A DNA stretch of 58,598 nt from Prosthecobacter sp. (GTDB lineage: Bacteria > Verrucomicrobiota > Verrucomicrobiia > Verrucomicrobiales > Verrucomicrobiaceae). The stretch lies in the NCBI RefSeq assembly GCF_029946185.1, contig NZ_JAQSEA010000082.1, positions 1-58,598 of the forward strand, in the 5' to 3' direction. Made by a program: the position numbers and the translations under genes. A model generated the notes under the pieces. That model was given only the letters and a program-made list of their open reading frames with translations. It did no database searches and was not told the origin of the DNA. Positions within the stretch are counted from its first letter, which is position 1. Every line of letters begins with the position of its first letter. Positions 1-58,598 of this stretch are shown in pieces.

Positions 1-1312
1 TGTACTCCTGCCAGAACATGCCTTTCAATTCGGCGGCGGTGACTTCGCGGCCCAGTTTGTCCACCAAATCGTTGGCGATGGGGCCGAAGTCGCGCTGCAT
101 GTCTTTGGGCAGTTCGATGCCGAATTCGCTTTCCAGCAGGTAGGCGACGCCGCCCTTGCCGCTCTGCGAATTCACGCGAATGACTTCGCGGTATTCGCGG
201 CCGATGTCGTTGGGATCGATGGTGAGGTAAGGCACGTCCCACATGGTCTTGTGCTCTTCGTAGCCGGTGAGTCCCTTCTTGATCGCATCCTGATGGCTAC
301 CGCTGAAGGCGGTGAAGACGAGCTCGCCGCTGTAAGGATGGCGCGGCGCGACGGTCATACCGGTGGTGCGTTCATACATGTGGATGAGGCCGCTCATGTC
401 GCTGAAGTCCAGGCCGGGCGCGATGCCGTGCATGTAGAGATTCATGGCGACTTGCACGACGTCCAGATTGCCAGTGCGCTCGCCATTGCCAAACAGGGTG
501 CCTTCCACGCGGTCGGCTCCTGCAAGCAGGCCCATCTCGGTAGCGGCGGTGCCGGTGCCACGGTCGTTGTGGGTGTGCAGGCTGATGATCAGGCTGTCGC
601 GGTTTTTGATGTTCGTGCAGATCCATTCGATCTGGTCGGCATACACGTTGGGCATGGCCACCTCGACGGTGTCGGGCAGGTTAAGGATCATCTTGTTCTC
701 CGGCGTCGGCTGCCACACGTCCATGACGGCTTCGCTGATCTCCTTGGCGAATTCGACTTCGGTGGCGCTGAAGCTTTCGGGTGAGTACTGCAAGGTCACC
801 TGCGTGCCACCTTCCGTGAGACGGTGGAGGCGGTCCTTGATCATCTGCGCGCCTTTGACGGCCACGGCGATGATCTCTTCCTTGGTCTTGCCAAACACGT
901 ATTTCCGCTGCGCAGGAGACGTGGAATTGTACATGTGGATGACGACCTTCTTGGCACCCAAAAGCGACTCGACGGTCTTCTCGATCAAATCCTCACGCGC
1001 CTGCACCAGGCACTGGATCGTCACATCGTCAGGGATGCGGTTCTCCTCGATGAGGCGGCGGTTGAAGCTGAACTCGGTGTTGGAGGCAGAGGGGAAGCCG
1101 ACCTCGATTTCCTTGAAGCCGCATTTCACCAGAGCATCGAACATTTCGAGCTTCTGGGAGACATTCATCGGCACGGCGAGCGCCTGATTGCCGTCGCGCA
1201 GATCGACGCTGCACCACATGGGTGCGTGGGTCAGATGGCGTGAGGGCCATTGACGATTGGGGATGCTGATCAGCGGGAAGGGCTGATACTTGGAAGAAGG
1301 GTCTTTTAACAT
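1..1312 (-). CDS. leuA: 2-isopropylmalate synthase, C-terminus cut by window edge
   Basis: Condenses acetyl-CoA with 2-oxoisovalerate, the committed cytosolic step of leucine synthesis. About 437 codons are visible from the ATG at 1312; the C-terminal regulatory domain lies outside the window. The catalytic TIM barrel is clear: WCSVDLRDGNQAL near residue 35 contains the metal-binding D-G-N-Q block, KEIEVGFPSAS follows, and HTHNDRGTG near residue 245 supplies the metal-ligand His pair. The N-terminal block PFPLISIPNRQWP is typical of the long yeast/actinobacterial LeuA type rather than the shorter enterobacterial type. A leucine-rich leader ORF lies 114 bases upstream on the same strand, suggesting attenuation control. 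Identity is very secure; the subtype is inferred from the N-terminal block. Confidence 0.96.
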   Translation of the reverse strand, partial: MLKDPSSKYQPFPLISIPNRQWPSRHLTHAPMWCSVDLRDGNQALAVPMNVSQKLEMFDALVKCGFKEIEVGFPSASNTEFSFNRRLIEENRIPDDVTIQCLVQAREDLIEKTVESLLGAKKVVIHMYNSTSPAQRKYVFGKTKEEIIAVAVKGAQMIKDRLHRLTEGGTQVTLQYSPESFSATEVEFAKEISEAVMDVWQPTPENKMILNLPDTVEVAMPNVYADQIEWICTNIKNRDSLIISLHTHNDRGTGTAATEMGLLAGADRVEGTLFGNGERTGNLDVVQVAMNLYMHGIAPGLDFSDMSGLIHMYERTTGMTVAPRHPYSGELVFTAFSGSHQDAIKKGLTGYEEHKTMWDVPYLTIDPNDIGREYREVIRVNSQSGKGGVAYLLESEFGIELPKDMQRDFGPIANDLVDKLGREVTAAELKGMFWQEY

Positions 1313-1380
1313 GACGAGACAAATGGGGACAGGATTAACAAGATTTCAGAATGGCACAGGATTTTCCTGATCTGAGAAAC

Positions 1381-1398
1381 TGCCGTGACGTGACGGCA
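1381..1398 (-). promoter_or_regulatory. Hairpin between leucine leader ORF and leuA
   Basis: The bases tgccgtgacgtgacggca form a 6-bp stem (TGCCGT/ACGGCA) between the leader ORF stop and the leuA start. A second small dyad around AGGATTTTCCT lies at about 1361-1373. Position fits an attenuator, but no strong U-tract follows, so termination activity is inferred only. Confidence 0.35.
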
Positions 1399-1426
1399 AG
1401 GGGCATGACGAGGAAACACGGGCCGC

Positions 1427-1483
1427 CTACCCTTGCGTAAGTCGCAGGGAGAGGAGAAGGAGAGCCGTGGCGGTGGTGGTCAT
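1427..1483 (-). CDS. leuL: Leucine leader peptide (putative attenuator ORF)
   Basis: An 18-codon ORF reads MTTTATALLLLSLRLTQG and stops 114 bases before leuA on the same strand. Six of its eleven last codons are leucine, with four in a row. This is the arrangement of classic amino-acid leader peptides, in which ribosome stalling at scarce leucyl-tRNA changes downstream RNA folding and so controls leuA. No good Shine-Dalgarno sequence is visible, but many genes in this window lack one. The leucine codons are CTC, CTT and CTG, so no rare codon is used. Chance occurrence is possible for so short an ORF; location and composition together make a leader the better reading. Confidence 0.6.
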   Translation of the reverse strand: MTTTATALLLLSLRLTQG

Positions 1484-1508
1484 GGACAGTTGGAAGAAAG
1501 CAGAGATG

Positions 1509-1634
1509 GGGTGACTAGTCAAGAGAGTCAAGGCTTCGCCGTCATGGTGGTCAAGATTGTGAAGAAGGTGGTCGCATGGCGATTTGACGACACTTGACCT
1601 CTTGACTGCGCAGCCCTTGACCTCTTGACTGCTC
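1509..1634. repeat. TTGACC/GTCAAG short-repeat cluster
   Basis: The leuA-hisA intergenic region carries GTCAAG and its complement CTTGAC many times: three GTCAAG-type copies near 1509-1552, then the 21-base unit around CTTGACCTCTTGACTGC repeated twice in tandem at 1588-1634. The same motif clusters at 30302-30440 and 53781-53875. The rest of 1313-1643 holds the leader ORF and a diffuse ACAGGATTAACAAGATTTC-type repeat near 1329-1372. Confidence 0.7.
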
Positions 1635-1643
1635 ACCCTCCCT

Positions 1644-2432
1644 ATGACCCAATTCCGCCCCTGCATTGATCTCCACGATGGCCGCGTAAAGCAGATTGTC
1701 GGCTCTTCGTTGCGTGATGATGGGACGGGACTGAAGACGAACTTTGTGAGCGATCGAGATGCAGCGTGGTATGGCGAGCTGTATCGGCGCGATGGGCTGA
1801 CGGGCGGGCATGTGATCCTGCTGGGGAAGGGGAACGAGGACGCGGCGAAGGCGGCGACGGGGGCATTTCCGGGTGGCTTGCAGGTCGGGGGCGGGATTCG
1901 CTCGTGCAATGCGGCGGAGTATCTGGAGGCCGGAGCCAGCCATGTGATCGTGACAAGCTACCTGTTTGAAACGGATGGCACTTTCAATCAGACACGGCTC
2001 GATAAGATGGTGGCTGCGGCGGGCAAGGAGCGGCTGGTGATTGATCTGAGCTGCAAGGCGACGGCGACGGGCTGGACGGTGGCGATGAACCGCTGGCAAA
2101 CGCTGACGACGCTGGATGTGACGCCGGAGTCGCTGCGCTTTCTTGCGGGACATTGTGCGGAGTTTTTGATCCATGCCGTGGATGTGGAGGGGAAGTGCGA
2201 GGGGATTGATGAGGCGCTGGTGAGTTTTCTCGGCGAGCACTCGCCGCTGCCGATGACCTATGCAGGTGGCATCCGGCACTTGGATGATTTGAAGCGTATT
2301 GATGAACTGAGCCATGGCCGTGTGGATGGCACGGTGGGTAGTGCGCTGGATTTGTTTGGCGGCACGGGGGCGAAGTATGCGGAGCTGGTGGCGTGGAACG
2401 GGCGCAGAAGTAGCGCCATCGATTCAGCCTAG
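1644..2432 (+). CDS. hisA: HisA, eukaryote-type (ProFAR isomerase)
   Basis: Isomerises the aminoaldose ProFAR to the aminoketose PRFAR in histidine synthesis. The 262-residue protein matches the fungal/plant HIS6 branch rather than ordinary bacterial HisA: CIDLHDGRVKQIVG at the start, LQVGGGIRSCNAAEYL near residue 77, VIVTSYLF, LVIDLSCKATATGWTVAMN near 132, EFLIHAVDVEGKCEGID near 177, and YAGGIRHLDDL plus DELSHGRVDGTVGSALDLFGG at the end. The two aspartates expected for acid/base catalysis sit in CIDLHDG and HAVDVEG. It is divergent from leuA. The stop codon lies inside the left arm of an inverted repeat. Function is secure. Confidence 0.95.
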   Translation: MTQFRPCIDLHDGRVKQIVGSSLRDDGTGLKTNFVSDRDAAWYGELYRRDGLTGGHVILLGKGNEDAAKAATGAFPGGLQVGGGIRSCNAAEYLEAGASHVIVTSYLFETDGTFNQTRLDKMVAAAGKERLVIDLSCKATATGWTVAMNRWQTLTTLDVTPESLRFLAGHCAEFLIHAVDVEGKCEGIDEALVSFLGEHSPLPMTYAGGIRHLDDLKRIDELSHGRVDGTVGSALDLFGGTGAKYAELVAWNGRRSSAIDSA

Positions 2433-2562
2433 TTCTACATTGTTAAGCGTCTTGGGCGAGGCGGAGCAGTCCTTGTTCCACAGGAACAAGGCTACTTTGC
2501 TGCGCTGAGACGTCAGCCGAAAGCAACCTGCCTGACGATCAAGTCTAACAATGTAGAACTAG
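2429..2562. repeat. 17-bp perfect inverted repeat bounding a 100-nt element
   Basis: ctagttctacattgtta at 2429-2445 is matched exactly by its reverse complement at 2546-2562. Between them lies a 9-bp hairpin, ccttgttcc/ggaacaagg with an ACA loop, at about 2472-2492. The arms contain the stop codons of both convergent genes (hisA and the minus-strand secreted protein). It could be a bidirectional terminator or a small non-autonomous mobile element. Confidence 0.8.
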
Positions 2563-3759
2563 TATCCCTTCATCATTTCTTTCCGCCCATCATTGAAAAG
2601 CTGGAGGCCTTGGGCACCGGCGGCGCGGATTTTCTTGGCGCGTTCTTCGTAGTGTTCGCGGGTGAGGAGGGTGTGGGGAATGGGCTTCAGCTTGCCTTCG
2701 GCGATGAGTTTGTCTTCCTCGGCCGTGGTGTCGTGGCCTTTGACGGTGGCTTCTTCGCTAAAGTACACGGCGCAACCGCTGCCCTGAGCCATCTTCACAA
2801 ATGGGGCGATGTCGAAGTCGTAGCCGCCGAGGCCATACTGACCGACGACGAGGTAGTCGAGCATGCCTTCCTTTAGCCAGGTTTGGATGTCGCAGCCCCA
2901 GGTGGGATACTTCTGCCAGTCGATGCGGACGGAGAGGCCGAGGTGCCTGCCTTTGCGTTTGCCGGCTTCATCCAAAAGCTTGCGGACGTCGCGGACAAAG
3001 AGGTTCATCATTTCATAGCGCAGCGGAACCCAGCGCGGATCATCCTGGGAAACAGTGCTGGCTTCCACGCCGTATTTCGCTTTGAAGGCATCGCTCATTG
3101 GCTTCTCGAAACCGAAGAAGGTGGGGTGCCGCTGGAAGTCGAGATTGATGCCGTCGATGTCCTGCTCGACCACTTCGCGCAGGATGCCGAGCTTGAACTC
3201 GCGCACTTCGGGGAAGGCGTAGGATTGATGCGCGCCCTCTTTGCCCTTGGCATCCAAAGTGCGGAGCTCGGGGTGCTGCCACCAGAAGGTGCTGTTGGCA
3301 AATTTCGGGAAGGTGCCGCCCCAGGTGTTCGCTGCGTAGTCGCCATTCATGCGGAGTGCGGCGTAGCAGGAGATGCCGGCCTCGTGACAGGCGGCGGTGA
3401 CGATGGCGAGGGTGTTCTCTCCGGCATCGGCCATGCGCTGCACGGTGTCGTGCGCGAGCTTGTCTCCACGGCGGGGGAACTCCTTCATGCCTGTGCCGTA
3501 AAAGTTCCGTGACCTTGGAGGGATAATTGGTGCGGCTGCCCGCGACGACACACCACTCCAGCACGGCGATCTGCGTGTCTTTGTAGAAGTGCATCGACTT
3601 CTTCAAATCTTCCGCGCCTTTGTATCGGCCGCTGTAGAAAGAGCTAAAGCCGTCGTCATACGCGACAAGAGTCAGGTCGCCCCCGCGTGGCTTGGGCGGC
3701 TCGGCGGCAAGGAGCGTGGCGCTGAACAGGCAGAGGGCGGGAAGGAGGAAGCGGGGCAT
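2559..3759 (-). pseudogene. Secreted TIM-barrel-like putative glycoside hydrolase, one frameshift
   Basis: The start at 3759 gives a Sec signal peptide (MPRFLLPALCLFSATLLAA) followed by DLTLVAYDDGFSSFYSGRYK. The frame breaks near 3505 after NYPSKVTE and resumes one base out as YGTGMKEFPRRGDKLAHD, continuing to GLQLFNDGRKEMMKGY. Removing one T from the four-T run CTTTTACGG restores a protein of about 399 residues. The C-terminal part (VEQDIDGINLDFQRHP, LGLSVRIDWQKYPTWG, MLDYLVVGQYGL) resembles the TIM-barrel proteins of GHL10/DUF-type putative glycosidases found in PVC bacteria. The substrate is unknown. Base-calling error and true decay both fit. Confidence 0.7.
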
Positions 3760-3891
3760 GGGAAATGAACGCAGTTGATGACGCATTCGTTGCGAATTGT
3801 GCGCCTGACGACGCTTCAATTAAGACGGGGACTCCCGTCCGCCAAGAAAACGGTTGAAGCAGCGGGAGTGCCCGCTTCACTTCATGCACAC

Positions 3892-4695
3892 ATGAAAATC
3901 ATCCGCTACACCGACTCGCTGGGAAACATTGCGCATGCGGCATTGCAGGCGGATGGCACGGCGCTGCTCATCGAGGGAGACATCTTGGGTGAGCACCGCG
4001 TGACTGACCGCAAGGCGGAGGAGACCAAGCTGCTCGCGCCGGTGCAGCCGTTTGCGATTGTGTGCATCGGGCTGAACTACAAGAAGCATGCGGAAGAGAC
4101 GAAGGCAGAGATCCCAAAGCATCCCGTGGTGTTCATGAAACTGCCGAATGTGGTGCAGCATCCAGGAGAGCCGATCCTGCTGCCGACTCATCTCAAGAGC
4201 GACAAGGTCGATTACGAAGCCGAACTGGCGGTGGTCATTGGCAAGAAGGCGAAGAATGTGAGCAAGGCGGATGCGTTGAATTATGTGCTGGGCTACACCT
4301 GCGCGAATGATGTGAGCGCGCGTGACTGGCAGAAGCACGGCGGTGGAGGTCAATGGTGCCGTGGCAAGTCGTTTGATACTTTCTGCCCGCTTGGCCCGGT
4401 GCTGGTGACAGCGGACGAGATCCCGAATCCGAACAGCCTTGCGATCAAGACGATGCTCAATGGAGAGACGATGCAGGAGTGGAACACGGACGACATGATC
4501 TTTGATGTGCCGACGCTGATCGAGTTTCTGAGCGGCAGCACCACGCTGATGCCTGGCACTGTGATCCTCACCGGCACGCCCCATGGCGTGGGCGCGGCGC
4601 GCACGCCTCCGGTGTTTATGAAGGATGGAGATACGGTGAGCGTGGAGATCGCGCAGATCGGGACGCTGACGAATCCGGTGCGGAATGAGGCGTGA
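3892..4695 (+). CDS. Fumarylacetoacetate hydrolase family protein
   Basis: A 267-residue FAH-superfamily enzyme, which hydrolyses or isomerises acylpyruvate-type C-C bonds with a divalent metal. The start is [12 protein letters not shown] at 3892; upstream in-frame codons lack family similarity. [16 protein letters not shown] near residue 58 is the family's entry motif. The metal site is [12 protein letters not shown] near 105 (E-x-E) with the ligand Asp in [11 protein letters not shown] near 138. [10 protein letters not shown] and [14 protein letters not shown] near 240 are the usual substrate-loop and C-terminal motifs. Members cover oxaloacetate decarboxylases, acylpyruvases and 2-keto-gluconate type enzymes, so the exact substrate is open. 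It diverges from the frameshifted gene upstream. Confidence 0.88.
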
Positions 4696-4697
4696 GC

Positions 4698-4787
4698 AAA
4701 GTAGTTCAGAGCTTTAGCTCGCTCCGGGTCTGGGGACGCGGGGCCACACGAACACCTTCATTTCAGGCCATGGAATTTTTCGGCTGA
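4698..4787 (+). repeat. GAGCTTTAGCTC family repeat, copy flanking the DNA glycosylase gene on the left
   Basis: Begins AAAGTAGTTC and contains GAGCTTTAGCTCGCTCCGGG, three bases after the stop of the FAH gene. About 90 bases align almost base for base with 6040-6130, including a shared GGGCCACA and ACACC.TCATTT tail. The two copies are in direct orientation around 4901-5998. Confidence 0.8.
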
Positions 4788-4900
4788 GCTTTAAAAGCCA
4801 TCTGGATACAGCACGACAGCGGGACCGATCATTTCTGCTTGGCGGGCAACATCATCGCAACGACTACTCAAACAACTGTTTCCCGTGTTTCAATTTTCCC

Positions 4901-5998
4901 ATGCCCGCTGAACCGAGCCTCGACGATCTGCGTCGCTACGCGTTGGCGCGCACCCTGTTCACGCCGACCACGCTGCTGGGTGCCATCCAGCGCTTGGGTT
5001 TTGTGCAGGCGGACCCGATCCGCGCTCCGGCACGGGCGCAGGACCTTACTCTGCGCCACCGCGTCAAGGACTACCGCGTGGGCGATCTGGAGCGCCGGTA
5101 TGAGAGTCTTGCAATCGACGAGGACTGCCTGATCAACTATGGTTTCCTTCCACGCGAGCACCTGGCGCTGATGCATCCGCGCCAAGCTGCCCGGCATTGG
5201 GATGCCGAGAACGAGCGCAAGGCCGCCGACATTCTGGCCTTCGTGCATGAGCGCGGCGCAGTCCATCCCCGCGAGGTCGAAGCGCACTTTGCCCACGGGC
5301 GCGTCAAGAATTACTGGGGCGGTTCGAGCAACGCCAGCACGCACCTGCTCGACGGCATGCACTATCGCGGCCTGTTGAGGGTGAGGCGGCGCGACAGCGG
5401 CACCCGCGTCTATGAGGCCGTGGCGCATCCACCCTTGGATGACAGCCCTGAGGGAGGCGCACGGCGTGCGGCCGCATTGATCGACCTGGTGGTGCGCAAG
5501 TATGCGCCCCTGCCTGCCGCCAGCCTGACCTACTTGGTACGGCTGCTCGGCTATGGCGCGCCGCATCTGGCGGCCCAGAAGCAGGCAGCACTTCGGCTGG
5601 CACGTGAGCAACTGGCCAGTTGTCGCCTCGACGGAACGATCTGGTACTGGCCCGCCGACGAGAAGCCGCGCTCGCGCCGCCATACAGTGGACGAACGGCT
5701 GCGCTTGCTCGCCCCCTTCGATCCCGTGGTCTGGGACCGTCGCCGCTTCGAGCTGCTGTGGGGGTGGAGGTACAAGTTCGAGGCCTACACGCCGCCAGCA
5801 AAGCGTCAGTTCGGCTACTACGCGCTACCGATGCTCTGGCGCGGGCATGTCATCGGCTGGGCCAACGTATCCGCACGGGAGGGTCGGCTGGAGTCGGTCT
5901 TTGGCTATGCGGCGGGATCGGCACCGGGCGGCGCGGCGTTCCGAAGCGCGCTGGACGAAGAGCTGCAGCGCATGGAGCAGTTCTTTGCCGCACGCTGA
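4901..5998 (+). CDS. YcaQ/AlkZ-family winged-helix DNA glycosylase
   Basis: A 365-residue member of the winged-helix DNA glycosylase family that includes E. coli YcaQ (AlkX) and Streptomyces AlkZ, which unhook interstrand crosslinks or bulky N-glycosidic lesions. The diagnostic Q-x-D catalytic block is GFVQADPIRAPARAQDL near residue 33; the YcaQ branch has Q-x-D and the AlkZ branch Q-x-Q, so this belongs to the YcaQ-like side. Further family features are GFLPREHLALMHP near 84, WGGSSNASTHLLDGMHYRGLLRVRR near 136, RLRLLAPFDPVVWDRRR near 260 and the C-terminal GYYALPMLWRGHVIGW. Length is close to the family norm. The gene is bracketed by two direct copies of an intergenic repeat, which could reflect acquisition as a unit. 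Confidence 0.87.
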   Translation: MPAEPSLDDLRRYALARTLFTPTTLLGAIQRLGFVQADPIRAPARAQDLTLRHRVKDYRVGDLERRYESLAIDEDCLINYGFLPREHLALMHPRQAARHWDAENERKAADILAFVHERGAVHPREVEAHFAHGRVKNYWGGSSNASTHLLDGMHYRGLLRVRRRDSGTRVYEAVAHPPLDDSPEGGARRAAALIDLVVRKYAPLPAASLTYLVRLLGYGAPHLAAQKQAALRLAREQLASCRLDGTIWYWPADEKPRSRRHTVDERLRLLAPFDPVVWDRRRFELLWGWRYKFEAYTPPAKRQFGYYALPMLWRGHVIGWANVSAREGRLESVFGYAAGSAPGGAAFRSALDEELQRMEQFFAAR

Positions 5999-6039
5999 TC
6001 CAATCTAGGGCGGCGAGCGTGATTCTCACTCTTCCCGCC

Positions 6040-6318
6040 AAAGTACTCGCGAGCTTTGGCCCGCTCCGGGCGTGGGAAAGATGGGCCACATGGACACCCT
6101 CATTTTGGCCAAGGATTTTGTTGGCAGAGGATGCAGAATCCGGAAGTCCGGAATTCTGAGGTCTGGTTTCAGATTTTTGCCATTCCTTTGATCTCCATTC
6201 CCTTGCCATAAAACAACTGCTCCGCCTGCCCCTGGCAAAGCACGGATGAACTTGAGTTTGCGCTGGGAGAGGGGCGTTGCGTTTGCCAGAACGAGCTAAA
6301 GCTCATGAGTACTTTTTT
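6040..6318. repeat. Inverted-repeat-bounded intergenic element (GAGCTTTAGCTC family)
   Basis: The left end reads AAAGTACTC then GAGCTTTGGCCCGCTCCGGG. The right end, 6287-6318, reads AGAACGAGCTAAAGCTC then ATGAGTACTTTTTT, the inverse of the left. The element fills the space between the DNA glycosylase stop and the stop of the LON-domain gene. The interior shows no gene I can recognise. Confidence 0.75.
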
Positions 6319-6941
6319 CAGCAGTCCTGCGCTTTTTCCAGTTCGCTGATGAGCATTTCGTAGCGGCGCTGGGGGCAGCATTCTTCGAGGAGGGCGCGGA
6401 GGGCGGCTTTTTTCCGCACGAAGTGAAAGGCGATGATGTCGCAGACGGCTTCGGCTTCGTCCATTTCTTCAAGTTCCTGCCGCATTTGATGCATGCTGGC
6501 GCAACTGTCATCGGTGGGCGCTGGCAGCAACTCAAGCGCGCGTGATTTCAAAAGGCGCAAGGCTTTAGTGGGCGCATGCTGGGTGAGCACGGGCTCCACA
6601 CGGGCGATGCGGAAGGGCTTCACCTGATCCCAACCGGTGATGCGTACGCGGCAGACGCCGTAGAGCATGACCTGTGAGGTGCCGTCGGGATTTTTGACCG
6701 AGGCACGGATGAGCCCCGCCGTGGTGACTGGCAGCACGTCATTACCGCCGTCGGAAACGCCGACGCAGAACATGCGGTCAGTTTGCAGCGCGTGGTCCAG
6801 CATGCGGCGGTAGCGGTCTTCAAAGATGAAGAGCGGCAGATGGCAGCCGGGGAAGTGGTAGCAGTCGTCCAGCACTATTACCGGCAGGCTTTGAGGGAGC
6901 ATAAAGCCTTTGGCCGAGAATGTTTTTGAGGAGATGTCCAT
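6318..6941 (-). CDS. LON substrate-binding domain protein
   Basis: A 207-residue stand-alone protein with the N-terminal (substrate-binding) domain of Lon protease and no ATPase or protease part. The pattern LPVIVLDDCYHFPGCHLPLFIFEDRYRRMLDHALQ near residue 20 is the family's PLF-x-FE-x-RY motif, followed by CVGVSDGGNDVLPVTTAGLI and a Lon-like beta-barrel segment VMLYGVCRVRITGW. The C-terminus is helical and acidic (QELEEMDEAEAVCDIIAF). Such proteins may act as protein-interaction or substrate-adaptor modules; the role is not established. An alternative start at MLPQSL (6902) is possible. Its stop codon abuts one intergenic repeat and another lies upstream at 7027-7106. Confidence 0.8.
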   Translation of the reverse strand: MDISSKTFSAKGFMLPQSLPVIVLDDCYHFPGCHLPLFIFEDRYRRMLDHALQTDRMFCVGVSDGGNDVLPVTTAGLIRASVKNPDGTSQVMLYGVCRVRITGWDQVKPFRIARVEPVLTQHAPTKALRLLKSRALELLPAPTDDSCASMHQMRQELEEMDEAEAVCDIIAFHFVRKKAALRALLEECCPQRRYEMLISELEKAQDC

Positions 6942-7026
6942 GAGTCAGGTGACACGGGGGATACGTGCCCATGCGTCCGATGGTTCCTTGTTTCCTGCGC
7001 AACGCCAATGAATCGTTCGGAAGGAC

Positions 7027-7106
7027 AAAGTACTTACGAACTTTAGCGCGTTCTGGGAGGTGCGCTGCGCTCCAGAATCCGGAGCGAGCTAAAGCTCACG
7101 AGTACA
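7027..7106. repeat. GAGCTTTAGCTC family repeat, paired copy
   Basis: AAAGTACTTACGAACTTTAG plus CGCGTTCTGG on the left, and GGAGCGAGCTAAAGCTCACG plus AGTAC on the right, form an 80-base imperfect inverted repeat with a short GC-rich centre. It ends 8 bases before the stop codon of the next minus-strand gene. Confidence 0.8.
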
Positions 7107-7114
7107 TTCCTAAA

Positions 7115-8590
7115 TCATTCAAAGCGGAAGGAGAACACGTCGGCATCCTTGAGAACCCAGCGCAGACGCACGGGCTTGCCGGCCAGAGCGGAGACATCGC
7201 TGCCGGCCTTCCAGGCGATGACGCGGTCGATGTCGTCGTAGGAGATCGCCTTGCAGTCGTCCAAGGTGAAGCCGGGCAGGGGCTTGCCGTCGGCGTCTTG
7301 AATTTCGACTGCCACAGAGCCAGCGGCACCGGTGGACAGATTCAGGTGCAGCGCCTTCCCGGTGAAGGTGAAGGGCTGGGTGGTCATCTCACCGCCTGCG
7401 TAGTCGGCGTGCAGCGAGGCGAAGCCGTCGAGGCGCAGGGTGTAGCGCTGCAGCAGCGCGGTGGACTGGCCGTAGTGGCGCTCCACGTAGAGGGACATCT
7501 CCGACTTGCCGGTTTGTACCACACCGCAGGCAGGGTAGTTGCTGCGGCTGGTCCAGTTGCGGAAGTGCAGGCCGGGACGCACGAAGCCTTCCATGAAGGT
7601 GCGGTTGTAGGCGGTTGTGCCGGCGCGGCTGGTCATCAGCACGGCTTCGGAGGTATCCTGAATCAGGGCAGGGTAGGCCTTGGTGTCTTCGGCGAGGTAT
7701 TTCTTCGCCTGCTCATCCAGCACGTCCGTCTTGGGCATGAAGCGGGCAGCGGTGGAGATGTAGAGGTGCGGGGCGTTGAAGTACGGATTCGTCTGGCTGA
7801 TGTAAATGTGATCCACCAGCGGCTGATCGCTGGTCATTTGTATGGCGTCGGTCCAGGTGAGGAAATCTTTGCTGGTGGCGCGGCTGACCCAGCGCACGCC
7901 TTTGGGCTTCCAGGTCTTTTCATCAATGCCGCCGCCGGTGAAGACGCGGAAGTAGGCGACGTAGCACTGCTCCGCTTCGGACCAGAAAGAGACGTTCTGT
8001 GAGTCAAACGCGCCTTTGGTGATCACCGCCGCGTCCTGCATTTTTTGCCAATGCAGCCCATCCGCCGAGACGAAGGCGCTGAGACCACCGTACTTGCCGC
8101 CGAGACCTGCGAGGGCCTTGTAGCGCTGCTCTTTGGGCACACCGGGACGGCGGTCGATGAATGGGGCGAAGTTGTGCGTGTAGGGTGCCAGATTGGCCAG
8201 CATGACGTTGTTGTCCTTGCTGCCGTTGATCTCGTGCAGGCCCAGCTTGGGCTTTACCCAATTTTTGCCATCGGCAGATTCGGCGTAGCAGGTGACTTCG
8301 CCGCTGGTGCCGTCTTTAAAGCCCGCATTGCCACGGTAGTACATCTGGAATTTCTTCGCCTCGTCATTGTGGATAACGGTGATGTACGCGCTGAAGCGGC
8401 CCTCCCAAGGCTGGTCAAATTTCACCGCGATGCCCGCCTCTTCGGGAGGGTGCAGTCGCAGCGTGGTGCCCTGCATCTGGTCGATAAGCAGCTTGTCCAC
8501 GAAAAGCTCACGACGAGAGCCGATGGCGGTGACTTCAGCGGACGCGATGCCGGTGAAGAGGGCAAGGAAGGGCAGGAGAGAGCGGAGCAT
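7115..8590 (-). CDS. Secreted beta-propeller, glycosyl hydrolase family 32/43-like
   Basis: A 491-residue exported protein. The signal peptide is MLRSLLPFLALFTGIASA. The mature part has repeated propeller-type segments with Y/W-x-S-x-DG-x-x-W patterns (CYAESADGKNWVKPKLGL, AFVSADGLHWQKMQDAA, WVSRATSKDFLTWTDAI), as in five-bladed GH32/GH43-like proteins common in Verrucomicrobia and Planctomycetes. The N-terminus carries SRRELFVDKLLIDQMQGTTL, a block shared by PVC proteins of this type. The C-terminal 110 residues form a beta-rich module ending VLKDADVFSFRFE. A polysaccharide substrate is likely but catalytic acids cannot be assigned by eye. Repeats flank it on both sides. Confidence 0.75.
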   Translation of the reverse strand: MLRSLLPFLALFTGIASAEVTAIGSRRELFVDKLLIDQMQGTTLRLHPPEEAGIAVKFDQPWEGRFSAYITVIHNDEAKKFQMYYRGNAGFKDGTSGEVTCYAESADGKNWVKPKLGLHEINGSKDNNVMLANLAPYTHNFAPFIDRRPGVPKEQRYKALAGLGGKYGGLSAFVSADGLHWQKMQDAAVITKGAFDSQNVSFWSEAEQCYVAYFRVFTGGGIDEKTWKPKGVRWVSRATSKDFLTWTDAIQMTSDQPLVDHIYISQTNPYFNAPHLYISTAARFMPKTDVLDEQAKKYLAEDTKAYPALIQDTSEAVLMTSRAGTTAYNRTFMEGFVRPGLHFRNWTSRSNYPACGVVQTGKSEMSLYVERHYGQSTALLQRYTLRLDGFASLHADYAGGEMTTQPFTFTGKALHLNLSTGAAGSVAVEIQDADGKPLPGFTLDDCKAISYDDIDRVIAWKAGSDVSALAGKPVRLRWVLKDADVFSFRFE

Positions 8591-8633
8591 GCTTTCTCAT
8601 ACAGGCGGCGGTGTGGGGATGTTGCAGGGTAAC

Positions 8634-8710
8634 AAAGTACTTATGAGCTTTAGCTCATTCTGGGAGGTACGGAACTTTCCAGAACGAAGTAAAGTTCTAA
8701 ACTACTTTCC
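8634..8710. repeat. GAGCTTTAGCTC family repeat, paired copy
   Basis: The left arm is AAAGTACTTATGAGCTTTAG then CTCATTCTGG; the right arm is CCAGAACGAAGTAAAGTTCT then AAACTACTTT. The 77-base imperfect palindrome sits between two minus-strand genes and ends exactly at the stop codon of the downstream one. Confidence 0.8.
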
Positions 8711-11700
8711 TCAGAGGCTCTTCAAATACGCTACGATGTCGCTGATGGCCTGCGGGGTGAGGCCGAGTTGCTGGGGCTGGTACATGAGGGAGCGGGTCAT
8801 CTTCGTGATGCTGACGATGCGCTCTTTCGGCACGGTCTGCACGAGGCCGCCCATGCACTTGATCATGACGGGATCGCCGCTGGAAAGGATCATGCCGCTG
8901 ATGGTGAGGCCGTCCTTCGTTTTGATCTCGCTGCCTTCAAAGCCATGGGAGATGTCGGCGGAGGGATGGGCGATGGCTTGAGCAATGACCTCGGTGGGCT
9001 GCTGCTTGCCGAAGGTGCTGAGGTCGGGGCCATATTCGACGCCCATGTTGCCGACCTTGTGGCAGGTAAAGCACACGGCGATGGCGGCCTGACCGCGTTT
9101 GGCATCGCCGGGGAGCTGGGCGATCTCCGCACCTGTGGGGAGCTTCGGCGCGTCTTTGATTTCAGGGGGCATCTCAATGGCGATGAGTTTCACCTTGGCT
9201 GGATCATACAGGCCGAGCGCTTTCATGCCGCCTTCCACATCGTAGGACTGCCAGTCGTTGCCTTTGCGATTGAGCAGCCACCACTTGGCGAGTTCCTTCA
9301 TGGGAAAGTCCTTGGTGTTGGCGAGTTCGATCATCGCGCCTGCAGCTTCGCGGCTTTTCACAAAGGCGAGTCCGGTGAGCATGAGCTTGCGCTGCTCTTC
9401 GGTGAGTGCGGTATCGAGGGCACGGGTCTTGAAGGCCTCCACCGCAGCGGCGGGGTGCAGACGCCAGGCAATCCATGCCTGGGCCTCGGTCCATGCGGCA
9501 GGCTTGTCCTTGATGACGGCGGCATAGAGTTCGGCTTCCTTGCCTTCAGCACCAAGGCCGAGGGCTTCGAGGTAGGCGCGGTCTTTGCCATCAAACTGCT
9601 CAGCGAGTTTCACCAGCAGCGGCAGGCTTTGAGCAGCGGGAACTTCACGCAAAGAAAGAGCGACTTCGCGGCGCACGGCAGCGGAGGAATCGGCGGCCAT
9701 TTTTGCGACCAAGCTTGGCCTATCATTCATATAGAAACGAATCAGAATGAAACTACGCAGCGCGCGATAAGCCACCACTCGCTGCTCTTCGTCTTTGGAA
9801 TCCAGCCAGGGCTTCACCTGCTCCACGCCTTCTAGACCCATCTGCGCGAGCAGCCATGCAGCACGCGCGGCGATGTAGGCGCTGTCGTCTTTGAGCAAGG
9901 CGGCGACGGCAGGCACGGCTTTTGCGCCCTGGGCTTTGAGTGCGGTGAATCCATTGTAGCGCACGTTTGGCGCAGGGCTTTTCAGCGCGGCGATCTGGCC
10001 TTCCGTGGTGTCGAGCTTGAGCGCAGGAACATTGGAAGCAAAACCCTTCGGTGCGATGCGGTAGATCGTGCCGGTGTAGCGATCATCCAGCGTGCCGTGG
10101 CCACCCACGCGGGCGTCGAACCAATCAGCCACGTAGATCGCGCCATCGGGACCGACGGTGACATCGCTGGGGCGGAAGCGGGTTTTGAGTTCACCCGTGG
10201 GCTTGCCGCCGAGGAAGTCGGAACCGGCGAATTCCTTCTCCTTGTTGGAGGTGAGGAAATCAAAGCGCTCCATTTTCCAGCCTGCGCCATCGAGCTTGGG
10301 CAGATAGCCGAAGACGACGTTCTTGCCAGCTTCACAAGCGAGGAGGAGGCCGTTCCATTTGGCATCCAGAGCGCCGTTTTCATAGAAGGCCACGCCGGTG
10401 GGAGAGCCGCCGCCATAGACATCGCCAGCGGGCATGGTGCCGGGATCTTCCTGCCGCCACTCGGCAGTGGGGGTATCCTGTCCGGGGCGTTTGTCGGCAC
10501 CCCAGGAACGCAGGCCGTCAGCGGAGGCAAAGCCCGCATTGCCGCCTTCCATCACGGGGGAGACGCGGCAGGCGGGCGGGTCGTCGTTGTCGCTTTGGAA
10601 GATGTCACCGAATGAGGTGATGGTCTGCTCGTAGCTGTTGCGGTAGTTGTGGCCGATGATGGTGACGTTGCTGCCGTCCGGGTTCATGCGGGCGGTGAAG
10701 CCGCCGATCCACACATGGCCGTCGTCGCTCTTCTGTCCGGCGATGTCCTGCATCATGTAGGGACTGCCCATGCGGAAGGTCTTGCCAGAGTGGTCGGTGA
10801 ATTTCGCGCCGGTGTTGCCTTGATTCCAATACCACTGGCCATCGGGTCCGGCGGTGACGCTGTGCAGGCTGTGGTCGTGCTGGCGGCCGCCGAAGCCGGT
10901 GAGCAGCACGTCGCGCTTGTCCACGGTGGGATCAAATTTGCCGTCGCCATTCACGTCGGTGTAAACGAGCAGATCGGGGGGCTGGGAGACGACGATCTTG
11001 TTGCCGAGAACGGCGACACCCAGAGGCGCCGCGAGGGCGGATTCCTGGACAAACACGGTACTTTTATCCGCGCGGCCTGAGCCGGTGGTGTCTTCGAGCA
11101 CGACGACGCGGTCGCCCTCCGGCCTGCGGCTGCCTTTGCTGCGGTAGTTCACGCCTTCCGCCACCCAGAGACGGCCCTGGGCATCGAAGTCGATGTTGGT
11201 GGGATTGAACAAGGCGGGCGAGCTGGCCCAGACGGTCACTTCGAGACCTTCGGGGACGTTGAACATATCCGCAGGCACCGTGGTCTTGCCGTCGTCCACG
11301 ATGGGAGGCGCAGGCTTGGGCGCATTGGGAGGTGTTTCGGTATAGACCTGAAATTTGACCGAGGCATTGCTGGCCTTGCCGCCGCGCTCCATGCCGCCGT
11401 CGTCAATGGCCGCCTGTGCGGTGAAGCCCACCACGTCCTTCGGTAGATCATAGACGATCACTGAGCGTGCATGCGTGCCGATACCCTTGGCATAGGTCTT
11501 GCCTCCCACCAGCAGGGAACCGCCCATGGCTGATTTCCCAACGCGTGTACCGCCCGTGCCTTGGCTGGCGGCTTTCCATGGCAGTTGGGTCAGATCCTTG
11601 GTAGAGCCGTCGGCCATGATGAGCTTGGGCTCCAGCCAGTCCGCCCAGTCACAGCTGATTCCATCCTCATCCGAGACGACGAGGTACAATTCCTTCGCGC

Positions 11701-11839
11701 CTTTGAGTGAGGCGTCCACCTTGACCAAGCGCGCGGTGCTTGCGGTGGTGAGCTTCGGGCTTTCGAAGACAGGGCTGGCAGCGACAGCGCATGAGGCGGA
11801 AGCGAGCAGCGCGAGGAGGATCAGGTGGCGGGGCGTCAT
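8711..11839 (-). CDS. PVC giant protein: NPCBM + membrane-bound dehydrogenase + HEAT + haem-binding domain
   Basis: A 1042-residue exported protein (signal MTPRHLILLALLASASCAVAA). Domains in order: NPCBM carbohydrate-binding module, about 30-165 (KGIGTHARSVIVYDLP); PVC membrane-bound dehydrogenase propeller, about 190-590 (PEGLEVTVWASSPALFNPTNIDFDAQGRLWV, GPDGQWYWNQGN, DVTVGPDGAIYVADWFDARV); HEAT-like helical repeats, about 620-860 (VPAVAALLKDDSAYIAARAAWLL); C-terminal putative haem-binding domain with one c-type site CFTCHKVG near residue 950. This architecture is characteristic of Planctomycetes and Verrucomicrobia and is thought to couple oxidation of a sugar-like substrate to periplasmic electron transfer. 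The substrate is unknown. It forms a minus-strand series with the propeller gene, separated by a repeat. Confidence 0.88.
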   Translation of the reverse strand: MTPRHLILLALLASASCAVAASPVFESPKLTTASTARLVKVDASLKGAKELYLVVSDEDGISCDWADWLEPKLIMADGSTKDLTQLPWKAASQGTGGTRVGKSAMGGSLLVGGKTYAKGIGTHARSVIVYDLPKDVVGFTAQAAIDDGGMERGGKASNASVKFQVYTETPPNAPKPAPPIVDDGKTTVPADMFNVPEGLEVTVWASSPALFNPTNIDFDAQGRLWVAEGVNYRSKGSRRPEGDRVVVLEDTTGSGRADKSTVFVQESALAAPLGVAVLGNKIVVSQPPDLLVYTDVNGDGKFDPTVDKRDVLLTGFGGRQHDHSLHSVTAGPDGQWYWNQGNTGAKFTDHSGKTFRMGSPYMMQDIAGQKSDDGHVWIGGFTARMNPDGSNVTIIGHNYRNSYEQTITSFGDIFQSDNDDPPACRVSPVMEGGNAGFASADGLRSWGADKRPGQDTPTAEWRQEDPGTMPAGDVYGGGSPTGVAFYENGALDAKWNGLLLACEAGKNVVFGYLPKLDGAGWKMERFDFLTSNKEKEFAGSDFLGGKPTGELKTRFRPSDVTVGPDGAIYVADWFDARVGGHGTLDDRYTGTIYRIAPKGFASNVPALKLDTTEGQIAALKSPAPNVRYNGFTALKAQGAKAVPAVAALLKDDSAYIAARAAWLLAQMGLEGVEQVKPWLDSKDEEQRVVAYRALRSFILIRFYMNDRPSLVAKMAADSSAAVRREVALSLREVPAAQSLPLLVKLAEQFDGKDRAYLEALGLGAEGKEAELYAAVIKDKPAAWTEAQAWIAWRLHPAAAVEAFKTRALDTALTEEQRKLMLTGLAFVKSREAAGAMIELANTKDFPMKELAKWWLLNRKGNDWQSYDVEGGMKALGLYDPAKVKLIAIEMPPEIKDAPKLPTGAEIAQLPGDAKRGQAAIAVCFTCHKVGNMGVEYGPDLSTFGKQQPTEVIAQAIAHPSADISHGFEGSEIKTKDGLTISGMILSSGDPVMIKCMGGLVQTVPKERIVSITKMTRSLMYQPQQLGLTPQAISDIVAYLKSL

Positions 11840-11844
11840 GGGTG

Positions 11845-12022
11845 AGAAAGTAGTCGTGAGCTTTAGCTCGTTCTGTACGAAGTCGTCCAGAGCTTTCGCT
11901 CATCCTTCGCAGTCGAGTGCCACAAACCGGATCAGCTGGTTTTGGGAAGGAAGTGAGCTTCCAGAGAGAGCTAAAGCTCTCGAGTACTTTTCCAGAGCGA
12001 GTTGAAGCTCTGGACTACTTTG
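11845..12022. repeat. GAGCTTTAGCTC family repeat, compound copy with four half-units
   Basis: Four half-units fill this divergent intergenic region: GAGCTTTAGCTCGTTCTG near 11858, CCAGAGCTTTCGCTC near 11888, CCAGAGAGAGCTAAAGCTCT near 11961, and CCAGAGCGAGTTGAAGCTCT near 11992. The outer ends read AAAGTAGTC and GACTACTTTG. Confidence 0.75.
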
Positions 12023-12079
12023 CCGAATCTCTCAACGACTTTGGCTTGTGGCGCGGAAAACATTCTCCACATTCAGAGC

Positions 12080-12595
12080 ATGAAATCCCTCCTGCTTTTT
12101 CTGACCGCTGCAATGCTTTCATCCTGCCAGACCACCTCCGAGGAGTACCACGTGGGAAGCGTGGCCGAAGCGAAAGCGTTTGCGCGGAGAGCGGTGGAGG
12201 TGGGCTACATTCACGCGGGAGGAGAGACGGCGCTGGTCGCGGAGAAGTCCGTGGGCAGGCCGCTGGAGGGCAAGTGGAGCCCGCAAAAAGTCGATGCCTT
12301 TCTGAATCAGTATGCGGCGGAACATCCACGCCTGATGGAGATCAACAAGGCGGCCACCACAGGGAAGATCAATGAAAAGGAGCGCGTGATTCTGGTGAAC
12401 GTGCTGCGCGGTCAGGAGGAACGGCTGGCCGAAGCCCAAAATGCCGAGGCGCAGGTTGCGGCGGACAATCTCAATCAATCGGCCGCCATGTTGAACCAGA
12501 CCTCATCCTACCGTCAGAATTCGGCGCTCATGCAGTCCACGCCCCAGTCCGGGTACTCCGGCTATGGGACGGGATTTGGCGGCAGAAGTTTCTGA
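12080..12595 (+). CDS. Small lipoprotein of unknown function
   Basis: A 171-residue protein starting at ATG 12080 (MKSLLLFLTAAMLSSCQTTS), with a signal peptidase II lipobox LSSC. An upstream in-frame ATG at 12002 would bury the signal sequence and lies in a repeat, so it is not used. The mature part is helical and charged (EAKAFARRAVEVGYIHAGG, KWSPQKVDAFLNQYAAEHP, VLRGQEERLAEAQNAEAQV) and ends in a Q/S/G-rich tail (YSGYGTGFGGRSF). I do not recognise the family. It is probably anchored in a cell membrane facing the periplasm. Confidence 0.75.
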   Translation: MKSLLLFLTAAMLSSCQTTSEEYHVGSVAEAKAFARRAVEVGYIHAGGETALVAEKSVGRPLEGKWSPQKVDAFLNQYAAEHPRLMEINKAATTGKINEKERVILVNVLRGQEERLAEAQNAEAQVAADNLNQSAAMLNQTSSYRQNSALMQSTPQSGYSGYGTGFGGRSF

Positions 12596-12617
12596 GGATT
12601 TCTAGCGCGAAGAGCTG

Positions 12618-12800
12618 TTGTGCTGCCCTTGGCCCAGGAGGGCACGAGGCCTAAACGCATGCGCTCCATGCCGACCTCATCGGCCTCCATGGTCAGCACG
12701 TCCGCGTCATCCGTGGAGCGGATGTTGTGGATCACCTGCGCCTCTGACTTCTTGCCGCCCCAAAGCGCTTCTGCCTCACGTTTTCGGCGGTCGATTTGAA
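12618..12800 (-). pseudogene. Fragment of an SRAP (YedK/HMCES-type) gene
   Basis: In the minus frame this stretch reads AQVIHNIRSTDDADVL, then TMEADEVGMERMRLGLVPSW and AKGS. It is closely similar to residues 37-80 of the complete SRAP gene at 19461-20273 (AQVIHNICPTDYADVL, TMQADEIGMERMRFGLVPAW). The catalytic N-terminus (Met-Cys) and everything after WAKGS are gone. The nucleotide similarity starts and ends abruptly, so this is a decayed or recombined duplicate lying between a lipoprotein gene and iclR. Confidence 0.85.
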
Positions 12801-12850
12801 GTTGTTGCAAGAAAACCCGCAGTCTCAGGTATATCCTGCGTGAAGCAGTC

Positions 12851-12862
12851 GGAACACGTTCC
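12851..12862. promoter_or_regulatory. Dyad upstream of iclR, candidate autoregulatory operator
   Basis: ggaacacgttcc is a 5-bp dyad (GGAAC/GTTCC) four bases before the iclR start. It resembles IclR-family half-sites (TGGAA.../...TTCCA). Inferred from position and pattern only. Confidence 0.35.
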
Positions 12863-12866
12863 ATAT

Positions 12867-13655
12867 ATGGCACAGCGCCATTCCAAAAAAATGCCTGAAC
12901 CGGTTGTCGAAGCACCGGCGCTGGATCGTGGGCTGGCGGTCTTGGAGGCGCTGGATGCACAACCTGCGGGCATGACGCTGACTGAGATCAGCACGGCCAT
13001 CGGCGGACCGAAGAACTCCACTTCGCGCCTGATTTCAACGCTCATCGCACGGGAGTATGTGGTGCGGGATGATTCGACGATGTGCTTTCGGCTGACGGGA
13101 AAGCTGCTGCGACTGGGACAGCCGCAGGTGGCGGATGTGAGCCTGGTGGAGTGCTCGCTGGACGCGATGCGGGCGCTGCGGGATGCCGTGGGCGAGACGG
13201 TGCAGATCGGCATTCCGATTGGGGACGAGGGTGTCATCATCGAGAAGATCGAGAGCACGCAGGCGTTGCGCATCGGCGTGAACATCGGCTTGCGCTTCCC
13301 ACTGCACAGCAATGCCCCCGGGAAGGTGCTGCTGGCTTTTCGCCATCCGAAGGAGCGCGAACGCACGATCAACCGGATCAAGCTGGAGCGGTTCACGGAT
13401 CGGACGATCACGGACAAGGCGACGCTGCGTGCGGATTGTGAACGCGTGATGAAACAAGGCTATGCGACCGACTGGGGCGAGGCGGATGAGGGCATCCATT
13501 GCGTAGCAGCACCCATTCGGGACCGGCTCAATGCGCTCATGGCGACGCTCTGGGTATCAGGCATCGCCGGGCGGATGCCGAAGAGCACCTTCACAGCCGT
13601 GGCGGCCGAGGTGATGAAAGCGGCAGGCGAGATCGAAAGGAGGCTTCGTGCATGA
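12867..13655 (+). CDS. IclR-family transcriptional regulator
   Basis: A 262-residue regulator. After a short polar leader comes LDRGLAVLEALDAQPAGMTLTEISTAIGGPKNSTSRLISTLIAREYVVRD (residues 19-70), the winged helix-turn-helix. The effector domain covers about 85-255, with VECSLDAMRALRDAVGETVQIGIP, FPLHSNAPGKVLLAF near 150, GYATDWGEADEGIHCVAAPI near 195 and a final LWVSGIAGRMPK. Such proteins bind small acids or sugar derivatives and often act on adjacent genes. The start at 12867 follows a GGAAC/GTTCC dyad. The stop overlaps the next start by ATGA, so it is translationally coupled to a cytochrome/DUF1553 gene that it probably controls. Confidence 0.92.
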   Translation: MAQRHSKKMPEPVVEAPALDRGLAVLEALDAQPAGMTLTEISTAIGGPKNSTSRLISTLIAREYVVRDDSTMCFRLTGKLLRLGQPQVADVSLVECSLDAMRALRDAVGETVQIGIPIGDEGVIIEKIESTQALRIGVNIGLRFPLHSNAPGKVLLAFRHPKERERTINRIKLERFTDRTITDKATLRADCERVMKQGYATDWGEADEGIHCVAAPIRDRLNALMATLWVSGIAGRMPKSTFTAVAAEVMKAAGEIERRLRA

Positions 13656-16579
13656 AACGGACTCTCCCCGTTGTGATCCTCTTCGCGGCATCGTTAGCGC
13701 ACGCGGATGATTTATTTACTTCCAAAATCGAGCCCCTGCTGAAGCAGCGATGCTACGAGTGTCATTCGCACGAGAAGAAGATGAAGGCCGGTCTGACGCT
13801 CGATTCGAGATCAGGCTGGGAGGAAGGTGGTGACTCGGGGCCGGCCATCGTCGTGGGAAAGCCGGAGGAGAGTTTGCTCATCAAAATGGTGCGCTGGTCG
13901 GATGATGATCATCAGATGCCGCCGAAGGAAAAGCTGTCGTCGGCGGAGATCGCATTGCTGGAAGCTTGGGTGAAGCAAGGTGCGCCCGATCCGCGCGTGA
14001 TCGTGAAGACGCGGCCGAATGCCACCGACTGGTGGTCGCTGAAACCCCTGGTGAAACCGAAGCTGCCGGACGTCGCTGATGTGGGGCACCCTGTGGATCG
14101 CTTCATCCGGGCGCGGCTCGCGGAGCGGAAGCTCACTCCTTCACCCGCAGCGGATCGCCGCACGCTCATTCGCCGGGTGTTCTACGATCTGCACGGATTG
14201 CCGCCGTCACTCGCCGAGGTGGAGGCGTTTGAAAAGGACAGCGATACGCAGGCTTACGAGCACCTGGTAGATCGGCTGCTCGCGTCACCGCGCCATGGCG
14301 AGCGCTGGGCGCGGCACTGGCTGGATACGATCCACTTCGCTGAGACGCACGGGTGTGGCCACGATCTGCCACGGGATCATGCGTGGCGGTATCGTGACTA
14401 TGTCATCGAATCGTTGAACAACGACAAGCCGTGGTCGCGGTTCGTGCGCGAACAGCTTGCCGCCGACCGCCTGTTCCCCGAAGAGCCGCGTCTCATCGCC
14501 GCGCTCGGGTTTCTCGGCGCGGGCGTGTTTGACCACAGTGCCTTTCAGACGGCACCGATGAACTTCGACTACCTCGACCGTGATGATTTGGTGACGCAGA
14601 CGATGGCGGCCTTCACCAGCACCACGGCGAACTGTGCCCGCTGCCACGCCCATAAGTTTGATCCAATCACGCAGGACGACTACTACGCACTGCAAGCGGT
14701 CTTCGCAGGCATCATCGAGGGCGATATTCCATTTGATGAAGACACGAACGTCGCGCAGCAGCGGAAGCGCTGGCAGTCGCTGCTCATGGCGGCCGAGGCA
14801 CAGGACAAGGCCGTGCTGCTCACTGCGGAAAATGGGGCGCTCGTCGCCGATTGGGAGAAGCATCAGGGGCCTGCGGTGAAATGGACCACGCTCGGATACG
14901 AGAGCTTCATCAGCACCGAGGGCGCGACGCTTTCGCACAGCGGCGAGGTCATCATTTCCAGCGGCGCAAAGCCGGAGAAAGATACGTATGTCATCACGGC
15001 CTCAGCACCGCTTGCGAGCATCACCGCACTGCGACTTGACGTCATTGCGGACAAGTCATTGCCCAAAGACGGTCCAGGCAGGCAGGACAACGGCAATCTC
15101 ACGGTGAGTGAGTTTGAGGCGCAGGTCTTCGATGCCGGAGCAGCCGCCCCGGTGAAGCTGAAATTCTCGCGAGCGACCGCAGACTTCAATCAAGCGAGCT
15201 ACGCGGCCCCTGCGGCGATTGATGGCAATCCGACCACGGGCTGGGGCATCCATCCGGCGGTGGGACAGTCGCATCACGCGGTGTTCGAGCTGGCTGCGGC
15301 GCTCACCTTAAAGGCAGGCGCGAAGCTCACCATCTCGCTGAAGCAGCTCGCCCCGCAGGCGCATCTCGTGGGTCGCTTCAAGCTCTCGGCAACCGATGAG
15401 CCGGCAGCGCGTGCTTCCGCGATGCCTGCGCTCGCTTCCGCCGCACTCACCACTCCTGCCGACAAGCGCAGCGAGCCGCAACGGCTCGCACTCGCCGCCC
15501 ATGCCCTGCGCCTTCGCGCCCTTGATGAAATGCAAAAGATGCCCGCGCCAGCGTTTGTCTATGCCGCAGGCAGGAAGGCGGATGTGCTGCTCGCCGTCAG
15601 CAAAGGAACGCCGACGACGGTGGCCAAACCCAAGGTCGTGCATAAGTTGAAGCGCGGCGAGTTCGACAAGCCAATAGGTGACGCCGAAAGCGGCGCGCTG
15701 AGTGCGGTGACGGCGTTGCCCGCGCAATTCACCAAGGCTCACGTCGGTGATGAATCCGAGCGTCGTGCCGCGCTCGCAGATTGGATCGCCGATGAAAAGA
15801 ACCCGCTGACCTGGCGCAGCATCGCAAACCGCGTGTGGCAATATCATTTCGGTCGCGGCATCTGCGATACGCCGAGCGATTTCGGACGCATGGGCGGCGT
15901 GCCCTCGCATCCCGAACTGCTCGACTGGCTCGCGTGCGAACTACGCGACAGCGGCGGCTCCTTGAAGCATCTGCATCGCCTCATCGTCACCAGTGCCGCG
16001 TATCGCCAGAGCAGCGAGCACCGCGAGGATGCGGCGAAGCTCGACAGCGACAACCGTCTGCTCTGGCGCATGAACCGCCTGCGCCTCGACGCCGACAGCT
16101 ACCGCGACTTCGTCCTCGCTGCAGCAGACAGGCTCGACCTCATCGTCGGTGGCCCCAGTGAGCGGCAGTTCATCACCGGCCCGGCTGTGCAGCTCACGCC
16201 CACGCTCGACTATGCCGCCTACGACTGGTCCGCGCTGCCAAAGCATCGCCGCAGCATCTACCGCTTCGTGTGGCGCGGCGTGCCTGACCCTTTCATGGAC
16301 ACGCTCGACTTTCCCGACCTCGGCCTGCTCGCCCCGAGCCGCAGCTTCTCCGCGTCCTCGCTGCAATCCCTCGCGCTCTACAACAACAGCTTCGTCCTGC
16401 ACTTCAGCGGCGAGCTTGGGAAACAATTCACCACACCCGCAAATGCCGTGCGCCGCATCCTGCTGCGTGATGCGACGGCGGATGAACTCCGCGACTTCAC
16501 TGCGTATGCTCAGAAGAACGGCCTCGCCGCGCTCTGCCGCGTGCTCATCAACAGCAACGAGTTCCTGTTTGTGAATTAA
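13652..16579 (+). CDS. Planctomycete-type cytochrome c / DUF1549 / DUF1553 protein
   Basis: A 975-residue exported protein with signal MKRTLPVVILFAASLAHA. The start is fixed by an AAGGAGG Shine-Dalgarno 10 bases upstream and the ATGA overlap with iclR. Domains in order: PSCyt1 haem site CYECHSHEKKMKAGLTLD near residue 30; DUF1549, about 130-345, including LIRRVFYDLHGLPPS, RHWLDTIHFAETHG and the second haem-type motif CARCHAHKFDPI near 328; a discoidin-like beta insert, about 420-610; DUF1553, about 710-960, with WRSIANRVWQYHFGRGICDTPSDFG and SDNRLLWRMNRLRLDAD. Such proteins pair with DUF1501 proteins in PVC carbohydrate-breakdown loci; here an SGNH hydrolase gene lies between them. Confidence 0.92.
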   Translation: MKRTLPVVILFAASLAHADDLFTSKIEPLLKQRCYECHSHEKKMKAGLTLDSRSGWEEGGDSGPAIVVGKPEESLLIKMVRWSDDDHQMPPKEKLSSAEIALLEAWVKQGAPDPRVIVKTRPNATDWWSLKPLVKPKLPDVADVGHPVDRFIRARLAERKLTPSPAADRRTLIRRVFYDLHGLPPSLAEVEAFEKDSDTQAYEHLVDRLLASPRHGERWARHWLDTIHFAETHGCGHDLPRDHAWRYRDYVIESLNNDKPWSRFVREQLAADRLFPEEPRLIAALGFLGAGVFDHSAFQTAPMNFDYLDRDDLVTQTMAAFTSTTANCARCHAHKFDPITQDDYYALQAVFAGIIEGDIPFDEDTNVAQQRKRWQSLLMAAEAQDKAVLLTAENGALVADWEKHQGPAVKWTTLGYESFISTEGATLSHSGEVIISSGAKPEKDTYVITASAPLASITALRLDVIADKSLPKDGPGRQDNGNLTVSEFEAQVFDAGAAAPVKLKFSRATADFNQASYAAPAAIDGNPTTGWGIHPAVGQSHHAVFELAAALTLKAGAKLTISLKQLAPQAHLVGRFKLSATDEPAARASAMPALASAALTTPADKRSEPQRLALAAHALRLRALDEMQKMPAPAFVYAAGRKADVLLAVSKGTPTTVAKPKVVHKLKRGEFDKPIGDAESGALSAVTALPAQFTKAHVGDESERRAALADWIADEKNPLTWRSIANRVWQYHFGRGICDTPSDFGRMGGVPSHPELLDWLACELRDSGGSLKHLHRLIVTSAAYRQSSEHREDAAKLDSDNRLLWRMNRLRLDADSYRDFVLAAADRLDLIVGGPSERQFITGPAVQLTPTLDYAAYDWSALPKHRRSIYRFVWRGVPDPFMDTLDFPDLGLLAPSRSFSASSLQSLALYNNSFVLHFSGELGKQFTTPANAVRRILLRDATADELRDFTAYAQKNGLAALCRVLINSNEFLFVN

Positions 16580-16593
16580 ATCCACCCGATCCC

Positions 16594-17931
16594 ATGAATC
16601 CAACCCCATCCCGCCTTCCCATCCTGCGTTTGGCTATGGCAGCCTGCGCCATGGCAGCCCTCAGTACCACCGCCGTTGCCGATGATTCGGTTCTTTGGGA
16701 TTTGTCGCAAAATGACATTGTGCCCGCGCTGCGGTCGGGAGACGCCGAGAAGGTGGACGGCGTGGTCAAGTTGCGGGATGGCGCGAGCTTCGCCGTGCCT
16801 GCGGAGGCATTTCCCGATCAAGCCAATTTCACCGTCCAGGTCACACTTTCACTCGATGCACTGGTGCAGGATGCGGTCTTCACCGCGATGCGAAAGCAGA
16901 GCGAGCAGGACGACGGCTTTTCCTTTTTCTTCAACTACCGCGACAACCCGTATTACGCACGACAGGTCAACTCCGTGGTGAACGGCATCTTGATGACCGG
17001 AGGCTCCCTGAACGGACGGAAGGAGCCGCAGATGAACACGCCCTACACCCTCACCATGGCGGTCCGCAAGGGACTGGCGACGTTCTACATCGACGACATT
17101 CCCTGCAAGACCTGCTTCATGAACCTCATCCCGAACGCCGAACCGATGTGGATTGGCCGCAACGGGAACCCGAAGGCCAAGACCATGCCCGTGACGATTC
17201 GCGGCGTGAAAGTGTTCGGCTCATCCTTCAACTATGTCTCGAAGCGCGAGTCCAAGCCGGAGTTCCCACGCGGCGCGGTCGCGGGCAAAGGCTGGGCGCT
17301 CGACGTTCCCAAACTTGACCATCCCGAATGGCCGAAAGTTCTCATTTACGGAGACTCCATCTCGATGGGCTACAGCGGCTCCTTCATCCCGGAGATGTTG
17401 AAGCAAAAGATTTATGTATTCCACTGCGTCCACTTCGTCGGCGGTGACGTGCCCGTGGAGGCCCTCACTGAGATGGCCGGGCGTTACAAGTTTGACGTGG
17501 TCATCTTCAACAACGGCCTCCACTCGCTGAGCTGGACGCCCGACAAGGTCTCCGACGACGTCGTTTTGGAGCGGATGCGCAAGCTGACACGCTGCTTCAA
17601 GCTGGGCGCACCCCAGGCAAAGATCTATTACCTCTTCACCACTCCCCACACCGCCGCCCGGCCTGCGCCGGACCAACCGGTCGCCAGTCTGGGAGACAAG
17701 AACGATGTCGTCATCCGGCTCAACACACTCTCCAGTCAGGTGATGAAAGAGGAAGGCATCGATATGATCGACAGCTATTCCCTCCTGGGTTCCCACCTTG
17801 AACTGGCGGCCGGCGACAATTATCACTGGCAAGGAGCGGCCTACCAGCTGCTCAGCCAGGAACTCGGCAAGCGGGTGATGTCCGCGCTGGAAGTGCCTGC
17901 CAACGCAACCAAAGGCAAAGCGCTTCGCTAA
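16594..17931 (+). CDS. Exported LamG-like + SGNH/GDSL hydrolase
   Basis: A 445-residue protein with signal peptide (AACAMAALSTTAVA). Residues about 45-210 form a concanavalin-like jelly-roll (FTVQVTLSLDALVQDAVFTA, YTLTMAVRKGLATFYIDD). Residues about 245-430 form an SGNH hydrolase: block I is KVLIYGDSISMGYSG with the nucleophile Ser near residue 255, the Gly/Asn blocks are in HFVGGDVP and VIFNNGLHSLSW, and the C-terminal DNYHWQ supplies the Asp-x-x-His of block V. This suggests a carbohydrate esterase acting on acetylated polysaccharide. It lies 14 bases after the cytochrome gene and 20 before DUF1501, so it is co-transcribed with them. Confidence 0.85.
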   Translation: MNPTPSRLPILRLAMAACAMAALSTTAVADDSVLWDLSQNDIVPALRSGDAEKVDGVVKLRDGASFAVPAEAFPDQANFTVQVTLSLDALVQDAVFTAMRKQSEQDDGFSFFFNYRDNPYYARQVNSVVNGILMTGGSLNGRKEPQMNTPYTLTMAVRKGLATFYIDDIPCKTCFMNLIPNAEPMWIGRNGNPKAKTMPVTIRGVKVFGSSFNYVSKRESKPEFPRGAVAGKGWALDVPKLDHPEWPKVLIYGDSISMGYSGSFIPEMLKQKIYVFHCVHFVGGDVPVEALTEMAGRYKFDVVIFNNGLHSLSWTPDKVSDDVVLERMRKLTRCFKLGAPQAKIYYLFTTPHTAARPAPDQPVASLGDKNDVVIRLNTLSSQVMKEEGIDMIDSYSLLGSHLELAAGDNYHWQGAAYQLLSQELGKRVMSALEVPANATKGKALR

Positions 17932-17951
17932 AGCCTCCACCCCGGCACCCC

Positions 17952-19388
17952 ATGAGCCCCCCTCCGCTTCACGCCCGGCGCGACTTTCTCACTGGCATCA
18001 GCAGCGGATTCGCGGGAGTCGCGTTGTCGCAACTGCTCGCGCGCGATGCCTCCGCCAGCGTCCCGGTGCCGAGACCGGAATTCAATGGCGGCATTCATCA
18101 TCCGGCAAAAGTGAAGCGCGTCATCCAGCTCTTCATGAATGGCGGAGCGAGCCCGATGGACCTCTGGGATTACAAACCGATGCTGACGAAACAGCACGGG
18201 CAGAAGCTCGGCTCCAAAGTGAAGGTCGAAGGCGCGACCGGCATGCAGGGACCGCTGATGAAGAGCCCGTTCGAGTTCAAGCAGCACGGTCAATGCGGAC
18301 GCTGGGCGAGCAGCCTGTTTCCTGAGCAGGCGAAGCTTGTGGACGAAATGGCATTTCTCATGGCGATGCAGGGCCGCTCGAATGTGCATGGCCAGAGCGC
18401 CTACCTCATGAACAACGGCTTCCTTCTGCCCGGCTTCCCCTGCATGGGCGCATGGATTTCGTATGCGCTGGGAAATCTCACCGACAACCTTCCCACCTTC
18501 ATCGTGCTGCCCGATGCTCGCGGCCTGCCTTACAACGGGCGCGGTTGTTTCACCTCAGGATTCCTGCCTGCGGTGCATCAGGGCACCGTGATCAAAGCAG
18601 GCGCGTCGCAACCCATTCCTGACCTCTTTGCCAGCGACAAGTTCGCATTCGCCACTCACCAGGCGGATGGCGACGGCCTCGCCTTGCTGAACCAGATGAA
18701 CCACGCGCACGCCACGCAGCATCCGGGCGATTCGCGACTCGATGCCCGCGTCGCGGGCTACCAACTCGCCGCGAAGCTTCAGCTCAGCGCGCCAGAAGCC
18801 TTCGACGTCATGCGCGAACCCGAATCCGCACGCCGGGCCTACTGTCTCGACAGCGCAGACAAAGCCACCGCTGACTTCGGCAAGCGCTGCCTGCTCGCCA
18901 CGCGTCTCATCGAGCGCGGCGTGCGTTTTGTCCAAGTCTGGAGCGGTCCCGAGGGCGCAACGAATAACTGGGACAACCACGGCAACATCCCCACACAACT
19001 CCCGCCCATGGCCGCGAGCATCGACAAGCCCATCGCCGCCCTGCTGCGCGATCTCCGCCAACGTGGCCTCGCCGAAGAAACCCTCGTCGTTTGGACCACC
19101 GAGTTCGGCCGCACGCCGTTCTCGCAAGGCTCGCTCGGACGCGATCACAACTGCGGCAGCTTCGTGAGCTGGCTCTGGGGTGCAGGCATCCAGCCCGGCA
19201 CAGCCCACGGCGAGAGCGACGATTGGGGCTACCAGGCGATGCGCGACGTCACCACCGGCTACGACATGCACGCCACCATCCTTCACCTGCTCGGCATCGA
19301 TCACGAAAACCTCACCCTGCGCACGAATGGTGTCGATCGTCGCCTCACCGATGTGCATGGGCATGTTGTGAAGGAAATTCTCTCTTGA
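17952..19388 (+). CDS. DUF1501 (Tat-exported, alkaline-phosphatase-fold) protein
   Basis: A 478-residue DUF1501 protein. The N-terminus HARRDFLTGISSGFAGVALSQ is a twin-arginine signal, so it is exported folded. Family landmarks are KVKRVIQLFMNGGASPMDLWDYKP near residue 55, NVHGQSAYLMNNGFL, GLPYNGRGCFTSGFLP, RLIERGVRFVQVWSGPEG, ETLVVWTTEFGRTPFSQG near 380 and the metal-site-like GRDHNCGSF. The fold is related to alkaline phosphatase/sulfatase enzymes, but the activity of DUF1501 proteins is not established. It closes the IclR-headed operon. Confidence 0.93.
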   Translation: MSPPPLHARRDFLTGISSGFAGVALSQLLARDASASVPVPRPEFNGGIHHPAKVKRVIQLFMNGGASPMDLWDYKPMLTKQHGQKLGSKVKVEGATGMQGPLMKSPFEFKQHGQCGRWASSLFPEQAKLVDEMAFLMAMQGRSNVHGQSAYLMNNGFLLPGFPCMGAWISYALGNLTDNLPTFIVLPDARGLPYNGRGCFTSGFLPAVHQGTVIKAGASQPIPDLFASDKFAFATHQADGDGLALLNQMNHAHATQHPGDSRLDARVAGYQLAAKLQLSAPEAFDVMREPESARRAYCLDSADKATADFGKRCLLATRLIERGVRFVQVWSGPEGATNNWDNHGNIPTQLPPMAASIDKPIAALLRDLRQRGLAEETLVVWTTEFGRTPFSQGSLGRDHNCGSFVSWLWGAGIQPGTAHGESDDWGYQAMRDVTTGYDMHATILHLLGIDHENLTLRTNGVDRRLTDVHGHVVKEILS

Positions 19389-19460
19389 AGCACCCATGCC
19401 TGCTTGCGCTTGTCAGGGTGGCACCTGGCCACGCGCGAGGATCTATCCCATAGGGGGGAT

Positions 19461-20273
19461 TCAAGGGGCGAGACCCGGCAGCATGGGTTGGGGAGCATCT
19501 GCAGATGAGACAGGTGCGATGGGCTGATATGTTCCATGCTGTGGAACAGGTGCCGCTATCGGACGTATCACTTCGTCAGTCTTGTTGCGGGCCTGACTGG
19601 CAGCGGTGGAGACGCGATAAGCCTCCAAATGCTCGCTTTCATAGGGTTTGAGAAGACCCCGGATGTCCGCTACCGGCATGCCCGGTTGCATCCAGGCGAA
19701 AGCAGCTTCACCCTCCAAAATCAGCGGGCTGCGATCGTGGAACTTCGCCATGTAGCGCCCCGGCGGCGTGGTGACGATGCTCATGGAGGTGATGACACCG
19801 CCGCTCTCGACATCCTCCGGGCTGTGGCTTTCCCAGACATCCCAGATACCTGCCAGCAAGACCGGCGCATCGTCCGTGCGGTGGATGAAGTAGGGGCAGT
19901 TGCGATCCGGCCACTCATGCCAGCCGCGCACGGGTATGAGGCAGCGCTGGCGCAGGATGGGCCCCCGGTAGGAGGCCAGCTCAAAGATGCTCTCACAACG
20001 GGCATTGAAGGTGAGGCCAAACTTCTTCGCGACATCCTTCTTGCTGCCTTTGGCCCAGGCGGGCACGAGGCCAAAGCGCATGCGCTCCATGCCGATCTCA
20101 TCAGCCTGCATGGTCAATACGTCCGCATAATCAGTGGGGCAGATGTTATGAATCACCTGCGCGTCGGCCTTCATGTCCTCGGCCTTTTTCTTTGGGCGGC
20201 ATTCGATGCGCAGCTTCTTCCCCGCGAGAGAAAGCGCGGAAATTTTCGCGAACTGGTTCAGGCGGCCACACAT
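19461..20273 (-). CDS. SRAP domain protein (SOS response-associated peptidase, YedK/HMCES family)
   Basis: A 270-residue protein that, by homology, forms a covalent thiazolidine bond with abasic sites in single-stranded DNA. The start at 20273 gives MCGRLNQFAK, placing the catalytic Cys at position 2 after Met removal; a longer reading is rejected for that reason. Other SRAP landmarks are RMRFGLVPAWAKG near residue 65, FNARCES near 88 (Asn/Glu of the active site), RCLIPVRGWHEW near 110, and TTPPGRYMAKFHDRSPLIL near 165 with the active-site His. The C-terminal 45 residues are an unstructured P/Q-rich tail. A truncated copy of its 5' half lies at 12618-12800. Confidence 0.93.
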   Translation of the reverse strand: MCGRLNQFAKISALSLAGKKLRIECRPKKKAEDMKADAQVIHNICPTDYADVLTMQADEIGMERMRFGLVPAWAKGSKKDVAKKFGLTFNARCESIFELASYRGPILRQRCLIPVRGWHEWPDRNCPYFIHRTDDAPVLLAGIWDVWESHSPEDVESGGVITSMSIVTTPPGRYMAKFHDRSPLILEGEAAFAWMQPGMPVADIRGLLKPYESEHLEAYRVSTAASQARNKTDEVIRPIAAPVPQHGTYQPIAPVSSADAPQPMLPGLAP

Positions 20274-20322
20274 GGGTGCAGGAATGCATACGACTGACGA
20301 AATTACCGGAACCGGCCCCAAC

Positions 20323-20397
20323 TGGTGCGCCCGCCAGGAATCGAACCTGGATATGCGGCTTCGGAGACCACCATTCTATCCGTTGAACTACGAGCGC
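20323..20397 (-). tRNA. tRNA-Arg (anticodon CCG)
   Basis: A full cloverleaf reads on the minus strand: 7-bp acceptor GCGCTCG/CGGGCGC, D arm, 5-bp anticodon stem GTGGT/GCCGC with loop CTCCGAA (anticodon CCG, codon CGG), variable loop ATAT and T arm CCAGG-TTCGATT-CCTGG. The 3' CCA is encoded. Confidence 0.93.
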
Positions 20398-20472
20398 GTT
20401 GTTTGGGGGCGATGCTTCGCATGCACACCGGATTGCGGCAAGTCGTTTTCAGGGCGATGTGCCCTCCTTTTT

Positions 20473-21372
20473 TCACAGCAGCTCGTGCTTGTGGGTGCCT
20501 TCTTTGGCGGAGTTCTGAAACTTGTGCCAGCGAAAGGGCTCCACCACCTGGCCCCAAAAGGTCCTCGGCATGGCGGTTTTGATGCCGATCTTCACCGGCG
20601 GGCGGCGGTTGGTGTCGTCGTAGTAAGTGCCGAAGATGAGGTCCCAAATCATGAGATTCTCGCCGTAGTTTTTGTTGCCTTCGCGCAGGTCCATCGAGTG
20701 GTGCCAGCGGTGCAGGGCAGGGGTGTTGAAGATGTAATTGAGCCAGCCGAAGCGCATCTGGATGTTGGCGTGCGTGAGAAAGCCGATGTAGGCGGTGATG
20801 GCACCGAACCACAGCACCACGCTCTGGGGTGCACCGGCCAGCGCGAGCAGCGGGGCGGAGAAGATGGCGCTCTTGAGCGTGTCGATGATGTGGAAGCGGC
20901 CGGTGTTGAAGAACCACAGCTTTTTGGAGCTGTGATGCACCGCGTGGAACCACCACAGCGGCCCCCATTCATGGGCGATGCGGTGCGCCCAATACAGACC
21001 GAACTCGGCGATGACGAGCCCCAGCAACACCTGGAGAAACATGGGCCAGTGATTGGGCCAGTAGCCCGTGCCCATATCTCCGCCCACCACGGCGGCGAGT
21101 CCGAGCCAGGTGGCGGAAATGATGAGCAACTGCACGAAGGATTTGGTGAAGGCGGTATGCGCGAAATCCTGTGCCTCCTGCCCGTCTGAGTGCAGCCAGG
21201 CCTGCTCATGCGGAAACTTCCGCTCCAGGAAGTACAGCAGCGCCGCGAGGCTGAAGTAGGTGATGTTAAACGCCAGCGGCCCATGCCCGCTGGCAATGCC
21301 GATCCCGGTGGGGATGATGGCGGCGGTGATGATCAGGGGCCAGAGGAGGTATTCGAAAATCGTGCGGAACAT
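20473..21372 (-). CDS. Sterol desaturase / fatty acid hydroxylase family membrane protein
   Basis: A 299-residue integral membrane di-iron oxygenase. The start chosen is MFRTIFEYLLWPLIITAA at 21372; in-frame codons further upstream look non-coding. Hydrophobic helices lie at about 8-26, 33-50, 80-100 and 113-135. The three histidine boxes that bind iron are HRIAHE near residue 140, HAVHH near 155 and HRWHH near 236. Family members hydroxylate or desaturate lipids such as sterols, sphingolipids and ornithine lipids; the substrate here is unknown. It stands alone, divergent from the adenylate-forming enzyme gene. Confidence 0.9.
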   Translation of the reverse strand: MFRTIFEYLLWPLIITAAIIPTGIGIASGHGPLAFNITYFSLAALLYFLERKFPHEQAWLHSDGQEAQDFAHTAFTKSFVQLLIISATWLGLAAVVGGDMGTGYWPNHWPMFLQVLLGLVIAEFGLYWAHRIAHEWGPLWWFHAVHHSSKKLWFFNTGRFHIIDTLKSAIFSAPLLALAGAPQSVVLWFGAITAYIGFLTHANIQMRFGWLNYIFNTPALHRWHHSMDLREGNKNYGENLMIWDLIFGTYYDDTNRRPPVKIGIKTAMPRTFWGQVVEPFRWHKFQNSAKEGTHKHELL

Positions 21373-21518
21373 GGGCAGCGTTTTACAAAGCAAGAAACGA
21401 ACGCATTTCCAGTGCGGATGTGGGAATGAGTTGATGGAAAGAAGGTGAGGTAGGACAGGGTGCATTTGTCGTGCAGCTCCCGTCTTGACCCCTTGCGCCA
21501 TCTCCGCGAAAGGACCGT

Positions 21519-22922
21519 ATGAGTCGATTGATCAACCTCCTGCGCGCACGCAGGGCTGTGAAGGAAGCCCATTTCATGAGCCGTGCGGACTTGCTGCAGC
21601 TGCAGGAGCGGCGCTGGCGGGCCATGGCGCGCTATGCGCTGGAGGTGAGCCCTTTTTACCGGCGGCACCTCGCGGGCATTGATGTGGAGCGCTGCCAGAT
21701 CACGGACATCCCGCCGCTGACCAAGGAACTCCTGGTGGCGAACTGGGATGAAATCGTGCCAGACAAACGGCTGCACCGCGCTGCGCTGGAGGCCTTTCTC
21801 AACGAGCCGAAAAACTGGGGCACGCTGCTGCATGGTCGCTGGATGGTCAGCATGACCTCAGGCACCACCGGCGCGGCTTTGGCGATCCCGCAGGACATTG
21901 CGGCGGTGGACTGGGGCCACGCCTGCCAGAATCTGCGCAACTCCGCCTCTCCACACAGCGCCGCCCAGCCGCCACTGCCGGTGTTTCGGCGGCGTCTCAA
22001 GGTCCTCGTTTTTGTGACGGCGTCTTCACCTTCGGTCTCTGCGGCTTTGTATGCCACGCGCCCTTGGATTGGTGCGCTGTTCAGCAGCTACCATCGCATC
22101 AACATCACCGCGCCATGGAGCGAGATCCTGGCGGAGGTGCAGCGTATCCAGCCGGATGCGATGATGGGCTATGCCTCTCTGTTTGGGCGTCTGGCGCAGG
22201 CGCAGCTCAATGGCGAAGTGGACCTCCATCTGCCCAAAGACCGGGGCCACATCTGGGCTGGAGGAGATGCAGTGACGCCCGGCATCCGCGACCTGTGTCG
22301 CAGAGCCTTCGGCATTGAGCCCTTCAGCATGTATGGCTGCGGTGAAACCCTCGGCATCGCCCGGCAGTGGCGCGGCATGGAGCACCTGCACTGCCATGAC
22401 GACATGGTGGTGTTTGAGGGGGTGGACGCCGCAGATCAGCCAGTGGAGGAGGACGTTCTGTCCGATCACGCGCTGGCCACGCCACTCATCAACAAGGCGG
22501 TGCCGCTGCTGCGCTACCGCCTCAATGACCGCGTGAAATTCGGGCCGGTGGATGCCGCATGGCCGTTCAAGCGCATCGAGCAGATCCATGGCCGCAGCAA
22601 CATGGCCTACGTTTTCAAAACACCTGAGCGCCGTGTGTTCATCGGGGCGCATTTCATCTTCGCCATGGAGCATCAGCGGGAGGTGGCCACCTACCAGTTC
22701 CGGCAGACAGCGCCCGATGCCGTGGAGTGCGTCTTCATCCCGCAGCCCGGTGCCGATGAAGCCCGGCTGCTGTTTGAGCTGACGGCAGCCATGCGCCACT
22801 GCCTGGAGGAGGGCGGCTGCACCGGCGTGAAATGCACCGCCCGCATCGTCCCGCAGCTCAGCCCCGATGCACGCACCGGCAAGGTGGAGCAAAACGTGCC
22901 GCTGCCAGATGAGATGGCTTGA
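21519..22922 (+). CDS. PaaK/CapK-like adenylate-forming enzyme
   Basis: A 467-residue relative of phenylacetate-CoA ligase and the capsule-associated CapK proteins. Key features are VSPFYRRHLAGIDVERCQITDIPPLTK near residue 45, the phosphate-binding TSGTTGAALAIP near 113, YASLFGRLAQAQ near 218, IWAGGDAVTPGIRDLCRRAFG near 244, MYGCGETLGIA near 269 and LLRYRLNDRVKFGP near 330. An AAAGGA Shine-Dalgarno lies at the right distance. It should activate a carboxylic acid as an acyl-adenylate, perhaps passing it to CoA. It starts a plus-strand group with a dehydrogenase and two GNAT/FemAB-like proteins, which suggests activation and transfer of an acyl group onto a small molecule or polymer. Confidence 0.85.
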   Translation: MSRLINLLRARRAVKEAHFMSRADLLQLQERRWRAMARYALEVSPFYRRHLAGIDVERCQITDIPPLTKELLVANWDEIVPDKRLHRAALEAFLNEPKNWGTLLHGRWMVSMTSGTTGAALAIPQDIAAVDWGHACQNLRNSASPHSAAQPPLPVFRRRLKVLVFVTASSPSVSAALYATRPWIGALFSSYHRINITAPWSEILAEVQRIQPDAMMGYASLFGRLAQAQLNGEVDLHLPKDRGHIWAGGDAVTPGIRDLCRRAFGIEPFSMYGCGETLGIARQWRGMEHLHCHDDMVVFEGVDAADQPVEEDVLSDHALATPLINKAVPLLRYRLNDRVKFGPVDAAWPFKRIEQIHGRSNMAYVFKTPERRVFIGAHFIFAMEHQREVATYQFRQTAPDAVECVFIPQPGADEARLLFELTAAMRHCLEEGGCTGVKCTARIVPQLSPDARTGKVEQNVPLPDEMA

Positions 22923-23019
22923 GAGGCATCTGGCGGGGTGGCCAGACCATCGTCAAAAGCGCAGCCCTTTCACTTCTTGATTGCGCACGCACGCGCCGCG
23001 TGGTCGGATGCACTTCTGA

Positions 23020-24063
23020 ATGAAGTCCGTCATCGCCATCGCACCCGGAGAACTCGCCATCCTCGACACACCGCAGCCGAAACCGGGGCCCTACCAGGCG
23101 CTGGTGCGCACGGAATGCGCCTGCCTGTGCAACCGCACGGACTCCGAACTCCTCGGCGGCAGCTTTCCGGGCATGGAGGACAAGTTCCCCTTTGCCCTCG
23201 GGCATGAGAGCGTCGGTATCGTGATCGAAGTGGGAGACAAGGTGAAAAACTTCCAGGTGGGTGATCGCGCCGTCGGTGGGCTGGTGTTTGATCTGCAAAA
23301 GGAAGGCGTGGATTCCGGCTGGGGCGGCTTTGGTGAGTTCACCCTGGCGAATGACCATGAGGCCATGGTGGCGGACGGCGTGGCGGATGAGGCGCACGGC
23401 TGGGTGGAGGTCTTCGAGATCCAGACCCGCGTGGATGCGGACATCCCGCCTGAGGAAGCCGTGCTGCTCTGCACCTGGCGCGAGGTGCTGGGTGCGTTCC
23501 GTGATTTCCATCTGCAACCCGGTGACGATGTGCTCATCTACGGCGCAGGGCCGGTGGGCCTGAGTTTTGTGAAACTCGGCCGCCTCTTTGGCCTCGGCTG
23601 GATCGGCATCGTGGATCGCCATGTGGACAAGCAGGCCAAGGCGCTGGCCTTTGGCGCGGATGCAGCCTTTGCACCGGGAGACCTCGAGATTGGAGAACTC
23701 TCGAAGATTCGCGGCAAGAAGCTTGATGCCGTGATTGATGCTGTCGGCCACCCGGACATCGTTCAGCAGGGGCTGCCGCTGCTGCGCCGGGGCGGCTCAC
23801 ACTGCATCTACGGCGTGCTCACCCATGGCGTGCTGCACATCGACAAAGCGAAGGCGGACTTCAACTTCAACCTCTTCGTGCATCAGTGGCCCACACGCCG
23901 CTATGAAAAGGAATCACAGGCCGCCCTCTGCCAGTGGATCCGCGAAGGCAGGCTCACTTCCGCCGACTTCATCACGCATCGTTTTCAGCTGGATCAGATC
24001 ACCGCCGCGTTCAAGGCCGTGGCAGAGCGCAAGGTCATCAAGGCGCTGCTGGAATACGCATGA
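23020..24063 (+). CDS. Zinc-type medium-chain alcohol/polyol dehydrogenase
   Basis: A 347-residue MDR-family oxidoreductase. The catalytic zinc site is visible as CLCNRTDSE (Cys37) and ALGHESVG (His near 66, Glu beside it). The Rossmann nucleotide site is DDVLIYGAGPVGLSFVKLGRLFG near residue 170, with an Asp at the end of beta-2 (IGIVDRH), which favours NAD over NADP. The usual four-cysteine structural zinc loop of ADH and sorbitol dehydrogenase is absent. A tryptophan-rich loop, GVDSGWGGFGEFTLAND, sits near 100. The gene lies 97 bases after the adenylate-forming enzyme and 13 before the first FemAB-like gene. Confidence 0.88.
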   Translation: MKSVIAIAPGELAILDTPQPKPGPYQALVRTECACLCNRTDSELLGGSFPGMEDKFPFALGHESVGIVIEVGDKVKNFQVGDRAVGGLVFDLQKEGVDSGWGGFGEFTLANDHEAMVADGVADEAHGWVEVFEIQTRVDADIPPEEAVLLCTWREVLGAFRDFHLQPGDDVLIYGAGPVGLSFVKLGRLFGLGWIGIVDRHVDKQAKALAFGADAAFAPGDLEIGELSKIRGKKLDAVIDAVGHPDIVQQGLPLLRRGGSHCIYGVLTHGVLHIDKAKADFNFNLFVHQWPTRRYEKESQAALCQWIREGRLTSADFITHRFQLDQITAAFKAVAERKVIKALLEYA

Positions 24064-24076
24064 GATCCTTCGCCCA

Positions 24077-25291
24077 ATGAACCTGCAAAACTGGCTGCGG
24101 TGGTGGATGCGCATCATCCTGCCCTTGCTAGGCTGGCGCGTGCCGGTGGCGCTGCTGCGCGGTCCGGCGCGTGGCTCAGGCCGGGAGGTGGTGCTGCTGC
24201 ACGCGGGCCCCGCTTCTGTATTCATCAAGGAGCGCTTTTTTGCGCAGGAGCCCGTGGTGGAGCGCTGCGTGCGGGTGCCTGTCTGGCGGCTGCAGCGGCT
24301 GCTGGATGAGTGGCGCAGCACCGCAGATCTGGTGGCGGTGGGGATCGACCGTGTTTCTGCACGCCTGTTCCTCAGGCCGCATGATTTCGAGGTGCCTATG
24401 TGGCTTTCAAGTCTGAGCCAGGTGCCGGAGGATTTGCAGGTTTTCACACGGAATCACAAAAGCGCCCAGGCAGACATCCGGCGCGTGCGCATTAAGAATT
24501 TCGAGTGCCACCTCAGCCGGGCAGCCGAGGATCTGGACTGCTTTTATGACCGCTTTTATGTGCCCTTCATTCCCGCACGACATGGTGAAAAAGTGGCTCT
24601 CGTCCCGCGCTGGCGCATGCGGCTGATGTTCCGGATGGGCATGCTGTACTGGATCACTCAGGCCGGTGAACGGCTCAGTGGCTGCCTCGTCATAGTGAAG
24701 GGGGGGCAGTTTCGCTTGGTGGTGAACGGGATGCTGGATGGACGGCTGGAGCTGCTGCAGCACGGCGCGCTCAGCGCCATCTATGTGCATTCTATCCTGG
24801 AAGCACGAAAGCTGGGCTGCAAGGAAATCGACATGGGCGGCAGCAAGCCCTGGCTGCAGGACGGAGTGTTTCGCTACAAGAACAAATGGGCCTCAGAGCT
24901 CCGCCTCCTTGATGGCGCAGTATCGTCAAACCGCTCCGTGCTGCTGAGCTGGAACCGCATGGCGGGGCCCGTGGCGGAGTTCTTCACCCACACCTCGCTC
25001 ATTCACCATGATGGGGATGGCTTCTCAGCGCTGACCGCCTTTCCCCAAGAGCACCCGCTGACAGCAGAAACCCTGCAGCAGCACCATAACCAGATCAAGG
25101 CCAAGGGCCTGCGCTGTCTGACGATCCTGCTGCCCGGAGAGGTGCCGGCAGATTTTGTATGCCCCTCCGGAGTCCGCCTGATCTCCGGAGGCACAGTCAG
25201 CGACAGCGGACCTGAAAGGCTGAAACTTTGCGGCCACCCTGACACGCCAGCGGGGCCCATGCAGGATCCGACCCAGCCCAGGCAGTCATGA
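24077..25291 (+). CDS. GNAT/FemAB-like protein, first of tandem pair
   Basis: A 404-residue protein starting MNLQNWLRWWMRIILPLLGW. The C-terminal half carries an acyl-transferase pattern like FemAB/BioF2-type GNAT proteins: YWITQAGERLSGCLVIVKGG, then IYVHSILEARKLGCKEIDMGGSKPWLQDGVFRYKNKW near residue 240 and LIHHDGDGFSALTAF near 315. FemAB-like proteins transfer aminoacyl or acyl groups to peptidoglycan stems or sugars; the substrate here is unknown. The last 40 residues are an extra disordered tail. It overlaps the next gene, a clear paralogue, by ATGA. Confidence 0.7.
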   Translation: MNLQNWLRWWMRIILPLLGWRVPVALLRGPARGSGREVVLLHAGPASVFIKERFFAQEPVVERCVRVPVWRLQRLLDEWRSTADLVAVGIDRVSARLFLRPHDFEVPMWLSSLSQVPEDLQVFTRNHKSAQADIRRVRIKNFECHLSRAAEDLDCFYDRFYVPFIPARHGEKVALVPRWRMRLMFRMGMLYWITQAGERLSGCLVIVKGGQFRLVVNGMLDGRLELLQHGALSAIYVHSILEARKLGCKEIDMGGSKPWLQDGVFRYKNKWASELRLLDGAVSSNRSVLLSWNRMAGPVAEFFTHTSLIHHDGDGFSALTAFPQEHPLTAETLQQHHNQIKAKGLRCLTILLPGEVPADFVCPSGVRLISGGTVSDSGPERLKLCGHPDTPAGPMQDPTQPRQS

Positions 25292-26460
25292 TGGTGCTGC
25301 TGAAAAGTCTGCTGCGCTGGGGTGCGCGCCTGCTTTTGCCCTTCATCGGCTGGTGGGTGCCCGTGCAGAGGCTGCGCGGGGTGGCGCGTGCTTCAGGGCG
25401 GGAGGTAATCCTGCTCGCTGCGGGGCAGCCACGCTGGACGGACTTCATCATCCAGCAACTGTTTGCGGCAGAGCCTCGGGTGGAAAATTGTATACATGTA
25501 CCAGTGTGGTCACTGCAAAAGCATCTGGACCGCGCACAGTCTGCCGCCGATCTGACGCTCGTGGGGATTGACCGTCTCTCCGCACAGCTATTTTTGGCGC
25601 AGGACTATCTCGCGGTGCCCCCCATGGTTTCCGCCTGGTTGACCGTGCCCGAGGAGGTACGGACCTACACCCGCGCACACAGCCGGACAGACTCGGAGTT
25701 CCGGCGGGTCAAACGCCAGGGCTACACCAGCGAGCTCTCCAAGTCCGCCGCTGACTATGAACTTTTTTACGACTCCTATTACAAGCCTTACATCCGCGAC
25801 AGGCATAAGGCCAAGGCGCAGGTGGCGCCACGCTGGCTGCTGCGGTGGGTGTTTCGGCGCGGTGGCATCCAATGGGTGACGCAGAACGGCGAACATGTGG
25901 CGGGGGATCTGGTGATCAAGCAGAGCAGGGACTACATCCCTGTGGTGACCGGGCTGCGGGAGGGGCGGCAGGAGCTTCTGCGTGAGGGCGCTCTGGCCGC
26001 GCTCTACGTGCATTCGCTGGAAGAAGCCCGGCACCTCGGCTGCACTCGCATCCTCCTCGGTGGCAGCAAGCCCTCACTGCATGACGGCGTGCTGCGTTAC
26101 AAGGCCAAATGGCTGGACGGCCTCACCGTGCATGATGGGCACCTTTCAGCCAATCATGTCCAGTTGCTGCGCTGGCCCCGGCTGGTCAGCCCCGTAGCGG
26201 AGTTCCTCAGCCAGACAGCGCTCATTCATCACGACCAAGACGGTTTTTCTGGGCTTTGGGCCTTTCCGAGCGATCTGCCTCTGACGGCTGAAAATCTGCA
26301 GCAGCAATACCATGCGCTGAAATTGAAGGGTCTGCACCGCTTTCGTATTTTGCTTCCCGGCGATGTGCCGCCGGGTTTCACCTGCCCGCCCGAAGTGCGC
26401 TTGATCAAGCTGGCAGCGGCGGAGCAGGTCGGGGCGGGAGAGATCAAGGACCTCGGCTGA
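25288..26460 (+). CDS. GNAT/FemAB-like protein, second of tandem pair
   Basis: A 390-residue paralogue of the preceding protein, collinear over nearly its whole length: LLLPFIGWWVPVQRLRGVARASGREVIL, PVWSLQKHLDRAQSAADLTLVGIDR, YVHSLEEARHLGCTRILLGGSKPSLHDGVLRYKAKW and LIHHDQDGFSGLWAFPSDLPLTAENLQQ all match block for block. The pair arose by tandem duplication and has diverged, so the two may use different acceptors or act as a heterodimer. The start overlaps the upstream stop by 4 bp. Confidence 0.7.
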   Translation: MMVLLKSLLRWGARLLLPFIGWWVPVQRLRGVARASGREVILLAAGQPRWTDFIIQQLFAAEPRVENCIHVPVWSLQKHLDRAQSAADLTLVGIDRLSAQLFLAQDYLAVPPMVSAWLTVPEEVRTYTRAHSRTDSEFRRVKRQGYTSELSKSAADYELFYDSYYKPYIRDRHKAKAQVAPRWLLRWVFRRGGIQWVTQNGEHVAGDLVIKQSRDYIPVVTGLREGRQELLREGALAALYVHSLEEARHLGCTRILLGGSKPSLHDGVLRYKAKWLDGLTVHDGHLSANHVQLLRWPRLVSPVAEFLSQTALIHHDQDGFSGLWAFPSDLPLTAENLQQQYHALKLKGLHRFRILLPGDVPPGFTCPPEVRLIKLAAAEQVGAGEIKDLG

Positions 26461-26499
26461 CCGCGTGGTTAAGACCGAAAGCCATTTCTCAAAGCTCCC

Positions 26500-26538
26500 A
26501 AATATTAATCTTTATTTAGGCCTGTTTAGCTAATATTT
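26500..26538. promoter_or_regulatory. AT-rich dyad upstream of the LuxI-like gene
   Basis: aaatatta at 26500-26507 and taatattt at 26531-26538 form an 8-bp inverted repeat within a markedly AT-rich 80-base stretch in otherwise GC-rich DNA. It is a likely promoter/operator region for 26577-27134. No known box is recognised. Confidence 0.45.
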
Positions 26539-26576
26539 AGCCTACGGTAAATATAAGAAAACCAGTCTTCTAAGAC

Positions 26577-27134
26577 ATGATTCAAGAGATTTCATTCCAC
26601 GAAAACCGCAACACCATCGCACAGATGCGGCGTGAGGTTTACACCACTGGTTTGATTCATGAGATCGATGAATTTGACGAAGCCGCGCATCATTTTGCGC
26701 TCTTCAATACTGCCCGTGAAATCACCGGCGTGATCCGCGTGCTGCGCAATGATGAGGTGCCTAAACTGGAGCTGCAAAGCGAATCCGACGCGCAGGATCT
26801 CGTGTATCCGAAGGACGGGCTCATCATCGAAGTGTCACGCGGCTGCGCCCGGAGAAGCCTCACAGGCATGCCGCTGATGAAGCTTGCCATGGCCATGCAG
26901 GACTACGCCAAACGGCAAAAGGCCGCTCATGTCGTCACCAAATCTGGCAAGCGCCTGCTGCCTCTGTACCAAACCATGGGCTTTCGCGTGTTTGGCAAAC
27001 CTTTCTACTCAGATTGGTTCGACGACCGCAGGACCGGCATGATGAGCATCCCCATCATTTACGACTTCGTCAAACCCGCGCGCGCAGCCGCTGTCGTCGT
27101 GCCTCAGGAAGAGGAAGAAGTGCTGGTCTGGTGA
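26577..27134 (+). CDS. LuxI-like / N-acyl amino acid synthase-type GNAT protein
   Basis: A 185-residue protein carrying the order of conserved residues seen in acyl-homoserine-lactone synthases and related PEP-CTERM-associated and FeeM-type acyltransferases. R18-R19 lie near the N-terminus, DEFDEAAHHFALFN (D31, D34) follows, then GVIRVLRND (Arg54 in the position of the G-x-x-R motif) and IIEVSRGCARR (E85-x-S-R88, the E-x-S-R signature). The second half, MPLMKLAMAMQDYAKRQKAAHVV then LPLYQTMGFRVFGKP, fits the GNAT core that binds acyl carrier. The conserved LuxI tryptophan is not obvious. It should make an N-acylated product from acyl-ACP or acyl-CoA; whether that is a signal is unknown. No LuxR gene is in the window. 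Confidence 0.7.
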   Translation: MIQEISFHENRNTIAQMRREVYTTGLIHEIDEFDEAAHHFALFNTAREITGVIRVLRNDEVPKLELQSESDAQDLVYPKDGLIIEVSRGCARRSLTGMPLMKLAMAMQDYAKRQKAAHVVTKSGKRLLPLYQTMGFRVFGKPFYSDWFDDRRTGMMSIPIIYDFVKPARAAAVVVPQEEEEVLVW

Positions 27135-27333
27135 AGCGTTGAACGCGTCTGCCCAGCGCTGGCTGTCCTCAGCCAGCCGCCGTCGACCTGTCCTTCGTAG
27201 CTCGACGCAGGAGAGCGAAGAAGGAAGCCCATGATCTGCGATCAAGAAACAGCCTGCTAAACGGAAATGAGTTTTGCGAACCGCCATACATGGCTCTGCG
27301 GCGGACTCTGCGGTCCGGAGACCACCCACAAAA
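27135..27333. other. Intergenic region with short dispersed repeats
   Basis: Gene-free. It contains CCTTCGTAGCTCGACGC with GAGCGAAGAAGG (27192-27222), a form of the CTTCGTAGCTTTAGCGAAG repeat seen at about 48829. It also contains ggaaatgagttttgcgaa at 27263-27280, present in reverse orientation at 49892-49909. Confidence 0.6.
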
Positions 27334-27363
27334 AACCGCGTGGTGCCGGAGCGCCACGCGGTT
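27334..27363 (-). terminator. Rho-independent terminator after the Gfo/Idh/MocA gene
   Basis: Minus-strand stem AACCGCGTGG/CCACGCGGTT (10 bp) is followed by a run of T (aaaaaa on the plus strand at 27330-27335). It is 25 bases beyond the stop of the minus-strand oxidoreductase. Confidence 0.85.
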
Positions 27364-27387
27364 GTGATTGAACTCTCTGTATCAGTC

Positions 27388-28425
27388 TCAGTCGAGATCA
27401 GCAATGCGCACCGGCTTGCCGCCTTGTTCGGCGCTTTTGTCGGAGGCGAAGATGACTTCAAAGCTGCGCAATGCTTCTGGGAAGCTGGTCAGCGGCATGT
27501 CCTTGCCTTCGTCCAGAGCATCGAAGAAGGCTTGGAACTGCGTCTCGTAGGGGTGGTCGCTCACGTCACCGGAGTCGAGCATCTTCATGGAGAGCTTGCT
27601 CCAGGCGTGCTTGTCGGTGTGCAGTTTCATGGAGTGAAATTTGTCATCCAGCAGGCTGCCCTGGCTGCCGCACAGGTGGGTGTGGAAGTAGTAGGGCTGC
27701 AGGCAGTCCACCACGGCGGCGGATTTGCCGACGGCACCGTTTTTGAAGTGAATCAGCGTGACGCTGGTGGTGTCGTACTCGTAGGGCTTGAAGATCTCGC
27801 TCTGCGTCTTGGTGGAGAAGCTGGTGACGCTTTCGATTTCGCCGCCCATGACCATGAGCAGGGCATCCAGTGCATGACAGCCGGCGGTGAGCAGGGCGCT
27901 GCCGCCGTCCTTCTTGCCGGTGTTCCAGCGGAACTGACCGTACCAAGGGCCGATGCCATGGTAGTAATCGACTTCGCCGTAATGGATGCTGCCCAGCAGA
28001 CCTTCGTCGATGAGCGCCTTGGTCACCTGAAACTGGTTCGAGAAGCGGCACTCAAAGCACACGCAGCCCTTCACGCCATTGGCCTTGGCCGCAGCGACGA
28101 TCTCGCGCACTTCCTGCAGCGAGTTGGCCATCGGCTTTTCGAGGATGATGTGCTTCTTCGCATTCGCCGCCTTGATGGCTTGGTCGCGGTGCTGGCTAGG
28201 GTAGCTGGAGATGTCCACCACATGGATGTCTGGATTCGCCAGCATCTCGTCGAGGTTTTGGTAGCTCTTGATGGGGGTGCTGTGCTTCGCGCTCAGTTCG
28301 GCGTCGTCCAATTTGCGGGAGGAGTAGATCGCGGTGACCTGCGCCTGCTTGCTTTTGTTGATGGCTTCGATGTGAGCGCTGGCGGCCCAGCCGTATCCGA
28401 TGATTCCGACGTTGTATTTCTTCAT
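27388..28425 (-). CDS. Gfo/Idh/MocA family oxidoreductase
   Basis: A 345-residue NAD(P)-dependent sugar or inositol dehydrogenase-type protein. The start at 28425 gives MKKYNVGIIGYGWAASAHIE, with the Rossmann G-x-G-x-x-A at residues 8-13. HIILEKPMANSLQEV near residue 94 is the family's E-K-P motif with the catalytic Lys. The C-terminal domain includes FECRFSNQFQVTKALIDEGLLG and DGGSALLTAGCHALDALLMVMG near 180, with the active-site G-x-x-x-D-x-x-H-like block reading CHALD. The substrate cannot be told. It has a strong terminator downstream and a repeat element upstream. Confidence 0.9.
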   Translation of the reverse strand: MKKYNVGIIGYGWAASAHIEAINKSKQAQVTAIYSSRKLDDAELSAKHSTPIKSYQNLDEMLANPDIHVVDISSYPSQHRDQAIKAANAKKHIILEKPMANSLQEVREIVAAAKANGVKGCVCFECRFSNQFQVTKALIDEGLLGSIHYGEVDYYHGIGPWYGQFRWNTGKKDGGSALLTAGCHALDALLMVMGGEIESVTSFSTKTQSEIFKPYEYDTTSVTLIHFKNGAVGKSAAVVDCLQPYYFHTHLCGSQGSLLDDKFHSMKLHTDKHAWSKLSMKMLDSGDVSDHPYETQFQAFFDALDEGKDMPLTSFPEALRSFEVIFASDKSAEQGGKPVRIADLD

Positions 28426-28515
28426 GGTGATGAGGGCATGCTCCAAAAAGGAGGCATGATTGTCAATATCAATACCCGGTACGGAAGTGTCTCTTTCGAG
28501 TCTTTTTAGGCAAGG

Positions 28516-28754
28516 GAAAGTACTAGCGAGCTTCAGCTCGTTCTGGACAGCGCTCTCTTCGCTGTTCAGAACGCCCGAGTGCTCTCAGCGAAAAAACAAC
28601 ACGCCGGCGCAAATCTCTGCGTCATCGTGCCTATGCGGTTCGAAATGGCTTGGAGAGCCTGAGACATGAGAGAGACACTCACCCTGCATTACTTGGAGCA
28701 GCAGAGACATTCGCAAGGCTTTCCGGAATGAGCTGAAGCTCATGAGTACTTTCT
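28516..28754. repeat. GAGCTTTAGCTC family element with separated ends
   Basis: The left end is AAAGTACTAGCGAGCTTCAG then CTCGTTCTGG (28517-28546). The right end is GGAATGAGCTGAAGCTCATG then AGTACTTTC (28724-28752). The interior holds a partial inner copy (GTTCAGAACG near 28564) and no recognisable gene. Confidence 0.75.
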
Positions 28755-28766
28755 TGAACACAACAA

Positions 28767-28793
28767 CAAAGCCGCGTTGTTCACGCGGCTTTG
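28767..28793 (-). terminator. Rho-independent terminator after rplI
   Basis: The 10-bp stem CAAAGCCGCG/CGCGGCTTTG with a 7-base loop lies 28 bases past the rplI stop; a TTGTTGTTGTG tract follows on the minus strand. Confidence 0.8.
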
Positions 28794-28820
28794 CAGAATG
28801 GTTAAGCTAGGAGAGAGCGC

Positions 28821-29309
28821 TTATTCAGCGTCGTCTTCAGCAGGAGCGGCTTCGCCAGCGGCGGAGACGTTCAGCTTGACGGTGGCGGTGATTTCGTGGC
28901 CAAGCTTGACGACGATTTCGAAGTTGCCGGTGCTCTTGATCGGCTTTTCCAGCACGATCATGTGACGATCCACTTCGATCTTGGACTCTTCGGAAAGAGC
29001 CTTGGCGATGTCGATGGTGGTGATGGAGCCGAAGGCCTTGCCGCCCTGACCGGTGGAAAGGGTGAGCTTGAGCTTCACCTTCTTCAGCTTGGAGGCAATC
29101 TTTTCAGCTTCGCCGACTTCCTTGGCTTCACGCTCTGCACGCACGGCCTTGAGGCGTTCGGTGTAGCGCAGGTTGCCCTTGGTGGCTTCATAAGCCTTGC
29201 CCTGGGGAAGCAGGAAATTGCGCGCAAAACCGCGCTTCACGCTGACGACGTCAGCTTCGGCTCCGAGGCCTTTGATTTGTTCTTTGAGAATAACTTGTGT
29301 GTTTGGCAT
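28821..29309 (-). CDS. rplI: 50S ribosomal protein L9
   Basis: A 162-residue L9. The N-terminal domain MPNTQVILKEQIKGLGAEADVVSVKRGFARNFLLPQGKA has the G-x-x-G...V-K-x-G-Y/F-x-R-N-x-L-x-P-x-G-x-A signature, followed by the long connecting helix (RYTERLKAVRAEREAKEVGEAEKIA) and the C-terminal domain (KAFGSITTIDIAKAL). The tail is acidic (APAEDDAE). A GAGGGA Shine-Dalgarno precedes the start. The usual partners rpsF, ssb and rpsR are not adjacent here; it stands alone with its own terminator. Confidence 0.97.
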   Translation of the reverse strand: MPNTQVILKEQIKGLGAEADVVSVKRGFARNFLLPQGKAYEATKGNLRYTERLKAVRAEREAKEVGEAEKIASKLKKVKLKLTLSTGQGGKAFGSITTIDIAKALSEESKIEVDRHMIVLEKPIKSTGNFEIVVKLGHEITATVKLNVSAAGEAAPAEDDAE

Positions 29310-29407
29310 GGCGACATTCCCTCGGGGAAAAAGGGGCGCGAAACTACACGCCTCCTAAGTTCTGTCAAAGACGGATTCTGGGTTCTTTTGAAAGTGTGGG
29401 TTCCATT

Positions 29408-29650
29408 TCAGATTCCCATGTTCGCCAGCGTCGTCGCGAGCCGGTTCATAAATACCGTCGCTTCTGGGTGCGCCGCCTCGAGTTCTCCGACCGAAGACTG
29501 CCACAGTCCTTGCGCCTGCCCAGGCTCTGCCGTGGGGGCTTCAGCCTCGGTTTGTGCCAGCAGGTCAAGCAGCTTGGTTTTCGCGGCTTCTGGCAGATCG
29601 TCCGCGTCTGCCACCAGTGTCTTGAGTTGTTCCAGTTGCTCTGTGTTCAT
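29408..29650 (-). CDS. DUF4404 family protein
   Basis: An 80-residue protein starting MNTEQLEQLKTLVADADDLP at 29650; a longer start at 29704 adds residues unlike the family. The helical N-terminal half and the closing segment HPEATVFMNRLATTLANMGI match the DUF4404 pattern, in which the final R-x-x-x-T-L-x-N-M-G-I is the best conserved part. Function is unknown. It lies between rplI and a Nudix hydrolase gene, all on the minus strand. Confidence 0.8.
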   Translation of the reverse strand: MNTEQLEQLKTLVADADDLPEAAKTKLLDLLAQTEAEAPTAEPGQAQGLWQSSVGELEAAHPEATVFMNRLATTLANMGI

Positions 29651-29715
29651 GGGTTCCCACTCTGTCACTGGCCGCTTGTCACGACAAGAGTTTTGATGCC
29701 ACAACGTCAGGCGAT

Positions 29716-30282
29716 TTATGCGGTCAATCCACCCCGTCCTGCCACTGCCAGCAGCGCCAAAACGCTGACGCTGTCGCGGATGCGCCCATCGCGGGCCATT
29801 TGAATGGCTTCGCTGAGGGGCAGGCGCAGGACTTCGAGTTCTTCGGTGTCCTCCGGCTGCGCCGCAGTGTGCGTGAGACCCGTGGCGATAAAGATGTCGC
29901 AGACTTCGTTGCTGGTGGAATTGGAAAGCTGAATGCCGGAGAGCAGGGACACGATGGTCGCGGCGACGATACCGGTCTCCTCCTTCAACTCGCGCCGGGC
30001 CGCTTCTACCGTGGATTCACCGGCAGGACAGCCGCCTTCGGGGATTTCCCACTCATAGCGCCCATGGCAGTAGCGCCATTGGCCCACCAGCCAGGTGTAG
30101 CCTTCGGCATCCACAGGGATCACGCCGACCGCGATGTTCTTGTACTCCACCACGCCGTAAATGCCGGCTCCGCCCGTGGGTTTGATCACCTGATCCTCCC
30201 GCACCCGGATCCATGGATTGGCATAGGTCTCGCGGGAGGAAACGGTCTGCCAGGGGTTGGGGTGCTGGGGGAGTGTGGGCAT
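29716..30282 (-). CDS. Nudix hydrolase, ADP-ribose pyrophosphatase-like
   Basis: A 188-residue Nudix protein. The Nudix box is complete: GGCPAGESTVEAARRELKEETGIV near residue 82 (G-x5-E-x7-R-E-x-x-E-E-x-G). The preceding segment WLVGQWRYCHGRYEWEIPEGG (V-x-Q-x-R, then E-x-P-x-G) is typical of the ADP-ribose/NDP-sugar pyrophosphatase branch, which clears ADP-ribose and related nucleotide sugars. The N-terminus ETYANPWIRVREDQVIKPTG also fits that branch. A TTGACC repeat block lies upstream. Confidence 0.88.
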   Translation of the reverse strand: MPTLPQHPNPWQTVSSRETYANPWIRVREDQVIKPTGGAGIYGVVEYKNIAVGVIPVDAEGYTWLVGQWRYCHGRYEWEIPEGGCPAGESTVEAARRELKEETGIVAATIVSLLSGIQLSNSTSNEVCDIFIATGLTHTAAQPEDTEELEVLRLPLSEAIQMARDGRIRDSVSVLALLAVAGRGGLTA

Positions 30283-30301
30283 TGGGGAGGGGGGGGAGCA
30301 A

Positions 30302-30440
30302 CGTCAAGAGGTCAAGAGGTCAAGCAATGGTCAAGGCGTTCCACCAAAGCAAAATCCTACTCGTCCTCGATCAAGCCGCCACGCACCCCTTGACCACCCC
30401 TTGACCACCCCTTGACCACCCCTTGACCACCCCTTGACCT
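30302..30440. repeat. TTGACC array with 11-bp period
   Basis: GTCAAGAGGTCAAGAGGTCAAG opens the region at 30303. A run of five nearly identical 11-base units, CCCCTTGACCA, spans about 30385-30440. The 11-base step is close to one helical turn. Motif and context match the clusters at 1509-1634 and 53781-53875. Confidence 0.85.
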
Positions 30441-30463
30441 CTGCCTTAACCTCCGTCCAAAAA

Positions 30464-31123
30464 TCACTTCACCGTCGAAAGCACCACTCCATCCGCCTCC
30501 ACCTGATACTTCACGATCGCCTTCAGCACCGGCCCCAGCTTTGCATCGTTTTGATAGGGACCTAGGTAGCCGTACATCGCCATGCCTTTGACCATTTCTT
30601 CCGGCACCGTCTTGCCCGGCACGCGCACGGCGCTGACTTTGGCATCGGGCCCCAGTTCAGTCGGCACCAAGGTGAAGTCCACTTCGCCGACGAGGTAGCG
30701 CTTGGTGTCCTCCCAGAACTTGGCCGTGTTCATGGGCAGGCTGGCCTTGGTGACGATTGTCTGATGGGTCGCATCGAGAGATGTCACCCGCAGCATGTCC
30801 TTGTAGCTGCCATTGCCGCCATCCGGGGCGAGGAGGAGCAGGGCATTGAGATCCGCCACACTGAGCTTCAGCGTAGCTGGTTTGCCCTCGGTCGCTGCGG
30901 CGGCAAAGTCGGTGAGCCTCTTCTCCAGCTCAGGCACAGCCGTTACGGGAGGGAGAGTGGCGGGGGCCGTCTGCGTGATGGCCGCGATGGCCGCATCCAT
31001 CGTGGTCAGCGTGTAGTAGCTCCACCAGAGGATGAAGCTGAAGACTCCGATCACGGCGGCCATGATGATGCAGCCGTAGCCGGAGTGGAACTCGCCTGTG
31101 GGGACTTTTTCGATCTTTGACAT
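30464..31123 (-). CDS. Membrane-anchored protein of unknown function
   Basis: A 219-residue protein with one transmembrane helix at about 15-37 (GYGCIIMAAVIGVFSFILWW) and a periplasmic or extracytoplasmic domain of about 180 residues. The domain has a helical linker (ELEKRLTDFAAAATEGKPA) followed by LKLSVADLNALLLLAPDG, a mixed beta region (VDFTLVPTELGPDAKVSAVRVPG) and a terminal KAIVKYQVEADGVVLSTVK. It resembles other PVC single-pass proteins only in layout; I do not recognise a family. It has its own start with no clear Shine-Dalgarno sequence. Confidence 0.7.
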   Translation of the reverse strand: MSKIEKVPTGEFHSGYGCIIMAAVIGVFSFILWWSYYTLTTMDAAIAAITQTAPATLPPVTAVPELEKRLTDFAAAATEGKPATLKLSVADLNALLLLAPDGGNGSYKDMLRVTSLDATHQTIVTKASLPMNTAKFWEDTKRYLVGEVDFTLVPTELGPDAKVSAVRVPGKTVPEEMVKGMAMYGYLGPYQNDAKLGPVLKAIVKYQVEADGVVLSTVK

Positions 31124-31296
31124 CCCTCATCTGAATGCGGCGCTGGCAAAGATCAAGCCGGTGTTCGTCCGGTGACAATGAACATCGCATCCACAGAAGT
31201 CTTGCCAAAAGGCAGGCTTTTTGCTGACATAAGATCAAATCAATCCCGAAAATTCCTTCCGGGATGATCCATCGCATACTACCACACCCTACAAAT

Positions 31297-31707
31297 ATGT
31301 TCACCCATCTGCTTCCTATGCTTCAACAAGCCAGCGAGGTTTCGTTTCAAACCTCGACAGATGCCCAAATCGGAATCGTGCCAACGATCATCGGCCTCGC
31401 GGCTCTGGTCTTCCTCATCGTTTCAGTTTGGAAGGTTTATACGAAGGCTGGAGAACCCGGCTGGGCCTGCATAGTGCCAATCTACAATGTGATCGTTTAC
31501 CTCAAAATATCGGGCAAACCACTCTGGTGGATCATCTTGTTTTTCATTCCTTTTGTTAACATCATCATCGCCCTGCTGGTTTCCATCGGTCTGGCGAAAA
31601 ACTTCGGCAAAGGCGGTGGATTTGGCGTCGGCATCTTTCTGCTCGGCTTCATTTTCATGCCCATCCTCGCCTTCGGCGATGCCAGGTTTGTGGGTCAGAA
31701 GAGCTAA
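31297..31707 (+). CDS. DUF5684-type integral membrane protein
   Basis: A 136-residue protein with three to four hydrophobic helices. IIGLAALVFLIVSVWKVYTKAGEPGWACIVPIYNVIVYLKISGKPLWW contains the family's G-x-P-x-W...P-x-Y-N motif. The C-terminus closes FGVGIFLLGFIFMPILAFGD. DUF5684 proteins are small membrane proteins often found beside or fused to signal peptidase genes; their role is unknown. An in-frame ATG at 31264 is possible, but MFTHLLPMLQQ at 31297 fits better. A TCCCG/CGGGA hairpin lies just upstream. Confidence 0.82.
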   Translation: MFTHLLPMLQQASEVSFQTSTDAQIGIVPTIIGLAALVFLIVSVWKVYTKAGEPGWACIVPIYNVIVYLKISGKPLWWIILFFIPFVNIIIALLVSIGLAKNFGKGGGFGVGIFLLGFIFMPILAFGDARFVGQKS

Positions 31708-31785
31708 TTAAGCCTGTTTGTTGCTAAGGTGCGCGTGCGAGAGATCGCCGCGCACCTTTTTCATGGCTGCACGGGCCTGCTCAAG

Positions 31786-32322
31786 CTACTGCACACCCGC
31801 TTTCAACCCTTCCAGAGCTGGTCGCATCACAGCCTCCGAATACCCCGCACGCGCCAGGCGCTCGCGGGCCGCTGTTAGAATCGCCGCGGACTCACCCGCA
31901 GTGCGCGGTTGCGCGAGCCTCGCGATCATCTGCCGCCCGATTTCATCCAGGGCCGGGCGCACCGTCTGAGTGAGATCAGGCACTGACTTGGAGGCGGGCG
32001 TCCCCGGCGGGTGCTGCTGCAGCCACTCCTCCTGCACCCCTTTGGCCGCTTGCATCTGGCCATTGAAAAAGCGCCGCACGTTCTCTGCTTTCAATCCGGC
32101 CGCGACTCCCCGCTGCGTCATGGTGCGCAGCAGTTCCGCCTCGCGCACCGGGTCGAAAATGGGCAGGGCTTTGGCCTGCTTCGCCTCCGCAACGTCATCC
32201 ATCCATTTCAGCCGTAGCACCATCAGCACCGGCAGGGACTTGGGCGAGCTCTTGTTCAAGGCACAACTGGACAGCAGCGATGCCAGCACCCACGTCACGA
32301 GGGAAAGAGAGACAGATTTCAT
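31786..32322 (-). CDS. Lipoprotein-type secreted chorismate mutase (AroQ-gamma-like)
   Basis: A 178-residue protein with a lipoprotein signal (LSLVTWVLASLLSSC). The mature part carries the AroQ helical pattern: LMVLRLKWMDDVAEAKQAKALPIFDPVREAELLRTM (residues 32-67) includes the catalytic Arg of helix 1, the V-A-x-x-K lysine and the P-x-x-D-x-x-R-E-x-x-L block. GLKAENVRRFFNGQMQAAKGVQEEW (75-100) gives F-F-x-x-Q...A-K-x-x-Q, and the final helices follow. This is the layout of exported AroQ-gamma mutases, which convert chorismate to prephenate. Secretion makes a housekeeping role in aromatic amino acid synthesis unlikely. No other aromatic-pathway gene is nearby. Confidence 0.8.
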   Translation of the reverse strand: MKSVSLSLVTWVLASLLSSCALNKSSPKSLPVLMVLRLKWMDDVAEAKQAKALPIFDPVREAELLRTMTQRGVAAGLKAENVRRFFNGQMQAAKGVQEEWLQQHPPGTPASKSVPDLTQTVRPALDEIGRQMIARLAQPRTAGESAAILTAARERLARAGYSEAVMRPALEGLKAGVQ

Positions 32323-32346
32323 CCGCCCAGATTAAGCGCTTCGTCA

Positions 32347-32430
32347 CAAAGCCGTCCACAGCTTTAGCTCGTTCTGGCTTCTGGTGCTTGAGGAGTTTTC
32401 CAGAACGAGTTAAAGCTCAGCAGTACTCTC
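32347..32430. repeat. GAGCTTTAGCTC family repeat, paired copy upstream of mnmA
   Basis: CACAGCTTTAGCTCGTTCTG and CCAGAACGAGTTAAAGCTCA form the two arms, with AAAGCCGTC and GCAGTACTC outer ends. It fills the divergent space between the chorismate mutase and mnmA starts, so their promoters must overlap it. Confidence 0.8.
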
Positions 32431-32435
32431 CGATC

Positions 32436-33566
32436 TTGAATCCAACTCCCCCATTAAAAATCCTCATGGCCATGTCCGGTGGCGTGGACAGCAGCGTGGC
32501 TGCGGCCGAACTCGTGCGCGCAGGGCATGACGTGTCCGGCGTGTACATGAAGAACTGGATCAACGAGGAGAACATCATCGGCCACTGCCCGTGGGAGGAG
32601 GACATCACGGATGCCGAAGCCGTGGCCAAGCAGCTAGGCATCCCGTTCCGTGTGGTCAATCTTATGACCGAATACCGAGAGAAGGTCGTGAAGTACCTGA
32701 TCGAAGGCTACCAGGCCGGCATCACGCCGAACCCGGATGTGATGTGCAATCGCGAGATGAAGTTCGGCGTCCTCTGGGACTGGGCGCAGGAGCACGGCTT
32801 TGAGGCCATCGCCACCGGTCACTACGCACGGAAGCTAGATGCTGGATCCAGCATCCAGAATCTAGAAACCAGCATCCAGCATCCAGCCTCTATCCTGCGC
32901 GGCGCGGACCCGAACAAGGACCAGACCTACTTCCTGGCCATGATGCAGCCGCATCAGGTGCGTATCGCTCAGTTTCCCATCGGCCACCTGCTCAAGCCGG
33001 AGTTGCGAGATCGCGCCCGCGAGTTCGGCCTTAAAACAGCGGAAAAAAAGGACAGCCAGGGCATCTGCTTCATCGGGCAGGTGAAGATGGAGGATTTTCT
33101 GCGCACCTTCGTGGCGGACAAGCCTGGCCCCATCGTGAACTTAGGAGGGAAGGTGCTCGGTGAGCATCGCGGCCTGCACCTTTACACCCTCGGCCAGCGC
33201 AAGGGCCACGGCGTGGCCAGCCCGATTCACAAGCAGGCGTACGTCGTTGTGGCCAAGCGCCCTGCGACCAACGAACTCGTCGTCGCCATCGAGAATTCTG
33301 ACACCCCGCTGCTTTGGGCGCGCAAAGCCACGCTGCACTCCATTTCCAGCACCGGCACTCCTTTGCAGGATGAGCGCCTGCTGCAGGCCCAGCCCCGCTA
33401 CCGCTGCCCGGCGGGCAATGCGATCTTCCGCCCGCTCGGAGACGGCCGGGCAGAACTCGAATACTCGGAGCCGCAGCGCGCCCTCACACCGGGACAAATC
33501 TGCGCCTTGTACGACGGCGACCGCCTCCTAGGTGGCGCGGTGTTTGAAACCATCCAGCACGAGTAG
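32436..33566 (+). CDS. mnmA: tRNA-specific 2-thiouridylase MnmA
   Basis: A 376-residue enzyme that thiolates U34 of tRNA Lys, Glu and Gln. PP-loop: ILMAMSGGVDSSVAA. The catalytic cysteines are in NPDVMCNREMKF near residue 103 and SQGICFIG near 210. ATGHYARK, DPNKDQTYFLAMM and LYTLGQRKGHGV are further family blocks. The start is best placed at TTG 32436 (reading NPTPPLKILMAMSGG), because the ATG at 32466 would remove the beta strand before the PP-loop. A palindromic repeat inserted in frame adds about a dozen residues (GSSIQNLETSIQHPAS) between HYARK and DPNKDQ, a loop that varies in the family. Confidence 0.95.
   Translation: MNPTPPLKILMAMSGGVDSSVAAAELVRAGHDVSGVYMKNWINEENIIGHCPWEEDITDAEAVAKQLGIPFRVVNLMTEYREKVVKYLIEGYQAGITPNPDVMCNREMKFGVLWDWAQEHGFEAIATGHYARKLDAGSSIQNLETSIQHPASILRGADPNKDQTYFLAMMQPHQVRIAQFPIGHLLKPELRDRAREFGLKTAEKKDSQGICFIGQVKMEDFLRTFVADKPGPIVNLGGKVLGEHRGLHLYTLGQRKGHGVASPIHKQAYVVVAKRPATNELVVAIENSDTPLLWARKATLHSISSTGTPLQDERLLQAQPRYRCPAGNAIFRPLGDGRAELEYSEPQRALTPGQICALYDGDRLLGGAVFETIQHE
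32835..32889. repeat. In-frame palindromic repeat inside mnmA
   Basis: gatgctggatccagcatc (32838-32855) is a perfect 18-bp palindrome, nested between CTAGAT and ATCTAG, followed by three further overlapping CCAGCATCCAG-type units. It reads through in frame without a stop. Confidence 0.8.
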
Positions 33567-33995
33567 CCGCGTCAGTAAAGCAGCCATTCTCGCTCCGCCA
33601 GATGAGCCCAGCGCTTCGGCAACAACCAGGGCAGAGGAGGCACCCCTTAAGTAACTAATTAACAATGATTAGAAATCACTTATCACTTAATATTCATGCA
33701 AGCCTATTTGAGTCAGCTTGTCTCTCCTAGGCACTCACATCCACCTTTCCACGCCCGCCAAGGCGCGCGGAATTCATTCCGCAGCACGCCGCAAATACCC
33801 CTGCCTCCGCTTCCACCTTTTCACCCCTTGTTCCTCCTGCCGCGGCTCTTCAAGCACCGTGCACACCTGCTCCACACGGGCGTCCAATAAGGATCGGTAT
33901 GAACTCTCAGTCTGTGTTCTGTCTAGAACGCATTGCTCCTTGAGCGGTGGATAAAGGAGGCTACTCTGCGCGCCCTCTTTCCCCCCAACCCACCC
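33567..33995. other. Gene-free region upstream of serA
   Basis: The region has a short AT-rich tract (about 33648-33705, with TAAGTAACTAATTAACAATG) that could hold a promoter. It also has the 34-base hairpin repeat described separately and a pyrimidine-rich stretch before serA. A 14-codon ORF, MNSQSVFCLERIAP, begins at 33900 but nothing supports translation. No RNA gene is recognised. Confidence 0.6.
33761..33794. repeat. 34-bp hairpin repeat, copy 1
   Basis: AGGCGCGCGGAATTCATTCC then GCAGCACGCCGCAA; the same 34 bases with one difference occur at 53358-53391. The centre GCGGAAT..ATTCCGC can form a hairpin. Confidence 0.8.
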
Positions 33996-35603
33996 ATGTC
34001 CAAGTTCAACATCCTCATCGCCGGCAACAACGACCCCATTTCGAGCAAAGGCATCGACCTGCTCAAAGCGGAGCCGTCTTTCTCTGTCGAGGTGAACATG
34101 AATCTCAAGGCCGAGGACGACATGATTGAGGCCTCCCGCAACGCCCACGCCATCATCGTCCGCAGCGGAGCCAAAGTCACCGCCAAGGTGCTCGATGCAG
34201 CCCCCCACCTCAAAGTCATCGGCCGTGCCGGTGTCGGCGTGGACAACATCGACGTCCCCGTCGCCTCCAAGCGCGGCGTCGTGGTCATGAACACCCCGGG
34301 CGGCAATACCATTTCCACCGCAGAGCAGGCCTTCACCCTCATGATGGCCCTCTCCCGCAAGACCCCCCAGGCCCACGCCACCATCGTGGGCGGCAAATGG
34401 GACCGCGCGAAGTTCAAAGGCACCGAAGTGTTTGAAAAGACCCTCGTCGTCCTCGGCATGGGCCGTATCGGCGCGGAGTTCGCCAAGCGCGCCAAGGCCT
34501 TCGGCATGAACGTCGTCGCCTACGACCCCTATCTCTCCAAGAACCGCGCCGAAAGCCTCGGCGTCACCCTGTGTGAAGACCTCGACGCCGCCATCGTGCA
34601 GGCTGACTACATCACCATGCACATGCCGCTGACGCCTGACACGAAGCACATGCTCAATGCCAAGCGCCTCGCCACGCTCAAGAAAACTTGCCGCATCATC
34701 AACTGCGCCCGTGGCGGCCTCATCGACGACGCCGCACTCGCCCAGGCCCTCATCGACGGCACCATCGCCGGAGCGGCACTCGACGTCTTCGAAGTCGAGC
34801 CCCCACCCGCCGACTACCCCCTCCTCAGCGCCCCGAACACCGTCTTCACCCCGCATCTTGGTGCCTCCACCGAAGAAGCCCAGGAAAACGTCGGCATCGA
34901 AATCGCCGAAGTCATCAAGGCCCACCTTCTCCAGGGCACCGTGGTCAATGCCGTGAACATGCCGAACGTCGATCCCAAGGTGCTCGCCGAAATCGGCCCC
35001 TTCCTCAAATTCGGCGAACTCCTCGGCCGTCTCGTCTCGCAGTTTGCTCCTGCTCGCGCCAACGTCGTCCGTATCAATTACAGCGGCAAAGTCGGCGGCA
35101 GCGACACCTCGCTCATCTCCCGTGCCGTGCTCAAAGGATTTCTTGAGCGCGCCGTCGGAGCCGAACAAGTCAACTACATCAACGCCAACGGCGTCGCTGA
35201 AAACCTCGGCCTGCGCTTCACCGAGAGCCGCCTGACCGAAGCCAGCGAATTCACCGACCTCATCGAAGTCATCGCCAAGAACGACGACGAAACCGCCAGC
35301 ATCTCCGGCACCTTCTTTGGCAATGAGCCCCGCATCGTCAAGATCAACAGCCACCGCGTCGAAGCCCGCCCTGAAGGCACGCTGCTCCTCATCGAGAACA
35401 TCGACCGCCCCGGCATGATCGCCTCATACAGCGCCATCCTGGGTGCCAATCAGGTCAACATCGCCGACATGAGCCTCAGCCGCGACAAGGAGTCCGGCAA
35501 AGCCCTCACCCTGCTTACCCTCGACTCAACACCCGGTGCTGAAGTCATCGCCGAGTTGGAGAAGATCCAGGGCATCAGCAAGGTCCACTGCGTCGCCGTC
35601 TAA
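33996..35603 (+). CDS. serA: D-3-phosphoglycerate dehydrogenase
   Basis: A 535-residue enzyme oxidising 3-phosphoglycerate to 3-phosphohydroxypyruvate, the first step of serine synthesis. It is the long SerA type. The substrate domain contains VIGRAGVGVDNIDVPVA near residue 73. The NAD domain has KTLVVLGMGRIGAEFAKRAKAFGM near 150 (G-x-G-x-x-G). The catalytic Arg is in NCARGGLIDD near 235, with Glu in FEVEPP and the His in PHLGASTEEAQENV near 285. An intervening ASB domain (about 320-455) and a C-terminal ACT domain (about 460-535; LLLIENIDRPGMIASYSAIL) follow. The ACT domain suggests feedback by serine. Confidence 0.97.
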   Translation: MSKFNILIAGNNDPISSKGIDLLKAEPSFSVEVNMNLKAEDDMIEASRNAHAIIVRSGAKVTAKVLDAAPHLKVIGRAGVGVDNIDVPVASKRGVVVMNTPGGNTISTAEQAFTLMMALSRKTPQAHATIVGGKWDRAKFKGTEVFEKTLVVLGMGRIGAEFAKRAKAFGMNVVAYDPYLSKNRAESLGVTLCEDLDAAIVQADYITMHMPLTPDTKHMLNAKRLATLKKTCRIINCARGGLIDDAALAQALIDGTIAGAALDVFEVEPPPADYPLLSAPNTVFTPHLGASTEEAQENVGIEIAEVIKAHLLQGTVVNAVNMPNVDPKVLAEIGPFLKFGELLGRLVSQFAPARANVVRINYSGKVGGSDTSLISRAVLKGFLERAVGAEQVNYINANGVAENLGLRFTESRLTEASEFTDLIEVIAKNDDETASISGTFFGNEPRIVKINSHRVEARPEGTLLLIENIDRPGMIASYSAILGANQVNIADMSLSRDKESGKALTLLTLDSTPGAEVIAELEKIQGISKVHCVAV

Positions 35604-35878
35604 GCGCGCCGGCGAATCCTACTCGTCCCTCGATGCAGCAGCGCCGCGCCGCATCGAGGTATGATGGGCCATGCCCCACCTCGGAACTGCTTTCCAAAAG
35701 ACGCTCCGCATCGCCGCATCCCCTAGGGATTGCGGTCGCTCAGTGAGGGCAGGGGACGCAGCTTACCACTTCCGACAGCCTCGGATGCCCACGCATGCTA
35801 GGAAATACCAGAAGGCGGCAAGCCGCTCATCTCACGCCGCCCCAAGCAGGAAGCTCTAGCTCCCCGAGCAAATCAGCC
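35604..35878. other. Gene-free convergent region between serA and the DUF6799 gene
   Basis: Contains the CCTCGATGC/GCATCGAGG hairpin at 35628-35659 and a short AATCCTACTCGTCC motif also present near 30353. No coding sequence or RNA gene is recognised. Confidence 0.55.
35628..35659 (+). terminator. Hairpin after serA, possible terminator
   Basis: 9-bp perfect stem CCTCGATGC/GCATCGAGG with a GC-rich 14-base loop, 25 bases past the serA stop. No U-tract follows, so it may be a factor-dependent site or a repeat. Confidence 0.4.
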
Positions 35879-36433
35879 TCACTTTTTGGCTCCCTGGCCC
35901 TGCTCCACCTGCGGCACCCCAGACTGACCTGGCAGAACCTGCGGCCCCGAAAGTTGGGGAGGAGTCGGCAGCACCTTTCCATCCGGCCCACGATCCAGCA
36001 CAAAACCACTGAAGTCCGCAGGTAACGGCAGCAATTGCCCATCCGTTGTCAGCACACGCCCTTCGGGCACCAGTTGGGCATTCACCCGCGTCATACGGCC
36101 GTTGCGAATCAAATACGCTTGATCGCGAATGGTAAAGAGTCCCTCTTTCACCGTCGGGCTGACATCCTCCACGAAGTCGGTCGGCAGTTGCAACAGCCGC
36201 CCCTCAGGTGTCAGCACCTGGCCCTCAGGTACCAGAATGGCATTCACCAAAGCGGCCCGCTTATGACGAATGAGATAGGTTTGGTCGCGATAGAACACAA
36301 TGCCGTCAGGCACAATGTTCGTGTCCATGATAGTCGGAGTGACCTCCTTGGCAGGAGGGCTGGCAGTCTGCGCTGAGACAGCGCAGCACCCGGCCAAAGT
36401 TGCCGCAAGAAGGAGGAAGGGGAGGGGTTTCAT
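35879..36433 (-). CDS. Exported protein with two DUF6799-like repeats
   Basis: A 184-residue protein starting MKPLPFLLLAATLAGCCAVSA at 36433. The signal ends in a Cys-containing segment (LAGCC), so it could be a lipoprotein. Two tandem repeats follow. GIVFYRDQTYLIRHKRAALV with VPEGQVLTPEGRLLQLP covers about 45-87; GLFTIRDQAYLIRNGRMTRV with VPEGRVLTTDGQLLPLP covers about 98-140. Each is a DUF6799-type unit, seen in exported proteins of Verrucomicrobia and Bacteroidetes, function unknown. The tail is rich in P/G/Q. It lies just downstream of the arsenic operon on the same strand, but a 107-base gap suggests it is separate. Confidence 0.75.
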   Translation of the reverse strand: MKPLPFLLLAATLAGCCAVSAQTASPPAKEVTPTIMDTNIVPDGIVFYRDQTYLIRHKRAALVNAILVPEGQVLTPEGRLLQLPTDFVEDVSPTVKEGLFTIRDQAYLIRNGRMTRVNAQLVPEGRVLTTDGQLLPLPADFSGFVLDRGPDGKVLPTPPQLSGPQVLPGQSGVPQVEQGQGAKK

Positions 36434-36540
36434 CACCATCAATTCTAAAAAGAGCCCGCGACCTCCGCCATGGGGTTTCCACCCCATGGAGCCTCCTCTT
36501 CAAGAAAAGGGAGACCGCGCACCGCCTCCACCGCTGCCAT

Positions 36541-37047
36541 TCACTTCTTCCGACTCTCATCCACATGCCCGTCGCTATAGGCCTGCGCCGCCAACGCAGC
36601 CACACTCTCGGCCAGCACTGCCTGGTTCTGCCGGCCTGTGGCGTAGGATTCGAACACCGCACGGATCTCATCGCGCACACGGCGGAAGACCTGCATCTGC
36701 TCCTCCTCCGTGCCCGTGGCGTGCGCAGGATCATCAAAGCCCCAGTGGTGCCGGTTCACTTGGCCGGGAAACATCGGGCAGGCCTGGTCCGCATTGCCAC
36801 ACACCGTGATCACCGTTTCGATGTCCTGATTGAGGAACTCGCTGAGGTGCTTCGAATGATGCGCCGAGATGTCGATGCCGATCTCCGCCATGGCTTTGAT
36901 GCCGAGCGGATGGACGTAACCGGCGGGTTTGGAGCCGGCGCTGGCGACGATGTAGTCAGCGCCCAGAGCGCGGCGGAGAATGCCTTCGGCAAGATGGGAG
37001 CGGCAGGAGTTGCCGGTGCAGAGAATGAGGATGGTAGGTTTGTTCAT
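36541..37047 (-). CDS. arsC: Arsenate reductase, low-molecular-weight phosphatase fold
   Basis: A 168-residue thioredoxin-type ArsC that reduces arsenate to arsenite. The start [22 protein letters not shown] at 37047 places the C-x5-R phosphate loop at residues 10-16. [16 protein letters not shown] near 105 is the D-P loop with the catalytic Asp. The resolving cysteines are probably in [14 protein letters not shown] near 90 (Cys-x6-Cys). The tail beyond 140 is longer than in Bacillus ArsC. It is the last gene of the long arsenic operon, 26 bases after the rhodanese gene. In-frame upstream codons exist but are not family-like. Confidence 0.9.
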
Positions 37048-37073
37048 GGGAGGGAGTTGTGGGGGAAAGAGGG

Positions 37074-37474
37074 TCATGTGTTTGCTGTCTTCACGATGGG
37101 CAGTCCGGCGAACTGCCAGGAGTGAAAGCCGCGATGCAGGTGATAGATGGACTGGAATCCGAGCGCTCGAAGCACTTCCACCGCCTTGCGCCGCCTGAAT
37201 GCTCCTGCGCAATGGACCCGCACGGGCCTGGCCCTGCCCACCTCACCGAGACGTTCGCGAAAGGCATCATGGCCAAATGAGATGTTGGTCGCACGTCAAG
37301 CACGTGCAGGTCGATTTTCGTTTGAAGCAGTTCCATGACTGCACGAGGCCGCACATTGGCACGGAGCTTCGCCGGCTCTGACGTCAACAGCCGCCGGTTC
37401 CAGAGTCCTTCAAACCAGAACCACGCGAGGCTGATGGCGGCGGTTGTGAGCAGAACTGGCAGAATCATGTTCAT
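37074..37474 (-). pseudogene. Membrane-anchored rhodanese-like protein, one frameshift
   Basis: The start at 37474 overlaps the ABC ATPase stop by ATGA. It gives a transmembrane N-terminus ([20 protein letters not shown]) and the first rhodanese strand DLHVLDVRPTSH. Near 37279 the frame breaks and continues one base out as [20 protein letters not shown], then [20 protein letters not shown] and [15 protein letters not shown], stopping at 37074. Adding one T in CATTTGGCC restores about 133 residues. The catalytic loop is C-A-G-A-F-R-R. Rhodaneses move sulfane sulfur; in an ars operon it might supply reducing thiols or act on thioarsenates. Either base-calling error or a real mutation. Confidence 0.75.
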
Positions 37475-38202
37475 CGCGCTGAAGTGACAGTGGCGGGATT
37501 TTCGCGGACCTGGATCGCGCCATCTTCCACGTCGAGGATGCGGTCGAAGATGTCGAGTGTGCGGAGGTCGTGGGTGACGACAAGGACACCGGCGTGGCGT
37601 TCGTGGGCGACTTTGGCGAAGAGTTCCATGACCTGGCGTCCGAGCTTGCTGTCGAGCGCCGCAGTGGGTTCGTCGGCGAGGATGAGGCTGGGATTGTTGG
37701 CGAGCGCGCGGGCGATGGCGACGCGCTGCTGCTCGCCGCCGGAAAGGGCGTCCGGGAGGTTGTTCGCGCGTGGACTGACGCCGAGATAGTCGAGAAGTTC
37801 GAGCGCGCGCTTGCGGGCCTCGCGCGGCGCGATGTCGTTGACCTCCAACGCGATCTGGACGTTTTCCAGCGCGGTGAGAAACGGGATGAGATTTGGCTTT
37901 TGAAAGACGAAGCCGAGATGCCGGCGGCGGAAGGCGCGGGCATCCACGAGGGCGCGCGGGCCGTCCATTACGGGCTTGCCGCTGATGGTGATCTGCCCGG
38001 CTGTGGGTGGATTGATCAGCGCCATGGCGGTGAGGATGGTGGACTTGCCGGAGCCGCTGGGGCCGAGCATGCCGACGATCTCACCGCGGGCGATTTGCAG
38101 CGTCGCATCGCGGATGGCAACCACCTCGGTGTGTCCACGGCCATAGACTTTGCGCAAGTGGCTGACCTCAATGGCAGGAGGCGTTTCGGAGTTGGCACTC
38201 AT
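37471..38202 (-). CDS. ABC transporter ATP-binding protein (MacB/DevA/LolD type)
   Basis: A 243-residue ATPase. Walker A is [14 protein letters not shown] near residue 45, the Q-loop is [12 protein letters not shown] near 98, the signature is [15 protein letters not shown] near 153 and Walker B is [14 protein letters not shown] near 173, with the switch His in [10 protein letters not shown] near 208. [23 protein letters not shown] at the start is typical of the MacB/LolD/DevA subfamily, which drives export of substrates from the periplasmic side. It overlaps the permease gene upstream and the rhodanese gene downstream by ATGA each, forming a three-gene exporter with the HlyD-type adaptor. Confidence 0.93.
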
Positions 38203-39413
38203 ACGGCAAGCACGGTATTGGGTTCCACGTGCAACGCTTTCCAGATACCCAGCAGACTGGCGAGCGTGGAGATGACGACGACGATGACGCCTAGCGAAAC
38301 GAGGTCTTCATTTGCGATGAGCACGAGGCGGGGGAAGTGCGGAAAGAGATACTGGCCAATCCACCAAGCGATGCCGAAGCCGCACGCACCCATGAGCAGC
38401 GCCTGCTGGAGGATGAGCCCGCCGATGACGGTGTTGCGTGCGCCGATGAGTTTGAGCAGGGCGATGTCGCGGATTTTGTCGAGCGTGAGGGTGTAGATGA
38501 TGAGCGCGATGATGATGGTAGAGATGATGATGAGCAGGGTGCGAAAGAGACCGAGCTGGCGGCGTGCCTTATCCACCATGCCGGCGAGCAGCAGATCCTT
38601 TTGCTCCTGCGTGGAATAGACGGTGATGTCAGGCCAGGTGCTGAGGACCCTGCGCACGGCGGCTGCATCTGCACCGGGCTGGAGACTGACGAGCACGGCG
38701 CTGACCTGCGGCGTGGCGAGCGCGGGAATGCCCCGGTTCAAACCAGCGGCGCGGTCTAGCAGCAGAGGTTGCAGACGACCGAGATCGATGGCTTCTACAC
38801 GAGCGCGGCGTGCGGCGCGTTCCAGACGCATCGCTTCACCGGGCACGTCGAACTGGATCGCCATGGCGTCGCTGATGGTAAAGAAGGCGAGGCCATCACC
38901 GCTGGAACCGACGAGGCCGCGCGTCTGGCCGACGATTTCATACACATCTTTGCCAAGTCTTATTTTCTCGCCTAGCGGCAGGTGCAGCGATTGGTCGGCG
39001 ATCATTTCATAATGCGCCTGCCGCAGTGGCCGGCCAGCTACCAGCGGCACCCACTCGCCTTTGTCATCAGGCCAGGCGAGCCCTTGCACGACCATGCGCA
39101 GGAGCTTCCCCTGATGCTCGCGCTGAATGGTATGGGAGACGAAGCGGCGCGCACGTGCGACGCCCGGCACGGCCAGCACGCGATCCTCAAGATTTGCCGG
39201 AAGGCGTGAGATTTCCGCGAACGGTCCGCGCGTGCTGCCCTGCACCACCCAAAGGTCCGCGCCGACGCTATCAACGAGCAGCGTGGCCTCGTAAATGAGG
39301 CCGCGATAGATGCCGCCCATGCCCATGACGATCATGAGCAACAGCCCAACACCGAGCGTGGTGAAGGCGAAGCGGCCCGCATTGTGGCGGACATCTCTGA
39401 CGGCGAGGTTCAT
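38199..39413 (-). CDS. ABC transporter permease, FtsX/DevC type
   Basis: A 404-residue permease with the FtsX layout. One N-terminal helix (FAFTTLGVGLLLMIVMGMGG, about 14-34) is followed by a large periplasmic domain (about 50-275). Three C-terminal helices follow (TLLIIISTIIIALIIYTLTL, VIGGLILQQALLMGACGFGI, LGVIVVVISTLASLLGI). DKIRDIALLKLIGARNTVIGG near 320 is the family's K-x-I-G-A coupling motif, which contacts the ATPase. It lies between the adaptor and the ATPase with 4-bp overlaps on both sides. Members of the DevBCA/MacAB class expel lipids, peptides or small toxic compounds; here the operon context suggests arsenic species or a conjugate. Confidence 0.92.
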   Translation of the reverse strand: MNLAVRDVRHNAGRFAFTTLGVGLLLMIVMGMGGIYRGLIYEATLLVDSVGADLWVVQGSTRGPFAEISRLPANLEDRVLAVPGVARARRFVSHTIQREHQGKLLRMVVQGLAWPDDKGEWVPLVAGRPLRQAHYEMIADQSLHLPLGEKIRLGKDVYEIVGQTRGLVGSSGDGLAFFTISDAMAIQFDVPGEAMRLERAARRARVEAIDLGRLQPLLLDRAAGLNRGIPALATPQVSAVLVSLQPGADAAAVRRVLSTWPDITVYSTQEQKDLLLAGMVDKARRQLGLFRTLLIIISTIIIALIIYTLTLDKIRDIALLKLIGARNTVIGGLILQQALLMGACGFGIAWWIGQYLFPHFPRLVLIANEDLVSLGVIVVVISTLASLLGIWKALHVEPNTVLAV

Positions 39414-40564
39414 GGCAGGGCAATGCGCTGTCCTTCCGCCAGCGGAGTTTTTTGCCGCTCAGGCGCATGGATCACGGTGACTCCGGCGTCGAGGCCTTGT
39501 GTCACGGCGACCTGTCCGCTGCCGGTCAACCCGAGCGTGATCTCCTGCCAGTGCGCGCAGTCGTTTTGGTTCACGAAAACACCCGCGCGGTCTTGTTTGC
39601 GCGCGAGGAATGCGGACGGCAGCAGCACGACATCGCCCTGGCGTCCCGTTTCAATGAAGACTTCGGCGCGCTGGCCGATGGTCCAGTTCTTCGGCATCTC
39701 GGTGACGCGCACATCGACGAGGAACTCGCGCGTCTCGCGGTCGGTCTCCCGCCCGAGTCGTGACACGGTGCCGGGATAGCTCCGGCCCGGTTCAGAGCGG
39801 AAAACGATGCGCGCCGGCTGGCCGGTGGCGAGCGCAGGCATTGCCGTCTCATCCACCCACGCGCTGACCCAGATTTCCCCGAGTGAGATGATCTGCATGA
39901 GCGATGCGCCCGGCACGAGCACTTCACCAGGATCACGATCACGGCGGATGATGAGTCCATCGTAGGGGCTGTGCACCTCGGTGAAGGCGAGCTGCTCCTG
40001 GCGGAAAAGAAGGTTCTTCTCCGCCATCAGCACCTGCGCCTGTGCTTCGGCGATGGTGGCGTTGGAGCGCTTCAAATCGGCCTCGGCCACATGCAAGGCT
40101 TCACCGGCCTTGTCTGCGTCCGATTGAGAGACCGCGCTGGTGGCAAGCAATGCGGCCAGTCGTTTCTCATCCCGCCGCGCCTGCGTCAGCACTGCCTCCG
40201 AACGGGCCAGATCCGCGCCTACACGTTCGGCGGTTTGCTTGGCAGCAGCCAGCGTTGCCTCGGCGATGGCGCACTGCTGTTTCGACTCCGCGTCGTCGAG
40301 GCGGGCGAGCAGCTGATCTTTCTTGACCATGTCGCCCTGATCCGCGAGCACCTCCAGCAAACGCTCTTGAATGCGCGCGCTTATCGTCGTCTTCACCCGC
40401 GCCTCCAACGTGCCCGTGCCCATGACCTCGGCGATGATCTCACCTTTGGCCACTTGATGCGCTATCACATTTACAGCGGCCAGTTTGATTTTATAAAAAG
40501 CCAGTCCGGCAGCAGCGGCCAGCACGAGCCAGGTGAGAATTTGACGATTCGACGGACGTTTCAT
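39410..40564 (-). CDS. HlyD-family periplasmic adaptor (DevB/MacA-like)
   Basis: A 384-residue membrane-fusion protein anchored by one N-terminal helix (ILTWLVLAAAAGLAFYKI). It has the biotinyl-lipoyl half-motifs GTLEARVKTTISARIQERLLEVLADQGDMVKKDQLLARLD (about 48-90) and FTEVHSPYDGLIIRRDRDPGEVLVPG (about 195-220). Between them is a long coiled-coil hairpin (AIAEATLAAAKQTAERVGADLARSE...). The beta-barrel and membrane-proximal domains follow. It should link the inner-membrane ABC permease to an outer-membrane channel; no TolC gene is in the window. It overlaps the permease gene and the small upstream gene by ATGA. Confidence 0.92.
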   Translation of the reverse strand: MKRPSNRQILTWLVLAAAAGLAFYKIKLAAVNVIAHQVAKGEIIAEVMGTGTLEARVKTTISARIQERLLEVLADQGDMVKKDQLLARLDDAESKQQCAIAEATLAAAKQTAERVGADLARSEAVLTQARRDEKRLAALLATSAVSQSDADKAGEALHVAEADLKRSNATIAEAQAQVLMAEKNLLFRQEQLAFTEVHSPYDGLIIRRDRDPGEVLVPGASLMQIISLGEIWVSAWVDETAMPALATGQPARIVFRSEPGRSYPGTVSRLGRETDRETREFLVDVRVTEMPKNWTIGQRAEVFIETGRQGDVVLLPSAFLARKQDRAGVFVNQNDCAHWQEITLGLTGSGQVAVTQGLDAGVTVIHAPERQKTPLAEGQRIALP

Positions 40565-40790
40565 GGCTGCGATGAGATGGGGTTGATTTCGGCTGCTTTC
40601 TCGTGGGCTGGTCGGTTAGCCAACGCACATGAGAGAGCGGTCTCGAGCGCCAGATGATGCATGGCCGAAGGTGCGCTCAGTGTGATTTTGAATGAGATCA
40701 AACGCAATGGGCCACCAGCTTCTGCCGGCCAGGAATGGTGTCACGGGCGATGCCATGCCAGAGGGCGAACTGGGTGGAGGCGGTGGTCAT
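40561..40790 (-). pseudogene. Small operon gene between arsA and adaptor, apparently frameshifted
   Basis: The start at 40790 overlaps the arsA stop by ATGA and the final stop at 40561-40563 overlaps the adaptor start by ATGA, so a real gene fits exactly here. As read it stops after 30 codons (MTTASTQFALWHGIARDTIP then GRQKLVAHCV). Adding one C to the CC run in ATTCCTGG opens a 76-residue frame continuing WPAEAGGPLRLISFKITLSA, PSAMHHLALETALSCALANR and PAHEKAAEINPISSQP. I recognise no family. The shift could be a sequence error. It may be a small coupling protein for arsenic export. Confidence 0.6.
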
Positions 40791-42619
40791 ACTCGTGAGA
40801 GTATAGGTTTGGAGGAGGGCGTGAGATTTGAGGCGGCGAGTCGTGCCAAGGCCACGGGGCCCACGGGTTCCTCCGGCTGCCATGGCAGCCAGACGGTGCG
40901 GTGGGCCTGCTGAGCGACGACTTCCGTGAGGTAGCGGTGCTCGGCCTGTTCACGGCGCTGCAGCAGGGGATCGCAGGAGCCGCTGTGCAGCAGGCTTTGA
41001 TTGATGACCCAGGCAAAGGGCTCGATCCGCGCGCGGCGCAGGTCCGCCTGCAAAGCGGCGGCTTCATGAACGGGGGTGGCCTCGGGCAGGGTGACGAGGA
41101 GGATGCGGGTGAAGGCGGGATCACGCAGGTGTTCGAGCAGGCGCAGGACTTCCTCCGGCTGGGTGCTGCGCGCCTGGCGCTCGAGCTCGCGCTGATAGGC
41201 CTCGCTTGCGTCCAGCAGGAGCAGCGTGTGCCCGGTGGGGGCGGTGTCCAGCACGACGAAGCGTCGGGTCCCTTGCCCCACTTCACGGGCAAAGGCGCGG
41301 AAGACGGCGATCTCTTCCGTGCAGGGAGAGAGCAGGTCTTCTTCCAGCAGCGAGCGCCCTGCTTCATCCATGTGTGCGCCTTGAGCCGCCAGCACCTCCT
41401 GCGTGTAGGCGGCGGTTTCAGCGGCGGGGTCGATCTTGCTGAGGGTCAGCCCTGGCACCTGTCCCGCCAAGGTCTGGGCCACATGGGCAGCGGGATCTGT
41501 GGTGCTGAGATGCACCGCATGCCCGCGCTGCGCGAGCATGACGGCGATGGCGGCGGCGACGGTGGTCTTGCCCACGCCGCCTTTGCCCATGGTCATGATG
41601 ACGCCGTGGCCCTGCTGCTCGATGTCTGTGACGAGATCGGCGAGGCTCTGCATGGGCGGAGGTGTCCAGTCGGATTCGGGTGCAACGACGGTGCTGGATG
41701 CGGCAGCAGGGGCGGAGGCGTCGCCACTGAGCAGTACACGCAATCCGCCGACGCCAAGAATATTGATGGGGCGCAGCGGGACGATGAAGCTGGGCATGCT
41801 GGCGATGAATGCGGCCGAGGCGGTCAAGGCCGCGATGCCGCGCTGCTGCAGCGCCTGGGCGGTGACGTCCGCCGCGCAGGCGGTGGCAAAGCTGCCATTG
41901 ATCACGAGGCATTGATTCCCCACGCCGATGGCGCGCAGTTCATTGGAGGTGCGCTCGGCTTCGCGCAGCGCTGCATGCTGCGGGCGGCTGACGAGCACGA
42001 GCGTCGTCGCGGATGCATCTGCCAGAGTACTGACAGTGGCGGCATAAATTTCGCGCTGCTTTTCGAGACCCGCGAGCGGGCCGAGGCAGGAGGTGCCGCT
42101 GGTGCTGGAGTCGAGGAACTGGTCCCAGGCCTTCGCCAGACTCATGAGCCGCAGGGTGTGGCCGGTGGGCGCGGTGTCAAAGATGACGTGGTCGTACTCC
42201 CGTGCCGCGTCAGGATTACCGATGAAGGCGGAGAATTCGTCAAATGCGGCGATCTCCACGGTGCAGGAGCCGGAGAGCTGCTCCTCCATGCTGCGCAGCG
42301 CCGCCGCAGGAAGCAGGCCGCGCATGGGGCCGATGAGGCGCTCGCGGTAGGCGGCGGCGGCATCGACGGGATTGATGTTGAGCGCCGAGAGGCGCGGCAC
42401 GCCGGGAATGGGCGTGGGGTGATTGGTGAGCCGGGTGTCGAGCACCTCATCGAGATTGGAGGCGGGATCCGTGCTCACGAGGAGGACGCGCTTGCCTGCC
42501 TCTGCGAGGAGGAGCGCGGTGGCGCAGGAGAGCGAGGTCTTGCCCACGCCGCCTTTGCCGGTGAAAAAGAGGAAGCGGGTGGATGTGGCGGCAGAGGGCT
42601 GGTAGAGCGGCAGGTTCAT
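40787..42619 (-). CDS. arsA: Arsenical pump-driving ATPase ArsA, two-domain
   Basis: A 610-residue ATPase with two homologous halves. P-loops are GKGGVGKTS (21-29) and GKGGVGKTT (345-353); the switch motifs DTAPTGHTLRL (148-158) and DTAPTGHTLLL are present in both. The three metalloid-sensing cysteines of E. coli ArsA are conserved: C119 in LSGSCTVEIAAFDEF, C178 in SCLGPLAGLEKQ and C433 in LLSPCTEEIAVF. It therefore should be activated by As(III)/Sb(III). ArsA normally energises ArsB, yet no arsB or acr3 gene is present in the operon. It overlaps arsD and the next small gene by ATGA. The start MNLPLYQP at 42619 is fixed by the arsD overlap. Confidence 0.96.
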   Translation of the reverse strand: MNLPLYQPSAATSTRFLFFTGKGGVGKTSLSCATALLLAEAGKRVLLVSTDPASNLDEVLDTRLTNHPTPIPGVPRLSALNINPVDAAAAYRERLIGPMRGLLPAAALRSMEEQLSGSCTVEIAAFDEFSAFIGNPDAAREYDHVIFDTAPTGHTLRLMSLAKAWDQFLDSSTSGTSCLGPLAGLEKQREIYAATVSTLADASATTLVLVSRPQHAALREAERTSNELRAIGVGNQCLVINGSFATACAADVTAQALQQRGIAALTASAAFIASMPSFIVPLRPINILGVGGLRVLLSGDASAPAAASSTVVAPESDWTPPPMQSLADLVTDIEQQGHGVIMTMGKGGVGKTTVAAAIAVMLAQRGHAVHLSTTDPAAHVAQTLAGQVPGLTLSKIDPAAETAAYTQEVLAAQGAHMDEAGRSLLEEDLLSPCTEEIAVFRAFAREVGQGTRRFVVLDTAPTGHTLLLLDASEAYQRELERQARSTQPEEVLRLLEHLRDPAFTRILLVTLPEATPVHEAAALQADLRRARIEPFAWVINQSLLHSGSCDPLLQRREQAEHRYLTEVVAQQAHRTVWLPWQPEEPVGPVALARLAASNLTPSSKPILSRV

Positions 42620-42945
42620 ACAGCGGCCCCCTCTTCGCCGAGTGCGGCGATGAACCATGCGGGGCGCTCCGCCTTCGTGGGGTAGCGGCCCTGGAGATGC
42701 AGCTCGCCATCCCAGAAGATGAGCGGCAGGGCCTCGGTGCCGTCTTTTTCCAGGCTCGCTTTCACGGCTGGATTTTCGGCGAAGGCCATGGGCTGCTGCC
42801 CGAGATTGAAGCGTTCGATTTTCACCTGATGCTGACTCAACTGCGAGAGCATGGCGGCGAAGTTCACGAGATCGGGATCAATGTCGGTGCCGCAGATGCC
42901 GGTGGAGCAGCACATGGGCGGATCATAAACTTGGATGCTTTTCAT
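42616..42945 (-). CDS. arsD: Arsenite metallochaperone / regulator ArsD
   Basis: A 109-residue ArsD, which delivers As(III) to ArsA. The start MKSIQVYDPPMCCSTGICGT at 42945 holds the conserved vicinal Cys12-Cys13 and Cys18 metalloid site. VNFAAMLSQLSQHQVKIERFNLGQQPMAFAENPAVKASL and TEALPLIFWDGELHLQGRYPT are the remaining thioredoxin-like core. The C-terminal Cys pairs seen in plasmid ArsD are missing, as in many chromosomal forms. It overlaps arsA by 4 bp, consistent with direct partnership. Confidence 0.95.
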   Translation of the reverse strand: MKSIQVYDPPMCCSTGICGTDIDPDLVNFAAMLSQLSQHQVKIERFNLGQQPMAFAENPAVKASLEKDGTEALPLIFWDGELHLQGRYPTKAERPAWFIAALGEEGAAV

Positions 42946-42992
42946 GGTGTGGTGTATTGTGGTGATACGTTGGTGATACGCTGGTTCAATGA

Positions 42993-43670
42993 TCAAACTG
43001 AGCCCGGGGCGCACCGGCCGCCGCAGCAGCCGGCATCTCGCACGCCCATGCAGAGCGGCACGGCTATGAGCGCACCGAGCACCGTTGCGACGAGATACAC
43101 CCACAGATGCTCCAGATGCCCGGAGACGAGCGCTGGGGCGAGGGAGCGCGCAGGATTCATCGATGCGCCGCTGGCGGGTCCGGCAAACATCGCCTCCAGG
43201 GCCACGACGCCACCGATGGTGAGGCCTGCGGTGATGCCTTTTTCCTTGGCACCGGTGGACACGCTCAAAATCGTCAGCATCAGAATGGCGGTCAGCACCA
43301 CTTCCAGTACAAAGCTCTGCATCTCCGACCCTGCCGGCAGCGTGGCGCCGAGTGTCGCATCCTCTGGATAAAGCACGCGCAGCAGCAGGCTGGCCGCCAG
43401 AGCACCCGCGATCTGCGCCCCGAGATAGCCCGGCACATCACGCCACGCAAAGCGCCGTGCCACCGCAAAGGCCAGCGTGACAGCGGGATTGAGATGCGCC
43501 CCGCTCACATCACCAAAGGTATAAATCATCGCCAGCACCACGAGCCCGAAGGTCAGGGCGATGCCCGCATGGCCGATGGCCCCGTGGCTCGCTGCATTGA
43601 TGACGATGGCACCCGTGCCTGCAAAGACGAGGGTGAAGGTTCCGAGGGATTCAGCGAGCAGCTTTTTCAT
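42993..43670 (-). CDS. aqpS: Aquaglyceroporin of the ars operon (AqpS-like) with Cys-rich tail
   Basis: A 225-residue MIP-family channel. The start MKKLLAESLGTFTLVFAGTG at 43670 is the family's typical opening. Both NPA boxes are present: SGAHLNPAVTLAFA near residue 62 and SGASMNPARSLAPA near 180. Six hydrophobic helices are recognisable. AqpS-type channels in ars operons let As(III) formed by ArsC leave the cell down its gradient. The C-terminus, VRDAGCCGGRCAPGSV, adds three cysteines not usual in the family. It lies 7 bases after the DUF6428 gene and 47 before arsD. The transported species is inferred from context. Confidence 0.88.
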   Translation of the reverse strand: MKKLLAESLGTFTLVFAGTGAIVINAASHGAIGHAGIALTFGLVVLAMIYTFGDVSGAHLNPAVTLAFAVARRFAWRDVPGYLGAQIAGALAASLLLRVLYPEDATLGATLPAGSEMQSFVLEVVLTAILMLTILSVSTGAKEKGITAGLTIGGVVALEAMFAGPASGASMNPARSLAPALVSGHLEHLWVYLVATVLGALIAVPLCMGVRDAGCCGGRCAPGSV

Positions 43671-43677
43671 GGAAGGA

Positions 43678-44163
43678 TCAGCAGCATTTGGAACCCGGGG
43701 TGCAGCAGGAGGAAGCGACGGCTGCAGCCTGTGCCGCAGGGGCACATTCACCGGGCAGGCAGATGCCGCGTGCGAGGCAGTCCGTGTGCTTCAGGCCAAG
43801 GTGAAACGCGAGCGCGCCATCGATGATCTCTGCGTTTTCCACGGGAAACTGCGCCACCACGCCGTCTTCATACTCGATCTCAACGGGCAGATCGTGATGA
43901 GGCAGCACATCGCCGGCCATGCTGAAGATGGTGGCCAGTTTGCCGGCGACCAGGCGGTGATCCACATCATCATGCACCCACGTTTGCAGCAGGCAGGTTT
44001 CCAGCGTGCGCCGCGTGCCGCCGCAGTCGATGAAGCGCTTCATCACATGGCCCACTTCGGTGATGTGGTAGTGGGCAGGGATGAGGCCGCCATCTGGCAG
44101 GACAAAGAGCAGGGGCTTGTCCGCATTCGCGTTGAGGTGGGAGAGGAGTTCGGTGATGTTCAT
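43678..44163 (-). CDS. DUF6428 family protein with Cys-rich tail
   Basis: A 161-residue protein of a family found in arsenic operons. Landmarks are FVLPDGGLIPAHYHITEVGHV near residue 19, KRFIDCGGTRRTLETCLLQTWVHDDVDHRL near 42, GDVLPHHDLPVEIEYEDGVVAQFPV near 85 and LGLKHTDCLARGICLP near 123. The conserved His, Cys and Asp residues could form a metal site; biochemical function is unknown. The C-terminal extension ends ASSCCTPGSKCC, with two vicinal cysteine pairs. It lies 15 bases after arsR and 7 before the aquaporin gene. Confidence 0.85.
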   Translation of the reverse strand: MNITELLSHLNANADKPLLFVLPDGGLIPAHYHITEVGHVMKRFIDCGGTRRTLETCLLQTWVHDDVDHRLVAGKLATIFSMAGDVLPHHDLPVEIEYEDGVVAQFPVENAEIIDGALAFHLGLKHTDCLARGICLPGECAPAAQAAAVASSCCTPGSKCC

Positions 44164-44178
44164 GTGGTGGGGAAGGGG

Positions 44179-44490
44179 TTAGCAGCAGGGTTTGGTAGCG
44201 GCTTTTTTCGGTGCCAGTTGGTCGAGGCAGCGGAGGAAGTCCCCGAGGCAGTCGCAGGCGAGGCGGTAGTAGATGTTGAGGCCGCGCTTGTCCGAGACGA
44301 GCACGCCGGCCTGACGCATGAGGCTGAGGTGCTTGGAGACGGTGGACATGTCTGCGCCGACGAGGTCTTTGAGATCGCACACGCACATTTCGCCCTCCAT
44401 CAGGGCCTCGGCGATGAGGAGGCGTGACGGGTGCGCGAGCGCCTTGATGACGGTGGCGCGTTTGCTGGATACTGTCTTGCTTGCGGGCAT
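44179..44490 (-). CDS. arsR: ArsR-family arsenic-responsive repressor
   Basis: A 103-residue winged-helix repressor that leaves its operator when As(III) binds. The metal site of classic ArsR is intact: EGEMCVCDLKDLVGADMSTVSKHLSLM, with C-V-C-D at the start of the recognition helix region. LAHPSRLLIAEALMEGE is helix 1-2 and RGLNIYYRLACDCLGDFLRCL the wing and dimer helix. It ends KKAATKPCC. An operator-like dyad lies 14 bases upstream of the start. It is the first gene of the eleven-gene arsenic operon, so it controls the whole set including itself. Confidence 0.94.
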   Translation of the reverse strand: MPASKTVSSKRATVIKALAHPSRLLIAEALMEGEMCVCDLKDLVGADMSTVSKHLSLMRQAGVLVSDKRGLNIYYRLACDCLGDFLRCLDQLAPKKAATKPCC

Positions 44491-44504
44491 CGGTCTATTT
44501 AGTT

Positions 44505-44524
44505 ATTTGGCAAAATAGCCAAAT
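44505..44524. promoter_or_regulatory. Candidate ArsR operator
   Basis: atttggcaaaatagccaaat has perfect 7-bp arms (ATTTGGC/GCCAAAT) with a 6-base AT spacer, flanked by further matching TATTTA/AAATAG sequence. It lies 15 bases upstream of arsR in a locally AT-rich stretch and faces the YoaK-type gene on the other side. Confidence 0.7.
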
Positions 44525-44763
44525 AGATGCGGCTCCGCAAGTTCTTTTTCAAGGACCTGGCCGCAGGACCGGCGCATGCAATGCATGGAGCTCGAAGCAA
44601 CCCCTCTCAAAGAGCGGAAGCCCGCGAATCACGGGACCGCCGAAAGCCACAGCTCCCGCCGCCGCACTTTACCGCCTCGGAAACACGCGCTATGAGCAGA
44701 CAAAGCGAGGAATTTTCACCGCACGGCTGGCGCAGGTGGTGTAAAGCACCCATTCGCAATGGC

Positions 44764-45426
44764 ATGATTAACAAACTGGAGAGATGGGCATGGGTAGGCG
44801 GGTCGCTGCTGGCGGCAAACGCCGGCATGGTCAATGCCGTGGGGTTGAAAAGCTACGCCCATCAGGCCGTCACCCACGTCACAGGCAGCACCTCCCTGTT
44901 CAGCCTGGCCCTCGCGCACCATGACCTCGCGGCCCTGTCAGATCTCGGCATGGTGTTGCTCTCCTTTGTGGCCGGTGCTGCGCTCAGCGGCTTCATCGTG
45001 CAGAAAGATGCCCTCAAACTGGGCCGCCGTTATGGCGTGGCACTCTTGATTGAAAGCCTGCTGCTCATGGTTGCCGCGTTCCTGATGCATTCAAACAACG
45101 GCCTCGCCAGCTACTTTGCTTCCGCCGCCTGCGGCCTGCAAAACGCGATGGCCAGCACCTACAGCGGTGCCGTGCTGCGCACCACGCACGTCTCCGGCAT
45201 GTTCACTGATCTGGGGGCCGCCCTCGGCCACTGGCTGCGCGGGCTGAGCATCGATGGGAAACGCGTCAGTCTCTACCTCGCGCTCGTGGGCTCCTTCATG
45301 TTCGGCGGCGTGCTGGGCACGCTGCTGTTCGACGTTTTTTCCTACAACACCCTCTACATCCCCGCCGCACTGACAGGCGGCGCTGCCGCTGGCTACGCGC
45401 TCTACGCTCACCTGCGCCGCAAGTGA
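44764..45426 (+). CDS. YoaK/DUF1275 family membrane protein
   Basis: A 220-residue protein with about six helices. MINKLERWAWVGGSLLAANAGMVNAVGLKSYAHQAVTHVTGSTSLFSLAL is the DUF1275 N-terminal signature (G-x-x-N-A-x-G, H-x-x-V-T-H-x-T-G-x). LSFVAGAALSGFIV, ACGLQNAMASTYSGAVLRTTHVSGMFTDLGAALG near 140 and the final IPAALTGGAAAGYALY also fit. Function is unknown; the family is proposed to be a transporter. An in-frame ATG at 44692 would add 24 polar residues; family comparison favours 44764. It is divergent from the arsenic operon and shares its upstream region. Confidence 0.85.
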   Translation: MINKLERWAWVGGSLLAANAGMVNAVGLKSYAHQAVTHVTGSTSLFSLALAHHDLAALSDLGMVLLSFVAGAALSGFIVQKDALKLGRRYGVALLIESLLLMVAAFLMHSNNGLASYFASAACGLQNAMASTYSGAVLRTTHVSGMFTDLGAALGHWLRGLSIDGKRVSLYLALVGSFMFGGVLGTLLFDVFSYNTLYIPAALTGGAAAGYALYAHLRRK

Positions 45427-45428
45427 AC

Positions 45429-45763
45429 TCAGTGCATCGTCTGCGTGACCGCCTGCGCCGGGACGATCCAAAACACCTGCTCAGACTCTTCACCTCCCGC
45501 CTGCGCCATCACGAGTTTGATCAGCGTCGGCTTCCCATTGGGTTGCTCCTCTTTCCAAAACGGGGCCCACTGCTGGGTGCGGGCTGATGTACCGTCCATT
45601 CACACTGCGTCAGCTCTTCAAACAGCACCACACTGGCATGCTGGCAGCTCAGCATCAATCGCAGCCCACCACCGGGCTGTCCCTGGGTAAACAAAGCCAC
45701 ATGACAGTCGAGCGTCTCATCAAACGGGATCCAGCAGGGTGATAGCAGCTGCTCTTGATGCAT
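45429..45763 (-). pseudogene. Hypothetical protein, apparently frameshifted
   Basis: From the ATG at 45763 the frame reads MHQEQLLSPCWIPFDETLDC, continues QPGGGLRLMLSCQHASVVLF, then stops after 80 codons. Adding one T to the T run in CGTTTTGG joins it to FWKEEQPNGKPTLIKLVMAQ and GGEESEQVFWIVPAQAVTQT, ending at 45429, three bases from the convergent YoaK-type stop. That gives about 111 residues with coding-like composition throughout. I know no family. Two separate small genes are possible, since an ATG overlaps an in-frame stop as TGAATG. Confidence 0.5.
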
Positions 45764-46302
45764 GACGGTGCAAGGCTTTCATCAGCGCAAGTGCGGCGGA
45801 TACACCCAGGTTTCAGCGCTCGCGTGCTGTGTATGCGGCCTTCTTGTGGCAGGCGAGTTTGAGGGTGCGTTTGGGTGGTGGTGGTGGTGGATCTACAACG
45901 GGCTGGCCGAAAAGGGGAAAAAAGGAAAAAAGGACGGATTCCGGAGGGTGGGGGAGGGCGGGCGCCCGCAGGGATTGGAGCGGATTTTTGTGAAGATTTC
46001 GTTGTTGGGAGGGGGAGGTTGGAACCACAGATTTCACGAGCAACACGGATGGAAGGAATGAGTCCAGGCTCTGTGAAACCTCCACGATTCGGCGATGTCT
46101 GGTGCTCTCAAACAGCTGATTGCGATGTTCCTCTACTCTGTCAGTAGCGGTGGGAAGTGTACGATAGTGACGCTGGCGGTGAGGAATTGATGTGAGCAGG
46201 AGACTTGCAAAAAGTCAGCTCATAATGTATTTCGAACCAATCGCATCTTAGGTAAACAAGTATTAAAAATTAGGTTATATAATATAGAAACAGGACCCAA
46301 TT
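45764..46302. other. Gene-free region, changing from GC-rich to AT-rich
   Basis: Holds a GGT microsatellite near 45872-45890, polypurine GGGGAAAAAAGGAAAAAAGG near 45914 and a dispersed repeat-like piece AACCACAGATTTCACGAGCA near 46022. From about 46200 it turns AT-rich (ATTAGGTTATATAATATAG near 46270), probably the promoter of the next gene. Confidence 0.6.
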
Positions 46303-47550
46303 ATGGACTTTGAACTTAAACACCTTGGTCAGACGCTCGCCATAGGCGGGTTTGCTATTTACGCGATTTTGTACTTACTTCGCATTTGCAGAGAAAGATG
46401 GGTACCACAATTTTTTTGCACTCAAGACGACGAGAACTCCAGGCCCAAGGGGCTAAACAAACGTTCCAACAACAAATTTGAAACCACGGCCATCTATCTA
46501 TCCATGGTGCTGGCAGCGGGGATTGTGGTGGAGGATATTTCCAAGAACATCGTCTCTTGGCGAGACGACCCCCTGACCTCAGTCTTAAAGGATAAAATAG
46601 GTAAAAATATAAAAGAGTGGCTCAATGACTGGGTTTTGGACAAGGACAGCGAATTGAGATTTCGAAGTCTATTTTCAGTTTCCAATGATCCAGTTGACCC
46701 TTTGCAGCGCGCCGACATCATCAAAAGAGATTTCCTTCGCTTCAGACCCCGGGGAATTTTTTGGGAAATGACGGAATTGATACACGAATCTCCTCACTCA
46801 ATAGGTGCACGAAGGGCAAAGGCCGTGCTCAGTTTGATGCAGGATATAAATGGTGGTCCTATTTATGTTCCCGGTATGGATGAGTATTCGGAACTTCCGT
46901 TATATATAGAATCTGCGGCTGAGCGCAAAAAAGAGGCGAGCCGTGAAGAACGAGATTACTTTGTGAGAAATGAACCGACTGATGAAAAAAAAGTTGAGCA
47001 GAGAGTGGCCGACAACACACGTTTGGAAGAGAAGCCTGTTTCTGAAATTCAAAAATTCAGATCGGCGGTAAATGAGATGTACTACAATGCCAAGAATAGT
47101 GTGTACACTCAAAACAACTACTACAACGAGCTTTCTGAGATCAAAGACAGAACGGACTTTTCGAGATCACTCACGCTTCTCTGCTTTGTTTTTTTCGTCC
47201 TTTATGGTCTGTTTGTTGTGATGTCGTTCAACAAAAAATTGAGGCGGTTGCTCGACGTTGATCCCAAGGAAAAAAAGTCCTTGGTAGCCCTGACCACAAT
47301 TTACTTTCTTGGGATTTGGGTGGTGGGAACTGCTTACACAAGTGAGTCTGGCCATCATGACAGGCGAGTCTTTGGCTACTATATTGCGATGGTGCTCGAC
47401 CAGGAACGGACGAAAACGAATTCGGAAGCGGGTTCTTTGAAGAAGTCGCCAGAAGTTCCAGCCGACGGAAATAAGACTGAGACATCTCCAGACAAGTCTA
47501 GGGCAACAGCTGGCAAGCCAGAGACGTCACCGCCTTCCTCTGGTCGGTAG
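46303..47550 (+). CDS. Four-helix membrane protein of unknown function in an AT-rich island
   Basis: A 415-residue protein. Hydrophobic helices are at about 10-27 (TLAIGGFAIYAILYLL), 64-78 (AIYLSMVLAAGIVV), 291-308 (LTLLCFVFFVLYGLFVVM) and 327-342 (VALTTIYFLGIWVVG). A 210-residue charged domain separates helices 2 and 3 and includes RAKAVLSLMQDINGGPIYVPGMDEY and a long E/K/R-rich probable coiled coil (ESAAERKKEASREERDYF). The tail is low-complexity S/T/P. Base composition is visibly richer in A+T than the neighbours, suggesting horizontal acquisition. I do not recognise a family. Confidence 0.75.
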   Translation: MDFELKHLGQTLAIGGFAIYAILYLLRICRERWVPQFFCTQDDENSRPKGLNKRSNNKFETTAIYLSMVLAAGIVVEDISKNIVSWRDDPLTSVLKDKIGKNIKEWLNDWVLDKDSELRFRSLFSVSNDPVDPLQRADIIKRDFLRFRPRGIFWEMTELIHESPHSIGARRAKAVLSLMQDINGGPIYVPGMDEYSELPLYIESAAERKKEASREERDYFVRNEPTDEKKVEQRVADNTRLEEKPVSEIQKFRSAVNEMYYNAKNSVYTQNNYYNELSEIKDRTDFSRSLTLLCFVFFVLYGLFVVMSFNKKLRRLLDVDPKEKKSLVALTTIYFLGIWVVGTAYTSESGHHDRRVFGYYIAMVLDQERTKTNSEAGSLKKSPEVPADGNKTETSPDKSRATAGKPETSPPSSGR

Positions 47551-47820
47551 TGCCGGAGTGAAGATGTTGTAAGCCCTCCTCCCATCCCATGAGGAGTGGG
47601 CGCTCTTTGGGCCAGGTGCCGGGCATGTTTTCAGGCCGAGAATAGCCTTGGTGGCGGCGGTTTTCCGGCCAGATAGAAAGCGTTGTTTTATGCGGGGGAA
47701 GATTGCGCTGCGGAACCAAACGATTCTGATTGACCGTAGCTGGAAAGACGGCCACCCAAGGCAGGTGGTCCCAAATAGAGACCGCTCAATGATACCAAGG
47801 TCACCAAGCTCCACACTCCC
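47551..47820. other. Gene-free region
   Basis: About 270 bases between the membrane protein and the deaminase-like lipoprotein. No gene, RNA or clear repeat is recognised. Confidence 0.5.
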
Positions 47821-48645
47821 ATGCTCAACTTTCTGAGTCATTTCAAACCGATCGTCCCATGCCTTTTTCCAGCGCTCCTAGGTCTTGTGGGTTGCCTGGC
47901 TCACCGGTCCCCCGCCAAGACGCAAACGCAAGAGGCGGCATCGACGGTCAGTCGTGCGCACGCACACTCGACCTCACGGCTCTCTGCAAATGCCCAGAAC
48001 ATCGCCGAGGAGAGGGATGCCCTTTATACCCTTCTGGCCTACGCCCTGGTGTACAAGGACTGGCAAACTCTTGACACCAAGCAAGGTGCGCGAGGTCATA
48101 ACATTGGCTGTGTTCTGGTCAATCCTAAAGGGCAGATCGTGCACGTAGCGCTTAACAGCAATGGCAAATACAAGAACGGCACTCAGCACGGCGAGACCCG
48201 CGTCATGTGGCAGTACCAAGAGCGTGAAAAGCTATACGATTTGAAGGGCTACACCATTTACACCACCCTCGAACCCTGCGCCATGTGCTCCGGAATGATG
48301 GTGATGCAAAAGGTGAGCCGGACGGTCTATGGGCAGACGGATCTCGATTTCGGCAAGGCCGTGGAACGTCTCCAACTGAAGTCAGCGCAATTCCCTCCCT
48401 ACCCACGCGCAAAAGAACTCTCTTCCACTCCGGCTGACCATCCTGTCAGAATCAGCATCGATCAAGCCTACAAACTCAAGTATGACAGCAGCAAAATCGC
48501 CATCACCGAGTGGCTCCGCAGCGAAGAAGCCAAGGCTCTATACGCCGAAGCCCAGACCCAGCTTCTGAGTAATGCCGTCCTTTATGAAGAGAACCGAGCA
48601 GTGCTGGCGGATTGTCTGAAGTCTTTGAAGCGCTTTGAACCTTGA
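47821..48645 (+). CDS. Lipoprotein with cytidine-deaminase fold
   Basis: A 274-residue protein. The N-terminus IVPCLFPALLGLVGCLAHRS is a lipoprotein signal with lipobox L-V-G-C25. After a S/T-rich linker comes a zinc deaminase domain (about 60-215): NIGCVLVNPKGQIVHVALNS, the H-x-E motif TQHGETRVMW (H123, E125) and the P-C-x-x-C motif TTLEPCAMCSGMMVMQKV (C153, C156), followed by SRTVYGQTDLD. These supply all zinc ligands and the proton shuttle of CDA/TadA-type deaminases, which act on nucleosides, nucleotides or nucleic acids. Export is unusual for this fold outside bacterial toxins. The C-terminal 60 residues are helical. Confidence 0.82.
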   Translation: MLNFLSHFKPIVPCLFPALLGLVGCLAHRSPAKTQTQEAASTVSRAHAHSTSRLSANAQNIAEERDALYTLLAYALVYKDWQTLDTKQGARGHNIGCVLVNPKGQIVHVALNSNGKYKNGTQHGETRVMWQYQEREKLYDLKGYTIYTTLEPCAMCSGMMVMQKVSRTVYGQTDLDFGKAVERLQLKSAQFPPYPRAKELSSTPADHPVRISIDQAYKLKYDSSKIAITEWLRSEEAKALYAEAQTQLLSNAVLYEENRAVLADCLKSLKRFEP

Positions 48646-49039
48646 GAATCACGTTAATGAAGACTGCCTATTGGGTTCATAACTTAGGGCGAGGAGGGTT
48701 TTGGCGATGCGGTCGCGTACTCATGCGGTGGGCAGAGTAGCTGGGTTGGAAGGAAGGGGAGCAGAAATGGGCGGTGAAGGGGAGGCGTTGACCGGTGTGT
48801 TGCGGAGTGGGTGGATCGAGGCCGCGTTCTTCGCTAAAGCTACGAAGGGCAAGCCGAGTTCGAGCAGGAGGACCCATTCTCCGCGCTGCTCGCTAAGAAG
48901 GGCAGGCTGAGGACGAATGTTCAACCGAGAGCGGCGAGGGGTTTTCGAGGTGTTCGTCGGCGGGCGGGAAGTGTGAGGCGTGCGGAATTGTCATTTGCAC
49001 GACGGGCGGCTCCCGATAGGATGGGGGTCCCCATTCCTC
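48646..49039. other. Gene-free region with repeat CTTCGCTAAAGCTACGAAG
   Basis: The imperfect palindrome CTTCGCTAAAGCTACGAAGG lies at about 48829-48848 and a degenerate relative at 27192-27222. Short opposite-strand frames exist here but have no coding character. Confidence 0.55.
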
Positions 49040-49222
49040 ATGAAAACCGCCTCGTTCTTCCTCTGCGCCGTCGCCCTTGTTCTCGCCTCTACTTCCTGTG
49101 GGAAGCACTCCTGGCAGGAAACTCAGGTGCTGCATGAAGGCATGCATAAGGGGCATGCTGGGGAAGTGCATGGCGACGCTCACTCGGCACCTGCCGAGCA
49201 TAGCGAAAAGAAGGGCCACTAA
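49040..49222 (+). CDS. Small His-rich lipoprotein
   Basis: A 60-residue lipoprotein: MKTASFFLCAVALVLASTSC gives a signal peptide and lipobox S-T-S-C. The mature 40 residues are rich in His, Gly and Glu (EGMHKGHAGEVHGDAHSAPA), with nine histidines, which could bind metal ions. I know no named family. It ends 13 bases before the next gene, another lipoprotein, so the two are probably co-transcribed. Confidence 0.7.
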   Translation: MKTASFFLCAVALVLASTSCGKHSWQETQVLHEGMHKGHAGEVHGDAHSAPAEHSEKKGH

Positions 49223-49235
49223 AAGTCTCCCTCCA

Positions 49236-49853
49236 ATGCGCCGCTATGCCTTCATCGGGCTGCTTGTGCTGGTGCTGGTGGCGACCAGTTGTGTGATGCT
49301 GCGGACGTGCTGGGCGCGGCTGTCTCCGGCGATTGCGTCCACGGGCGGCAAGAGCCTGCGCATCCGGCTGGCTGATGATGGGAGGACGCATTTGCAAAAG
49401 GACAAACGGTGGGCGGCGGATCAGCTGGGGGCCTCCACCGGCACGCTGGGGAGTCATGGCTGCCTGGTTTCGAGCGTGGCGATGGCTTGCTCGGATCTCG
49501 GGGTGAAACTGACGCCGAAGGTGCTGAATGAGCGGCTGAAGAAGGCGGATGGCTTTCTGCCGCAGGGCTGGGTGGTGTGGAATGCAATCCCGCGTGTGAC
49601 TGAGGGCAAACTGGCGGCGGATTACCACCCCTCAGCGAGCCACAAGGTGATGGATGCGGCGCTGGAAAACGGTGCGTACCCGGTGGTGAAGTATTTTCTC
49701 GTGGGCGGTATTCAGCACTGGTGCGTGATCGTGGGCAAGGAGGGGCTGGAGTATCTGGCGCGTGATCCGCTGCGGGATGACTCGGAGCCGGTGAAGCTTT
49801 CGGCGCTGACAGCGAAGGTGTATGCGGTGCGGGTGATCCGGCGGGTGGAGTGA
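49236..49853 (+). CDS. C39-like cysteine peptidase lipoprotein
   Basis: A 205-residue exported protein with signal FIGLLVLVLVATSC, a lipobox-like A-T-S-C. The mature part fits the peptidase C39-like fold: KRWAADQLGASTGTLGSHGCLVSSVAM, with the nucleophile Cys76 after the oxyanion Gln63, LTPKVLNERLKKADGFLP, then QHWCVIVGKEG with His161 and ARDPLRDD with Asp177. C39-like proteins cut double-glycine leaders or act as general thiol hydrolases. No ABC transporter with a peptide substrate lies adjacent. In-frame codons upstream of 49236 belong to the previous gene's other frame, so that start is preferred. Confidence 0.78.
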   Translation: MRRYAFIGLLVLVLVATSCVMLRTCWARLSPAIASTGGKSLRIRLADDGRTHLQKDKRWAADQLGASTGTLGSHGCLVSSVAMACSDLGVKLTPKVLNERLKKADGFLPQGWVVWNAIPRVTEGKLAADYHPSASHKVMDAALENGAYPVVKYFLVGGIQHWCVIVGKEGLEYLARDPLRDDSEPVKLSALTAKVYAVRVIRRVE

Positions 49854-50311
49854 GGGGGGGACTGTCGGACTTTGAGTACGCTTTATAGCGATTCGCAAAA
49901 CTCATTTCCAGAATGGAGAGTCTGAGGATGTTCGGTTTGACGCGGAGCACCTGAACTCAAGGCGGCTAGAGGGTGGAACGGTGGGTAACGGCGAGGGCTA
50001 TTCGGGAATGGGGGCACTGGTTTTTGGCAAAGCTGAGGAGACCGGAGATTTGAACCACGGAATACGCAGAATACACGGAAGGGGGACCTGATTTGAGGAT
50101 GGTGCGAAAAGGGAGCGCTGTTTTTTAGCAAAGGAATGGTGGGCAATGGAATGGCCGGAGATTTGAACCGCAGAGAATGAACGGTCGCAGAGATTTTCCA
50201 GAGTGGGTTCAGAGCCCATCTGCGATTTTGTTATTCCGGAGGGGCAAAGGTGCAGAGATTCAATCGCGTGTTTCCTCAGGCGCTTTCCGGAAATCAGTTC
50301 TGGAAAACGCT
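49854..50311. other. Gene-free region with dispersed short repeats
   Basis: Includes TTCGCAAAACTCATTTCC (49892-49909, inverse of 27263-27280) and GAACCACGGAATACGCAGAA near 50053. Near 50165 lies GAACCGCAGAGAATGAACGG. These are of the ACCACAGATT-type repeats common between genes in related genomes. Confidence 0.6.
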
Positions 50312-50947
50312 TTAGTGGGGTTCTGATTCGGGGTGCCAGGAGCGGATGTTGTCGGTCCAGGTCTTGGGATCGCGATCCGGGCCGGAGGAGTAGATGAGAA
50401 CTTTCTGGGGCAGCGTTTCGGGAAGCGGATGCTTGGGGGCCTGCTGCGCGTCCTTGGGGGCAGGTGGGTCGGGTCGGAATTCGGGGTTGGTGATTTTGCC
50501 GTCTCCGTTGGTGTCGAGGATGATGTAATAGGATTCGCCCCAGAGATCGCTGAGCACCCATTCGGTGCCGTCTTGCCAGAGGCCGTCTTTGCGGTTTGGG
50601 GCGGCAGGGAAGTCGATGAATTTGATGTCTTTGGGATTGAGCGTGGGGTCCTGGCCCAGAAGGGCGGGCAGGATGGGGCCGCGTGTGCGGAGGGAAACAT
50701 CGGGGCCGTGCCAGTCGGGCTCGGGGATGGGGAAGTGTGCGGAGTCCACCTCAAAGGCGGTGATCCCGATCTTCAGGTGTGTGATGGCGGCTGCGGTGGG
50801 CGATACCGTGGTTTCGTGGAAGAATTTCAGGCACGAAACCAGGCCCGGCAAAGTCACGAGCATGAGGCCGAGGATGACCGCGAGGCTGCGGCGGTCGTTC
50901 TTTTTTACGCCCTGCGTTTCATGGCTGGGCGGGGTGGATTTGACCAT
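50312..50947 (-). CDS. Single-pass membrane protein, type II secretion G-like
   Basis: A 211-residue protein with a basic N-terminus (ETQGVKKNDRRSLAVILGLMLVTLPGLVSC) and one helix at about 22-41; a Cys at its end could be a lipobox (G-L-V-S-C). The following TAAAITHLKIGITAFEVDSAHFPIP resembles the pseudopilin GspG pattern of N-terminal helix then F-x-x-D-x-G-x-x-P. Later, DGLWQDGTEWVLSDLWGESYYIILDTNGDGKITNPEF contains a Ca-binding-like DTNGDGKI, seen in GspG-type proteins. No prepilin cleavage site is visible, so it is a relative rather than a true pseudopilin. Confidence 0.65.
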   Translation of the reverse strand: MVKSTPPSHETQGVKKNDRRSLAVILGLMLVTLPGLVSCLKFFHETTVSPTAAAITHLKIGITAFEVDSAHFPIPEPDWHGPDVSLRTRGPILPALLGQDPTLNPKDIKFIDFPAAPNRKDGLWQDGTEWVLSDLWGESYYIILDTNGDGKITNPEFRPDPPAPKDAQQAPKHPLPETLPQKVLIYSSGPDRDPKTWTDNIRSWHPESEPH

Positions 50948-51148
50948 GGCCGTGTTTTACCTGAACGAGGCTTGCTTTGTCGAGTGCCGAATGAAGGGGC
51001 GGTCTCGACATTCAGGGCTATCGCTTGGACAGGTCACCGGATGCGCGGCTGTTGCGGCAGAGCGTAGCTGATCGAGCGAGAGTGGGCGCGGCGATGCTCT
51101 GGGGGATGTGGTCCGCTTGGACGGTGGCGGGTTGGTCCCGACTTACCG

Positions 51149-51628
51149 TTATTTGTAGGAGACGGGCATCAAGAGCTGCCGCTGGCTGGGGATGTCCATG
51201 GTCAACTGGGAGCCGTAGCGGGGATCAACCCAGGTGCCGAGCTCGCGGGAGACGACGAGGGCGCGTGCCTCGGCCATTTGGCTGCGGCCGCGGTGGATGC
51301 CGCGTTCTTGGGTGTCATCCCACTCACGAATGGTGGAGCCGGGCTGCACCACGGGCAGGGTGGTGGAGGTGGAGGCGAGGGCCTGAGGGCTGGCCTGCTG
51401 TGGGAGGTAGCTCATCACGGCGATGGCGGCGGCGGCGCCCATGGCGGCCCAACTTGCTGAGGTGAGCCAGCGGGTCTGGCGCTGGGGTTTGCTGCGGCGG
51501 GTGCTGAGCCAGCTCATGTCGAGCTGCAGCTCTTCATCGACCCGTTGCACGAGGCTATGGGAGGCTGCTGCGGGCGGGAGTCCACGGAGGAGGTTTTCGA
51601 GTTGGGTGTCGTTCAGGTCGTTGTTCAT
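51149..51628 (-). CDS. Putative anti-sigma factor
   Basis: A 159-residue protein encoded directly after an ECF sigma gene with a 4-bp overlap. The N-terminal 45 residues (LNDTQLENLLRGLPPAAASHSLVQRVDEEL) are helical. A hydrophobic helix follows at about 62-78 (ASWAAMGAAAAIAVMSYL), then a periplasmic tail with no recognised domain. No zinc-binding H-x3-C-x2-C motif is present. The assignment rests on gene position and the single-pass layout. Confidence 0.65.
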   Translation of the reverse strand: MNNDLNDTQLENLLRGLPPAAASHSLVQRVDEELQLDMSWLSTRRSKPQRQTRWLTSASWAAMGAAAAIAVMSYLPQQASPQALASTSTTLPVVQPGSTIREWDDTQERGIHRGRSQMAEARALVVSRELGTWVDPRYGSQLTMDIPSQRQLLMPVSYK

Positions 51629-52200
51629 GAAAGTGCCTCTCTGGGTGATGTGAAGGGAAGGATGTTGATGGCGGGAGACGCGGATTCGCCGAGGAGATCG
51701 GCACGGAGGTGGCCGAGCTTCTTGTGCAGGGCCTGCAGGGCGTAGCGGTAACGACCGGCGATGGTGTTGATGGAGCCGCCGGTCATGGCGGCGATTTCGT
51801 TGAAGGTGAGGTCGCCCCAGAGCTTGAGGGTGACGACTTCGCGCTGATCTTGGGGCAGGGATTGCAGGGCTTTTTCGACGATGGCAGCGGTCTCTTTTTG
51901 CTCGGGCTTGGGATCAAAGGCGGGGGTATTTTCTCCTGCTACGGCGATGTCTGACTTTGCCTCACGGTTCACGCGGCGGTGGTCGGAGCGGCGCTGGTCC
52001 AGGGCAATGGTGCGTACGGCGGCGTAGAGGAGGGGGATGTGGCTGGCGTCCCCTTCGGGAAAGCGCCGCCACCAACGTACGAAGGCCTGCTGCACGACGT
52101 CTTCGGCGTCGGCCTTGGCATCCACGAGCTGACGCGCATACAGGACCAGCTGTGGAGAGAGCTGGTCAAAAGTTTGTTTCCAATCGAAGGCGGAGTCCAT
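51625..52200 (-). CDS. ECF-type RNA polymerase sigma factor
   Basis: A 191-residue sigma-70 family protein. Region 2: QLVLYARQLVDAKADAEDVVQQAFVRWWRRF (about 18-48), with the usual A-E-D-V-V-Q-x-A-F-x-x-W. Region 4: VEKALQSLPQDQREVVTLKLWGDLTFNEIAAMTGGSINTIAGRYRYALQALHKKL (about 107-165), with the helix-turn-helix. It should direct transcription under an envelope or stress signal sensed by the downstream anti-sigma protein. The stop overlaps that gene's start by 4 bp. Confidence 0.92.
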   Translation of the reverse strand: MDSAFDWKQTFDQLSPQLVLYARQLVDAKADAEDVVQQAFVRWWRRFPEGDASHIPLLYAAVRTIALDQRRSDHRRVNREAKSDIAVAGENTPAFDPKPEQKETAAIVEKALQSLPQDQREVVTLKLWGDLTFNEIAAMTGGSINTIAGRYRYALQALHKKLGHLRADLLGESASPAINILPFTSPREALS

Positions 52201-52285
52201 GCGAGTCAGTTTACGACCAGCCTAACGCCGCCGGTCTCGGGTTTTGTGTGAGAATGGTGAGAAATGAGCCTTTGGCCCCCGGGCA

Positions 52286-53266
52286 TCAGGCCTTGGCAGG
52301 CGCTGGAGCCACGGCAGCCTTTCCGGGCGGGCTTTTGCCCCAAATGATGCCGTAGGCGATGAACACGCCGCCGACGAGGAACATGAAGGTGGAGAAAAAC
52401 TGGCCCTTGGTGAGGCCCATGATCATTTCTGAACCGCTGTCCGGCTGGCGCACATACTCCAGCGCGATGCGGGCGATGGCGTAGAGGATGAAGAAGAGCC
52501 CGGCGATGATGCCCTGGCGCAGGCGCGGGAAGCGCAGGCGAAGGAAAATCAGGATGGCGCTGAGGAGCAGACCTTCGCCGAGGGCTTCATAAAGCTGCGA
52601 GGGATGGCGCGGATGCAGGATGGTTTCCAATTCGGCAAGGCCGCCCCGGTGCTTCTCAAAGTATTCAATGATCTGCGGGCTGTGCTGCAGGCCGCGCTGC
52701 TGGACCTCATAGGCCAAGGCAGGATCCCCGCCCTGACGGACGAAGTCTTCATGCAGCATCTCCGTGGGAAACTTCACCGCCCAAGACACCTTGGTCACAT
52801 GGCCAAACAGCTCGCCATTGATGAAGTTGGCGAGTCGTCCCAGAAAGATGCCTAGAGGTGCTCCGCAGACGATGGAGTCGCCGATGCCTGCCCAGGAGAT
52901 TTTGTGCTTCCAGGCGTACCAACCGCAGAAAAGCGTGACACCTGCGATGCCGCCATGACTTGCCATGCCGCCCTGATTCAGCAGGAAGAACGTCCACGGC
53001 GCATGGATGAACTCGTCAAAATTGTACAGCAGCATGTAGCCAAGCCGCCCGCCCAGCACGAGGCCGAAGAGGGATACGAGAGTGATGAAATCCGCCACGG
53101 CCTCCGGCTTGATCTCAGAGAGACCGCGCTTCGCCAGGAAGTACATCACCTGATAGGTCAGGTAAAATCCCAGCACGTAGGCGAGGCCATACCAATGAAT
53201 GGCGATCTTGTCCGTGAACTTGATGACGAACGGGCTGAGGTCGTGCAGGTAGTAGGCGAAAATCAT
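52286..53266 (-). CDS. lgt: Prolipoprotein diacylglyceryl transferase
   Basis: A 326-residue membrane enzyme that attaches diacylglycerol to the lipobox Cys of prolipoproteins, fitting the many lipoproteins here. The start MIFAYYLHDLSPFVIKFTD is at 53266. The Lgt signature is GRLANFINGELFG near residue 140, preceded by GGMASHGGIAGVTLFCGWYAW (catalytic His) and GGRLGYMLLYNF. The C-terminus has LRLRFPRLRQGIIAGLFFILYAIARIALEYVRQPD. Insertions near 165-215 (HEDFVRQGGDPALAYEVQQRG...) make it longer than E. coli Lgt. A proline/alanine-rich tail ends it. Confidence 0.95.
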   Translation of the reverse strand: MIFAYYLHDLSPFVIKFTDKIAIHWYGLAYVLGFYLTYQVMYFLAKRGLSEIKPEAVADFITLVSLFGLVLGGRLGYMLLYNFDEFIHAPWTFFLLNQGGMASHGGIAGVTLFCGWYAWKHKISWAGIGDSIVCGAPLGIFLGRLANFINGELFGHVTKVSWAVKFPTEMLHEDFVRQGGDPALAYEVQQRGLQHSPQIIEYFEKHRGGLAELETILHPRHPSQLYEALGEGLLLSAILIFLRLRFPRLRQGIIAGLFFILYAIARIALEYVRQPDSGSEMIMGLTKGQFFSTFMFLVGGVFIAYGIIWGKSPPGKAAVAPAPAKA

Positions 53267-53357
53267 GGGGGCGTAGGCATTGAACGGGAGAGGCGTCCGC
53301 ACAAGGGGCAAATGGGGGAGTAACCGTTAAGATACTCTGCATGGTCACGCGCCCCCC
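53267..53357. other. Short spacer upstream of lgt
   Basis: Likely holds the lgt promoter. Nothing else is recognised. Confidence 0.4.
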
Positions 53358-53391
53358 AGGCGCGCGGAATTTATTCCGCAGCACGCCGCAA
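53358..53391. repeat. 34-bp hairpin repeat, copy 2
   Basis: Same 34 bases as 33761-33794 apart from one position (T for C in the loop of GCGGAATT.ATTCCGC). Confidence 0.8.
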
Positions 53392-53413
53392 GCACTTGTG
53401 GCACCGCTTCTGG

Positions 53414-53725
53414 TTTGCCCTTCGGCAGCGCAGTTCTGGCGAGTTCGAAACCAACGCTGTGTGTCGCAGACTGGGTAGAAGGCGCTCGGCTTGGAGGGGA
53501 ATGGTGAGTGGGTAAGAGCCAGGCGCTTCGGCGGAGTGCTGCGGACCGAAGTGCCGCGCTCCGAAGAGGCTTTGTCCTTCGGGAGCGCAGTTCTGGCGAG
53601 TTCGACCTGCGCTGCGTGTCGCAGACTAGGGAGAAGGCGCTCGACTTGGAGGGGAATGATGAGTGGGTAAGAGCCGGGCACTTCGGCGGAGAGCTGCGGA
53701 CTGAAGTGCCGCGCTCCAAAGAGGC
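53414..53725. repeat. 157-bp imperfect tandem repeat, two copies
   Basis: Copy 1 starts TTTGCCCTTCGGCAGCGCAG at 53414 and copy 2 starts TTTGTCCTTCGGGAGCGCAG at 53571. Shared blocks include GTTCTGGCGAGTTCGA, CTTGGAGGGGAATG.TGAGTG and GAAGTGCCGCGCTCC. No gene is expected here. Confidence 0.85.
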
Positions 53726-53780
53726 TTTGCGTGTTCACGCGCACTGTAAACGCTCGAAAGCGGCAGCAAACCGCTGCCGC

Positions 53781-53875
53781 GCGTCAAGGCGTGGTCAAGG
53801 CGTGGAGCGCGGGGCAGGCACCCAACCCACGCCCGCCTCTTGACCGGCGCAGCCTTGACCTCTTGACCCCTTGAC
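53781..53875. repeat. TTGACC/GTCAAG short-repeat cluster
   Basis: GTCAAGGCGTGGTCAAGGCG then, 40 bases on, CCTCTTGACCGGCGCAGCCT followed by TGACCTCTTGACCCCTTGAC. It is closely similar to the leuA-hisA cluster (same TTGACCTCTTGAC...GCGCAG arrangement). It lies just downstream of purH. Confidence 0.75.
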
Positions 53876-53913
53876 CGTGCCTGCCACGCCGCCTCTCACA
53901 GCGGCACCGCATC

Positions 53914-55452
53914 CTAGTGCAGGAAGTGACGCACGCCGGTGAAGCACATGGCCATTTTGTGCTCATCTGCTGCGGCAATGACTTCGGAATCCTTGACGGA
54001 ACCGCCGGGCTGGATGGCTGCGGTGGCTCCGGCTTCGGCGGCGGCGATGAGGCCGTCGGGGAAGGGGAACATGGCGTCGGAGGCGACGATGCAGCCTTTG
54101 AGGGAGAGTCCGGCTTCCTTGGCCTTCCAAATGGCGATGCGGCAGGAGTCCACGCGGCTCATCTGGCCGGCGCCGATGGCGAGGGTGCGGTCCCTGGTGG
54201 CGAAGACGATGGCGTTGGACTTCACGTGCTTGACCACGCGCCAGCCGAAGCGCATGGCTTCGAGTTCGTCGCGGGTCGGTGGGCGGATCGTTTTGACCTT
54301 CGTTTCGAGATCTTCCAGGCCGAGGGCGCGGGAGTCGCTGTCCATGACCATCACGCCGCCAGGAGCGGAGCGGATGGTCGGCTCAGTGAGGGCTTCGGCC
54401 ACGCCGGGCAGCATCTGGATGAGGCGCAGGTTCTTTTTCTTCTGCAGCAGCGCACGCGCATCGGCATCGAAATCCGGGGCGATGATGACGTCGGTGAAAA
54501 TCTCCGAGATGATGCGGGCGAGGCCCAGGGTCATGCTGCGATTCACCACGATGACACCGCCAAAGGGGGCCTGCTTGTCCGTCTCAAAGGCCTTCTGCCA
54601 GGCTTCGCGCAGGTCTTCGTCCGCACAGCCGACGCCGCAGGGATTGGTGTGCTTGAGGATGGCCACGGTGGGGCGGCGGAACTCCAAGGCGATCTCTGCC
54701 GCCGCGTGGATGTCCAGCACGTTGGTGTAGCTGAGGTCCTTGCCATGCAGCTTGACGAAGTAGTCGCCGAAATTGCCGTAGAGGGAGGTCTTCTGGTGCG
54801 GGTTGTCGCCGTAGCGCAGCTCGGAGTAAAGGGGCAGGCTGAGATTAAAGGTCTTCTGCGTGGTCTGCTCCTTGTTGAGGTAGGCGGCGATGGCGGAGTC
54901 ATACGCGCCGGTGCGCTGGAAGACCTTGCAGGCCAGGCGCTCGCGCGTGCCCAGGGTGGTGTCTCCGGCGTGCTCTTTCATCTCTTCCAGCACAACACTG
55001 TAATCTGCGGGGTCGGAGATCACGGTGACCCAGCGGTGATTCTTCGCTGCGCTGCGCAGCATGGAGGGGCCGCCGATGTCGATGTTCTCGATGGCTTCTT
55101 CCAGCGTCACGTCCTTCTTGGCGATGGTTTCTTCAAAGGGGTAGAGATTGACGACGACGAGGTCGATGCAGGGGATGTCGTGCTTCTGCGCGTTCTTTTT
55201 GTCATCGTCATTGTCACGGCGCTGGAGCAAGCCGCCGTGGACTTTCGGGTGCAGGGTCTTCACGCGGCCGTCGAACATCTCCGGAAACCCGGTGTGGTCT
55301 GACACGTCCGTGACCGTCAGGCCGCCTTCCTTGAGGTGCTTCGAGGTACCCCCGGTGGAAAGCAGCTCCACCCCGAGCGCCGCCAGTCCTTTGGCGAATT
55401 CGAGGAGGCCGGATTTATCGGATACAGAGAGCAGGGCGCGGGCGATGGGCAT
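53914..55452 (-). CDS. purH: Bifunctional AICAR transformylase / IMP cyclohydrolase
   Basis: A 512-residue protein catalysing the last two steps of purine synthesis: formylation of AICAR, then ring closure to IMP. The N-terminal cyclohydrolase (about 1-190) opens [20 protein letters not shown] and has [29 protein letters not shown] near residue 62 and [17 protein letters not shown] near 125. The transformylase (about 200-512) has [15 protein letters not shown] near 214, the K-H-x-N-P-C-G block [14 protein letters not shown] near 265 and the closing [11 protein letters not shown], then GVRHFLH. Length matches the family. The start follows no clear Shine-Dalgarno site. Confidence 0.97.
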
Positions 55453-55620
55453 GTGTGTCTTGGGAAGAAGTTCGGGGGTGGGGAGTAAAGGGAGAAATAT
55501 GGGGGTGCCAAGCGCATTTCACAGGCCATGTCGTGACGGATGGGGGGAGTGTTTTTTCGACGCGCTATTTGCTTGTCATTCCAGGCGGCTGCTGGAATGA
55601 TTTAAGCCATTGCCGTAAAT

Positions 55621-56175
55621 ATGAGCCTGCCGCCACCGCTGCCACCTTCATCTGTCCCAGAACCCGACACCGCGCCCAATGCCTGCGTGAACTGCGGCTC
55701 CATCCGCTTCAGCACCCAAACCAAGCTGCCCGTGTGCGAGCCCTGCCGCGCGTCCTTGATCAAGCATCCGTTTCCATTTTGGGTCAAACTGACCTCCGCG
55801 ACGGTGGTCGTTTTGTTGTTGAGCTCGCTGTCTCTTTCACGCGAGCGCTTTCATGCCGCCCTCCACCTTGCCACCACGAAAAAAATGGCGAAGCAGGAAC
55901 GCTGGGATGAGGCCTATGAAAACTTCCGCGGCCTTATGGCGGTCCATTCCGACACTGAAACCCTGCTGGACTACGCCGAAGCCGGCTTCAATAGCGGTCA
56001 TAAACGCGAGGCCGCGCAGGCGCTGACCACCCTGTCGGGAAGGCGCGTGAGCAAAGACGAAGAGCGCCGCTACAACACCCTGATTTACCAATTCCAGTTG
56101 GAGCAGCAGCAGCAGCGCCAGCCGGTCATGCCGCTGGCTCCTGTCAATGTCTCGCCGATCCGGCTTAACCCTTGA
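55621..56175 (+). CDS. Zinc-ribbon, single-pass membrane protein with TPR-like domain
   Basis: A 184-residue protein. Residues 22-42 hold a zinc ribbon (CVNCGSIRF, then CEPC). A transmembrane helix follows at about 56-75 (LTSATVVVLLLSSLSL). A helical, TPR-like region covers about 80-150 (KKMAKQERWDEAYENFRGLMAVHSDTETLLDYAEAGFNSGHKREAAQAL). The tail is Q/P-rich. It is unknown in detail; the layout resembles scaffold proteins. It precedes the membrane metallopeptidase gene by 15 bases and is probably co-transcribed. Confidence 0.75.
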   Translation: MSLPPPLPPSSVPEPDTAPNACVNCGSIRFSTQTKLPVCEPCRASLIKHPFPFWVKLTSATVVVLLLSSLSLSRERFHAALHLATTKKMAKQERWDEAYENFRGLMAVHSDTETLLDYAEAGFNSGHKREAAQALTTLSGRRVSKDEERRYNTLIYQFQLEQQQQRQPVMPLAPVNVSPIRLNP

Positions 56176-56190
56176 GTCGCCTCCACCGAC

Positions 56191-56724
56191 ATGTTTTTCA
56201 TCCCAGCTCCCGTCATTTCATTTCTCACATTCCCCGGCGTCATCGTGCATGAGGCCGCGCATCAGCTCATGTGTCGGGTGACGAAAACCCCGGTGCTCAA
56301 GGTCTGCTACTTTCAGCTGGGGAATCCCGCAGGCTACGTCATCCACGATGCACCTTCCTCCGGTTGGAAGCACTTTTTCATCTCCGTGGCCCCGTTTTTG
56401 ATCAACTCCATCCTCGGGGTCCTGATCTGCCTTCCGGTGGCATTGGCGACGGCAGCCAAGACCTCCGTGGGACCGGTGGACGTTTTGCTCGGCTGGGTGG
56501 GGATTTCCGTGGCCATGCATGCCTTTCCCAGCACCGGAGATGCCTCCAGCTTGTGGGGAACCTTGAAGGCAGACACCACCCCATGGCTGCTGCGCATCAT
56601 CGGTTTTCCCGTCGTCGGAGTGATCTACCTCGGGGCAGCCCTCTCCATGGCCTGGTTTGACGCCATCTACGCCGCCCTCATCTGCTTCGGCGCCCCGGTC
56701 GTCTTGTTGGAGATGCTGGCGTAG
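56191..56724 (+). CDS. Membrane zinc metallopeptidase-like protein (HExxH)
   Basis: A 177-residue protein with four to five helices. TFPGVIVHEAAHQLMCRV carries an H-E-x-x-H motif (residues 20-24) at the end of the first helix, as in M50-like and DUF3267-type intramembrane proteases. HAFPSTGDASSLWGTL near 110 could supply the third zinc ligand Asp. It should be an integral metallopeptidase or a related non-peptidase membrane protein; the substrate is unknown. It follows the zinc-ribbon gene by 15 bases and converges with the next minus-strand gene. Confidence 0.78.
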   Translation: MFFIPAPVISFLTFPGVIVHEAAHQLMCRVTKTPVLKVCYFQLGNPAGYVIHDAPSSGWKHFFISVAPFLINSILGVLICLPVALATAAKTSVGPVDVLLGWVGISVAMHAFPSTGDASSLWGTLKADTTPWLLRIIGFPVVGVIYLGAALSMAWFDAIYAALICFGAPVVLLEMLA

Positions 56725-56757
56725 CCATCCATGGGCCGGAGTTCCTTCACAAATTCT

Positions 56758-57270
56758 TCACGGCTTCTTCTCAATAACGGAGGTTACAAAATCGAAGGCC
56801 TCGGCGACAGAGATTGTAAAGACACCGCCTTTGCCTGCATCAAAGGCCGTTCGCCACTGCTTGTAACCTTCGGAAAAATCGGGAATTGGACCGGTCTTTC
56901 GATCAAGCGATGTAACGCTCTTCTCGATGGCCGCTTCCGCTAACGGGAGATGCTGGATGTGCGTGTGCCCGCCGCCATACTTTACACCGCTCAGTGAGAT
57001 GTGCACGATCCGACCCGCCTTCGCTCCATCCTCGACTCTGAGGATGGTCAGTCGGGCCTCAGGCTGGCCCGCAGGCGGGGTAAACGCCCAGACCTGCCCC
57101 GGATGGAAACGAGATGCGGTGGACTCCGTAAGCACCACCTTCGGCTCATCCATAGCTCCGACCTTCTTGTGGGTGTCTACTTCGATGGAAGTTATATTCT
57201 CGCTCTTCTTAAAGCACGACCCAAACAGAAAGGAAAACAGCCCCATAAATAACACGCTTGATCGTTTCAT
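56758..57270 (-). CDS. Lipoprotein of unknown function
   Basis: A 170-residue lipoprotein: MKRSSVLFMGLFSFLFGSCF has a lipobox F-G-S-C. The mature domain is mostly beta (PGQVWAFTPPAGQPEARLTILRVEDG, AGRIVHISLSGVKYGGGHTHIQHLPLAEAAIEKSVT) followed by YKQWRTAFDAGKGGVFTISVAEAFDFV. I do not recognise a family. An in-frame ATG at 57312 is unlikely because it would precede the signal peptide. It converges with the metallopeptidase gene. Confidence 0.75.
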   Translation of the reverse strand: MKRSSVLFMGLFSFLFGSCFKKSENITSIEVDTHKKVGAMDEPKVVLTESTASRFHPGQVWAFTPPAGQPEARLTILRVEDGAKAGRIVHISLSGVKYGGGHTHIQHLPLAEAAIEKSVTSLDRKTGPIPDFSEGYKQWRTAFDAGKGGVFTISVAEAFDFVTSVIEKKP

Positions 57271-57392
57271 AATTGGCGGACGAGACACAGATATACTCCG
57301 CAAAAATGACAATCTCCAGATTTTTTTCAGCCCGAATCTCTGCGTCCGTCCACCCGCTGCGGTTCAATATTTGATACACCACTCTTTCATCC

Positions 57393-57827
57393 TCACGGCC
57401 CCGCCTTCGGTACAAAGGGCGGGTAAAGTTTCCGCGCTCCAAACTCCACGTAGCGGTTCTCGCTGCTTTTTAAATAGACGGGCAGGGGACTCTTCTCGCC
57501 AGCGTCCTGGGGCTGATAAATGAAGTGCTGGCCGGTGACATCGAGCCCTCGTTTCATCATCGTGGCGTCGTCAAACTCCACGGCCTCCTCCGCTCGGCGG
57601 AAGGTGCCCTCGTCCTGGCCGGGATAGCGCAGGTTGGGCTCGTAGCGGTCGTCCTTGCCCAGTGCCGTGTAGTACTTCGTGTCGCCCAGCGCGGTGGGGT
57701 ACTCGGTCCACTCGTAGTCCGCCGGGTGCAGGTGGATGCGCCAGGAGAGCAGGACGAGGGACGAGAGCAGCAGCGCCCAGCCGAGCAGCAGCCGGCCGGG
57801 CGTGTCGCGGATTTTGTTGGCGGGCAT
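57393..57827 (-). CDS. Membrane-anchored protein of unknown function
   Basis: A 144-residue protein with one N-terminal helix (LLLGWALLLSSLVLLSW, about 13-29) and an acidic, aromatic-rich extracytoplasmic domain (EWTEYPTALGDTKYYTALGKDDRYEPNLRYPGQDEGTFRRAEEAVEF) ending KLYPPFVPKAGP. No catalytic motif is seen. It lies 23 bases downstream of another minus-strand membrane-protein gene, so they may form a unit. Confidence 0.65.
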   Translation of the reverse strand: MPANKIRDTPGRLLLGWALLLSSLVLLSWRIHLHPADYEWTEYPTALGDTKYYTALGKDDRYEPNLRYPGQDEGTFRRAEEAVEFDDATMMKRGLDVTGQHFIYQPQDAGEKSPLPVYLKSSENRYVEFGARKLYPPFVPKAGP

Positions 57828-57850
57828 CTCCCAAGTTTAAACCGTGGGCG

Positions 57851-58273
57851 CTAGCCTTCTTGGGAGAGTTTGTAAGTGGTCAGATAGACCACTACCGTCA
57901 CCACAATGCTCTGCAGGATGCCATAGAGAGCCCATTGCAGGCAGATCAGGCCGGGGATCGGCAGCACGGCGTAGAACATCGGCGCGTAGGACGTGGCGAT
58001 CAGGCCCACAAAAAAGCCGAAGCGAACGGCGGATTTCAGCGTCGTGGTGTTCGGCGCACAGCGGTTGATCCAGATGACGGTGAGACCTCCGGCGGCCATG
58101 AACTGCCCCACCATGATCCATTTGATCAGCGCTCTCATGCCATCTGGCGTGCGCCACAGACCGGCAATTTTCATGTAGGCCGTCTTCATGGCCAGTTGGT
58201 GGATCAACAGATCGGTGATCCAGATCGCCGCGAAGGCGGTCAGGAGGATGACAATGGTGCGCTTGGGATTCAT
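57851..58273 (-). CDS. Small integral membrane protein
   Basis: A 140-residue protein with four helices: RTIVILLTAFAAIWITDLLI, IKWIMVGQFMAAGGLTVIWI, AVRFGFFVGLIATSYAPMFY and LICLQWALYGILQSIVVTVVVYL. The start is MNPKRTIV at 58273; a longer frame to 58345 adds non-coding-like residues. The family is not recognised with confidence; the layout resembles DUF1761-type proteins. Confidence 0.65.
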   Translation of the reverse strand: MNPKRTIVILLTAFAAIWITDLLIHQLAMKTAYMKIAGLWRTPDGMRALIKWIMVGQFMAAGGLTVIWINRCAPNTTTLKSAVRFGFFVGLIATSYAPMFYAVLPIPGLICLQWALYGILQSIVVTVVVYLTTYKLSQEG

Positions 58274-58398
58274 GCAGGAGTCTTGGGGGCAGGTGGGCTC
58301 AGGAATTTCTCTGGCAGGATACCAAGCCGCAGCGGCATTGGGCAATCCTTAAATATATCATTGTCAGCGCCGGGTGCTTCGGCTTCGATGCAGGCTCT

Positions 58399-58598
58399 AT
58401 GAGCAAAAAATGGCGCATCGCCGGCATCAACTTCGATCACTTCCACATGGGCGACCTGCTGCGTCAGGCCTCCGAGCACCCGAACGCCGAGATCGTGGGT
58501 ATCTGCGATGAGCAGCCCGCACGCCTGGTGGACGCCCAGCGGAACTTCAGCCTCACCGACGCCCAGGTCTTCACCGACTACCGCGCCTGCATGGAGCA
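58399..58598 (+). CDS. Gfo/Idh/MocA family oxidoreductase, C-terminus cut by window edge
   Basis: The first 66 codons of a NAD(P)-binding oxidoreductase: MSKKWRIAGINFDHFHMGDL, then VGICDEQPARLVDAQRNFSL and VFTDYRACME. The beta-alpha-beta start with I-A-G-I-N-F-D-H-F-H-M-G replaces the usual G-x-G-x-x-G, as in a PVC subgroup whose loop carries His-x-His. The rest is outside the window. Confidence 0.78.
   Translation, partial: MSKKWRIAGINFDHFHMGDLLRQASEHPNAEIVGICDEQPARLVDAQRNFSLTDAQVFTDYRACME

Follow-up and report, generated by a model that had tools for sequence, protein, structure and literature searches.

A probable leucine-responsive leader-peptide attenuator of leuA in Prosthecobacter and other Verrucomicrobiota

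The enterobacterial leu attenuator (leuL) and the leucine operon leader of Rfam combine a leader peptide rich in Leu codons with alternative 1:2, 2:3 and 3:4 pairings and an intrinsic terminator. For the leuA genes of Actinobacteria, one report describes a LEU element, a pseudoknot whose base stem joins Leu codons to the leuA Shine-Dalgarno sequence, as well as mutation data from the Streptomyces coelicolor leuA leader that are at odds with classical attenuation (PMC1262725). In two further papers, the Streptomyces lividans leader leuL1, MRFGLLLLSCRGEGL, is leaderless and lacks a typical terminator (PMC8079986), and a Corynebacterium diphtheriae leu leader reads MNRANLLLLRRGGSQA (PMC5784534). 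The view in 2010, before the Firmicutes hisS/hisZ histidine leaders, was that leader-peptide systems had not been shown outside the Proteobacteria and Actinobacteria (PMC2965389).

The locus described here lies in a window of 58,598 nt from Prosthecobacter sp., the whole stretch of DNA that was analysed. It shares with the actinobacterial leuA leaders a leader with a Leu run before leuA, and an LLLLS-x-R stretch is common to leuL1 and the window leader. Two further traits of leuL1 recur in the window's genus: the lack of a typical terminator, which is observed there, and a leaderless mRNA, which is predicted. Also counted with the actinobacterial likeness is the TIGR00970 type of LeuA, for which the cut-off was passed by one of 14 control genomes and exceeded by the best match in 11 of the 12 genomes searched; the twelfth is the window's own, in which the leuA copy is cut by the contig end and reached 634 of 697 bits. 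Unlike the LEU element, leuA of the window's genus has neither a Shine-Dalgarno-like motif nor a Leu-codon/Shine-Dalgarno pairing, and its relatives in subdivision 3 and in families f22 and f15 possess real terminators. The resemblance to enterobacterial leuL (Leu leader, alternative pairings, intrinsic terminator) is found in subdivision 3 and partly in f22 and f15, whereas the absence of an Rfam match, a predicted near-leaderless transcript, a T-rich tract that is mostly missing in the window's genus, and a CGA-CTT core set the verrucomicrobial leaders apart. The Firmicutes hisS/hisZ leaders are alike as attenuation outside the Proteobacteria and Actinobacteria, but differ in amino acid, gene and phylum.

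The leader and the genes on either side of it are as follows.

Positions 1 to 1312, minus strand: leuA (2-isopropylmalate synthase, TIGR00970 type), start codon at 1312, extending past the window edge.
Positions 1427 to 1483, minus strand: leader peptide ORF (a leuL) encoding MTTTATALLLLSLRLTQG and a stop codon, recognised by its translation, conservation, coding constraint and Leu statistic.
Positions 1644 to 2432, plus strand: divergent hisA-like gene from the ORF list, forming the upper border of the intergenic region.

As the original prediction had described, the ORF runs from 1483 to 1427, comprises 18 codons with an LLLL run and six leucines within the last 11, stops 114 nt before the leuA ATG at 1312, and is followed by hairpin-forming sequence, TTGCCGT-CACGTC-ACGGCAG at 1400-1381. 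The prediction had further held that the pairing with leuA made chance unlikely. Leu enrichment of the ORF against 200 dinucleotide shuffles of its own 300 nt gave an empirical p of about 0.02, so this one sequence alone is weak evidence, and it is conservation that makes the ORF convincing. An ORF arisen by chance would be compatible with that p value but is contradicted by the conservation and other comparative evidence given below, and we consider it scarcely credible. The predicted fold of the whole window leader was not exceptional (z -1.07). Rfam searches of the window at gathering scores gave no match at the leader, the single match being a tRNA at 20326-20397, and 14 leader loci, including the window's own (L009), had no match at E<=1; a T-box or known riboswitch was rejected for want of any Rfam covariance model match.

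Some other features of this region were observed. The sequence around GGACAGGATTAACAAGATTTCAGAATGG at 1328-1365, between the hairpin and leuA, is a dispersed repeat with similar copies on contigs 236, 279 and 144. The gene starting at 1644 on the plus strand, which we take from its sequence to be hisA, is immediately preceded by CTTGACCTCTTGACTGC at 1593-1632, present twice as a direct repeat and with similar sequence on contigs 139, 190, 261 and 8; the -35 element proposed below for the leader sits in a stretch related to it. From 2559 to 3780 on the minus strand, one gene is apparently split over two overlapping frames near 3480-3530, by a frameshift or an assembly error.

For comparison, leuA was found in 65 of the 68 genomes of the window's family. 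A draw of 212 genomes across the phylum gave 100 with the gene, five of which belong to the family. The family set consisted of 62 of the 65 upstream regions (32 + 30 loci), the remaining three lacking the 5' end of the gene, and 68 upstream stretches were obtained from the 95 other leuA-bearing genomes of the phylum draw. Eighty further loci, the best 80 of 585, came from named genomes that overlap with the other genome sets and include Prosthecobacter sp., Brevifollis gellanilyticus and subdivision 3/Limisphaerales records. Loci L087, L090, L097, L115 and L116 were dropped to give 205 regions, of which 181 were distinct once duplicates were removed, and removal of L193 and L197 reduced the subdivision 3 group from 35 to 33.

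Using recognition patterns drawn up after inspection of the data, we recognised a leader in 58 of the 62 family loci. The window-type form (..LRLTxG-stop) occurs in 44 distinct regions, here called genus-type. The same post hoc patterns recognised leaders in 12 of 14 f5 loci (13 with L164), 2/2 in f12, 2/3 in f9, 3/7 in f3, 1/1 in f2, 3/3 in f22, 2/2 in f15 and 70 of 78 named-genome loci. The original prediction had proposed a search of related leuA upstream regions for a conserved Leu-rich ORF, and had named its absence, or that of the Leu run, from close relatives as the contrary outcome; such an ORF is present in the family and beyond it. Within the family, the patterns found no leader in genus g5 (L129, L132, L141) or at L144, and the g5 case is an apparent loss within the family. 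Elsewhere the pattern search found none in four of the seven f3 loci, in f7, f8, f10 (three loci), f11 and f13, or in f17, f19, f24, f25, f30, f32, f36, f37 and f46 (one or two loci each), while single matches in f14 (1/11) and f40 (1/3) look like chance. Pattern-negative families are not all empty, as an f8 locus has the CGACTT core and the f10 locus L184 contains an ORF whose Leu enrichment reaches p<=0.01. A pattern-free search for Leu-enriched small ORFs at p<=0.01 identified 52 of the 181 regions on the sense strand versus two of 181 antisense, with 22 of the 44 genus-type regions passing. In seven loci of f3, f9 and f12 (L161, L172, L174, L175, L176, L179 and L180), the leaders end in CTCCC(C/T)-stop-GGGG, an ending that would form a small hairpin where the ORF finishes, with the stop codon in its loop.

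The leader appears to be translated, judging from the coding constraint on it. Over the six codons before LRLT (n=44), dN/dS was 0.25 in frame versus 1.07 and 3.84 out of frame, and over nine codons (n=44) it was 0.47 versus 0.81 and 3.10, with a control value of 0.90 in the spacer before leuA; this pattern is one of purifying selection in the leader frame, while the Leu codons of the run vary freely at synonymous sites. In subdivision 3 the signal was mild, pN/pS on a codon alignment being 0.67 in frame versus 0.98 and 1.03 out of frame. These values replace a first test of that group, which ignored gaps and had given dN/dS of 1.61 in frame and 0.71 and 1.10 out of frame.

Such constraint would also be expected of a conserved micropeptide that functions without cis regulation. 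However, the N-terminal half of the leader is variable, the peptides differ from family to family, and the ORF keeps its place: a model, R1, derived from the 44 genus-type sequences matched 47 of the 68 family genomes, strongly in 46 (all but G066), many of these matches being by construction since the genomes concerned supplied its sequences, and 45 of the 46 strong matches share a contig with leuA and lie directly upstream of it. In the remaining genome, G022, the match is on a different contig from the leuA fragment. Second matches were found in G054 (strong, on another contig) and in G024 and G034 (weak). We regard a free-standing micropeptide as very improbable.

The codon content of the leader has the character of a short ORF rich in codons for the amino acid made by the downstream pathway. 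In genus-type leaders CTT accounts for 39% of 275 Leu codons versus 5% of 1215 in leuA (8.7% in 29 long ORFs of the window), and for 64 of the 172 leader Leu codons outside the fixed core discussed below; CGA makes up 51 of 55 leader Arg codons versus 18 of 754 in leuA. Subdivision 3 leaders likewise have more CTT than their leuA genes (23% versus 5%), but their commonest Leu codon is CTG (56% versus 24% in leuA), so the enrichment of rare codons is not general. Leaders in f5 have as few as two Leu codons.

The best promoter-like pair in the window, TTGACT-17-TTTCTT, is situated just upstream of the leader.

Positions 1517 to 1522, minus strand: -35-like hexamer TTGACT, of the best pair, with 8 of 12 consensus matches and a spacer of 17.
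Positions 1494 to 1499, minus strand: -10-like hexamer TTTCTT, with 10 nt between the hexamer and the leader ATG.

Pairs that match the consensus at 8 or more of 12 positions precede 70% of the 44 genus-type leaders (5% in shuffles) and 85% of the 33 subdivision 3 leaders (8% in shuffles); the corresponding shares are 71% in group B (14 loci), 38% in f5 (13 loci) and 86% in group E (seven loci). Of the 31 genus-type leaders with such a pair, 27 have 8-10 nt between the end of the -10 and the leader start codon; in subdivision 3 this interval is 6-7 nt for 24 of 28. Before the leuA ATG, mean promoter scores were close to those of shuffles (6.59 versus 6.34, and 6.79 versus 6.22). Transcription starting downstream of the leader, which the original prediction had listed as evidence against itself, is therefore not what these predicted sites suggest, although a stricter 9-of-12 scan of 1200-1700 found no promoter at all. 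Shine-Dalgarno-like 4-mers precede only three of the 44 genus-type leaders and none of the 33 in subdivision 3; from their rarity, and from the -10-like hexamer 10 nt before the ATG, the leader mRNA would be leaderless or nearly so, with transcription probably starting at or within a few nucleotides of the leader ATG.

Alternative RNA folds, which the original prediction had also proposed to look for, are best developed in subdivision 3. A representative leader there encodes MNRNLNLLLTNALLTGAAVGF and a stop codon and is followed by a terminator, AACCCCACTGCC..GGCGGTGGGGTTTTTG. Across the group 96.2% of 396 terminator cells are paired, 14 are changed on both sides, and none of 500 shuffles scored as high. 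The last leader codons, GGCAGTCGGGTTC, can pair with the 5' arm of the terminator as an antiterminator in 85.9% of 396 cells (37-61% in slid registers; 340 of 429 cells when a mismatched column is included). Four of the 12 pairs of this 2:3 pairing are changed on both sides, a covariation score reached by 60 of 500 shuffles, and in L101 and L112 regions 2, 3 and 4 change together at one position. The 1:2 pairing joins the early Leu codons to the leader end, and in all 33 loci both duplexes can form, at -12.8 to -28.2 kcal/mol for 1:2 and -13.1 to -21.5 kcal/mol for 2:3 (values obtained without a shuffled control). As predicted from these folds, subdivision 3 has the complete textbook attenuator layout, in which the leader end can pair with the 5' arm of a covarying terminator followed by a U-tract. 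In f22 and f15, four of five loci combine a U-tract terminator (-17.5 to -26.2) with a 2:3 pairing (-15.8 to -21.1) made of other sequences, again without a shuffled control; L204 was not counted in this folding, as no T5 tract was reached within the folded piece.

The window's genus has the following RNA elements, in which the pairing of region 2 with region 3 and a downstream hairpin T can be laid out in the same way.

Positions 1403 to 1447, minus strand: nearly invariant 45-nt block in 44 species, which starts at CTG CGA CTT, spans the stop codon and ends 24 nt past it.
Positions 1430 to 1449, minus strand: hairpin H1, CCCTGCG-ACTTA-CGC(N)AGGG (3' part CGCNAGGG), at the end of the leader ORF.
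Positions 1422 to 1427, minus strand: region 2, GGCGGC, which overlaps the stop codon and is proposed as the antiterminator strand.
Positions 1393 to 1398, minus strand: region 3, GCCGTC, the 5' arm of hairpin T.
Positions 1381 to 1400, minus strand: hairpin T, TTGCCGT-CACGTC-ACGGCAG, the proposed output hairpin, followed by AGTTTCTCAG with four T in 10 nt.

H1 was recognised by pattern in 43 of the 44 loci and by inspection in the last (L124); in L030, L123, L057 and L130, sequence changes shift the bulge or the register and the stem is kept. All 220 cells in the five-pair core of hairpin T (GCCGU/ACGGC) are paired and 13 of them carry changes on both sides, a score that none of 500 shuffles reached. 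The pairing of regions 2 and 3 (GGCGGC/GCCGUC) holds in 263 of 264 cells but shows no covariation in the window's genus, and a register slid by -3 still pairs in 82%; mutually exclusive pairings are supported in subdivision 3 and at four of the five f22/f15 loci. An alternative pairing, GCAAGGG/CCCUUGC (251 of 283 cells, 88.7%), was set aside in favor of GGCGGC/GCCGUC. A T-rich tract of at least 5 T in the 10 nt past hairpin T is present in only 11 of the 44 loci, the window not among them. A standard scan of 1200-1700 detected no terminator-like site, and the GC-rich hairpin with a U-tract before the gene that marks a classical Rho-independent terminator is seen in subdivision 3 and not in the window. 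A terminator scan of 1-20000 gave 17 sites versus 16.7 in shuffles, and without an excess it says little on the form of terminators here. The window's-genus system is classed as a variant because the canonical terminator was not found there.

The missing T-rich tract after most genus-type hairpins could mean that the leader peptide acts on leuA translation, or through another RNA arrangement, rather than on transcription, as proposed for the actinobacterial LEU element; the Streptomyces leuA leader likewise lacks a typical terminator, and in the LEU element the leuA Shine-Dalgarno sequence is base-paired to Leu codons. Against this, none of the 44 genus-type loci has a Shine-Dalgarno-like 4-mer before leuA, a duplex between the Leu run and the start region of leuA reaches -1.4 kcal/mol, weaker than with shuffles of that region (-3.3 kcal/mol), and relatives have true terminators. 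Pairing of the LEU-element type was rejected on the first two of these grounds, and translational control in the broader sense seems to us unlikely, if still worth weighing. Ribosome-mediated attenuation of leuA is the reading that we prefer.

A further feature of many leaders is the sequence CTN-CGA-CTT-A, found in 59 of the 181 regions on the sense strand and in none antisense, with 0.05 expected; the shorter CGACTT occurs in 86 of 181 regions versus 15.7 in shuffles. The full core is present in 39 of 44 genus-type regions, in 12 of 13 regions of the f5 group and one further f5 region, in five of 20 other named-genome regions, and in two of 35 in the subdivision 3 group. It lies within H1 in the genus type or, in the consensus structure from RNAalifold, within a longer hairpin with imperfect pairing, and in those subdivision 3 leaders that have CGAC it falls within region 1, able to pair with region 2. 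Leaders of f5 such as MRNNAQALRLT-stop have no Leu run, and the CTNCGACTTA core is retained in them although the run is lost; no consistent pairing partner for CGACTT was found in f5. Several f5 loci among L154-L171 have a hairpin of about 10 pairs, ACGCACGATC..GATCGTGCGT, beginning at or within the leader end.

Persistence of this core without a Leu run, and the near-invariance in 44 species of a block that continues 24 nt beyond the stop, would fit a ligand- or protein-binding structured RNA (a riboswitch or T-box-like element) with the ORF incidental to it. Leaders in the family's other genera have a later stop, and similar nucleotides (about GGGYTGGCGGCCC) fall within their reading frame, which suggests that this stretch is kept as RNA. 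The constraint on the leader frame, together with the free synonymous variation of the Leu run, the Leu-rich ORFs of different sequence that occupy the same place before leuA in other families, and the empty Rfam searches speak against such an element, and we consider it improbable.

We conclude that the leuA leader is, with high probability, a leucine-responsive, ribosome-mediated leader-peptide attenuator, a reading supported by conservation, coding constraint and the alternative folds of relatives. In the proposed mechanism, transcription would begin at or within a few nucleotides of the leader start codon and a ribosome would translate the leader while RNA polymerase proceeds. With sufficient leucyl-tRNA, the ribosome would reach the stop codon and cover region 2, so that region 3 could join region 4 in the downstream hairpin, and leuA expression would be cut. 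When leucyl-tRNA is short, the ribosome would stall on the Leu codons, region 2 would be free to pair with region 3, and leuA would be expressed in the absence of the downstream hairpin. Stalling and occlusion of region 2 are presumed steps, and the comparison supports the scheme through coding constraint, Leu-codon content, predicted promoter position, the 3:4 hairpins and the 2:3 pairing of subdivision 3; leucine sensing by the leader appears well supported on these sequence comparisons. We infer the same logic for the window's genus because its GGCGGC/hairpin T arrangement mirrors the subdivision 3 layout; there, hairpin T may serve as the off-switch through weak intrinsic or Rho-dependent termination, or through an effect on translation. 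A more far-reaching proposal, which we advance tentatively and think somewhat doubtful, is that this is an old leucine attenuator of the Verrucomicrobiota on leaderless mRNA, with CTN-CGA-CTT-A (codon pair CGA-CTT) as a fixed core in the Verrucomicrobiaceae, f5 and some others, kept in f5 without the Leu run, and that the window's genus, which lacks both a U-tract terminator and a Shine-Dalgarno sequence, has a new output architecture acting via the nearly invariant 45-nt RNA block across the stop.

A general habit of attenuation in these genomes was rejected on scans upstream of trpE and ilvB. Upstream of trpE, 12 loci showed no Trp run and two ORFs with two isolated Trp codons each (L241, L243), in a scan that is incomplete because several frames open far upstream of the true start. 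Upstream of ilvB, one of the nine correctly framed loci out of 14 (L232) had a terminator preceded by a leader rich in Ile, Val and Leu; L219, L223, L227, L228 and L231 were excluded from the count as wrongly framed. In L232, the second ilvB copy of G194 (f12), the leader read by eye is MKFNSVIVLVSVVVVLVTSTASARA and a stop codon, followed by a U-tract terminator, which makes the locus a probable branched-chain attenuator from a different family of the class.

The original prediction knew of little description of such leaders in Verrucomicrobia, and our literature searches agree: among the matches listed, with subscription journals mostly outside their scope, we found no earlier account of leader-peptide control of this kind in the phylum, and of two listed papers that mention both Verrucomicrobia and a leader peptide, one concerns ermB and the other the E. 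coli His and MgtL leaders. As far as these searches reach, the probable leucine leader-peptide attenuator is new for the phylum. It would extend ribosome-mediated amino-acid attenuation to a large and poorly studied group and predicts that many verrucomicrobial leuA genes bear an unannotated leader gene. The leaders form a natural series, from textbook terminators in subdivision 3 through the terminator-poor form of the window's genus to the f5 forms with few Leu codons, and together with the actinobacterial leuA leaders, of which that of S. lividans is also leaderless and without a typical terminator, this series makes the mode of control testable.
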